Below are positions 1-30,171 of a stretch of DNA of 30,171 bases, piece after piece. The position numbers were made by a program, and so were the translations under genes. This DNA comes from a virus, in IMG/VR virus record IMGVR_UViG_3300047554_000608, positions 1 to 30,171 of that record; one strand, written 5' to 3'. Each line of letters starts with the position of its first letter. Position 1 is the stretch's first letter. The notes beneath the pieces are model-generated. The model made no database searches, had not been told where the DNA came from, and saw nothing but the letters and a program-made list of their open reading frames with translations.

Positions 1-1649
1 GAGCCAAACGCTTTATGCCATGTCTCAGAGATAGCAGTCATGAACTCATAAGGGTGATTCTCTTTGGCTACTATAAAGTTAGTACCATCAGTCCAAATCT
101 CAAATAATACTATGAAGTTATCATAGGCTTGACCGTCAACCGCAGTAACAGCACCAATCTGTCCACTGGAGTCCATATATATAAAGTTAGTAGCTAAGTT
201 AGTCACAACTACACTTTGATTACCTAACCAAGTAACTGGCGTCGACCTAACCATACCAGCACCAGACCTTAGGACTGTAAACGTGAGTGTGCCTTGGTTA
301 AATGACCAGTAGTTACCGCTTCCACCCCAACGTACAAACCCCGACATATTAGAGTCTTGCTGGTTGGACACTGATAATCCTGTGTTAAGTGATGGAATGT
401 CTTTATTAAGTGATATCAACCAGATACGCTGAGAATCAGTTGAACCAGTGTCAGACACAGCTTCTGTAGCAAATCCATCTATGTTAAGTGACACCTTCTC
501 ATAACGGAAGATAGAGGAGTTACCACCGGAATCACACTTAAAGCCCACTGCTGTACCTGTTCCTGCACCACGTAGGAGTACAGAAGCTGAAGTGATGGCT
601 CTTACCCTAGTTGAGTTAACCTGTGCTGAGGTGTTGCTAAAGCCAATGATTTCACCATTAAACAGGGGATTAAAGCTTTGCATGTAAGCTAGTAACTCAC
701 GACCACTGATGTCATTGATACCCTCTAAGCAGTAAGCCTTATAGGTACCGGAGGATAGAGTAGTAGTTACTGTTACCCCGGCTTGATAAACAGATAACAC
801 TCCTGTCCCTATGAACTCAACACCACAGAACTCAACTATAGTGCCCGATGTAGCTAACAGGTTAACACCAAATAGACCAGCGATAAGTGGTGTCGCTGGG
901 TTATTGTTATTTACCCGTATACCATAGAGTGATCCATTGAATCCTGGTTGAGGAGCTATGTTGACGGTAATGTGCTGTAGGTCAAAAGCACCATTTACGT
1001 CAATAGCAACAGAATCAATGGCTGTCGATGGGATAGTAGTGACTGTAACGTCTGAAAAACTACTGGTTGCATTGGCAGATAGAGTACCTGTTACTGCCGT
1101 GGTAGTCGAGATGATGTTAACAGCACCTATGTCAGCACCTTTAACTGACACATAATCCTTAAGCACTATGTTCTCAACATATTCACCAGGATTAATGAAG
1201 ACTAAGTACTTCTTATTGGGTCCAGCGTCAGTTACAGAGTCAATAGCAGCTTGGATAGAGGTGAAGTCACCGCCGGATTTAGCCACTACTATGACTTGTG
1301 CAGGTTCCAACTTGTCTACCCTGGCATCAATCTCGGTTATAGCTGCCTGTACATCGGTGGCTGCTAGTAGTGAGGTAGAGTTGTCGTAACTGATAGCGGA
1401 GGCATCGTGGGCGTCCGAGGAGTCGTTGATGTGGTTAGATAGGTCAGTCTTAATAGTCGGTATGTCAGCTACATCACCATCAGCGATCTCATCCCAGGAG
1501 TTCGTGGTGCCGTTGTACATATAGAGTGACCAGGTGTCCTTGTTGACGGCGAGGGTACCATCGGCAGCAGATGAGGGGAAAGAAGCAAAGTTAGCGTACT
1601 GATTTATAGTCGTGCCTGAGGTCGAAGGGAATCTAATATATGTGCTCAT
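1..1649 (-). CDS. Tail spike/fibre with pectinesterase-like beta-helix, 3' end beyond window
   Basis: The frame is open for 549 codons from the ATG at 1649 to the window edge, so the C-terminus is missing. An AGGAGACT ribosome site lies just upstream of the ATG. Residues about 80-110 hold a linker common in phage fibres (DAHDASAISYDN, then ATDVQAAITEID). Residues about 119-170 read VIVVAKSGGDFTSIQAAIDS and then PGEYVENIVLKD, the opening of a pectinesterase/pectate-lyase type right-handed beta-helix. The rest is Ser/Thr/Val/Gly-rich beta sequence. The likely role is host-surface binding, possibly with polysaccharide-degrading activity; no catalytic residues can be assigned. It follows the 116-aa virion gene by 9 nt. 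The last visible residues (HPYEFMTAISETWHKAFG) resemble a fibre inter-domain segment, and the frame would continue into the fibre fragment at the other end of the window if the molecule is circular. Confidence 0.85.
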   Translation of the reverse strand, partial: MSTYIRFPSTSGTTINQYANFASFPSSAADGTLAVNKDTWSLYMYNGTTNSWDEIADGDVADIPTIKTDLSNHINDSSDAHDASAISYDNSTSLLAATDVQAAITEIDARVDKLEPAQVIVVAKSGGDFTSIQAAIDSVTDAGPNKKYLVFINPGEYVENIVLKDYVSVKGADIGAVNIISTTTAVTGTLSANATSSFSDVTVTTIPSTAIDSVAIDVNGAFDLQHITVNIAPQPGFNGSLYGIRVNNNNPATPLIAGLFGVNLLATSGTIVEFCGVEFIGTGVLSVYQAGVTVTTTLSSGTYKAYCLEGINDISGRELLAYMQSFNPLFNGEIIGFSNTSAQVNSTRVRAITSASVLLRGAGTGTAVGFKCDSGGNSSIFRYEKVSLNIDGFATEAVSDTGSTDSQRIWLISLNKDIPSLNTGLSVSNQQDSNMSGFVRWGGSGNYWSFNQGTLTFTVLRSGAGMVRSTPVTWLGNQSVVVTNLATNFIYMDSSGQIGAVTAVDGQAYDNFIVLFEIWTDGTNFIVAKENHPYEFMTAISETWHKAFG

Positions 1650-1658
1650 GGTAGTCTC

Positions 1659-2009
1659 CTATATCATTTTTGCGGCTATAAGACAGGAAGCAACACCATC
1701 GGTAGCACCAACAGCCGTCTTAGTGTACGATACTCGAATATAGGAGGTAGCTAACTGGTTAAGATCTAAGAAGATTACATCACTGTCTTGTAACACAGTC
1801 GGTGCTGCGCTTAGCGCGAGTGGGACCCAATTGAGGTTGTCAAGGGAAACTTCAATGCTAAAGAAGCCCTCGGCAGTCGTCGATGACCAGTTCAGCTGGA
1901 TAGCGACGTTGTCTAGGTACTGGATGTTAGTTACAGGTGAGGTGAAGGAAGCGTTGAGTGACTGATCTTCGAAAAGCTTGTAAGGAACTAAGACGTTCTT
2001 GCGACTCAT
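1659..2009 (-). CDS. Small beta-rich virion-associated protein (116 aa), probable
   Basis: A 116-aa protein starting at an ATG behind AGGAGATCAGTA. The sequence is predicted beta: an alternating hydrophobic stretch with NWSSTTAEGFFSIEVSLDN at about residues 40-58 resembles a jelly-roll or fibronectin-like sandwich. It has no signal peptide or membrane helix. It lies directly upstream of the tail spike and is the first gene after the promoter at 2122-2151, so it is probably co-transcribed with the spike. The likely role is a tail or spike accessory component. I recognise no specific family. A weak CTCC/GGAG pairing (2017-2020 with 2027-2030) could cover its ribosome site. Confidence 0.75.
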   Translation of the reverse strand: MSRKNVLVPYKLFEDQSLNASFTSPVTNIQYLDNVAIQLNWSSTTAEGFFSIEVSLDNLNWVPLALSAAPTVLQDSDVIFLDLNQLATSYIRVSYTKTAVGATDGVASCLIAAKMI

Positions 2010-2055
2010 TACTGATCTCCTGATTGGGAGGTTATAAAGCTTGTGGCTACTGATA

Positions 2056-2084
2056 GTAAAATGGCCACCTCGTTAAAGATGGCC
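2056..2084 (-). terminator. Hairpin followed by T-run: weak terminator or leader hairpin
   Basis: On the minus strand, arms at 2078-2084 (GGCCATC) and 2063-2069 (GGTGGCC) form a 7-bp stem with one G-U pair and an 8-nt loop, followed by ATTTTAC. This is a plausible but weak rho-independent terminator. It lies about 35 nt downstream of the promoter candidate at 2122-2151, so it would sit in that promoter's leader RNA. It could end read-through from the lipoprotein gene, attenuate the new transcript, or both. Confidence 0.45.
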
Positions 2085-2121
2085 AACACAGAAGAGCGTA
2101 AACTAGTAAAGCTATATGTCT

Positions 2122-2151
2122 ACTATACCATACGTCAGGCTTAAGTCTCAA
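2122..2151 (-). promoter_or_regulatory. Sigma70-like promoter for the 116-aa/spike unit
   Basis: On the minus strand, TTGAGA (2151-2146) is followed by an 18-nt spacer and TATAGT (2127-2122), with TG one base upstream of the -10 (TGGTATAGT). That is 5/6 at -35, 5/6 at -10 and an extended -10, the best bacterial promoter match in the window. The -35 overlaps the end of the lipoprotein gene. Transcription would serve the 116-aa gene and the spike. Confidence 0.6.
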
Positions 2152-3022
2152 GTACCAACTTAGCGACCATCAAGAAGTCGCCACCACTATGCTCACGACC
2201 GTCATAGCAGGGTTTCACCCCTTCGTCCTGGTCGTCCATCATAGTCAACCAACTACTACACCAATCGCTGCTGTTCGGTAACCTATCGCTAGGGTATACG
2301 TTAAGCAGGATGTCGATAGCTTTGTCTGTGTCGCCTGCTAAGTACTGCACCAACGCGTTCCGCGACCGGGTCTTAGCTAACTCCTCGATAACCTTAAAGT
2401 CAGTCATCACGGACATCGAGTAGGTCTTGTGTGCTATCAAGTACTGTAGCGCCTGCAGATGACCTTCAAAACCCTTACCTGCGACTAGCATAGGATAGCG
2501 TGTGTGCCTGATGGCATAGTCATGCTTACCCTTGGACACATGGTATATAGCTTGGGCTAATAAGGATATATGAACTGGTGACATGATTGAGTGCTCCTTC
2601 GCCTCCTGCCCCATGAACCACGAGTGACTGCTACCGTAATCCCACAGACGTTCTAATATGCCTAGATTGTTCCTAGTCACCGCATAATAGATTAGACTGA
2701 CTATGGCATCCCTCGATATGTCACTTCTTGAAAGACCACTAGCATAACACTCAGGATAGTAGATAGGTCTACGCAACCATCTACCGGGTTGTAGTTCAGC
2801 CTTAGTGATGTCTACTTCACCAGGAAGCAGTGCCGAGAGGGTAGTTGAGTCACACTTGTCTGTCTCTATGAAACCTGCTTTATCTTGCTTAGACTTGATG
2901 AGTGTTGAGTAGAGATCTACCTTCTGCTGTAGTAATTCCTTCTGGCTGGGGGTAGGAGGTTGGTGCTTACGGGGTTCTGAACATGACCACAACAGGAATA
3001 TGAGTGCTAGTATGTTTTTCAT
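2141..3022 (-). CDS. Phage-encoded lipoprotein (293 aa), function unknown
   Basis: The N-terminus is a classic type II signal: MKN, a hydrophobic core to residue 13, then the lipobox L-W-S-C with lipidated Cys14. Trp at -2 is unusual. Ser15 at +2 would direct an outer-membrane location in Gram-negative bacteria. The mature part is soluble, largely alpha-helical, and has further cysteines in the YPECYASG, DWCSSW and KPCYDG contexts that could form disulfides in the periplasm. It starts 3 nt after the 99-aa gene, and its ribosome site (AAAGGATAACC) overlaps that gene's stop. Lipoproteins in lytic phages are known as receptor-blocking superinfection-exclusion factors (Llp of phage T5) or as o-spanins. 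At 293 aa this is far too large for an o-spanin, so exclusion or envelope modification is my inference. I do not recognise the family. Confidence 0.8.
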   Translation of the reverse strand: MKNILALIFLLWSCSEPRKHQPPTPSQKELLQQKVDLYSTLIKSKQDKAGFIETDKCDSTTLSALLPGEVDITKAELQPGRWLRRPIYYPECYASGLSRSDISRDAIVSLIYYAVTRNNLGILERLWDYGSSHSWFMGQEAKEHSIMSPVHISLLAQAIYHVSKGKHDYAIRHTRYPMLVAGKGFEGHLQALQYLIAHKTYSMSVMTDFKVIEELAKTRSRNALVQYLAGDTDKAIDILLNVYPSDRLPNSSDWCSSWLTMMDDQDEGVKPCYDGREHSGGDFLMVAKLVLET

Positions 3023-3025
3023 TGG

Positions 3026-3325
3026 TTATCCTTTAATGTAAGTTCTATAGAGCGAGTCGACGACCTTAGACTGGGCACTAGACAGGCTGAACTGGTTGGC
3101 AGCAGCTACTTGGATCCTAGAATACCACTTGGCATCGTTGTCTGACATCACTCCCTCAAAGGCTGCTAAGGCTTCTAGCTTGTCCTTGTCGTGGTTGGAT
3201 GGTGGTGCAGGTGGATTAACTGGATGGGGAAAGTCAGCTAGTGCCCTGACTTCATCTGCTATCTGTTTGTCGGTTAGTTGGTGAACCTCACCTAGTAGGG
3301 TGAAGAGTCTTCTTAGCGTATCCAT
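3026..3325 (-). CDS. Hypothetical protein, 99 aa
   Basis: A 99-aa ORF with a strong ribosome site (GGAGACACCC before ATG). It has a helical N-terminus (MDTLRRLFTLLGEV), a central Pro-rich linker (FPHPVNPPAPPSN at about 52-64) and a helical C-terminus. It has no signal peptide, membrane helix or known motif. It lies 3 nt upstream of the lipoprotein and downstream of two HNH genes. Tight coupling to the lipoprotein suggests a shared operon, but the function is unknown. Confidence 0.65.
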   Translation of the reverse strand: MDTLRRLFTLLGEVHQLTDKQIADEVRALADFPHPVNPPAPPSNHDKDKLEALAAFEGVMSDNDAKWYSRIQVAAANQFSLSSAQSKVVDSLYRTYIKG

Positions 3326-3338
3326 GGGTGTCTCCTTA

Positions 3339-3872
3339 TTAATTATAGTAGCGGTTACTTTTGGATATGTTATCTGAGGCTAATAAATATTGTAAATTAG
3401 AGTAGTGGTTAAGTTTGAGTAGTTCATCCTCTGTGGTAGCTTTAGAGACTGGCACGACATGATCTATGTGTAGTTTATCTTCAGGAGTAGGATAACGGCC
3501 GTAGTTTAGCCAAAAGGTGTAATCGAGATGGTTCTTAAGTAGGGGGATAGAACAACCTACTATAGTGGTAGTCTTGGAGGTCTTAGGTAGATTGTGGTTG
3601 CGGAGAGTGGTTGTAATTAGCCCCCTGATATTATCTTTAAGTTTAAATATAGAGTCAATTGCGCGTCTAGTATTCATATACTGCTTCATATACTGCTTCT
3701 TATATTTCTTCTCATACTGCCTATGACGATCAGCATTATTAAGTCGCCAACGTTTGCTATTTTGATTCTTACATGCCTTACACCGACTATACAATCCATC
3801 TTTACGACTTTTATCCCTATAAAACTCACCCACATCTTTCTCGACCTTACACTTTGTGCACACCTTAGTCAT
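3339..3872 (-). CDS. HNH homing endonuclease with N-terminal zinc finger
   Basis: A 177-aa protein. Residues 5-34 carry two Cys pairs (CTKC and CKAC), an HNH-associated zinc-binding module around FYRDKSRKDGLYSRC. A basic helix follows, then the nuclease domain with HIDHVVPVS at about 136-144, LNHYSNLQYLL at about 154-164 and DNISKSNRY near the C-terminus, an HNH/beta-beta-alpha metal signature. It is a free-standing homing-type nuclease, not inside an intron I can see. The C-terminal ~95 residues are close to identical to the HNH protein at 20298-20918 (shared KTSKTTTIVGCSI, FWLNYGRYPT, HIDH and NLQYLLASDNISK), so the two are recent paralogues. The ribosome site is AAGGATATAAG. Confidence 0.88.
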   Translation of the reverse strand: MTKVCTKCKVEKDVGEFYRDKSRKDGLYSRCKACKNQNSKRWRLNNADRHRQYEKKYKKQYMKQYMNTRRAIDSIFKLKDNIRGLITTTLRNHNLPKTSKTTTIVGCSIPLLKNHLDYTFWLNYGRYPTPEDKLHIDHVVPVSKATTEDELLKLNHYSNLQYLLASDNISKSNRYYN

Positions 3873-3881
3873 CTTATATCC

Positions 3882-4430
3882 TTACTTGATAGAATTACGG
3901 TGCTTATTACGGTTATCGATAGCTAACAACAACTGAGTGTTAGTATAGTGACTGAGTTTTAACACATCTTCTACTGATAGAGCATTGTTTAAGGCGATGA
4001 TGTGGTCTACTTCCACCTTATCCTCAGGAGTGGGAAGTCTGGAGTAACGCTGTAAGAAGGTGTTGTGTAGGTGCGTTATATAGGTCAAGTAATCACAACC
4101 TAAGAACTTAGCTGCTGACTTATTTACCCTTTGTCGCTTTATTACATTGAGGATGGTTGCTCTAACGATGATCTTTTGCCTGAAGACAGGATCAGAGTGG
4201 TAACGTCGGTTACAATATTGGCGTTCCATGTTAGTCATGTGTTCGCGGTGGTCTATCCTACGTTGTGCTCGGCGTTGTCTGTAGAGCTCCTTGTTCTCTT
4301 GATAGTAGCGTTTGAAGTAGAGTTGACGCTTGGTGAAGGTCTTACACTCACACAAACGACAACGATCATCCTGGAGGAACATGTCGGTGGGTCTAATGGT
4401 GTTACATATGGGGCAGAGTTTAGTGTCCAT
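3882..4430 (-). CDS. HNH homing endonuclease, divergent relative
   Basis: A 182-aa protein of the same architecture as its neighbour. It has an N-terminal zinc module (LCPIC, then CRLCEC), a long Arg/Tyr-rich basic region (about 30-90) suited to DNA binding, and a C-terminal HNH domain with VEVDHIIALNNALSVEDVLK and a Q-LLLAIDNRNK tail. The first active-site His is replaced by Val/Glu context (VEVDH), but the DH pair and the Asn positions remain, so it may be active. It lies 9 nt upstream of the second HNH gene and directly downstream of a terminator, a pattern repeated at 20986-20918. The start ATG follows AAGGACTACGACC. Confidence 0.82.
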   Translation of the reverse strand: MDTKLCPICNTIRPTDMFLQDDRCRLCECKTFTKRQLYFKRYYQENKELYRQRRAQRRIDHREHMTNMERQYCNRRYHSDPVFRQKIIVRATILNVIKRQRVNKSAAKFLGCDYLTYITHLHNTFLQRYSRLPTPEDKVEVDHIIALNNALSVEDVLKLSHYTNTQLLLAIDNRNKHRNSIK

Positions 4431-4481
4431 GGTCGTAGTCCTTATGTCTTAGTGGTGTTCATAAGACTATCTTACACTAAG

Positions 4482-4498
4482 TTTAGTTAAAAACTAAA
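4482..4498. repeat. 7-bp perfect inverted repeat in the AT-rich spacer
   Basis: TTTAGTT-AAA-AACTAAA forms a perfect 7-bp dyad in the AT-rich gap between the terminator at 4522-4555 and the HNH gene starting at 4430. On the minus strand it is followed by a TAAGAT box (about 4470) with a poor -35, which might be a promoter for the endonucleases. Nothing else is visible in the 4556-4628 gap. Confidence 0.35.
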
Positions 4499-4521
4499 AC
4501 ATTTAATAAATAATTGAGGGC

Positions 4522-4555
4522 AAAAGAAAACCCCCAACCTTGTGAAGATTGGGGG
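4522..4555 (-). terminator. Strong rho-independent terminator after the 121-aa virion gene
   Basis: On the minus strand, the arm at 4549-4555 (CCCCCAA) pairs with 4531-4537 (TTGGGGG) around an 11-nt loop, followed by the T-rich tract TTTTCTTTT (4530-4522). The stem is GC-rich and perfect. It ends transcription about 75 nt past the stop of the 4629-4994 gene and isolates the HNH genes downstream. Confidence 0.88.
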
Positions 4556-4628
4556 CAGAACGTAGACTAAACAATGACCGGCAGGATAAGATAGGCAGAC
4601 ACTAAGGTTATACTCTAATATCCATCAA

Positions 4629-4994
4629 CTAGACAGCAGGAAGAGATGAGTTTTGCATAACCAGCACGAAGTTAACTACAGTCACAGCAGAAGGTTCAGT
4701 TGGGGTTGCACCAGCCAACAGATTGACTACCACGCTAGATGAAGCCGCTGACTTCACTTGTGCCACTAGGTCCACGGCTACAGCCGCTTGAACCGTTGCG
4801 GTAGCAGCTAATACAGCATAGTAAGAGTCTTCTAGAGTGATAGTGTACTCACCTGTGGCTGATTTAGCTACAGAGTAACCTAGACCACTAACCTTAGTGG
4901 CAGCACCACCAGAAGCAGCTATACTGAATGAACCTGCGAGTACGTTGATCTCTTTGTTGAGTGCTTTTACTGGTGCTACAATACGGTTTGCCAT
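4629..4994 (-). CDS. Probable head decoration/head-fibre virion protein (121 aa)
   Basis: A 121-aa protein rich in Ala, Val, Ser and Thr with no charged C-terminus. Its pattern of short beta strands starts at IVAPVKALNKEINVLAGSFS (residues 5-24) and includes GEYTITLEDSYYAVL at about 48-62. It is soluble-looking, with no signal peptide. Its organisation is telling: a promoter candidate (5038-5067) lies just upstream and a strong terminator (4522-4555) just downstream, so it forms a one-gene, probably highly expressed unit, as expected for a capsid decoration or cement protein. Similar small Ala/Val-rich proteins occur in many tailed phages. The decoration role is inferred from composition and context. 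The ribosome site is CAGGAGTAAATATC. Confidence 0.7.
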   Translation of the reverse strand: MANRIVAPVKALNKEINVLAGSFSIAASGGAATKVSGLGYSVAKSATGEYTITLEDSYYAVLAATATVQAAVAVDLVAQVKSAASSSVVVNLLAGATPTEPSAVTVVNFVLVMQNSSLPAV

Positions 4995-5037
4995 GATATT
5001 TACTCCTGATAAGGGTGTTGGTTTAACTAATGGATCA

Positions 5038-5067
5038 ACTATACCATAATGGAGGGTTAAACTTGTT
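5038..5067 (-). promoter_or_regulatory. Candidate promoter for the 121-aa virion gene
   Basis: On the minus strand, TGGTATAGT is an extended -10 (TATAGT at 5043-5038) lying 18 nt after AACAAG (5067-5062). The same 13-mer AACAAGTTTAACC occurs at 8893-8881 in front of a TATAAT box at nearly the same distance. The canonical -35 match is poor, so it may rely on the extended -10 or on a phage factor. The upstream part overlaps the last codons of the 5057-5803 gene. Confidence 0.45.
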
Positions 5068-5803
5068 CTTGAGTAGGTGTGGCTAAGGAATTGGTGAACT
5101 TGCTGCCACTGGGACTAGGTGACTTCTCTTCTTCCTTGGTGGTCTGTTGCTGTAGGGTCTGTAGTAGACTTGGAGTTAATCTCTGTACTCCTAGGAGTCT
5201 AGAGAACAGTGCGGTTTCAGCCATACCTAACTTAGCATCCTCTGGTTGCTTAGCGAACTCCTCGAACACTATCTGCTTTATTGCTTCATAGAAGCTTGGG
5301 TGCAGCAACTTCAACGTCTCTACTTGCCTTATGGTTAGGTTACCATTCAACATCAACGGTAACACTAGTGAAGGATTGATGGCTATGTTGGCTGAAGAGG
5401 TAAACTTGAACTTGTCATAGTCAGATGGTTCTAACTCTTGCAGACCGAACAGTGTCTTGGAAGTGGTGTAAGGTAGGTTGTCCTTGAGGTAGGAGTGGAC
5501 ATTGGTAGTCATGGGTGCTACATCATCTACTGGGTCACCGTAGTTGTCTATGGCTATACGTAGTCTGTCTGGGCTTATGTCATTGGGTACCTTGGACTTA
5601 AGCTCTTCATACGTATAGAAGTGTGGTAGTTCTGTAAAAGTTATGCCATCGTTTAGTAAACGAATGACTGTACTTCTAACTTTTCCTATCATATCATCGA
5701 GTCTGTCTAAGGTGATCTTTTTGGGTGAGGCACTGGATAGCTTAAGCAGGTAAGGGTATGGCACTAGTGGTGATAAAGAGTCTTCCTGGTAGTCAATAGG
5801 CAT
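5057..5803 (-). CDS. Hypothetical protein, 248 aa
   Basis: An upstream TTG (5836) would extend the ORF, but the ATG at 5803 has a well-placed AGGGGATCAACT ribosome site and is preferred, giving 248 aa. The protein is soluble and mixed alpha/beta. The middle part is helical (LPLMLNGNLTIRQVETLKLL, then LHPSFYEAIKQIVFEEFAK), and the C-terminus is a Gln/Thr/Lys/Ser-rich disordered tail (TLQQQTTKEEEKSPSPSGSK). It has no catalytic motif. It lies between the small TM protein and the probable decoration protein, so it could be a replication accessory or a minor virion or assembly protein. I do not recognise it. Confidence 0.7.
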   Translation of the reverse strand: MPIDYQEDSLSPLVPYPYLLKLSSASPKKITLDRLDDMIGKVRSTVIRLLNDGITFTELPHFYTYEELKSKVPNDISPDRLRIAIDNYGDPVDDVAPMTTNVHSYLKDNLPYTTSKTLFGLQELEPSDYDKFKFTSSANIAINPSLVLPLMLNGNLTIRQVETLKLLHPSFYEAIKQIVFEEFAKQPEDAKLGMAETALFSRLLGVQRLTPSLLQTLQQQTTKEEEKSPSPSGSKFTNSLATPTQEQV

Positions 5804-5835
5804 AGTTGATCCCCTGGGGCTAGTGTTAGGCTTCA

Positions 5836-5864
5836 ACTATAGTCATTTGGTTACCCACGGTTAA
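5836..5864 (-). promoter_or_regulatory. Candidate promoter before the 248-aa gene
   Basis: On the minus strand, TTAACC (5864-5859, 4/6 match) is followed by a 17-nt spacer and TATAGT (5841-5836), about 33 nt upstream of the preferred ATG at 5803. The AAGTTTAACC block also appears in the promoters at 5038 and 8865, although here it overlaps the last codons of the 73-aa gene. Confidence 0.35.
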
Positions 5865-6072
5865 ACTTCTTGTCCAGAGCATCCTTAAGTTCGTCAAAGG
5901 AGCAGTCAGGAGTAAGCTGGAGGTCTTGATAGCGGTGGGTGACTTTCTGGTGGTTGAAATAGTCACGCTTGAACTGTCTTAGTTCTTGTTGTGCTGCTTC
6001 AGCCTTCCTCTCATGATGGGCAATAACGAGAGTAACTAAGGTAGCTACACATATGACAGTTAGGATAGACAT
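5851..6072 (-). CDS. Small membrane-anchored protein (73 aa)
   Basis: A 73-aa protein. Residues 1-18 (MSILTVICVATLVTLVIA) form one N-terminal membrane helix, followed by a His/Arg-rich turn and a charged helical segment (ERKAEAAQQELRQFKRDYF, 21-39) of coiled-coil character. The topology resembles a short i-spanin, but it is shorter than known i-spanins and no o-spanin is embedded or adjacent. The start overlaps the stop of the RHH gene (TAATG), indicating translational coupling. The function is unknown; membrane anchoring of replication or regulation, or a lysis role, are both possible. Confidence 0.7.
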   Translation of the reverse strand: MSILTVICVATLVTLVIAHHERKAEAAQQELRQFKRDYFNHQKVTHRYQDLQLTPDCSFDELKDALDKKFNRG

Positions 6073-6242
6073 TACTTGTTCTCCTCTTGGTTAGCTTGGG
6101 ACAGCACCATCTTAGCGTAGTCGATAAGTAGGATTCTTACCACTTGGGATACGTTGAGGTCTAAGTGGCGGAGTGTAGCTACAGCATCACGTTCCTCTTG
6201 AGTATTGAGCACTATAGATAGTTGGTTTGCTTTGTGTCTCAT
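6072..6242 (-). CDS. Ribbon-helix-helix (Arc/CopG-type) DNA-binding regulator, 56 aa
   Basis: A 56-aa ORF from an ATG behind AAGGAGCAAACGTA, ending in TAATG shared with the next gene. It fits the ribbon-helix-helix fold. A short beta strand (NQLSIVLN, residues 6-13) leads into helix A (TQEERDAVATLRHL, 14-27), a turn (DLNVS, 28-32) and helix B (QVVRILLIDYAKMVL, 33-47). Proteins of this class dimerise and insert the strand pair into the DNA major groove, usually as repressors of nearby promoters. It lies just after the helicase gene and downstream of a promoter candidate at 6323-6352, which it may autoregulate. The fold is called from pattern only, with no database search. Confidence 0.72.
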   Translation of the reverse strand: MRHKANQLSIVLNTQEERDAVATLRHLDLNVSQVVRILLIDYAKMVLSQANQEENK

Positions 6243-6322
6243 TTACGTTTGCTCCTTGGTAGTTCATTCGTTGGTGTCTTTGTACTCAGGATGAGGATTG
6301 AGTTGACTTGACTGTAATTAGA

Positions 6323-6352
6323 ATTGTAAAAGTTTTGCCACAGAACAGTAAA
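6323..6352 (-). promoter_or_regulatory. Candidate promoter for the RHH regulator gene
   Basis: On the minus strand, TTTACT (6352-6347) is followed by an 18-nt spacer and TACAAT (6328-6323), within the 110-nt gap between the helicase stop and the RHH start. The match is moderate (4/6 and 5/6). The leader of about 80 nt up to the ATG shows no clear hairpin. Confidence 0.35.
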
Positions 6353-7432
6353 CTACTTGGGTGTGAGTACCTTCATGATGCTCTGTGGCATAATAACTTC
6401 ACCTTCTGCTATAGGCCGCATAATACCCTTATCATAGATAAGCTCAACTGAACCCTTGTGCTGGAAGCGTCGGTTCTTATGGATTTCATATGTAGTGATC
6501 TTAGTGTCGAAGTTAACCTTCACTTCAATGACTATGGTTGAGTAACGTAAGATGCTGCCACCCATGACCATCCTAGTATCCATCGACTTAGCACCCTTCT
6601 TCTTGTCGTCTGAGTGCATTTGAGCACACATGATGATTGGGAAGGATAGGGTGTTGAGTATGTTCTTTAGTTCTGATAAGAACTTCTCCAACTGGAAGTA
6701 GTGATTGTCGCTGGAACTAGATCCTGCCGTGTATATGTTCGTTAAGTAGTCAATCAGAACTACATCTGGCTTAACGGTGGCTTTATCTAACTTCTTAATA
6801 AGATTAAGTACATACTCAGACTTAGTGGTGCCGTTGTTTGATAACTCACAGTCCAACACAAACAACCTCTTCTCTTGAACTAGCGACTGAAACCGCTTCA
6901 TAATCCTAAGAGTCTGCTCAGGAGTTGAATGTTGGTTGGCATACTCTAGTGGATCTACGCCTTCCATCAGGCAACTTACCTTGTCATATACATCGTTAGA
7001 TGACTCTTCATTGGATATGATGAACACTCGTTTACCTTGCATTAAGTACTTATAAGCCACATTAACTACAGTAGTAGTCTTACCGGTACCAGTATAAGCA
7101 GCAACCGTAACGAGTTGACCGGGGACTAGTTTGAACTTACTGTCGAATGCTTCGCTGATGAAGGGTACTGCATCTCTGAAGGACTTATTGCGTTGGGAGT
7201 AGTCACGCTTGTAGTTGCTGTATAGTTGGGATTGTAAGGAGCTGAACATGTCGTCGCAGTACTCCTGGGTAAGAGTTGACACACTAGCGTGTTCACTCTC
7301 TAAGAACACCTCTTTTTCATAGTCGCGTTCAACCTTCTTTTGGTTGACAAAGTCCTTCTTCTTCAAGAGGTTGTCTTTCTTTTGTCCTTCCTGAAGAATG
7401 TAAGATACGGTGTCATTATCTAGCTGTGCCAT
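6353..7432 (-). CDS. DnaB-type replicative DNA helicase (RecA-fold, helicase domain only)
   Basis: A 359-aa protein from the ATG at 7432. An ATG 15 nt upstream exists, but the AAGGAG ribosome site lies between the two, so the inner start is used. Residues about 100-350 form the RecA-like SF4 helicase core. Walker A is AAYTGTGKTT at about 111-120; a loop holding ISNEES follows at about 139-144; Walker B is VVLIDYL at about 224-230; then PIIMCAQMHSD, a DnaB motif 3/H4-type segment with the sensor Gln; and finally a GGSILRYST segment. The first ~90 residues are charged and helical, and lack both the DnaB N-terminal domain signature and any TOPRIM primase motif. It should unwind the replication fork 5' to 3'. 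It overlaps the initiator gene region, forming a replication module. Confidence 0.88.
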   Translation of the reverse strand: MAQLDNDTVSYILQEGQKKDNLLKKKDFVNQKKVERDYEKEVFLESEHASVSTLTQEYCDDMFSSLQSQLYSNYKRDYSQRNKSFRDAVPFISEAFDSKFKLVPGQLVTVAAYTGTGKTTTVVNVAYKYLMQGKRVFIISNEESSNDVYDKVSCLMEGVDPLEYANQHSTPEQTLRIMKRFQSLVQEKRLFVLDCELSNNGTTKSEYVLNLIKKLDKATVKPDVVLIDYLTNIYTAGSSSSDNHYFQLEKFLSELKNILNTLSFPIIMCAQMHSDDKKKGAKSMDTRMVMGGSILRYSTIVIEVKVNFDTKITTYEIHKNRRFQHKGSVELIYDKGIMRPIAEGEVIMPQSIMKVLTPK

Positions 7433-7443
7433 TGGTTGCTCCT

Positions 7444-8448
7444 TCATGTAAACGTTGCGAATAACTCAGTTACGTCCAGATTAACAGTATCAGGATTAGA
7501 CTTAGGTAGACCAGCTTGTTGAGTTTTAGGTTTACCAATCTTGAACTGATGCTTCACTGCCACTCGCCATTGTGCTTTGACATCATCACACCAGGTTTTA
7601 TAGTCGGCACCTTTGGTATGGGGGATTACGAAGGGGAGGAGATGTTTGACTGCCGACAGAGTCTCAGACTCAGAGTATGAGTTCTGGTGGAAGGTGGCTA
7701 CAAGTGCGTCTAGGTGATCTTGTCGACCTTTTCGTGGTTTCAAGAGGTCAACATCGCCAGAGTCTGCTAGATATGCCTCTATCAGTTCAAGTTCGGTCGG
7801 GGATGGGTTAGCCAAGGGCTGGGCTACTTTCGCGCGACCTCGTGCAACCTCTGCATCAGGAGATATTGGTTGAGTTTGAGAAGCCTCAACTACACCTCCA
7901 GAGACAGTCGTTTTATCTTCCTTAATAATCTTAGGTGAACAGGAATATAGAGTGAATGTATCCTTACTATTACTATATCTTCCTTGAAAGGAGTTATTAA
8001 TAAAGGAAGGGGGAGTTATATCGACTCCCCTTCCTGTCGATGAAGAAGAAGAGTTAGTTTCTTCTGTCCCCTGAGGGGACGAGGCCTTGTCCCCTGAGGG
8101 GACGAGGGCGCCACCACCATATGTAATAACGTTCTTATCCTTAGAGACCCACTGCATGTCACCGTTGACTTCATATGTATTAGGTAGGTTGCCAATAACG
8201 GGGTGAAGGTGTTTGTGTTTAAGTACTAGTCCCTTATCAACCAGAGACTTAATGCTATCCTTGACTTTACTCTCGCTATATGAAGTAGCAACAGCGATAT
8301 AAGAATATGATAACATTTTGTTTTGACTATACTTCCAGCGAAATAATGTTGTCAATATAATGTACTCCATATGGCTAATATATTTGTCCTTCAACATATC
8401 AAAGATAATGTTGGGTATGTTAGTATATGGTGCTGTGTAGTTATCCAC
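7444..8448 (-). CDS. Replication initiator with N-terminal winged-helix domain
   Basis: A 334-aa protein starting with GTG at 8448 behind a strong AAGGAGACTGAC site. Residues about 8-95 form a winged-helix domain: YISHMEYIILTTLFRWK, then VATSYSESKVKDSIKSLVDK as the recognition region, then KGLVLKHK and the wing. A long low-complexity linker (about 105-225, Ser/Thr/Gly/Pro-rich) follows. The C-terminal part (about 225-320) is helical with HLDALVATFHQNSYSESETL and WRVAVKHQF, and might contact the helicase. The layout of DNA-binding N-terminus, linker and helicase-interacting C-terminus mirrors lambda O and phage DnaD-like initiators. The linker-encoding DNA carries palindromic repeats (see 7981-8107). 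The stop falls 12 nt before the helicase start. Confidence 0.8.
   Translation of the reverse strand: MDNYTAPYTNIPNIIFDMLKDKYISHMEYIILTTLFRWKYSQNKMLSYSYIAVATSYSESKVKDSIKSLVDKGLVLKHKHLHPVIGNLPNTYEVNGDMQWVSKDKNVITYGGGALVPSGDKASSPQGTEETNSSSSSTGRGVDITPPSFINNSFQGRYSNSKDTFTLYSCSPKIIKEDKTTVSGGVVEASQTQPISPDAEVARGRAKVAQPLANPSPTELELIEAYLADSGDVDLLKPRKGRQDHLDALVATFHQNSYSESETLSAVKHLLPFVIPHTKGADYKTWCDDVKAQWRVAVKHQFKIGKPKTQQAGLPKSNPDTVNLDVTELFATFT
7981..8107. other. Candidate replication origin with iteron-like palindromes
   Basis: Inside the initiator gene's linker region lie two identical 19-bp repeats, 8066-8084 and 8089-8107 (GTCCCCTGAGGGGACGAGG), each starting with a perfect 15-bp palindrome with 7-bp arms. 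Next to them is a longer dyad, 8004-8016 with 8024-8035 (one bulged base, 7-nt loop), and a short dyad at 7981-7992. All sit beside an AT-rich run (about 7960-8003). The 23-bp repeat period is not a multiple of 3, so the two copies are read in different frames and protein sequence cannot explain the repeat. Iterons plus an AT-rich element inside the initiator gene are the arrangement of lambda ori in gene O. The function is inferred. Confidence 0.6.
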
Positions 8449-8462
8449 GTCAGTCTCCTTGA

Positions 8463-8750
8463 CTATTCTTCATATATGTCGTTGATTATTAAGGTATATA
8501 GATCATTATGTAACGTTTTAACGTTACTATTTAAATATAAAGTTTCGCCTGTGTTAGTGATTAACAGATACTTTACAAGTAGTTGACTGTGGAAATCTGT
8601 ATCGTGAGTATGAGTGTTTCGACAGACTATGCTATCGTTGTGGTTGGCTATAGGAGTACAAGTCACTGCTGCTTCAACACCTAACCTGTCTGTCTCCTGT
8701 TGAATCAGACTGTCTATCGCTTGTCGTTGTAGAAAGTTCATCTTAACCAT
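8463..8750 (-). CDS. Hypothetical protein, 95 aa
   Basis: A 95-aa ORF starting 31 nt downstream of the structured RNA at 8781-8860, with an AAAGGATTAAACA ribosome site. The N-terminus is helical (NFLQRQAIDSLIQQETDRL). The middle has Cys27-x-Cys-poor His-rich text (VCRNTHTHDTDFH, about 42-54) that might bind a metal, and the C-terminus has beta strands (LLVKYLLITNTGETLYLN). It is the first gene of the replication operon. I recognise no family. Confidence 0.65.
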   Translation of the reverse strand: MVKMNFLQRQAIDSLIQQETDRLGVEAAVTCTPIANHNDSIVCRNTHTHDTDFHSQLLVKYLLITNTGETLYLNSNVKTLHNDLYTLIINDIYEE

Positions 8751-8780
8751 TGTTTAATCCTTTATCTTAGTTAGGGAAAT

Positions 8781-8860
8781 AAGTAAGCCCCATCTGCGTT
8801 CCCTTCAACAGCGGCTCTGACCTAGCCACCGCCAAAGGGTCAGTTCGATGGGGCTTACTT
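8781..8860 (-). ncRNA. 80-nt rod-shaped structured RNA (two stems, internal loop)
   Basis: Read on the minus strand, 8860-8847 (AAGTAAGCCCCATC) pairs perfectly over 14 bp with 8794-8781. Inside it, 8839-8824 (CCCTTTGGCGGTGGCT) pairs with 8816-8801 over 16 consecutive positions, five of them G-U. The stems are separated by a 7x6-nt internal loop and capped by a 7-nt loop, AGGTCAG. Read on the plus strand the five G-U pairs become A-C mismatches, so the structure is specific to RNA transcribed from the minus strand. The loop (GGTCAG) is also complementary to CTGACC at the internal loop, allowing a pseudoknot or an alternative hairpin. Possible roles are an RNase III processing site like those between T7 genes, a stable 5' leader, a small RNA, or an elaborate terminator. 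A U-rich run after the stem (CTTACTTATTT) leaves the terminator reading open. Confidence 0.6.
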
Positions 8861-8864
8861 TATT

Positions 8865-8893
8865 ATTATACTACATTCTAGGTTAAACTTGTT
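8865..8893 (-). promoter_or_regulatory. Candidate promoter starting at the structured RNA
   Basis: On the minus strand a perfect TATAAT (8870-8865) lies 17 nt after AACAAG (8893-8888), part of AACAAGTTTAACC, the 13-mer repeated at 5067-5055. A start about 6-7 nt past the -10 would fall on the first nucleotides of the hairpin RNA. The -35 is poor by the sigma70 consensus. Confidence 0.45.
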
Positions 8894-8896
8894 TTA

Positions 8897-9178
8897 TTAC
8901 AACGTATGCTTCTCTAACGCTCTCTTGATCTCGCCTAACTCTTCCTTGACCTCGTCGCATAACTTAAAAACTTGGTCGCAATGAAACTTATGCAACGCCG
9001 CTATATCACAGAGCATTAATGGTGTTACTGCGTTGTCTGTCGACTTGGGTGGTTCAAATTTCGCCTGGTCTAACTGTTGCAAAGCGCGTGGTATATCTTT
9101 GGATGTAAGCACACCAATTCGGTGTAGCAAAGTCATCAAATATGCGACTTTCCTCTTCCGATTCCCTATAGAGTCCAT
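8897..9178 (-). CDS. Hypothetical protein, 93 aa (small helical virion-operon gene)
   Basis: A 93-aa ORF 2 nt after the large ejection protein gene, with GGAGTAAGT before its ATG. It is predicted mostly helical: basic N-terminus (NRKRKVAYLMTLLHRIGVL), then DIPRALQQLDQAKFEPP, and a C-terminal amphipathic helix (VKEELGEIKRALEKH) with coiled-coil potential. It has Cys residues in LMLCDIAALHKFHC and LCDEV. It is the last gene of the long structural run, so it could be a small virion or assembly factor. I do not recognise it. Confidence 0.65.
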   Translation of the reverse strand: MDSIGNRKRKVAYLMTLLHRIGVLTSKDIPRALQQLDQAKFEPPKSTDNAVTPLMLCDIAALHKFHCDQVFKLCDEVKEELGEIKRALEKHTL

Positions 9179-9180
9179 AC

Positions 9181-11538
9181 TTACTCCTCGCCGAATACTC
9201 GACGTAGCTGTTTAAGCAATGTCCGCTGGTTACTGGTCATACTACGACCTAACTGATCCCTTAACTTAAGCTCGTTGTATATCTCACGTCTAGGGTCCAT
9301 TGACCGTCTAGGATCAAACTTAACTTTCATGTCAGTCATAGCTGGCTTACCTAACAGCACTTCCTTCTGCCGCACCGCTCTGTCAGCAGCTTCCTGTTCT
9401 GCCTTGGTGAGTGGCCTGGTAATCTTGGGTACCTTAAGGTTAGTGTCTACGACCTTCTTATCGATGTTTTTGATGCCGCCGAGTCTAGGGACCATACCTT
9501 TGGCTACCTCTACCTGATCGCTCATCTCCATGTCATCTAGACCAATAGAATCGGTAAATGTGAAGTAGTCTATTAACTGACCGAAGTCAGTGGCCAACGA
9601 CGTAGGCTTTGGCAACTGTATCTCCTTCAGTTCAGCCTCTTTAGCCGTCTCTTCAGCTGGGATCAACGCTTCCATAGCCTTAGCATACTCTGGATCCTTC
9701 TTGCGAAGGTAGGTGTCTGTCAGGATTAGGGTGCGTAGTGACTGTGAACTTGCCTTAGCCAACATCGGTGCGTACTGCTCTACTGCTCTCGGTAGTTTAC
9801 CGTCTGCTATGGCATCACTGAAGACCTTCATGCCATTGAGTAACTTAGACTGTTTACCAGATGTTGCTTCCTGTAGTGCCTTCTTAGCTATAAACTCATC
9901 GGCTTTTTTGCTGACTACGTTGGCTGCTTTTTCAGAAGCTGACGCTAATGCTTCACCAAGCACACCACCAGTAACACCTCCACCAAGTGTATCAGTGGCA
10001 TAACCAAGACTTCTTGCTGCAACTTTACCAGCACCACCAACGGCTTTCTTTATAATCCCGGTTGGTGTTATTTCACTCTCTCGGAGATTCTCTATGAGTT
10101 TACGCTCTGCCTTATCTAACTTATTTAGGTTGTTTTCCAACACTCCACGTGTAGCTTTTAGTTCATCACTTAAAGCTAACTTCTCAGGTCCACTTAATTG
10201 GTTAGACTTGAGTTTCTCAGTAAGGTCTTTAACCTTAGCTTTAAGTTGCTCTATTTTAGCTTGAGGTACCGCGGTTGATCGGCGTAACTGAGCTTCCTGT
10301 CTAACGTCATCGATGCCTCTGCTTAAACCACCGGTTGACTTAAGGTAGTCTAACTCATTAAGGATGGGTTTAGCGTCACTTAAGAGGTTTTGTATCTTAG
10401 CGTTGGCCTCAAATGACTCCTTAGAGTAACGATCTACGTTTGATCTAGCTGCCTTATAATCAGTTAATTCCTTAAGCTGACGTTCAGCATCCTTCAGGAA
10501 TACAAGTGAACCTGGATCATCTGGATTCTTCTCTACGACAGCTTTAGCTCTGTCCCTATAAGCTTCCAGACCAGCTATGTCATCATCTAGTGCTTTGTCT
10601 GACTTAAGGTACTGGTCTTTCTTAGTTGCCTTGATGGAGTTAAATGCTTCTTGCTCCATCTCTTTGGCTGTATTAAAGTTAACATCAGCGTCACTACGCT
10701 TTTGGACCGTACTTAAGTAGTCTTTCTTGATGTCGTTGGCTTCTTTACTTAAGGTCTGGATTTTGTTGGCGGTACCCGGCTTATCGATCATCTTCCTAGC
10801 TGCTACCGTACCTTTGACTGTCTGACCTATGCCAGCCAAAGAACCACCCAATAGACCACCTAATAGAGCACCTTCTTTTACATCACTAGTAAGTCCAGCC
10901 AGATCACCTTCAGTTATATCTGCTTTACTCATACCTAGACTTTGAGCACCACCAGCCAAAGCACCTTGTCCTGTGACCTTGCCGACTTCCTTAGCTCCAC
11001 CGACAACGGCTTCTACAGCACTCTTAGGGGCAGACACTTGAGCTAATCTAGAGACAGTCTGTTTAGCTGTGTCTTGTGCAGCTACTCTTGCCGCTTCCTT
11101 GGTGAGTTTACCTGCGGTAGTTAGTCCCTTGGCTGCACTAACACCTGCCTTAACAGCACCAACTCCTACTCCTAAACCAGGTATAGGTACCAACACAGAA
11201 CCAGCGAGATTACCTGCTCCATAACTAACAGGATTATCTCTGGCGGCCATCTCATCTTCTAGTCTGGCTGCACCGCGTTCCTGTCGGTAAGTTTCCAACA
11301 AACCCTTAAAGTCATCCTTAGGAGCAAACACGTTACCAACTGCTTTAGCACCAGCTTTAACCGCTCCTTTAATCTCATCGCTGAAACCGAAGGTGATGCC
11401 TTGTAGACCACCTTTAATGGCTGAACTTAACGGTGAGTTGCGCTCAATATCAGTCCACTCTTCACCACTATCCTGTGCTTCAGGAGTAGGGATGTCAGTC
11501 CACTCTTCTTGATTAGAAGTATTCTTAACGTTTGGCAC
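9181..11538 (-). CDS. Large internal virion / DNA ejection protein
   Basis: A 785-aa protein if the GTG at 11538 is used. That start has AGAGGAGATTATTC in front, while the ATG 21 nt upstream has no ribosome site. The N-terminus carries two copies of EEWTDI. Next comes GLQGITFGFSDEIKGA and a segment with YRQERGAARLEDEMAARDNP, a combination seen at the N-termini of many podovirus ejection proteins. Gly/Ala-rich hydrophobic stretches (GNLAGSVLVPIPGLGVGVG near 110-130; LLGGLLGGSLAGIG near 230; TLGGGVTGGVLGEALAS near 520) look like glycine-zipper membrane-inserting segments, separated by long coiled coils (about 270-480). The likely role is to form a channel through the host envelope during DNA entry, as T7 gp14-gp16 do. 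The start overlaps the end of the upstream gene by 14 nt. Confidence 0.78.
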   Translation of the reverse strand: MPNVKNTSNQEEWTDIPTPEAQDSGEEWTDIERNSPLSSAIKGGLQGITFGFSDEIKGAVKAGAKAVGNVFAPKDDFKGLLETYRQERGAARLEDEMAARDNPVSYGAGNLAGSVLVPIPGLGVGVGAVKAGVSAAKGLTTAGKLTKEAARVAAQDTAKQTVSRLAQVSAPKSAVEAVVGGAKEVGKVTGQGALAGGAQSLGMSKADITEGDLAGLTSDVKEGALLGGLLGGSLAGIGQTVKGTVAARKMIDKPGTANKIQTLSKEANDIKKDYLSTVQKRSDADVNFNTAKEMEQEAFNSIKATKKDQYLKSDKALDDDIAGLEAYRDRAKAVVEKNPDDPGSLVFLKDAERQLKELTDYKAARSNVDRYSKESFEANAKIQNLLSDAKPILNELDYLKSTGGLSRGIDDVRQEAQLRRSTAVPQAKIEQLKAKVKDLTEKLKSNQLSGPEKLALSDELKATRGVLENNLNKLDKAERKLIENLRESEITPTGIIKKAVGGAGKVAARSLGYATDTLGGGVTGGVLGEALASASEKAANVVSKKADEFIAKKALQEATSGKQSKLLNGMKVFSDAIADGKLPRAVEQYAPMLAKASSQSLRTLILTDTYLRKKDPEYAKAMEALIPAEETAKEAELKEIQLPKPTSLATDFGQLIDYFTFTDSIGLDDMEMSDQVEVAKGMVPRLGGIKNIDKKVVDTNLKVPKITRPLTKAEQEAADRAVRQKEVLLGKPAMTDMKVKFDPRRSMDPRREIYNELKLRDQLGRSMTSNQRTLLKQLRRVFGEE

Positions 11539-12949
11539 GAATAATCTCCTCTGTACCATCGGTGTAGATTACCTTGATGTCACCTTTAGAGTTCGTTTGA
11601 CGCTTGAGTTCCTGTTTAGATTTAGTTGGTGCAGTAGCAGCTTCCATCGGTGTGCTACCACCAGAAATCCCTAGGAAGGAGTTAGTTACTTGTTGTCGGT
11701 TTTGTCTCTTCTGCTCTAGTACTTCTGGTGAATCACCGAAGCGTGGGAAGTACTGTCTAGATCCACTCTCAAACTCAGATTCAGAGATAGAAGCACCAGA
11801 CTCTCGTCTAAGAACAGCATTAAGGAAGTTACGCTCTGCTTGTTCTTGCATCTGCGCTTCCTTAGACTTAAGTGCATTGGGTTTGCTTCTGTCAAAAGCA
11901 CCACTCATGGAAGCAGCATCATAGTTCTGACTGTAGAGTTTATCCATGGTTTGATTAGCAGATGACATCCTCTCGCCATACAATCTGTCTTTGACTTGCC
12001 ACTCCTGTAGTGCTTTAGCTTCCTTAGCGGCGATTTTAGTCGTAGTCTTAGTGTTCTGCGCCTCGTTGATGTCCATCTGCATCTTAGCTTTTTGAGCGTC
12101 TAAGGAGTTATTAAGTGCTGCTAGGTTGTTCTTAGCTTCTGCACTAACATACTTACCACCTAACAGACCTAGTTTTTGTTGCACTTGGTCAGTTTGAGCT
12201 AGTTTATATGCTATGCCATTCTCAATTACTTGCTGTCGTAACTTAGCTTTACTGGCGATAGATAGTTTGCTTTGCTCTATGGCTTGTAACTTTTGATCCA
12301 TAGATTGCTTATAGTTAGCGAAGTCATCATCCATAGCTTTGTTGATGATGTCTAGAGCATAGTTCTTGCCACCAGTCAAGGAAGCACCGTAAGAACCTAG
12401 TCCAACAGCGATGGCACCCAAGATCTTGTTGCCTGTGCCACGTGTTGCCCAGAAACCTTCATATTTCTGAGAACGGTATTCATCTACCTGCTTGTTCAGT
12501 CTGTCCTGGTCTTCCTGTGCTTCCTTGATAGCATTATCACGTTCAGACTGTATCTTTTGTTCTAGTTCAACACTACGATCAAACCCTTGTTGCTTAAGCT
12601 TGTTCTCTTCTAAAGCCTTAGCTTCTTGTATCTTAGCTTTCTCAGCTTCTATATTCTTCTGCTCTTCAAAAGTCTTGCCTAAGTTTTGTGCACCTTGTAG
12701 GAATGCTGCATTAGGTGTAGTCTTCTCTATCGTTGTCTCTTGGACCATAGGAGTAGGAGCCACAGATGGCATGAGTGGTTGTGGTGCTGCTGCGGCCATG
12801 GGTGCTGGTTGAGGACTAACTGGTACTGGTGCTGGTGTAGTGTCAATCATTGCCTGACCAACTAGATTAGCCTGACGTTGTGCTTCTAGTTCCTCATCAG
12901 ATAGTTTAGGAAGTGGTGCGTTGATACCTGGTATCATTGCTTGTGGCAT
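11525..12949 (-). CDS. Internal virion protein with coiled coils (474 aa)
   Basis: The N-terminal ~80 residues are Pro/Ala/Gln-rich and disordered. Residues about 85-160 form a long coiled coil (NIEAEKAKIQEAKALEENK). A Gly-rich hydrophobic segment follows (GTGNKILGAIAVGLGSYGAS, about 173-192), then ALDIINKAMDDDFANYKQ, a motif common in podovirus internal proteins. A second coiled coil leads to a conserved-looking C-terminal block (NFLNAVLRRESGASISESEF and then YFPRFGDSPEVLEQKRQNR). This order fits an ejection or inner-core protein packed in the capsid. It sits 2 nt after the S74-domain gene and overlaps the start of the next ejection protein. The ribosome site is AAAGGAAAGTAGTC. Confidence 0.78.
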   Translation of the reverse strand: MPQAMIPGINAPLPKLSDEELEAQRQANLVGQAMIDTTPAPVPVSPQPAPMAAAAPQPLMPSVAPTPMVQETTIEKTTPNAAFLQGAQNLGKTFEEQKNIEAEKAKIQEAKALEENKLKQQGFDRSVELEQKIQSERDNAIKEAQEDQDRLNKQVDEYRSQKYEGFWATRGTGNKILGAIAVGLGSYGASLTGGKNYALDIINKAMDDDFANYKQSMDQKLQAIEQSKLSIASKAKLRQQVIENGIAYKLAQTDQVQQKLGLLGGKYVSAEAKNNLAALNNSLDAQKAKMQMDINEAQNTKTTTKIAAKEAKALQEWQVKDRLYGERMSSANQTMDKLYSQNYDAASMSGAFDRSKPNALKSKEAQMQEQAERNFLNAVLRRESGASISESEFESGSRQYFPRFGDSPEVLEQKRQNRQQVTNSFLGISGGSTPMEAATAPTKSKQELKRQTNSKGDIKVIYTDGTEEIIRAKR

Positions 12950-12951
12950 GA

Positions 12952-14346
12952 CTACTTTCCTTTCTTGTTCTTGGCTTTAAGTGCTTGTTCTAAGTTAGTA
13001 ATTCGCTCATTGGCATCAACGTTAGCTGACAACATAGCTGGCAATAATCTAGAGTAATTGACCATCTTACCTTCTGGTGTCTCAATTATGGCTTGTTTAC
13101 CTATCTGTGACTTCTCTAAGTCTTGTGCCATAATGGAGGTTTGTTCACCTGGCAAGTAGTCTGGATCCTTGTACTCATACTTATAGTTGGTGAGTTTATC
13201 TAAGAAGTCCTTAAGGTCACTGTCATCCTTCTTGATATTCTTCTTTAGATTAATATCAGAGGAAAAGATACTAGCTAGAGCAGAACCAACACTTGAAATT
13301 AAACCACCTATACCACTTGCTTTATTAGTTGCTTGAGTCTTATTAATATCAGCTTGAGTAGTTACCCCTGTCTTAGCTATGTCAGCTTGTTGTTGGGTGA
13401 TGCCTAGTTGAGTCATAAGGTAGGTTTTAATAGCTTCTGCATCAAGACCTTGCTTAACCAGTTCAGCCTTAAGGTTCTCAATAGCTACTTGATTACCAGC
13501 AGCAGCATTAGCTTTCACAACATCTAAGTCTACACCTTGGTTAGCTAGTTGTTGCTTAAGGTTAGTCTCTGCATTGACGATTTTAGTTTGTTGGTCTAGT
13601 TGTGCCTGAGCTGTATTGACGTCAATATCTTGACCTCTAGCACCTTGTAGAACACTGCCGAGTTGCTGTCTAGCTACTTCACTTTCCTTAGCTCTTAGGA
13701 GTGCAGCATCAGCACTGGTTTGTGCTTGTAGGTTAGATACATTCTGCATAGCTTGACGTTGAGCTAATACGGGGTTACCGCCGCGTGCTGCTGCTGCTTG
13801 AGCAGCTTGTGCCGCTATGGCTTGCTCTAGACCTTGGTTTAGCTGTAGTTGTGCAGCACTAGGAGCACCAGTGCCAGCAGCTTGTGCTTGTAGGGCACTA
13901 GCTAACGCTAATTGCTGATTCCTTATATCTTGATCTTGTCTAGTTATTAGAGTAGGATCAACCTTCTGAGCTGTTACATTCTGAATGTCTTGTCGATTAG
14001 CCATGACAGCCGACGTGGTTGGTGCCTGTTTACCTAGTTGAGCATCTAGGAGTTGGGTGTTGACTGGTGTGATTGCTCCCAGTGATTCTGACACCTTACT
14101 GAGTGGCGTCATGTCCACTCCTTTAACAGAAGGCGGCATCAATTTCTCGCCTAGCTTCTTACCTAGATCTGAAATTCTTGTTCCAAGGTTCCTATCTTTG
14201 TTGGGGTCTCTACCTTCTTCTTGACTGACTTTTGCTGTATAAGCTTGGCTAGCAGCCTCAATTTTAGCTGGATCCTTATCCTTCATGGCTTGCTCTAGTT
14301 CGGCTTCTAATTCTTCGCGTGTTTTTGGACTTGATGGCGTTGCCAT
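12952..14346 (-). CDS. Ala/Gln-rich virion protein with C-terminal S74 chaperone domain
   Basis: A 464-aa protein. Residues about 1-60 are charged helix. Residues about 85-350 are Ala/Gln-rich and helical (including AAAARGGNPVLAQRQAMQN), typical of a virion protein that lies along or inside the particle. The last ~102 residues from Ser363 form a peptidase S74 intramolecular chaperone domain. SDINLKKNI gives the Ser363/Lys368 pair expected for autocleavage, followed by YKYEYKDPDYLPG, SIMAQDLEK and MVNYSRLLPAML and a trimerising coiled coil. In characterised spikes the domain assists trimer folding and then cuts itself off N-terminal to the Ser. It is unusual here because the rest is not a beta-helix fibre. 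The start is behind CAGGAGATACAT, whose GGAG can pair with an adjacent CTCC. Confidence 0.82.
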   Translation of the reverse strand: MATPSSPKTREELEAELEQAMKDKDPAKIEAASQAYTAKVSQEEGRDPNKDRNLGTRISDLGKKLGEKLMPPSVKGVDMTPLSKVSESLGAITPVNTQLLDAQLGKQAPTTSAVMANRQDIQNVTAQKVDPTLITRQDQDIRNQQLALASALQAQAAGTGAPSAAQLQLNQGLEQAIAAQAAQAAAARGGNPVLAQRQAMQNVSNLQAQTSADAALLRAKESEVARQQLGSVLQGARGQDIDVNTAQAQLDQQTKIVNAETNLKQQLANQGVDLDVVKANAAAGNQVAIENLKAELVKQGLDAEAIKTYLMTQLGITQQQADIAKTGVTTQADINKTQATNKASGIGGLISSVGSALASIFSSDINLKKNIKKDDSDLKDFLDKLTNYKYEYKDPDYLPGEQTSIMAQDLEKSQIGKQAIIETPEGKMVNYSRLLPAMLSANVDANERITNLEQALKAKNKKGK

Positions 14347-14406
14347 ATGTATCTCCTGTCAGGAGTGTGGAAGACTCTACAAATAGTATCTTGGCTCATA
14401 TAGTAA

Positions 14407-17382
14407 TTAACGAGGTTTCATTCTGCGACTGCCAGGTAATTTGTTGTTACCTTGCTTAATTCCAACTGCCACTGATACAGCCGAGATAGAGAATGACTGT
14501 GATGGTACAGAGTTGCCGAAGCTATCACGTAAAGTAATTCTTATAGCTTGACACTTCTGCTTAGCTAACTTCATCTCAAACTGATAAGTGGAATCAGTTA
14601 GAGTGCCGTATACTCCATCACCGTAAGTACCTTCACCATAAGTTGTGCTATATCCAAGTTCATCTAGGTCAATAACGAAGGTCTCATATTCACTATCCTT
14701 GAAGTCATAAGCTACTGATGCTATTAGTTTATGTGGACCTCCGTAGGTTCCTAGGATAGTAACCATGTAGGTTCTTTGATAGTTCTGTAGACCAGCTAAT
14801 GATAACCATGAAGTGGTTAACTTGGTTTTAATTGGTGATTTGTTGTCGTCGAAAGCACTATTCTCAATCATTACTTTACCATCTGGCTTAACATAAACAT
14901 ACTGACTAAGCCAAGTAGTAGCATCAACCGATAACTGAGTTGTAAATGTATACCATAGATCATAATAGTAATCGTAGACTAAGGTTATGCCTTCGACTGA
15001 TGTGAAGCGGACTTGGTTGAGATTCGCGACCACGATAGCTGAAGTAATGTTTAAGTAGTTATAAGCTTCTACTCTATCACCTAGATACTTAGTAGATAAC
15101 CCTCGGTCGAGTAACCAAATACCTTTATCAGACTTAAACATCACCCCTTGTGGAGTTTCTACGACAGTCTCAGGTTCAATACACCCTACATCAGAGGAGA
15201 CAGCTTGTACTCTAAAGTCATCAGCTGATCCAGCATCAGTAGGACCTTCACCTGACAGGATGTAAATAGCTGACCGTTTAAAGATAACTAGCTTTTCATC
15301 TAGTTCAGCCAATGCAGTTATCTTCCCACCTTTAGTGTCTACCTGTTTTCTGAAGACATCACTGAATGCTACTCCTTCACCCTCAACAAAAGGTTTACTG
15401 AAGGCTATCTCGGATCCATTCTCTAGACCAGCAGCAAACAATCTATTCTTAGATGACTTTAACACGGTGCAAGCAGGAGCTGGTGAGTTATCTACTACAC
15501 CACCGGTGGTATATAGCAACTGTCTAGAGATTAATTGAGCGTCAGTTAGGTTATCAACGAAGGATATAGTGTCTGCTGTTGTGGTGTTATAAGTAGGACT
15601 AGAGTCACTGGTAACCTTATAGAACAGAGTACCATTGTTTGCGGTGCGGTAAATACTAGCTATAACTGCGGTCCTAGTGTCTTTCTTATCAGTATAGCGA
15701 AGCGTCGGGACAGTTACAGTTACATTGTTGGATCCGCCTAAGGTTATAGATACAGGTAGACTTGTCTGACTCCTATGTATCTGTCCTTGACTATCAATCC
15801 ACTCCCAGATAGCTATATAACGGTATGTACCAGCCGCTATAGCGCCACCACCTGCAGTTAATGTTAGGGTCTCAGGATATAGGTGGAAGTTGTGCTCTAT
15901 GATAGATGAACCATCATACATCTTCACATAACCACCAGATATATGTAGGTTTTTACCTAGTTGACTTGATATACCGGTACTAGACACATCAAAACTAATG
16001 CCTATCTTATTGACACCTGTTAGGGTAAAAGTGGTTGTACCACCGCTAACTAATCGTGTCTTACGCATACCAGCTATCAAGAACTCACTACCGCTAAACC
16101 ATACCCCAGGAACAACAGAGTTCTCAAATACTACACCACCAGCTAATTGTGGCAGTATCTTAGCTACCACTTGTCCTGTCTCACTAATGATGAAGTAAGT
16201 ATCTTGTAACCCAGATGAAGATTGGAATGCTACCATCACGTAATTCGTGTTGTTGTATAGAAAGGCTTTAGATGCTAATCCTGCTGCTCGCTGTAGAGTA
16301 ACAGTTGCTGACGTGTTGGAACTAATAGTTAAGGTGTGCTTCACAACATAGTAGTTCATGAAACCAGCACCTGGTACTTCAGCAAATATCACTAAGGAAG
16401 TGCCATTGCTGATGCCAGTTATGTTTCTAGCTATAGTAGCAGAGACTACAGTTGTCGCTTTATAGGTTGTAAAGTCTTCAAAGAGTGCTATGTGTTTGAC
16501 ACCGCTTCCTGAGTTACTCCATATAACATGGAATACATCAGCATTACCAACAGCTACACCAGATACACAAGCTATGCTTTGATTAGGGTCTTCTGTTGAT
16601 AAGACTATTGGATCCGGTACTCCTTGAAGAGTACCGCCGACAGTACCATTCTGCAGTACGTAAGCTATAGCTACTTGGTTTACTGAGTTACGATAAGAAA
16701 CTACCATCCTAGTAGACCCAACCAAACATACATCAAAATATGGGTTAGTTGGACTAGGATTGTTGAAAAGTACTTGCTCAGCTAGGAGTACAGATGGTTG
16801 TGCTATGTTTACCCTGCGTACCACTAAGCTAGTATTAGAAGAGTTGTAATAGAAGATGAAGAAGAACTGACCAACAGCAAAACAGCGTGGTCTAAAACCA
16901 GTGCTACTTAATAGGGTGTCATTGATCAACGAAGAACCACTAGCTAAGTCATTAAGGCTACATCTAGAACCACCTCTAGAGTCTTGCCAGGCATAAAGTA
17001 CTAACTGACCATTAACAGCTAAATCAACTCCTTGTTGAGCAAACGAGTTACTAATAACAGGTGCATTGCTAATTAAGGTAGTAGTGTTGGATCCCTTATC
17101 AGACCACTTATCACTATCCTTAGCATAAGAGTAGCTTCTGTCATTAGTTTGTAGCAGTAGTTCATCTTCAAAGTTAGCTAAACCGATAGCGGACGTAATT
17201 GCAGTTCCACCAAAGGTCAGATTAGATAGTTCATCAAACCCATTGCGCTTGCTAATCTCCCCGGTTCGTTTAACATAACCATTCTGTAAGTCTAACAGGG
17301 AACCAGACAGTTGCTTCTCGTCAACTTTAGTGTTGATACCTAGACCTAACGATATAGATATATTAGTCTTTTGGAGTGCCAT
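14407..17382 (-). CDS. Large tail nozzle / DNA-stabilisation protein (991 aa)
   Basis: The longest gene of the window, almost wholly beta-rich and without membrane helices. The N-terminus (residues about 10-50) reads LGLGINTKVDEKQLSGSLLD, NGYVKRTGEISKRNGFDEL, which matches the style of podovirus tail tube/nozzle proteins (T7 gp12-like and related large forms), where a line on 'remarks about parameters, KR.G' precedes a beta-propeller. Later segments such as VVETPQGVMFKSDKGIWLLD and LVYDYYYDLWYTFT (about 740-800) are typical of propeller blades of this family. It lies between the tail fibre/76-aa genes and the internal protein genes, as expected for a tail nozzle closing the head-tail complex. 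The family call rests on pattern and position. Confidence 0.72.
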   Translation of the reverse strand: MALQKTNISISLGLGINTKVDEKQLSGSLLDLQNGYVKRTGEISKRNGFDELSNLTFGGTAITSAIGLANFEDELLLQTNDRSYSYAKDSDKWSDKGSNTTTLISNAPVISNSFAQQGVDLAVNGQLVLYAWQDSRGGSRCSLNDLASGSSLINDTLLSSTGFRPRCFAVGQFFFIFYYNSSNTSLVVRRVNIAQPSVLLAEQVLFNNPSPTNPYFDVCLVGSTRMVVSYRNSVNQVAIAYVLQNGTVGGTLQGVPDPIVLSTEDPNQSIACVSGVAVGNADVFHVIWSNSGSGVKHIALFEDFTTYKATTVVSATIARNITGISNGTSLVIFAEVPGAGFMNYYVVKHTLTISSNTSATVTLQRAAGLASKAFLYNNTNYVMVAFQSSSGLQDTYFIISETGQVVAKILPQLAGGVVFENSVVPGVWFSGSEFLIAGMRKTRLVSGGTTTFTLTGVNKIGISFDVSSTGISSQLGKNLHISGGYVKMYDGSSIIEHNFHLYPETLTLTAGGGAIAAGTYRYIAIWEWIDSQGQIHRSQTSLPVSITLGGSNNVTVTVPTLRYTDKKDTRTAVIASIYRTANNGTLFYKVTSDSSPTYNTTTADTISFVDNLTDAQLISRQLLYTTGGVVDNSPAPACTVLKSSKNRLFAAGLENGSEIAFSKPFVEGEGVAFSDVFRKQVDTKGGKITALAELDEKLVIFKRSAIYILSGEGPTDAGSADDFRVQAVSSDVGCIEPETVVETPQGVMFKSDKGIWLLDRGLSTKYLGDRVEAYNYLNITSAIVVANLNQVRFTSVEGITLVYDYYYDLWYTFTTQLSVDATTWLSQYVYVKPDGKVMIENSAFDDNKSPIKTKLTTSWLSLAGLQNYQRTYMVTILGTYGGPHKLIASVAYDFKDSEYETFVIDLDELGYSTTYGEGTYGDGVYGTLTDSTYQFEMKLAKQKCQAIRITLRDSFGNSVPSQSFSISAVSVAVGIKQGNNKLPGSRRMKPR

Positions 17383-17389
17383 GGTAGCC

Positions 17390-17620
17390 TCATACGTTTA
17401 AAGGAATGGTTTGGCCAACTTTTGATTCTAAGTTCTTCTTGGTAGATGCCACCCAGTCACTTCCTAAAAAACACTCACAGTCTTTCCATTTCTTGATCTC
17501 TCTAACCCCACCGTCCTCTAAATATAAGACCATTTTGTCTTGATTATTGTCGTATTGATGACCAATCACTAGTTGTGTTTTTTTGAGTAAGTGTCTCTTC
17601 CAGGTAAATTTATATCTCAT
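17390..17620 (-). CDS. Hypothetical protein, 76 aa
   Basis: A 76-aa ORF with a basic N-terminus (MRYKFTWKRHLLKKTQLVIG) and predicted beta strands (KMVLYLEDGGVREIKKW), possibly SH3-like or a small beta barrel. One CxC pair (CECFLG) is present. It has a GAGAGATACAC ribosome site, 11 nt after the fibre gene and 7 nt before the nozzle gene, so it is probably co-expressed with the tail. The function is unknown. Confidence 0.62.
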   Translation of the reverse strand: MRYKFTWKRHLLKKTQLVIGHQYDNNQDKMVLYLEDGGVREIKKWKDCECFLGSDWVASTKKNLESKVGQTIPLNV

Positions 17621-17631
17621 GTGTATCTCTC

Positions 17632-18891
17632 TTATTTGATTCTCATAATAAATTTAGCACTAATGTAAGACGGTCTAAAGTCTTGTGAAGCAGATAACTG
17701 ACTATCAGATGATGAGTTGATAGTAATACCAGGATTACTAGTGATAGAAGATGTTCTTCCTGTTAGTGGTGTTGCTGCCCATGTACCGCCTTGAGCACCA
17801 AATATGTTAGCCGAGTAAGCAGCACCACCTGATACTGAAGGTGAGTTACCAACCGCACCAATAGGACCAGCATTTACCGTGCCACCACCAGTCCAAATGT
17901 CTGCCGTAAAAACGTTGCTAATTTGATTGTTCCACATGAGTCTGGCACCACCATTTGCATCTAAAGTATGGAAGTGATCTGGTAGACCAGGAGATGTAGA
18001 AGTGATGTTATGTGAGTGAGCAATACTTTTAACGTTGGCACCACCGACTGAGCCAGAAGTCGTGTTACCCATTAAAAACACATCATTATTTATATTGGGT
18101 ATGACAGCACCATTCATGGGTGAAGTAGCATCTGCTATAGTTTGACCATTACACTGAACAAACCCATAAGAATCAGCTACCGTAGTAGCAGTACAGTTAT
18201 ATGCACCACTTAGACTTGGAAAAGATGGCACAACACTACCCACAGGCATCAAACCTGTTGATGAGTAAGTCGCTACTCCTGAAGTGTTAAACTTCATGAT
18301 AGAATCAGTTACAGTTGGTACTGCACCCGGTAGCGTTAAGTTATAAGCGGATACTACCGCGGGTGGTTTGATAGTGATAGTCTGACTACCTAGTACAGGA
18401 TCACTGATCTTGATACTAGAACAAGCTACATCAGCACCAACTCCTGCGGTTCGGTTGAAAGCGAAGATCTTAGTTAGATCCGAGTAAGTAACCGTGGCGG
18501 TTACTCCCGGTTGACCGAAGTCACCGCCGATAGTACCTAGACTAGAGAAGTTAAGACCACCACCCGAAGTTACTTGTACGTCGGTACCAGACTGATTCTT
18601 ATAGAAGAGATCACCATTAAGTACATACAGGCAGTTGATGTCAGTAGGAGCAGTGATAGAAGCACTCTGACTGGACATCCTAAGACTTCTAGCGTTATCC
18701 AAGTCATTGCCTTGCATAAGTAGGTCACTGATGATGTTAAGCCCAGCTGGAGTGATCTTTACCCCATTACCAGTTGAGTGATCATGTTCACCTACTACCG
18801 TTAAAGCTTCATTGAGTTTATTAGCCCAATCTGGACCTAAAGTACTCTCTACTACCGGTAAGTCAAAGTTCATATTTGGATCTATAGCCAT
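17632..18891 (-). CDS. Tail fibre with collar-type C-terminus (419 aa)
   Basis: The N-terminus (residues about 13-55) has VVESTLGPDWANKLNEALTV and GEHDHSTGNGVKITPAGLNI, a virion-attachment block found in many short tail fibres. After Ser/Thr/Gly-rich beta sequence comes a tail-collar-type domain: LMPVGSVVPSFPS (about 210), FVQCNGQTIADATSPMNG (about 240-257), IPNINNDVFLMG and IAHSHNITS (about 285-293). It ends in DFRPSYISAKFIMRIK, the usual end of collar/gp12-like fibres. His residues around HSHN and DHFH could bind metal, as in T4 gp12. The likely role is host receptor contact. It lies 10 nt after the 101-aa tail gene. Confidence 0.85.
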   Translation of the reverse strand: MAIDPNMNFDLPVVESTLGPDWANKLNEALTVVGEHDHSTGNGVKITPAGLNIISDLLMQGNDLDNARSLRMSSQSASITAPTDINCLYVLNGDLFYKNQSGTDVQVTSGGGLNFSSLGTIGGDFGQPGVTATVTYSDLTKIFAFNRTAGVGADVACSSIKISDPVLGSQTITIKPPAVVSAYNLTLPGAVPTVTDSIMKFNTSGVATYSSTGLMPVGSVVPSFPSLSGAYNCTATTVADSYGFVQCNGQTIADATSPMNGAVIPNINNDVFLMGNTTSGSVGGANVKSIAHSHNITSTSPGLPDHFHTLDANGGARLMWNNQISNVFTADIWTGGGTVNAGPIGAVGNSPSVSGGAAYSANIFGAQGGTWAATPLTGRTSSITSNPGITINSSSDSQLSASQDFRPSYISAKFIMRIK

Positions 18892-18901
18892 GATTATATC
18901 C

Positions 18902-19207
18902 TTAAAAGAATAGTAGGGTGACAGTTACATTACTACTAGCTACTAAGTTAGCCAGGACGGGTGTCATGGTGCTGCTAGACCAGACATTGGCGTTGGCGTT
19001 CTGGTTGACTACTATGAAGCCTAAAGGTTGTCTCTGTAGCTTGTGTTCTATGGCAGCAGGTGATGTAGTCAAGGTGATGTTCTCTATAACAGACACAGGA
19101 CCAACTAAAGGAGAGAGTTGTAAGAAGTCAAACAACCCACTGACCTCTTTCTGGACTCTGTTGAGTGTCTCATCAGCCTTAATAAATGGCAGTCGTCGCT
19201 TAGTCAT
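18902..19207 (-). CDS. Small beta-sandwich tail protein (101 aa)
   Basis: A 101-aa protein. A helical N-terminus with RVQKEVSGLFDFLQLSPL (about 17-34) is followed by a beta domain with IEHKLQRQPLGFIVVNQNAN (53-72) and ANVWSSSTM, a pattern (HxLgRxPxGw.vv) that recurs in small proteins next to fibre genes in many podoviruses. It starts 1 nt after the adaptor gene, behind TTAGGATATAGT, and ends 10 nt before the fibre. It is most likely a fibre adaptor or tail tip component, by pattern and position. Confidence 0.7.
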   Translation of the reverse strand: MTKRRLPFIKADETLNRVQKEVSGLFDFLQLSPLVGPVSVIENITLTTSPAAIEHKLQRQPLGFIVVNQNANANVWSSSTMTPVLANLVASSNVTVTLLFF

Positions 19208-19208
19208 A

Positions 19209-19886
19209 CTATATCCTAAACAGTGGGTCTATGAAGGAAGGATAAGTGATCTCGGTGATACGCTCTGGTGCATCAACATCACGATTATTAGCCATAGCTT
19301 CTATTCTATCTATTAAGGCTTTCTTCTCAGCCATAAGATAAGACACATCACTCTCTTCCTTAGCTAACATAGCCATAGCAGAACACACTACTATGTACTC
19401 ATCCCAGCCGTTAACACCGTCTAAGACGTCAGTATCGGCTGATAGTTTAGTGTATCTAGGGATATACCACAGTCTATACTCATAAGAGGCATTGTCAGCA
19501 GGAACAAACACTAGGTCATTCTTGATGATGCGGTAAGCTAAGAATGGGGCACTAGGTGATAGTCTACGGTAACCACCGTTCATAGCGTTGCGTTGCTGGA
19601 AGTTGAAGCGGGGTACTTCAGTGTAAGTACCACCAGAATTAACATCTACTCCACGTAACTTATAGAAATCACTAGGAAGAGCAACCTTGTCACTGCCATT
19701 AAGTACGGTGACAGTTGTCTTGACAGTATAGTAGTCTTCAAATCGACTAACCAGCAAGTCATACAGCTCAGCACCATAGACGTTGATATAGGAGTCTAAC
19801 TCGCTGTCACTAATGAAGTTAGAGTCAGCCATGTCAGCCTTATCACGGGCTCGAGTGCGCAGATTACTTAAGGTAACGTTGTCCAT
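19209..19886 (-). CDS. Head-tail adaptor (T7 gp11 / tail tube A-like)
   Basis: A 225-aa protein. The N-terminal helices (LSNLRTRARDKADMADSNFI, then SELDSYINVYGAELYDLLVS) lead into VTVLNGSDKVALPSDFYKL (about 60-78), a signature of podovirus adaptor/gatekeeper proteins. Beta strands follow (YRIIKNDLVFVP, EYRLWYIPRYTKL), and a C-terminal helical bundle (DEYIVVCSAMAMLAKEESD, then EKKALIDRIEAMANNRD). Such proteins form a 12-mer ring under the portal and connect to the nozzle. The position, between head genes and tail genes, agrees. The ribosome site is AAGGAGTAACTT. Confidence 0.85.
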   Translation of the reverse strand: MDNVTLSNLRTRARDKADMADSNFISDSELDSYINVYGAELYDLLVSRFEDYYTVKTTVTVLNGSDKVALPSDFYKLRGVDVNSGGTYTEVPRFNFQQRNAMNGGYRRLSPSAPFLAYRIIKNDLVFVPADNASYEYRLWYIPRYTKLSADTDVLDGVNGWDEYIVVCSAMAMLAKEESDVSYLMAEKKALIDRIEAMANNRDVDAPERITEITYPSFIDPLFRI

Positions 19887-19889
19887 AAG

Positions 19890-20189
19890 TTACTCCTTAT
19901 CGTAGGAGTCCATGCTGTCACCCTCTTCCATCTCGTCTTCCTCTTCACTCATCTCGCATAGGTCAAACATGGTCTTGAAGGCTTTCACAGCGGCAGGAAG
20001 GTTGTTGCTCTGCATAGCCTTCATAAGTGACATCATAGCGTCCTTTTTAGCGTCCATGTCACCTACGTACTCTTGCTGGTCACCTTCAATCTTCTGGACA
20101 AAGTCGGCGTTCTTACGTTGTTCCTTTTGTTCTTCTGGCGAGGCAGAGGATACGATTAGGGCAGCGACCTTCTTCTTGTCGATCATCAT
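19890..20189 (-). CDS. Acidic hypothetical protein, 99 aa
   Basis: A 99-aa protein with a Lys-rich start (MMIDKKKVAALIVSS), a helical middle (ASPEEQKEQRKNADFVQKIE) and a strongly acidic, Met-rich C-terminus (CEMSEEEDEMEEGDSMDSY). It has AAGGAGAACAAACTT before the ATG and ends 3 nt before the adaptor gene. Acidic small proteins at the capsid/adaptor junction could be head-completion or scaffold-like factors. I see no specific family. Confidence 0.65.
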   Translation of the reverse strand: MMIDKKKVAALIVSSASPEEQKEQRKNADFVQKIEGDQQEYVGDMDAKKDAMMSLMKAMQSNNLPAAVKAFKTMFDLCEMSEEEDEMEEGDSMDSYDKE

Positions 20190-20297
20190 AAGTTTGTTCT
20201 CCTTAAAGGAAGGAAGGAATAGTATTGGTTATAGCTATAGATAGGAAGTTGGATCAGCTGTCTATAGAGGTTGATTCAGAAGTGATCTCTAGAGAGG
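20190..20297. repeat. Dyad-rich intergenic gap after the capsid-linked HNH gene
   Basis: The 108-nt gap holds a perfect inverted repeat (CTATAGA near 20235 with TCTATAG near 20261), a palindrome TCTCTAGAGA near 20286, and two near-copies of TCTAtAGAGGTT (20261-20272 and 20288-20299). A TACTAT box (minus strand, about 20220) has no good -35. It could contain a promoter or operator restarting transcription after the HNH insertion. No gene is visible. Confidence 0.3.
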
Positions 20298-20918
20298 TTA
20301 GGTGAGGTAGCGGTTACCTTTGGATATATTATCTGAGGCTAGAAGATACTGAAGGTTAGAGTAATGGTTAAGTTTGATTAACTCATCCTCAGTAGTCACG
20401 GTAGATACTGGTATGATGTGGTCTATGTGGAGTTTGTCATCATGAGTAGGATAACGACCATAGTTTAGCCAAAAGCTATATTCCAGGTGGTTCTTAAGGA
20501 GTTCGATGGAGCAACCTACTATAGTGGTAGTCTTAGAGGTTTTGGGTAGGTTGCGATTGCGGAGAGAATGATAGATGAGACTTCGTATATCTTTATGCAA
20601 TTTGATCAACATGTTAGATTGTCTTCGTTTTGCATTATATAGTTTTAAATTGTCAGTGTTATTTTTTCTCCATCGTTGATTATTTTGTTTATAACGTTCA
20701 GGATCTCGCTTATATCGTTGTCTATAATATTCGATATTACTCTGATAAGATATTCTAGCATTCAATCGATGAAGTTGCACATCTTGAGCATATGTTTGAC
20801 GTTTATAGCCACAAATACATTCCTTACACCAGCTACTCAATCCATCCTTACTACGCTTATAGTTATAGAACTCACTATTAGTCTTCTCTACTTGGCACCT
20901 AGGACATACCTTATTCAT
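20298..20918 (-). CDS. HNH homing endonuclease with N-terminal zinc finger
   Basis: The ORF could begin at 20948, but the internal ATG at 20918 has TGGAGGGGTG immediately upstream and aligns with the start of the paralogue at 3872, giving 206 aa. Two Cys pairs (CPRC, CKEC) surround FYNYKRSKDGLSSW. A basic Tyr/Arg-rich linker follows. The HNH domain contains FWLNYGRYPTHDDKLHIDHI, LNHYSNLQYLL and DNISKGNRY. The C-terminal ~95 residues and the underlying DNA are very similar to the gene at 3339-3872, while the middle differs, indicating duplication plus exchange of the DNA-recognition region. It lies between the capsid gene terminator and the 99-aa acidic gene. Confidence 0.87.
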   Translation of the reverse strand: MNKVCPRCQVEKTNSEFYNYKRSKDGLSSWCKECICGYKRQTYAQDVQLHRLNARISYQSNIEYYRQRYKRDPERYKQNNQRWRKNNTDNLKLYNAKRRQSNMLIKLHKDIRSLIYHSLRNRNLPKTSKTTTIVGCSIELLKNHLEYSFWLNYGRYPTHDDKLHIDHIIPVSTVTTEDELIKLNHYSNLQYLLASDNISKGNRYLT

Positions 20919-20985
20919 CACCCCTCCAGGAACGTATTCTCTATTCATTATCCTGTCGCCAGTCTATAGTAACACACTTGAGACT

Positions 20986-21018
20986 AAAAAGCCCAGTCGA
21001 CACTGCGGCCAACTGGGC
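20986..21018 (-). terminator. Rho-independent terminator after the major capsid gene
   Basis: On the minus strand, 21018-21012 (GCCCAGT) pairs with 20997-20991 (ACTGGGC) around a 14-nt loop, followed by TTTTT (20990-20986). It sits 23 nt past the capsid stop, comparable to the leaky terminator after T7 gene 10, which raises capsid expression over downstream genes. Confidence 0.88.
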
Positions 21019-21040
21019 TCGTTACTTAATCTAACGTAGA

Positions 21041-22273
21041 TTAAGCTAGTTTAACTCGTACGTTGTATCCAGGTGCACGGCTACCAAGGTTTCCATAAAA
21101 CCCAAATCTGCATTCCACGCCATCTGCAGACGCTTGGCGTAGCATGCTAAGACCATCGCTATCAATGACTCGTACAGCCTTACCTAAGGAGTAGAGCTTC
21201 CAAGTACGAATGTCCAACATCCACGCTACATCATCCGGGCAGTTCTGGTCAGCGATGACCTTGATTGGTCCACGTGGTCCATTGATGACAATACCGCGGA
21301 AACCAACTTCGGCGTTCATCGTAAGGTCAACATACTGCACCTTACTGCCTAACGCTTTCTCAAGCTCAGCATACTTCTTGTAAGAGATAAAGCAGTGGTC
21401 AATCTTACCACCTTCACGTGCACCACGGCTAGCACCTTCAATCATCGCTTCCTCAATAGGAAGTGCACTACCATCAAAGCGGATACCACCAAGACGGGTC
21501 GTGTCTACGCTACGGTCAACACCAAAGAACAGTGCCGAGGTAGGTGCTGTTGCTGGAACCCAAGACTCAAGACCACTCAACTTAAGCCCACGGTCACCTT
21601 CAACGAAGAGGTAATCGTCAGCTGCGATAGTACCGTTAGAGTCATAGGTTACGTCAAGGGTCAGTTTGCTGTCACTACGGTCAACTGCACTGATAACAAA
21701 GCTACTTACTCCTGTAGAGGAGATACGTTGTGAACCACCAGACTTAGCAGACCAGATAACCAGTTTCTGACCTACTTCAAAGTTAGTTACATCGCTAGCA
21801 AGCTTAAGTTCAACCACGAAAGAACCTACGTTCTCTGATGGCTCTACCTTAACCTGACCGATAGCACCACTTGAGTCACGATAGAGACTTACTGCTAAGG
21901 AGCGAGTAAGTGACTGGATAGCACCATCGATTTCGGTGGTAGCTGCTTCCATGAAAGCATTAGGGTTACCCTTAGATGCTTCAAGCGTCTCATTGTCAAT
22001 AGTTGCGATAGAGTAGTCCTTAACACGGGTAAGAACAAAGTCAGTAATCAGCGAGCTAGTAGTAGCACCGCGGCTTTGTGCGTTGCTGAAGCTAGCTGAA
22101 CGACCTTGTGGGTTACCATAGATCAAGGGGATAGGAAGGTTCTTGCCACCAAAGTCCTCATACTTAGGAAGGAGAGCAAGAAGTGGGTTGTCCTTGTAAA
22201 CCATGTTCTGAACTTGGTCACTGGTGTAATGCTGTTTAAGAGCTGCATCAAAGCTCGTCATGTCAAGTGCCAT
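21041..22273 (-). CDS. Major capsid protein (HK97-fold)
   Basis: A 410-aa protein immediately downstream of the scaffold and followed by a terminator. The N-terminus (residues 1-40) is helical with FDAALKQHYTSDQVQNMVYK and NPLLALLPKYEDFGGKNLP, the usual opening of podovirus capsid proteins. FVLTRVKDYSIATIDNETLEA (about 77-97) and IDGAIQSLTRSLAVSLYRD (about 113-131) fit the E-loop and spine helix. A beta insertion lies at about 140-225. The C-terminal half contains IDHCFISYKKYAELEKALGS and the final P/A-domain strands. It should form the icosahedral shell. The ribosome site is TAGGAGTTTATTACA. Confidence 0.9.
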   Translation of the reverse strand: MALDMTSFDAALKQHYTSDQVQNMVYKDNPLLALLPKYEDFGGKNLPIPLIYGNPQGRSASFSNAQSRGATTSSLITDFVLTRVKDYSIATIDNETLEASKGNPNAFMEAATTEIDGAIQSLTRSLAVSLYRDSSGAIGQVKVEPSENVGSFVVELKLASDVTNFEVGQKLVIWSAKSGGSQRISSTGVSSFVISAVDRSDSKLTLDVTYDSNGTIAADDYLFVEGDRGLKLSGLESWVPATAPTSALFFGVDRSVDTTRLGGIRFDGSALPIEEAMIEGASRGAREGGKIDHCFISYKKYAELEKALGSKVQYVDLTMNAEVGFRGIVINGPRGPIKVIADQNCPDDVAWMLDIRTWKLYSLGKAVRVIDSDGLSMLRQASADGVECRFGFYGNLGSRAPGYNVRVKLA

Positions 22274-22300
22274 TGTAATAAACTCCTATAAGGTTTAGTT

Positions 22301-23164
22301 TTAATCCCAACGTAGCAGTGCTGCTGCCCTTCTCTTAGATTCTTCAGCGCTCAAACTACTTGAATCGCTGATCTTTTGTTTAGTGGGTGCAGTCACATAG
22401 TCCGTGTTAAGTGTGTAACTAGGTTTTACAGGAGGTTGAACTCTTCGCTCCTCAATCACCGGTGCTGTCGTGGTGGTGTCGTTACGTAACTTACTCTTGA
22501 ACTTATTGGCGTTAAATGCTTTACTGACTTCCTTCTCTAGATAAGACTCAACTAAATCAGCAGCCTTGTCTATCGACAACAGTTGTCCGTTAGCATTAAA
22601 CTGTGCTTCTGTTACTTCCCATACTAAATCAAGTTGACCATAAGTATTAATTAGCTCGTAACGGTCAGGGTTCTTGCTCACGTGATCTTGAATCTTATGT
22701 TGATGTAACAGTATCGCTTCATTAATAGCATCTTGGTTAGCCTTCTCGCGTTGTTCTTCCTCTAGGCGAAGTTTCTCAGCTTGTTCTGCTTTGAATGCCT
22801 CTAGCTCACGTCTAACCAGCTCTACTTCACTAATTTCCTCACGTGGTGCATCTTCACCTAGGACTGAAGTAAGTAGTTCATCTAGTGTTAGGCCATAGTG
22901 CTGTAGTAACTCCATTGGGTTACTCTTTGCTTTCTCCTTAAGGGCTAACAGTTGCTGTGCTTCTGCTTGCTGTGACTTTAATGCAGCAGCTTGCTCCTGT
23001 AACTTGCGTTCTCTCTTAGAGAGGGCAGCAAACCTAGCACCAAACAGACCATCTTCCTGTGCCTCAGGAGTAGATGATTGAGCTGGTGGTGTCGCTTCTG
23101 TGGTTGCTGGTGATTCACTGGGGGTTGGTGTGGGTGTAATGATGGACTGTGCGATTTCTGACAT
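22301..23164 (-). CDS. Scaffolding protein
   Basis: A 287-aa protein. It has a Pro/Ser/Thr-rich disordered N-terminus (residues 5-35), a long charged coiled coil (about 45-150: LSKRERKLQEQAAALKSQQA, then LVRRELEAFKAEQAEKLRLE), a helical domain (IQDHVSKNPDRYELINTYGQ) and a C-terminus ending SAEESKRRAAALLRWD, the basic tail typical of scaffolds that bind the capsid protein. It lies between portal and major capsid genes, the standard place. The start is behind AGGAGATAGTAAAT. The 46-nt gap upstream is AT-rich and holds TATAGA/TATAGT boxes without a good -35. Confidence 0.88.
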   Translation of the reverse strand: MSEIAQSIITPTPTPSESPATTEATPPAQSSTPEAQEDGLFGARFAALSKRERKLQEQAAALKSQQAEAQQLLALKEKAKSNPMELLQHYGLTLDELLTSVLGEDAPREEISEVELVRRELEAFKAEQAEKLRLEEEQREKANQDAINEAILLHQHKIQDHVSKNPDRYELINTYGQLDLVWEVTEAQFNANGQLLSIDKAADLVESYLEKEVSKAFNANKFKSKLRNDTTTTAPVIEERRVQPPVKPSYTLNTDYVTAPTKQKISDSSSLSAEESKRRAAALLRWD

Positions 23165-23210
23165 ATTTACTATCTCCTATACTATATGTCTATACTAATA
23201 CTTAGTTGGT

Positions 23211-25067
23211 CTATGGTGCTAAGGGTACATTAGGTAGTAAGTCTGTCTGTGCTGGTGCTTCTGGTACTGCTATGGGTGCTACTGGTGCTGCTTCCTGTGG
23301 TAGAGGAGCTGGTGCTTGTTGCTGTTTCATCATATCAGCATCATCTATAAATCTTAACACATGTTGTAGTCTATCTTCTGGAACTTCATCTAGTCTGCCT
23401 TGAACATAGTACTTGTGACCATACTCGATAGCCTTGTCTAGGTTCATGTAAGGTTCAGGTGGTAAATAGACATCTTCATTGATCATCTTGGCTAACTGTT
23501 TCTCTATCAGGTCGTTGTTGGCTGTCTGTAGGGACACGAAGGAGTCGAGGTCTGGGTACTCTAGCAGTTGTAGGGCTGCGTCCTTGTCAATAAACCCAGC
23601 TTGGACTAGTTCTTGTACCTTCTGTAACTTACCGGCTGGACTACTAGGTAGTAGAGAGACAGGCCATGTCTTCATGATGAACTCATCTTCATCTATGTCT
23701 ACATCCTTCCACTTGATAGACTTAATGAAGGTGGAACCAGGGACAGTCACACTGATGTTCTTATCCTGCTCATAGAGATCCTTAGAGATATTAACTATGA
23801 TCTTAGCTAGGTCTAAGAAGGTCTTCTCATATCTCATGGCAGTCAACATGAAGCGTTCTGACTCTATATCAGAGTACTCGCGTAAAGCTACTCCTGAATC
23901 TAGACCAGCTGGTTTACGACTAGACGCTGAGAGTTGGGACACCCCAGATAACTCATAGGCACTACTAATCAGCCACTTAAGATGATTATAGACCTCTGGG
24001 TTCATGGCAGTAGGAGTATCAAAAGTAGGTTTATTGCCTGTATATTTGACGATAGCACCGATGTCGTTGTTAAGGTGGGAAGTGACTACATTAGACCCTT
24101 GCTCAATGAATGCCCTAGGAACAGCAACTCTGTCCTGTGCTATCTGGATTGATCTCAAAGTCTTGTTGATGGATAGTTGGATACCTTTAAGTTCCTCTGC
24201 TACACCACTACCAAAGAAGCCACTAATCCTATCATTCCACCTAAAGAACACAAAGGGGAAGTAGGACTTAACATAAGGTTCACTAAACAGACAAGCAGTC
24301 TCTATGCACCAAGTGTGCTTTCCTGGCTTATCATCAGAGTAAGGTAGACGCCATGACTCTACTACCTTAACTACATCATCGATAGACTCAACACCATAAG
24401 GTAGTCCTGATGAAGCCGCCATGATAGCTACTCTGTGTTCTGGGAATAACTCTAGGAGTACATCACGTGACATATACTTAACTTGATGGATCTGCTTAGG
24501 CGAAGCATTAGCACCTTCAATTTGGTCTACCCTAAGTTCATCGATAAAGACCTTCTCTACTCTAATCCTGCCATCTTTAGTGAAGACCTTGAGAGCACCA
24601 GTGCCAAATACACAGGCATCCATGAACATGCGTTCTGCTAACTCATAGATATTACAGTCATAAAATACACCAGCAACATAATCAGTCAACTTCTTGCCAC
24701 GCTCACGCTGTAACCAGTCACCATTATTAGTCAAAAACATAGGCTTAGGTCGGTTCTTAGCTATCTTAGAGCATGCTGTATCAGCTACTGACTTGATAAC
24801 ATTATAAGTTATCCTGTTCTGTAGTAGAGTGTCAGGTCTAGTGTTCTGTGCTAAAGCGTACTGAGCAAACCCTAGGAGTTCGAGGTCGGAGTAAAGCCTA
24901 GCATGTTGTATGTTGAGGTTGTGCTGATAGTTAGACTGCTTTTCAATAGAAGCTACTACACTGAATACTGAGGAGTGTAGTTCAGCATCTGATAGGGTCC
25001 ACCAACGATAATTAGAGGTATTCTGAGCAACGTTGGTACCAATATACTCTTGCTTAATGTTTGCCAT
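23211..25067 (-). CDS. Portal protein
   Basis: A 618-aa protein in the place expected between terminase and scaffold. The N-terminal half has LEQNRITYNVIKSVADTACS-type text (RITYNVIKSVADTACSKIAK at about 83-102) and MDACVFGTGALKVFTKDGRI (about 147-166), both typical of podovirus portals. FPFVFFRWNDRISGFFGSGV, EELKGIQLSINKTLRSIQIA and then SRKPAGLDSGVALREYSDIE (about 385-405) are also characteristic. The C-terminus is Pro/Gln/Ala-rich after a helical barrel-like region. Twelve copies form the DNA-translocating ring at one vertex. It starts 3 nt after the 53-aa ORF. Confidence 0.9.
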   Translation of the reverse strand: MANIKQEYIGTNVAQNTSNYRWWTLSDAELHSSVFSVVASIEKQSNYQHNLNIQHARLYSDLELLGFAQYALAQNTRPDTLLQNRITYNVIKSVADTACSKIAKNRPKPMFLTNNGDWLQRERGKKLTDYVAGVFYDCNIYELAERMFMDACVFGTGALKVFTKDGRIRVEKVFIDELRVDQIEGANASPKQIHQVKYMSRDVLLELFPEHRVAIMAASSGLPYGVESIDDVVKVVESWRLPYSDDKPGKHTWCIETACLFSEPYVKSYFPFVFFRWNDRISGFFGSGVAEELKGIQLSINKTLRSIQIAQDRVAVPRAFIEQGSNVVTSHLNNDIGAIVKYTGNKPTFDTPTAMNPEVYNHLKWLISSAYELSGVSQLSASSRKPAGLDSGVALREYSDIESERFMLTAMRYEKTFLDLAKIIVNISKDLYEQDKNISVTVPGSTFIKSIKWKDVDIDEDEFIMKTWPVSLLPSSPAGKLQKVQELVQAGFIDKDAALQLLEYPDLDSFVSLQTANNDLIEKQLAKMINEDVYLPPEPYMNLDKAIEYGHKYYVQGRLDEVPEDRLQHVLRFIDDADMMKQQQAPAPLPQEAAPVAPIAVPEAPAQTDLLPNVPLAP

Positions 25068-25070
25068 GAA

Positions 25071-25232
25071 TTACCTCGAGGAGTAATAGAGTAGATCATC
25101 ATCTACTGTTGTGTGTTTTGGTTGATCGTGCTGACTACGGTATATGGTAATGCCATCTACTTCAACTTTATCTATGGAGTGTCTCTGCATAAGTTTCATG
25201 AGTTGCTCAATAAACTCTAACTTCTCATTCAT
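25071..25232 (-). CDS. Small ORF between terminase and portal (53 aa)
   Basis: A 53-aa ORF with a strong AAAGGAGATACA ribosome site and a stop 3 nt before the portal ATG, filling an otherwise empty gap. The N-terminal half is helical (NEKLEFIEQLMKLMQRHSI), followed by a short strand pair (KVEVDGITIYRS) and an Asp/Tyr-rich tail. It has no membrane segment. The tight spacing on the portal side supports real translation. The function is unknown; translational coupling with the portal or a small packaging factor are options. Confidence 0.7.
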   Translation of the reverse strand: MNEKLEFIEQLMKLMQRHSIDKVEVDGITIYRSQHDQPKHTTVDDDLLYYSSR

Positions 25233-25286
25233 TGTATCTCCTTTGTGTGCTATAAATAGTGTAGTGGTTAGTAATAAGCTATAGGT

Positions 25287-26702
25287 TTATAACATGTTGT
25301 CTTCATTCTTGATTGCTAACAGACGCTCTTCTTCTTGATCCCACCACTTATTAACAGCAGCTTCACTATTAGGATGTGGTGTGTCAAACTTGGGTGACCA
25401 AGCATACTGATGACACCATCTCCAGGCATACAACATAGCATCACTTAAGTGGTTGTCACAAGAACTATGTTCAACAAACACACCAGCTTCACGTTTCTTG
25501 ACATCCCAGACTAGGTTAACCCATTCTTGACGTAGTTGATCTGTAGTTGACCTTAGGAGTTTGATGTTGCCTAGTATTAGGTCTGAGTTGAACATCTCTA
25601 TATAAGCTTTCTTATCTGACTTTATGGCTGCTACTAAGGGTATGGAGTAGCGTCGCTTAAGTTCCTCTACTACCTGCTTAGAAGCACCATCAACCACCAT
25701 GGTAGCAAAGTTGTATCTATTCCTAAGTTCCTTTATCTTATCGGCTACGTCACTTACTATCATATGTTTGGCGCTGAAGGTCTCTACTACATATAGTTCT
25801 TTAGCATGCTCAGAGTAAGCTGTCACTACAAAAGCTGTTGCATCCTCATAACCCAGGTCAATACCTAGGACGTAGTTGTAATTGAGGTTAGGTAGTGTTT
25901 CCACTAAGTTCCTATGACTATCAAACCTATAGATAAGTGACGCATCATCTATATACCACTCGTTTAGGTACATACGCTTAAAGGATGGAGTATCTTGTAT
26001 GCCAGGGTGAGTCTCAATTAGACTCTCCATTTCAGCCTTAAAGTTGTCTTTCATATGGGGGTTGTCGAGTGCACTCCACTTATGAACTGACCAACCTGGT
26101 TGTTTACCGGTAGTTATATCATAGTAAAGTCCACGGGTGATGTCAGAAGTAGTAGAGATAAGACAGATGGTACCCCGATAGTCAGCTACAGCCGGTTTAA
26201 GTACCTCATAGACTAGCTTATGCAGGTCTTGAGTATACATAGCGGCTTCATCAATGATACATAGCTTAAACTTCTGACCTAGTAGTTTGTCCATCTCGGC
26301 GGGCTTAGCATCTACTCCTAGGAGGTAGATAACAGAGCCATTGGGTAGGGTGTAACTTAATTCGCTGGCGTTGAACTTGGCGTGTAACTTAAAGCGTTCA
26401 TTGATGCTACTCAATATATCCTTAACCATGATCCGCTTAGCTTCAGCCCGTGTTAAACCGATATACACCACGGATACACCAGGGTTCTCATAAGCTTCCT
26501 TGAATAGGTATAGGCCAGCACCATAGGACTTACCTGCTCTACGAGTACACTGTGCCACCTTTAATCTTGAAGGATCTAGGATGAAGTTAGTTTGGGTAGT
26601 AAACTCTTTCTCTATGAAGCTAAGTGGTGCTTCACTCTTTCTTCTTAAGAGTTCTTCTAATATTAGTTGTGCTTGCAATCTGTTCATTCTTAGTGTGCTC
26701 AT
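25287..26702 (-). CDS. Terminase large subunit (ATPase-nuclease)
   Basis: A 471-aa protein. The ATPase domain has Walker A QCTRRAGKS at 51-59, Walker B LCIIDEA at 147-153 (Glu152 catalytic) and coupling motif LISTTSD at 181-187. The RNase H-fold nuclease has Asp282 in LGIDLGYED, Asp338 in MVVDGAS and Asp421 in HLSDAMLYAW. It cuts concatemers and drives DNA into the procapsid through the portal. The ribosome site of the ATG at 26702 is weak, and the start overlaps the upstream 82-aa gene by 71 nt; a later start at Met6 (26687) is possible. The length and motif order are those of podovirus TerL. Confidence 0.95.
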   Translation of the reverse strand: MSTLRMNRLQAQLILEELLRRKSEAPLSFIEKEFTTQTNFILDPSRLKVAQCTRRAGKSYGAGLYLFKEAYENPGVSVVYIGLTRAEAKRIMVKDILSSINERFKLHAKFNASELSYTLPNGSVIYLLGVDAKPAEMDKLLGQKFKLCIIDEAAMYTQDLHKLVYEVLKPAVADYRGTICLISTTSDITRGLYYDITTGKQPGWSVHKWSALDNPHMKDNFKAEMESLIETHPGIQDTPSFKRMYLNEWYIDDASLIYRFDSHRNLVETLPNLNYNYVLGIDLGYEDATAFVVTAYSEHAKELYVVETFSAKHMIVSDVADKIKELRNRYNFATMVVDGASKQVVEELKRRYSIPLVAAIKSDKKAYIEMFNSDLILGNIKLLRSTTDQLRQEWVNLVWDVKKREAGVFVEHSSCDNHLSDAMLYAWRWCHQYAWSPKFDTPHPNSEAAVNKWWDQEEERLLAIKNEDNML

Positions 26703-26880
26703 TGGAGTCTACCTTCATCCACGGTATGTTAGTTGCTGGAATGACTATGACTTGACCATTGAACTCTACGTGTAATAGGAAACCATCAAACCACATCTCA
26801 TACTTATTCTCTGGTATGAATGTAAGTTCATCATTACCTATTCTTACGGACTGGAATAACTTAACTGACGTAATCTTCAT
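26632..26880 (-). CDS. Small beta-rich protein upstream of terminase (82 aa)
   Basis: An 82-aa ORF 3 nt after the GNAT gene. Residues 1-57 read as a compact beta protein (MKITSVKLFQSVRI, NKYEMWFDGFLLHVEFNG, VIVIPATNIPWMKV). The last 25 residues are polar and lie in the region overlapping terminase by 71 nt. The beta part ends just where the overlap begins, so the tail may be dispensable. Small proteins of this style occur next to terminase in other podoviruses, but I cannot name the family. The ribosome site is weak, suggesting translational coupling to the GNAT gene. Confidence 0.65.
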   Translation of the reverse strand: MKITSVKLFQSVRIGNDELTFIPENKYEMWFDGFLLHVEFNGQVIVIPATNIPWMKVDSNEHTKNEQIASTTNIRRTLKKKE

Positions 26881-26883
26881 AGT

Positions 26884-27318
26884 CTATCTCATTAAGTAGG
26901 GATTATAGGTTAACTTGAACTTACAACTAGCTTCCCTCAGGTTCCTAGGAGCATGAGAGATGAAGGTTGTAGTTTCACCAAAGTTAGGTATGTAAGCGTT
27001 AATCAGCATCTTAGCTATGCCTAACTTGCGGTAAGCGTGCTTCACGTAGACGAAGTGCACTATACTGGTAGAAGCTAGAAGCTCTATTACTGAGTAACCA
27101 AAGATATGTCCATCGTCTTCACCTTCACACATAACGCTTACTATTACATTAGGTTTCTGTAATAGACTGGTTATGATGTTCTTATGCTCTAAGAAGAACA
27201 CATCATTACTTAACTCACTAGCAAAGTTAGAGTTACGGTAGGATTTGAGCCAAGTGGAGAAGATGAAGCTGGTGTCATCTGGATGGAAGGGTCGGATGGC
27301 TAAAGTAGTGGGACTCAT
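26884..27318 (-). CDS. GNAT-family acetyltransferase (144 aa)
   Basis: A 144-aa protein with the GNAT layout: an N-terminal strand and helix (LAIRPFHPDDTSFIFSTWLK), central strands (NVIVSVMCE, HIFGYSVIELL), strand 4 plus motif A (IVHFVYVKHAYRKLGIAKML at about 87-106, with the acetyl-CoA pyrophosphate loop R-K-L-G-I-A), and the C-terminal strands. The substrate is unknown. Phage acetyltransferases near terminase genes may modify a virion or host protein. It overlaps the upstream 94-aa gene by an ATGA junction and has a good GAAGGAGACGAC site. Confidence 0.82.
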   Translation of the reverse strand: MSPTTLAIRPFHPDDTSFIFSTWLKSYRNSNFASELSNDVFFLEHKNIITSLLQKPNVIVSVMCEGEDDGHIFGYSVIELLASTSIVHFVYVKHAYRKLGIAKMLINAYIPNFGETTTFISHAPRNLREASCKFKLTYNPYLMR

Positions 27319-27599
27319 GTCGTCTCCTTCTTAGTTACACCTAAATATTGAGCTGCACGCTCAGCTAGGTCATGCATCTCTTTGTCTGTCTTAGATACAT
27401 AGTTGGCAGACTTAATCTCATCTCGCTCATCCTTGGTGATAGACAGGAGAGTTCTAACATAGTCATTGAGTTTGCGTGCTTCAGTGGCATCTAGGGTAGT
27501 GCTACTAGAAGCTAAGTGCTTTATCTTATTAATATCATTCTTAATGATAAACAAGGCTTCATCTAGTATCTCTTCTGAAGCTGATCGTGTCATTTCCAT
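27315..27599 (-). CDS. Possible small terminase subunit (94 aa)
   Basis: A 94-aa, all-helical acidic protein: EEILDEALFIIKNDINKIKH, LDATEARKLNDYVRTLLSIT (about 38-57), and EMHDLAERAAQYLGVTKKE. The helix pattern and the position two genes upstream of TerL resemble short terminase small subunits of podoviruses, which oligomerise into rings and bind packaging-site DNA. No HTH is evident, so the neighbour at 27590-27955 is an alternative. Met3 (27593, ATGA overlap with the upstream stop) may be the true start, because AAGGG is better spaced from it. Confidence 0.55.
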   Translation of the reverse strand: MEMTRSASEEILDEALFIIKNDINKIKHLASSSTTLDATEARKLNDYVRTLLSITKDERDEIKSANYVSKTDKEMHDLAERAAQYLGVTKKETT

Positions 27600-27955
27600 T
27601 CACCCTTAAACATTACTTCTTTAAAATGGTTAATTACTTTCAAAATAGTGGAATGAGTGGTCTTAACTGACTTAGCTATACATCTAGAGGAGCAACCATC
27701 AGCGTGTTGACTCCAGATGAACTGATCTCTGTCTGTGGGGAACTGGTAGTGATGAAGGAACTGTCTAGCTAGGATATAGTAGGACTCAGTTGCTGTGAAG
27801 TCATCATAAGACATCTTCTTGAAGATACCAGAGGGTTTCTTGATGAAGTCGGCTACTCCATAACCATCTACTAGATACTCTATATCTTCAAAGCCACTCT
27901 GCTTAAGTTTGCCATACCATTCTCGCTGTAATTTGATAAGTGCTGTCTTATTCAT
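27590..27955 (-). CDS. HTH DNA-binding protein of the packaging cluster (121 aa)
   Basis: A 121-aa protein. The N-terminus (LIKLQREWYGKLKQSGFEDI) and a middle part with ATESYYILARQFLHHYQF lead to a C-terminal helix-turn-helix-like region (QFIWSQHADGCSSRCIAKSV and then HSTILKVINHFKEVM, about 78-116) of resolvase/sigma-region-4 character. It probably binds DNA, as a packaging-site recogniser or late-gene regulator. It overlaps the 94-aa gene by 10 nt and starts after AAGGTAAGACC. Confidence 0.65.
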   Translation of the reverse strand: MNKTALIKLQREWYGKLKQSGFEDIEYLVDGYGVADFIKKPSGIFKKMSYDDFTATESYYILARQFLHHYQFPTDRDQFIWSQHADGCSSRCIAKSVKTTHSTILKVINHFKEVMFKGEWK

Positions 27956-27964
27956 GGTCTTACC

Positions 27965-28609
27965 TTAATCTAAGATGTAAGCAACTAGTTTGTCCTCTTC
28001 TATAGTGAAGGCTAAAGAACCATAGTCTTCAATCATGGCCTTAAGAGCAACTACATTAGTAGGGTAGTCTAGCTTGAGTGATATTGGAAAGCGTTCTATC
28101 AGTTTCTTGTCTAAGGCAGTAACTTCTTCCATCACGGTGTGTTGATCAGAACCTAGTGCTTCATGCTTCTCCATTAAAGCATTAAGTTCGTTGGTGTAAA
28201 CCTCATTATCATGGCGTCTAACTGGTTTACCTGAGTGTCTGTAGAGGGTAAAGTGCTTCAACTTCTTTCTCCTTAAATCATTAGAATTAGGTCTATTGGC
28301 TACTGTCATTGGGAAGGAGTAGTAACGACCATATGTTTCTTGTAACTTAACGTCTTTGAACTCTAATCCCTTAACAAAGTCATAAGCATTATATTCAACT
28401 TGATATAAGCCTAACTTTTCCATAACGATATTAAAGGCATGGTGGCTATACTTGTTATAAGGGATCTTTAGGGCTTGGTACATAGACTTACGCATTGGTG
28501 ATCTAATGACACGCGACTGCTTGTTGAAGTGGAAGGTTTCCCTGATGAACTCTTCCATACGCTTCACTGTGACAACCGTTTCTATAACTTTATCCTGTGT
28601 TAAGTCCAT
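27965..28609 (-). CDS. Hypothetical protein, 214 aa
   Basis: A soluble 214-aa protein, basic in the N-terminal half (FNKQSRVIRSPMRKSMYQAL, then DLRRKKLKHFTLYRHSGKPV) and acidic at the C-terminus, with mixed helices (VMEEVTALDKKLIERF). It has no signal peptide, membrane helix or muramidase/amidase motif, so it is not an obvious endolysin. It starts 2 nt after the coiled-coil/TM gene. The basic patches suggest nucleic-acid contact. I do not recognise the family. Confidence 0.68.
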   Translation of the reverse strand: MDLTQDKVIETVVTVKRMEEFIRETFHFNKQSRVIRSPMRKSMYQALKIPYNKYSHHAFNIVMEKLGLYQVEYNAYDFVKGLEFKDVKLQETYGRYYSFPMTVANRPNSNDLRRKKLKHFTLYRHSGKPVRRHDNEVYTNELNALMEKHEALGSDQHTVMEEVTALDKKLIERFPISLKLDYPTNVVALKAMIEDYGSLAFTIEEDKLVAYILD

Positions 28610-28611
28610 AG

Positions 28612-28935
28612 TTACGGCCTCATCATACGCAGGAGAGCATATAACAAAGATACAGCAGCAGATGATGTAAGCACAAACTTGACTATCCCCACCACAGTCC
28701 TAAACTCTTTACGGAAGTCATCTATAATGTGAAGCTGTTGCTCTAGGAGATCTGTGCGCTTAATGTGATAAGCTAGATCCTTTTGGATGTTCTCTTGTGA
28801 GTTGGTCATAGAGGAGAAGAAGGTAGACTGGTTGGTTACGATTGACTGTAAGGCGTGGTTTAGGTCATCAATCTTCTTATCAACTTTGTATAGACGTTGT
28901 GCTATAGAGTGGTTAGAAGAATCAAAGTTACTCAT
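28612..28935 (-). CDS. Coiled-coil protein with C-terminal membrane helix (XhlA/holin-like)
   Basis: A 107-aa protein. Residues about 11-80 form a coiled coil (RLYKVDKKIDDLNHALQSIV, QKDLAYHIKRTDLLEQQLHI), and residues 81-103 (VVGIVKFVLTSSAAVSLLYA) a membrane helix with a short basic C-terminus. The layout matches the XhlA/haemolysin-type small proteins found in phage lysis cassettes. It lies after the tandem-repeat array and starts behind TAGGAGTAATA. With the two-helix protein at 29043-29255 it probably forms the membrane part of the lysis system. Confidence 0.68.
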   Translation of the reverse strand: MSNFDSSNHSIAQRLYKVDKKIDDLNHALQSIVTNQSTFFSSMTNSQENIQKDLAYHIKRTDLLEQQLHIIDDFRKEFRTVVGIVKFVLTSSAAVSLLYALLRMMRP

Positions 28936-28960
28936 TATTACTCCTATCTTAGTTGTGTTA

Positions 28961-29040
28961 CTGTCACATTATAACATGATCTATGTCATTATAACATACG
29001 CTGTGTTATTATAACGTCTTCTATGTTAAATTATCAGCAC
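28961..29040 (-). repeat. Four 20-bp tandem repeats carrying extended -10 boxes
   Basis: The units begin at 28961, 28981, 29001 and 29021, each starting CT(A/G)TGT- or CTGTCAC-like text. Units 1-3 contain ATTATAAC at exactly 20-bp spacing (28968, 28988, 29008). Read on the minus strand, each gives TATAAT, and two are preceded by TG (TGTTATAAT, extended -10). The core TGT(T/C)ATTATAACA is also nearly palindromic, like an operator half-site pair. The array fills the gap between the holin candidate and the coiled-coil/TM gene. It could be overlapping promoters, an operator array, or iterons. Confidence 0.65.
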
Positions 29041-29042
29041 TA

Positions 29043-29255
29043 TTACTTAAGGTCCCTAATAACAGACTCAGTGCACACTTTATCATCCTGAGCAGCAGCC
29101 CTGACAAACATAGCCTTTTGGCCAGCGCGTGCACCCACGTAAGACAGGATGATGCCAGATATGGCCATGGACACATCAAGATCCTTGACTATACCCAGTA
29201 TAGTCAGTGAGACTATACCGAGTATAGACAGGATATAAGAGTTAGAGAACTTCAT
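29043..29255 (-). CDS. Putative two-helix holin (70 aa)
   Basis: A 70-aa protein with two hydrophobic stretches: 8-23 (LSILGIVSLTILGIVK) and about 29-42 (SMAISGIILSYVGA), with a charged hydrophilic C-terminus (RAAAQDDKVCTESVIRDLK). The size and topology fit a class II holin that would open the inner membrane at lysis. It lies 1 nt after the 38-aa ORF, downstream of the fibre gene and upstream of the coiled-coil/TM protein, forming a lysis-type cluster. No endolysin gene is adjacent. Its stop abuts the repeat array. Confidence 0.65.
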   Translation of the reverse strand: MKFSNSYILSILGIVSLTILGIVKDLDVSMAISGIILSYVGARAGQKAMFVRAAAQDDKVCTESVIRDLK

Positions 29256-29256
29256 G

Positions 29257-29373
29257 TTATCCCCTGTTAAAGTGTTTCTCTACTAGCTTCTTAATAGAAC
29301 GCTTCTTAAGTTTGGCATGGCATAGGTCGCGTAACTTGTTGAGTTCTTCTAAGATCTGCTCTTGTAGAGTCAT
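29257..29373 (-). CDS. Small basic ORF (38 aa) between fibre and holin candidate
   Basis: A 38-aa ORF from an ATG 11 nt after the fibre stop (AAGGTACCTA in front) to a TAA 1 nt before the holin ATG. It is a single amphipathic, strongly basic helix (EQILEELNKLRDLCHAKLKK then RSIKKLVEKHF). The tight fit between two genes supports translation. The function is unknown; it could regulate holin translation by coupling. Confidence 0.55.
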   Translation of the reverse strand: MTLQEQILEELNKLRDLCHAKLKKRSIKKLVEKHFNRG

Positions 29374-29384
29374 TAGGTACCTTA

Positions 29385-30171
29385 CTATCCTAAGAACACG
29401 ATTGAAGCCCAGTTATCGAATCCAGCGTAAGATGGATTGCTTTCCCCTAGTTTATACAACTGATCTCCATTATTTCTAACAAACGCCATCACAGCCCGTA
29501 TCTCTTGTCCTGCTGTCAATGGATATGTTATAGAGAAGTTATCTTCTACTGTCTGAAGAATATCACTAGGAAGACCTTGTACACCGGTATATCTACGTCT
29601 AAAAGATGTAGTGTAAGTCGCTGTACCATTTACCTGGAATCCCGAATATCCACCCATTTCTACTACCGGGGTACCACTAATAAACTCTGCTCTAAAAGTT
29701 GCCGATATATGATAAAGACCAGTTACAGGAACCGTAAATGTCCCAGTAGATGCATTAAAGGTAAAAGTACCTCTTGATGCAACTAGTGCACCGATGATAG
29801 GCATTGGCACACCATTACCATATGTTGTAGTTGAGGTATTACGCCATAAAGCATAAGGTATATTTGGGTGCAACACAGGGCTAGTAAAAGTCTTAACTCC
29901 TGCTATACTCTGATCACCAGTCGTGTAAACCCCGTTAGTTACGGTACCCGCATTGCCTGTGATACTACCTGTGATGGTGGAACTAAATGTCTTAGCACCA
30001 GCGAAGGTCTGAGTCCCAGTGGTCACCAATCCTGAGTTAGTAGCAGAAGCAGCACCGTTAGTAGTAGTCCCAAATCCACCTACAGGATCAGTGACACCAT
30101 TGAAGGTCTTATTGCCTGCAAATGTCTGGGTCCCAGTAGTTACCAACCCCGATGTAGAAGCTGATGCAGCA
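29385..30171 (-). CDS. Tail fibre C-terminal part with C1q-like tip, 5' end beyond window
   Basis: The frame is open to the right edge, so the N-terminus is missing. An in-frame TTG at 30146 is not a credible start. The visible part begins with a repeat containing LVTTGTQTFAG-KTF (39-aa period between the first two copies, a third degenerate copy about 33 aa later), typical of trimeric phage fibre shafts. The last ~150 residues form a C1q/TNF-like jelly roll: RGTFTFNASTGTFTVPVTGL, YHISATFRAEF, ... and a final WASIVFLG strand. Such tips bind receptors and need trimerisation. It lies upstream of the lysis-type genes. If the window ends are joined, this fragment continues in frame from the spike at 1-1649. 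Confidence 0.85.
   Translation of the reverse strand, partial: AASASTSGLVTTGTQTFAGNKTFNGVTDPVGGFGTTTNGAASATNSGLVTTGTQTFAGAKTFSSTITGSITGNAGTVTNGVYTTGDQSIAGVKTFTSPVLHPNIPYALWRNTSTTTYGNGVPMPIIGALVASRGTFTFNASTGTFTVPVTGLYHISATFRAEFISGTPVVEMGGYSGFQVNGTATYTTSFRRRYTGVQGLPSDILQTVEDNFSITYPLTAGQEIRAVMAFVRNNGDQLYKLGESNPSYAGFDNWASIVFLG

Follow-up and report, generated by a model that had tools for sequence, protein, structure and literature searches.

The replication origin of phage lambda (oriLambda; NC_001416, 39034–39160) lies inside gene O, where four iterons occupy nt 350–433 in the linker-coding part of the gene and an AT-rich stretch follows 3′ in gene order. Each iteron shows hyphenated inverted symmetry, as defined in PMC6022878, and is bound by a dimer of O, and the resulting O-some stresses the AT-rich tract (PMC6022878). 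According to PMC7466680, which cites Dodson 1986, the smallest unit capable of unwinding in lambda is reported to consist of two iterons plus the AT-rich tract. The Stx lambdoid phages 933W and P27 also carry O-binding iterons, six of the lambda type, and an AT-rich tract in the middle of O (PMC7466680). In P22 (NC_002371), the O-like initiator gene 18, with an annotated origin from nt 353, precedes gene 12, which encodes a DnaB-like helicase.

Here, we analysed a window of 30,171 bp, a virus record in which Pfam and PHROG identify head genes of podovirus-like type (portal, SU10-type major capsid protein, large terminase) and for which the original prediction had proposed a probable replication origin inside the initiator gene. 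Gene identities, repeats, their position, neighbouring unstable DNA and the match to lambda and P22 support this proposal, and we consider it very likely that positions 7910–8107 constitute the replication origin of the virus, similar to oriLambda. The lambda/P22-type arrangement is already known; the locus represents a solid new example of it with a different landing-site sequence. The phage, which is uncultivated and podovirus-like and of which the searched collections contain few relatives, thereby receives a plausible origin.

An O-like initiator gene followed by a helicase gene

The gene at 7444–8448 (minus strand) starts with GTG preceded by AAGGAG and encodes a protein of 334 aa with an N-terminal winged helix, a linker and a C-terminal domain. 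The translation matches phrog_678 (1.6e-6), phrog_270 (8.5e-6) and phrog_428 (1.8e-3); the Pfam matches to HTH_36 and Phage_rep_O (0.0055 for the latter) are weak and below the cut-off. The aligned part of these matches locates the winged-helix DNA-binding domain to residues of about 8–80, encoded at 8209–8427 (minus strand). Judged by these profile matches, the product is a member of the O-like winged-helix initiator family. We also considered an iteron plasmid of the Rep_3 type and rejected it, as the initiator has no Rep_3 match in Pfam. AlphaFold models predicted without an alignment (pLDDT 47 and 57) were too poor and are left out of the argument.

The next gene, at 6353–7447 (minus strand), supplies the helicase: it encodes a DnaB-like replicative helicase of 364 aa that comprises the RecA-like domain only (DnaB_C 1.2e-16, phrog_19 2.8e-27), with 4 nt shared between its start and the stop of the initiator gene. 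Overlaps of the same length join lambda O and P (39582–39585) and P22 genes 18 and 12 (33300–33303). The gene order corresponds to that of P22, although P22 gp12 is longer (1377-nt gene), whereas in lambda the next gene encodes the loader P. An Endonuclease VII-like gene (3339–3872; phrog_1035 5.8e-22) shares strand and region with the replication genes.

Two identical repeats in different reading frames

Within the linker-coding part of the initiator gene, two identical 20-bp repeats, TGTCCCCTGAGGGGACGAGG, are located on the minus strand at 8088–8107 (iteron 1, the first in gene order) and 8065–8084 (iteron 2), with a start-to-start distance of 23 bp. Each contains a 15-bp odd palindrome, GTCCCCTGAGGGGAC, with the hyphenated inverted symmetry GTCCCCT-N-AGGGGAC, that is, 7-bp arms around one central base. 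In iteron 1 the palindrome, GTCCCCTCAGGGGAC, occupies 8089–8103 and the repeat encodes VPSGD; in iteron 2 it occupies 8066–8080 and the repeat, read in another frame, encodes SPQGT. In gene orientation, the repeats begin at nt 346 and 369, with an nt span of 346–383. The original prediction had described two identical 19-bp repeats, each starting with a perfect 15-bp palindrome. The identity of the pair and the palindrome stand, but direct reading of the sequence gives a length of 20 bp and a palindrome that begins one base inside the repeat; the predicted 23-bp spacing within the linker-coding part agrees with the sequence.

Because 23 is not a multiple of 3, the two copies fall in different frames, so that the constraint acts on DNA and a repeated peptide is ruled out. 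Codon shuffling agrees with the frames, and with the earlier conclusion that the differing residues indicate selection on DNA: across 3000 protein-preserving shuffles the longest repeat reached 16 bp compared to the 20 bp observed, and the 10-mer repeat score of 14 exceeds the shuffle mean of 1.5 (p about 0.001; synonymous codons shuffled, protein constant). In a scan of the window allowing up to 3 mismatches, the sole other match corresponds to the same repeats read on the reverse strand, where dinucleotide shuffles expect 0.

Lambda O and P22 gene 18, put through the same script as positive controls, both yield significant in-gene repeats, most of them out of frame (p 0.002, the lowest value attainable with 500 shuffles). 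The original prediction had likened the locus to lambda ori inside gene O, and position, spacing, symmetry, nearby unstable DNA and the 4-nt overlap indeed match the annotated lambda and P22 origins. The iterons start at nt 346 here and at nt 350 in lambda; they are spaced by 23 bp here and by 20, 24 and 23 bp in lambda; and their copies are mostly out of frame in lambda, as in the window. The half-sites TCCC/GGGA are common to both, but the gap between them is 5 nt here versus 9–10 nt in lambda, and there are two iterons here versus four in lambda and six of the lambda type in 933W and P27. A close sequence relative of lambda ori, with four or more 18-bp iterons of the form TCCC-9/10-GGGA, was therefore rejected for this locus, which holds two copies of TCCC-5-GGGA. 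The P22 iteron sequence differs again, being of the GGTAAAAC type.

An unstable AT-rich stretch and an intervening dyad

A nearest-neighbour stability scan reveals an AT-rich, thermodynamically unstable stretch at 7910–8003, a candidate DNA-unwinding element, in agreement with the AT-rich run that had been predicted alongside the repeats. In stability, segments of 80–100 bp starting at 7910–7922 fall below about 99.95% of the 30-kb window and rank second or third among its distinct minima. As in lambda, the easily melted stretch lies 3′ of the iterons in gene order, and the least stable 60 bp of the gene, just 3′ of the first iterons, are found at nt 445 here, at nt 437 in lambda and at nt 410 in P22. 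The least stable 80–100-bp stretch of the entire window is located at 8464–8543, in the 3′ end of a small ORF (8463–8750) just upstream of the initiator start.

The AT-rich stretch is not directly adjacent to the iterons but begins about 60 bp from iteron 2. Unlike in lambda, the two elements are separated by a strong, longer imperfect dyad at 8004–8035, with GGAAGGGGGAGT-N7-ACTCCCCTTCC at 8005–8034 including one bulge, which had also been predicted and was confirmed in the sequence, by folding and in a terminator scan. Together with a T-rich tail, the dyad has a terminator-like score on the minus strand, and the whole 148-nt region folds at z = −6.1. The GC-skew analysis suggested with the original prediction was run on the window and adds no support for an origin: the origin-like sign is absent, as the skew is positive on the left side and negative on the right, opposite to the pattern of a usual bidirectional origin.

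A sister phage with a diverged initiator

Direct searches for relatives of the initiator or the helicase returned none; single-sequence patterns were too strict. Among the structural relatives (L106–L131) no initiator or helicase match was obtained. Motif-focused alignments of the terminase and of the helicase did retrieve relatives. The sister phage G535 (29,194 bp) has matches to 20 of the 30 window genes compared, with identities of 74% for the major capsid protein, 60% for the portal, 54% for the terminase and 52% for the helicase. Its initiator matches the same PHROG families, yet can barely be aligned with that of the window (24% over 70 aa, E 0.055).

The linker of the G535 initiator (nt 360–405) contains GGGGGCATCA in two out-of-frame copies at a distance of 20 bp, as well as one TGATACCC. 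The original prediction had suggested a check for conserved repeats in relatives despite a variable linker protein; the repeat of G535 is not significant, codon shuffling giving p values of 0.07 to 0.85 depending on the test. G535 by itself does not confirm the window origin. Given a different, weak repeat in an initiator whose surroundings otherwise align, origin specificity seems to change quickly on the sequence comparison. The initiator is the most diverged gene in G535 while its neighbours can still be aligned, which fits a replaceable initiator–origin specificity. The replication module of G535 (initiator, helicase and the homologue of 5057–5836) is inverted relative to the tail genes, the two being on opposite strands there (L284/L286) and on the same strand in the window (5057–8448).

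In-gene repeats are a family-wide property of O-like initiators

HTH_36 was tried as a route to bacterial initiators and discarded. Its matches are mostly GntR-type regulators and other unrelated proteins, and the PHROG initiator families were therefore used for a survey. The sample comprised initiators matching phrog_270 or phrog_678 in whole genomes from two phylum-level samples, and a gene was scored positive when it contained in-gene DNA repeats beyond synonymous shuffling at p<0.02. Such repeats are present in 36 of 55 O-like initiator ORFs compared to 3 of 56 flanking control ORFs (Fisher p 6e-12). Repeat clusters typically set in 30–50% into the ORF, likewise in the window gene. With the window included, out-of-frame or inverted pairs predominate in 21 of 37 genes and in-frame pairs in 16, where peptide repeats may contribute. 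The repeat sequence differs gene by gene, and a general CCC/GGG enrichment in initiator iterons is not supported (Wilcoxon p 0.40).

In-gene DNA repeats at the linker position are thus a family-wide property of O-like initiators, as statistical repeats and putative origins. These genes ordinarily carry DNA repeats in the part that encodes their own linker, which is hence no lambdoid peculiarity, and a simple codon-shuffle test allows for sequence-based origin predictions in many prophages and uncultivated phages. One initiator of the phrog_270 sample (L194) carries CCAGTCCC four times in a row (CCAGTCCCCAGTCCCCAGTCCCCAGTCCCC) within the gene.

Proposed mechanism and alternative explanations

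From the observed repeats, their out-of-frame constraint, the gene identities and order, the position and the low stability, we infer the following course of initiation. The N-terminal winged helix of the initiator would bind each 15-bp palindrome as a dimer at two TCCCC half-sites, and the two bound iterons would form a small O-some on the stretch of the gene encoding the initiator's own linker, which is disordered. Strain from this O-some would open the neighbouring AT-rich stretch at 7910–8003, and the C-terminal part of the initiator would deliver the phage's own DnaB-like helicase, encoded by the next gene, to the opened DNA, where replication would start. The hand-over is modelled on P22 gp18 and gp12, which are thought to act in this way. 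Weak points that count against an origin are (i) the presence of two iterons only, (ii) the distance of ~60 bp to the AT-rich stretch, with the dyad in between, (iii) the sign of the GC skew and (iv) the sister phage, with a different initiator and a non-significant linker repeat.

The palindromes could instead be operator sites at which the initiator or another regulator controls the initiator–helicase operon, the origin being elsewhere. Palindromic sites for dimers are characteristic of operators, autoregulation is common among iteron proteins, and promoter-like matches are present in the initiator gene. However, these matches are near the shuffled expectation (6 versus 3.9 ± 2.0), the sites lie 340 nt into the gene and not at a promoter, and the family-wide linker position together with the nearby unstable stretch suits an origin better, which makes operators an unlikely explanation. 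We rate it lower still that the repeats represent a REP- or MITE-like palindrome dispersed in the host, which would have inserted where the linker tolerated it. No further copy exists within the window, the same core occurs in tandem in unrelated initiator linkers, and most O-like initiators carry repeats of their own at the same spot, even though GTCCCC-N3-GGGGAC palindromes do form dispersed or tandem families in several bacterial genomes.

Slightly less credible again is an action at the RNA level, with palindromes and dyad forming hairpins, an attenuator or a terminator in the initiator mRNA. The strong fold and the terminator-like dyad with its T-rich tail would suit such a role, but terminator-like sites occur at the shuffled expectation (1 versus 0.7), hairpins require neither exact identity of the copies including their flanks nor the 23-bp phasing, and DNA origins, too, contain inverted repeats. 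That the pair arose by chance or reflects a repeated peptide encoded in the linker has a negligible probability: GTCCCC and GGGGAC can encode P, S, G, T and D, residues in which disordered linkers abound, but the frame shift between the copies and codon shuffles that never exceed 16 bp already refute it.

The same palindrome in other genomes

Alongside the family-wide in-gene repeats, the recurrence of one palindrome across unrelated initiators, the less expected finding, is worth following as a second point beyond the origin itself. The exact 15-mer occurs in 16 viral stretches, judged by reading to represent about 10 independent loci. Two of these (L008 and L018) have it in the linkers of winged-helix initiators and a third (L011) immediately ahead of an initiator's winged helix; three of ten loci in initiators have a probability of 0.0009, assuming that initiators make up 2% of phage DNA. 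A tandem scan of the whole viral collection with GGGGACN{4,30}GTCCCCTNAGGGGAC retrieved only two stretches, L008 and L018, both initiators. A looser tandem pattern matched 49 stretches in viral contigs, and among the matches listed most look like GC-rich chance. The phage and plasmid collections gave no clear tandem match, and the open literature searched yielded no occurrence of the literal motif.

In bacterial genomes, close versions are present in two genes of bacterial elements (L049 and L028), apparently in winged-helix linkers, an assignment made by eye from the sequence and without a PHROG or Pfam match; many other tandem matches there belong to unrelated repeat families. The IMG/VR initiators L018 and L008 and the bacterial-element genes L049 and L028 thus have in common with the window a tandem palindrome, identical or almost identical in sequence, within a winged-helix linker, while their proteins cannot be aligned with the window initiator outside the winged-helix family and their genomes and spacings differ.

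It is possible, albeit doubtful, that winged-helix initiators from unrelated phages and integrated elements (the window, L018, L008, L049, L028 and perhaps L011, L248 and L264) have GTCCCC-N3-GGGGAC as a recurrent iteron, of which the lambda TCCC/GGGA would be a wider-spaced form. In that case, a preferred half-site would be common to O-like winged helices and their specificity would vary mainly through spacing; the same site, again self-encoded, may serve a DNA translocase that has a winged helix of its own (L021). The lambda half-site is similar, but a general CCC/GGG preference is unsupported, and a shared half-site specificity would therefore be a lead and not a result.

Contigs of Burkholderia and other proteobacteria (L033, L045, L047, L064 and L084) contain arrays with a 27-bp period, e.g. 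GTCCCCTTGGGGGACGCCCCGAAGGAA, in up to six consecutive copies, which form an unrelated family of tandem palindromic repeats. The translocase gene in L021 (10964–11002) encodes an FtsK-like protein (phrog_24831) with an apparent C-terminal winged helix and carries GTCCCCTGCGGGGAC twice, 24 bp apart, in the preceding linker, which may be a recognition site encoded by the gene itself, comparable to the clt/TRS sites of actinobacterial plasmids.

Follow-up and report, generated by a model that had tools for sequence, protein, structure and literature searches.

A long double-stranded RNA rod between the structural and replication genes of an uncultured podovirus-like phage: a candidate RNase III-type processing hairpin

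The window that we analyzed, a stretch of 30,171 nucleotides, is a 30-kb IMG/VR record of an uncultured podovirus-like tailed phage, and its genes include those for a portal, a terminase, a major head protein, an internal virion protein, an endonuclease VII-like protein, an O-like initiator and a DnaB-like helicase. A 146-nt gap separates the stop codon of a 93-aa ORF (8897), the last gene of the structural cluster, from the start codon of a 95-aa ORF (8750), with which the replication cluster opens. Within this gap, beginning 36 nt past the upstream stop codon, we observe an 80-nt segment that folds as minus-strand RNA into a rod (Table 1). This confirms the position between the structural and replication operons given in a preliminary description of the locus. 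A family match was sought for the 93-aa ORF, and none was found.

Table 1. Coordinates of the rod, its parts and neighboring or comparable features in the window
Feature	Position	Strand	Sequence or remark	Basis
Rod, whole (80 nt)	8860-8781	-	5' to 3': AAGUAAGCCCCAUC-GAACUGA-CCCUUUGGCGGUGGCU-AGGUCAG-AGCCGCUGUUGAAGGG-AACGCA-GAUGGGGCUUACUU	
Outer stem, 5' arm	8847..8860	-	AAGUAAGCCCCAUC	fold and inverted-repeat scan
Internal loop, 5' side	8840..8846	-	GAACUGA	fold
Inner stem, 5' arm	8824..8839	-	CCCUUUGGCGGUGGCU	fold
Apical loop	8817..8823	-	AGGUCAG	fold
Inner stem, 3' arm	8801..8816	-	AGCCGCUGUUGAAGGG; five of its pairs are G-U	fold
Internal loop, 3' side	8795..8800	-	AACGCA	fold
Outer stem, 3' arm	8781..8794	-	GAUGGGGCUUACUU; AUUUCCC (imperfect U-tail) directly after	fold
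93-aa ORF	8897..9178	-	closes the structural cluster; nearest gene before the rod	
95-aa ORF	8463..8750	-	first gene downstream of the rod, opens the replication cluster	
SD-like AAAGGA	8763-8758	-	before the 95-aa ORF, outside the rod	
O-like initiator	7444-8448	-	replication gene downstream of the rod	
DnaB-like helicase	6353-7447	-	replication gene downstream of the rod	
Canonical U-tailed hairpin terminators	4556-4530, 2085-2062, 21020-20989	-	in other gene gaps of the window	

The rod consists of a 14-bp stem, a 7x6 internal loop, a 16-pair stem and a 7-nt loop, for a total of 30 pairs. All 14 pairs of the outer stem are Watson–Crick, while five of the 16 inner pairs are G-U. The MFE and centroid folds of the minus-strand RNA coincide, and its MFE is −50.8 kcal/mol (z −8.84); the shuffles average −24.5 kcal/mol, and none of 200 is as stable. 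RNA of the plus strand over the same region reaches −37.9 kcal/mol (z −4.82), and the region folded as single-stranded DNA gives −23.9 kcal/mol (z −5.8) for the minus strand and a z of −4.3 for the plus strand. Arms and loops match exactly the two-stem geometry first described, which also stands when both strands are folded against shuffles. In a 92-nt fold scan of both strands of the window, the rod is the most stable element on the minus strand. Its outer arms are the sole perfect inverted repeat of at least 13 bp within 120 nt, where base composition leads one to expect about 0.02 14-bp inverted repeats of this kind, and the 52-nt segment that they enclose is itself structured. The fold is real, statistically striking and RNA-level.

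A complementarity between the apical loop and the 5' side of the rod had been noted earlier, with the suggestion of a pseudoknot or a switch. We confirm the complementarity itself, between CTGACC (8843-8838) and GGTCAG (8822-8817), and reject the suggestion on both energy and geometry. The alternative hairpin that these two segments could form has an energy of −11.7 kcal/mol, far inferior to the −49.8 kcal/mol of the rod, and an intramolecular pseudoknot appears implausible because the loop caps a rigid 16-bp helix, the base of which cannot be reached without unzipping.

The five wobbles of the inner stem are all G-U in minus-strand RNA and A-C in plus-strand RNA, in agreement with the initial view that they pair in the minus-strand RNA only and that the rod is an RNA structure and not a DNA palindrome. 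We simulated five random substitutions placed on a perfect palindrome, a single-sequence argument that assumes a perfect ancestor, and the share of trials in which all five fell as minus-strand G-U pairs ranged from 0.01% without transition bias to 3% with transitions alone. All recognizable genes are on the minus strand, and the pattern points to selection acting on the minus-strand transcript. Because the inner duplex is retained through G-U pairs, it further argues for selection for double-stranded RNA itself. The rod does mark the upstream edge of the replication module, a module found inverted in the nearest relative, and a candidate origin sits ~0.7 kb away inside the O-like gene, as might be expected of a DNA-level element, whether a cruciform or single-stranded DNA structure serving replication or a recombination joint at the module border. 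We nevertheless give such an element hardly any credence, as the five G-T/A-C mismatches in the inner stem leave no DNA palindrome, the single-stranded DNA fold is weaker than the RNA fold, and the rod is single copy in the window with no comparable repeat at the other border of the module.

The candidate origin (7994-8107) is a separate feature of the replication cluster and the strongest plus-strand fold of the window. It contains two identical 20-bp iterons, TGTCCCCTGAGGGGACGAGG, at 8065-8084 and 8088-8107 within the O-like initiator gene, each holding a perfect GTCCCCTGAGGGGAC dyad. The iterons adjoin a polypurine tract, a 9-bp inverted repeat and AT-rich DNA, an arrangement that resembles a lambda-type replication origin within an initiator gene.

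Of the roles proposed at the outset, we judge an RNase III site, a leader and an unusual terminator to be the right candidates for an RNA-level hairpin between two gene clusters. The rod is probably a transcript-boundary element on phage mRNA, that is, a processing site or a terminator, and we tentatively favor an RNase III-type processing hairpin with the topology of the T7 R sites. RNase III chooses its targets by structure rather than by a strong consensus, and the Escherichia coli enzyme needs no more than a 12-bp stem bearing one set of boxes (PMC8708148). The rod stems, at 14 and 16 pairs, are both longer than this. The fact that a second, G-U-tolerant helix has been kept would be sensible if duplex RNA is what is recognized; topology alone is weak evidence for processing, since RNase III has no diagnostic sequence.

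In T7, the R1.1 site between genes 1.0 and 1.1 is a structured RNA whose internal loop is asymmetric (4/5 nt; PMC6121014). Like the T7 R sites, the rod is intergenic, lies on the sense strand upstream of the next gene, includes G-U pairs and runs from helix through internal loop and second helix to apical loop. We folded R0.3, R0.5, R1, R1.1 and R1.3 for comparison at what we take to be their positions, the T7 record carrying no annotation of these sites, and recovered this same order of elements; at the location that we presumed for R0.7, no fold was found. Despite the shared topology, the T7 sites are shorter than the 14 + 16 pairs and 7x6 internal loop of the rod, and their stability per nucleotide, −0.30 to −0.37 kcal/mol, is about half the −0.62 kcal/mol of the rod. 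Moreover, cleavage by RNase III is proven for the T7 R sites only. The rod is single copy in the window, so that it does not recur at further gene boundaries, and none was found in related contigs; we make no claim that it belongs to the T7 R-site family, with which it shares topology but not recurrence.

As an RNase III-type processing hairpin, the rod would act on RNA that the polymerase presumably continues from the structural into the replication genes. This read-through RNA would fold at 8860-8781 into an irregular double-stranded rod, which host RNase III may cleave at or near the internal loop, as it does at the T7 intergenic R sites. If the analogy with those sites holds, the AACGCA side of the internal loop would be the region of cleavage. 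After such a cut, the 3' end of the upstream message would be protected, and the 5' end of the replication message would be fixed about 30-50 nt ahead of its first start codon.

The same position could instead be occupied by a Rho-independent terminator with a long structured loop, in which the outer stem would halt the polymerase as it leaves the structural operon, the inner helix only joining the arms. Such a terminator may even be bidirectional, as one side of the rod is rich in A and the other in T. The rod resembles Rho-independent terminators, including bidirectional, A/T-flanked ones, in that it follows the last gene of a cluster and combines a GC-rich stem (core GCCCC..GGGGC, then CUUACUUAUUU) with a U-rich 3' flank and an A-rich 5' flank. 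At the best register, its d'Aubenton-Carafa-type score is +15 on the minus strand and +10 on the plus strand, and hairpin terminators are used at other gene boundaries by the phage and its relatives. The U-tailed terminators in other gaps of the window suggest the use of a bacterial-type RNA polymerase. Unlike these three canonical hairpins, however, the rod is followed by a poor, interrupted U-tail, the longest U-run being 3 and broken by A and C. Only three of the nine minus-strand registers tried give it a positive score, and it falls below theirs (best +38, +21 and +34). In lieu of a short hairpin loop, the outer arms enclose 52 nt, and the G-U-conserving 16-pair inner stem would be superfluous for termination. 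The standard terminator pattern scan, in which the loop limit is 8, does not call the rod. On balance, we regard termination as a serious alternative, somewhat less likely than processing. One could object that a terminator at this site would shut off the structural genes beyond it; we considered this argument and set it aside, since the canonical terminators still further along imply separate transcription units.

The preliminary description also placed a promoter so as to start transcription at the first base of the rod. TATAAT is indeed present at 8870-8865 on the minus strand, 4 nt before 8860, but we recognize no −35 partner at a spacing of 16-18 nt, and the hexamer occurs 16 times in the window against 22 expected by chance. 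An overlapping TTGTAA-16-TAGAAT matches at 9 of 12 positions, with sigma70-like sites at chance level in the window. Given the missing −35, the chance frequency of the hexamer and the 4-nt spacing, the promoter claim is not upheld. Elsewhere in the window, a possible promoter cluster precedes ORF 28612-28935, where three minus-strand TATAAT boxes lie exactly 20 bp apart (29013, 28993 and 28973; window 28968-29013).

The box at 8870-8865 also bears on whether the rod serves as a stable 5' leader, in which the replication mRNA would begin at the base of the rod, from a promoter immediately before it, and would be shielded by the hairpin from 5'-end-dependent decay. Stem-loops of the ompA type, at the 5' terminus, are a known class of mRNA-stabilizing hairpin, and Emory et al. 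(1992; cited in PMC5371410) reportedly found that 5'-terminal stem-loops stabilize E. coli mRNAs. Like them, the rod is a strong hairpin that precedes a ribosome-binding site and leaves it free, the SD-like AAAGGA of the next gene lying outside it, and transcription from the TATAAT would begin within a few bases of 8860. The rod differs from the ompA-type stem-loops in that no supported promoter puts its stem at the 5' terminus, and a leader function is unlikely in light of the promoter analysis above. We hold it very unlikely that the rod is a free-standing regulatory or decoy dsRNA-like small RNA of the phage; the fold is compact, strand-specific, very stable and devoid of recognizable coding content, but independent promoter support, homologues and an Rfam match are all missing, and the operon-boundary location is more simply explained by transcript punctuation. 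A discrete, lineage-specific rod-like dsRNA with a role of its own, for example titrating or triggering a host dsRNA-binding protein (such as RNase III) or regulating the replication genes, strikes us as highly improbable.

Terminase and head-protein alignments led us to over 100 related loci in IMG/VR. The closest relative that has a similar helicase, IMGVR 3300035698_011864 (G038; head protein 74%, helicase 52%), has its replication-gene block inverted relative to the structural genes, and its junction contains no rod. No counterpart of the rod-bearing junction was found in the other relatives, and no hairpin at that site, but the gene arrangement there is not conserved among the relatives retrieved, so that the lack of a hairpin does not fairly refute the rod. 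Helicase- and tail-protein scans returned no close relatives, and a later helicase-alignment scan gave IMGVR 3300035698_011864 again, together with two distant hits. With a covariance model of the rod, we recovered only the rod itself from ~2.5 Mb of related and unrelated phage contigs, and nothing from 190 genomes belonging to the same class as a bacterial MAG in which a distant head-protein relative occurs. An exact scan of IMG/VR for the outer arms 38-66 nt apart gave 0 hits, and a 14-base pattern scan returned over 100 stretches but no similar rod, the pattern being too unspecific. BLAST of the rod against phage and plasmid records gave no match, and Rfam no family match at gathering score.

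The rod is best read as an unusually long, lineage-specific example of the familiar phage intergenic hairpin. If RNase III-type processing is confirmed, an uncultured podovirus-like group that appears to use a host-type RNA polymerase would part its structural and replication messages by means of a double-stranded RNA rod, in parallel to the T7 early region yet with ordinary U-tailed terminators at its other boundaries. Such a finding would extend what is known of phage RNA processing in a useful, if modest, way.

Two further observations concern the gene organization of the relatives. In most of those examined, the region matching window ORF 5057-5836 lies near the C-terminus of a single protein of ~770-1015 aa. 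In G066 (59-2407), the N-terminus of this large protein also matches window ORF 9181-11559. The window itself has the two as separate ORFs, one on each side of the replication module; the region of G038 compared for the large protein and the inverted replication module is 20888-27461 (L267, L268). In addition, G008 (27237-27302, in L160) and G010 (4779-4844, in L161) contain a conserved array of small hairpins, e.g. ACCGTTCGCGGTTG and CTTCCGGGGGACCGGAAG, between the head-protein gene and the adjacent endonuclease VII-like gene, possibly a mobile intron or homing element beside the endonuclease.
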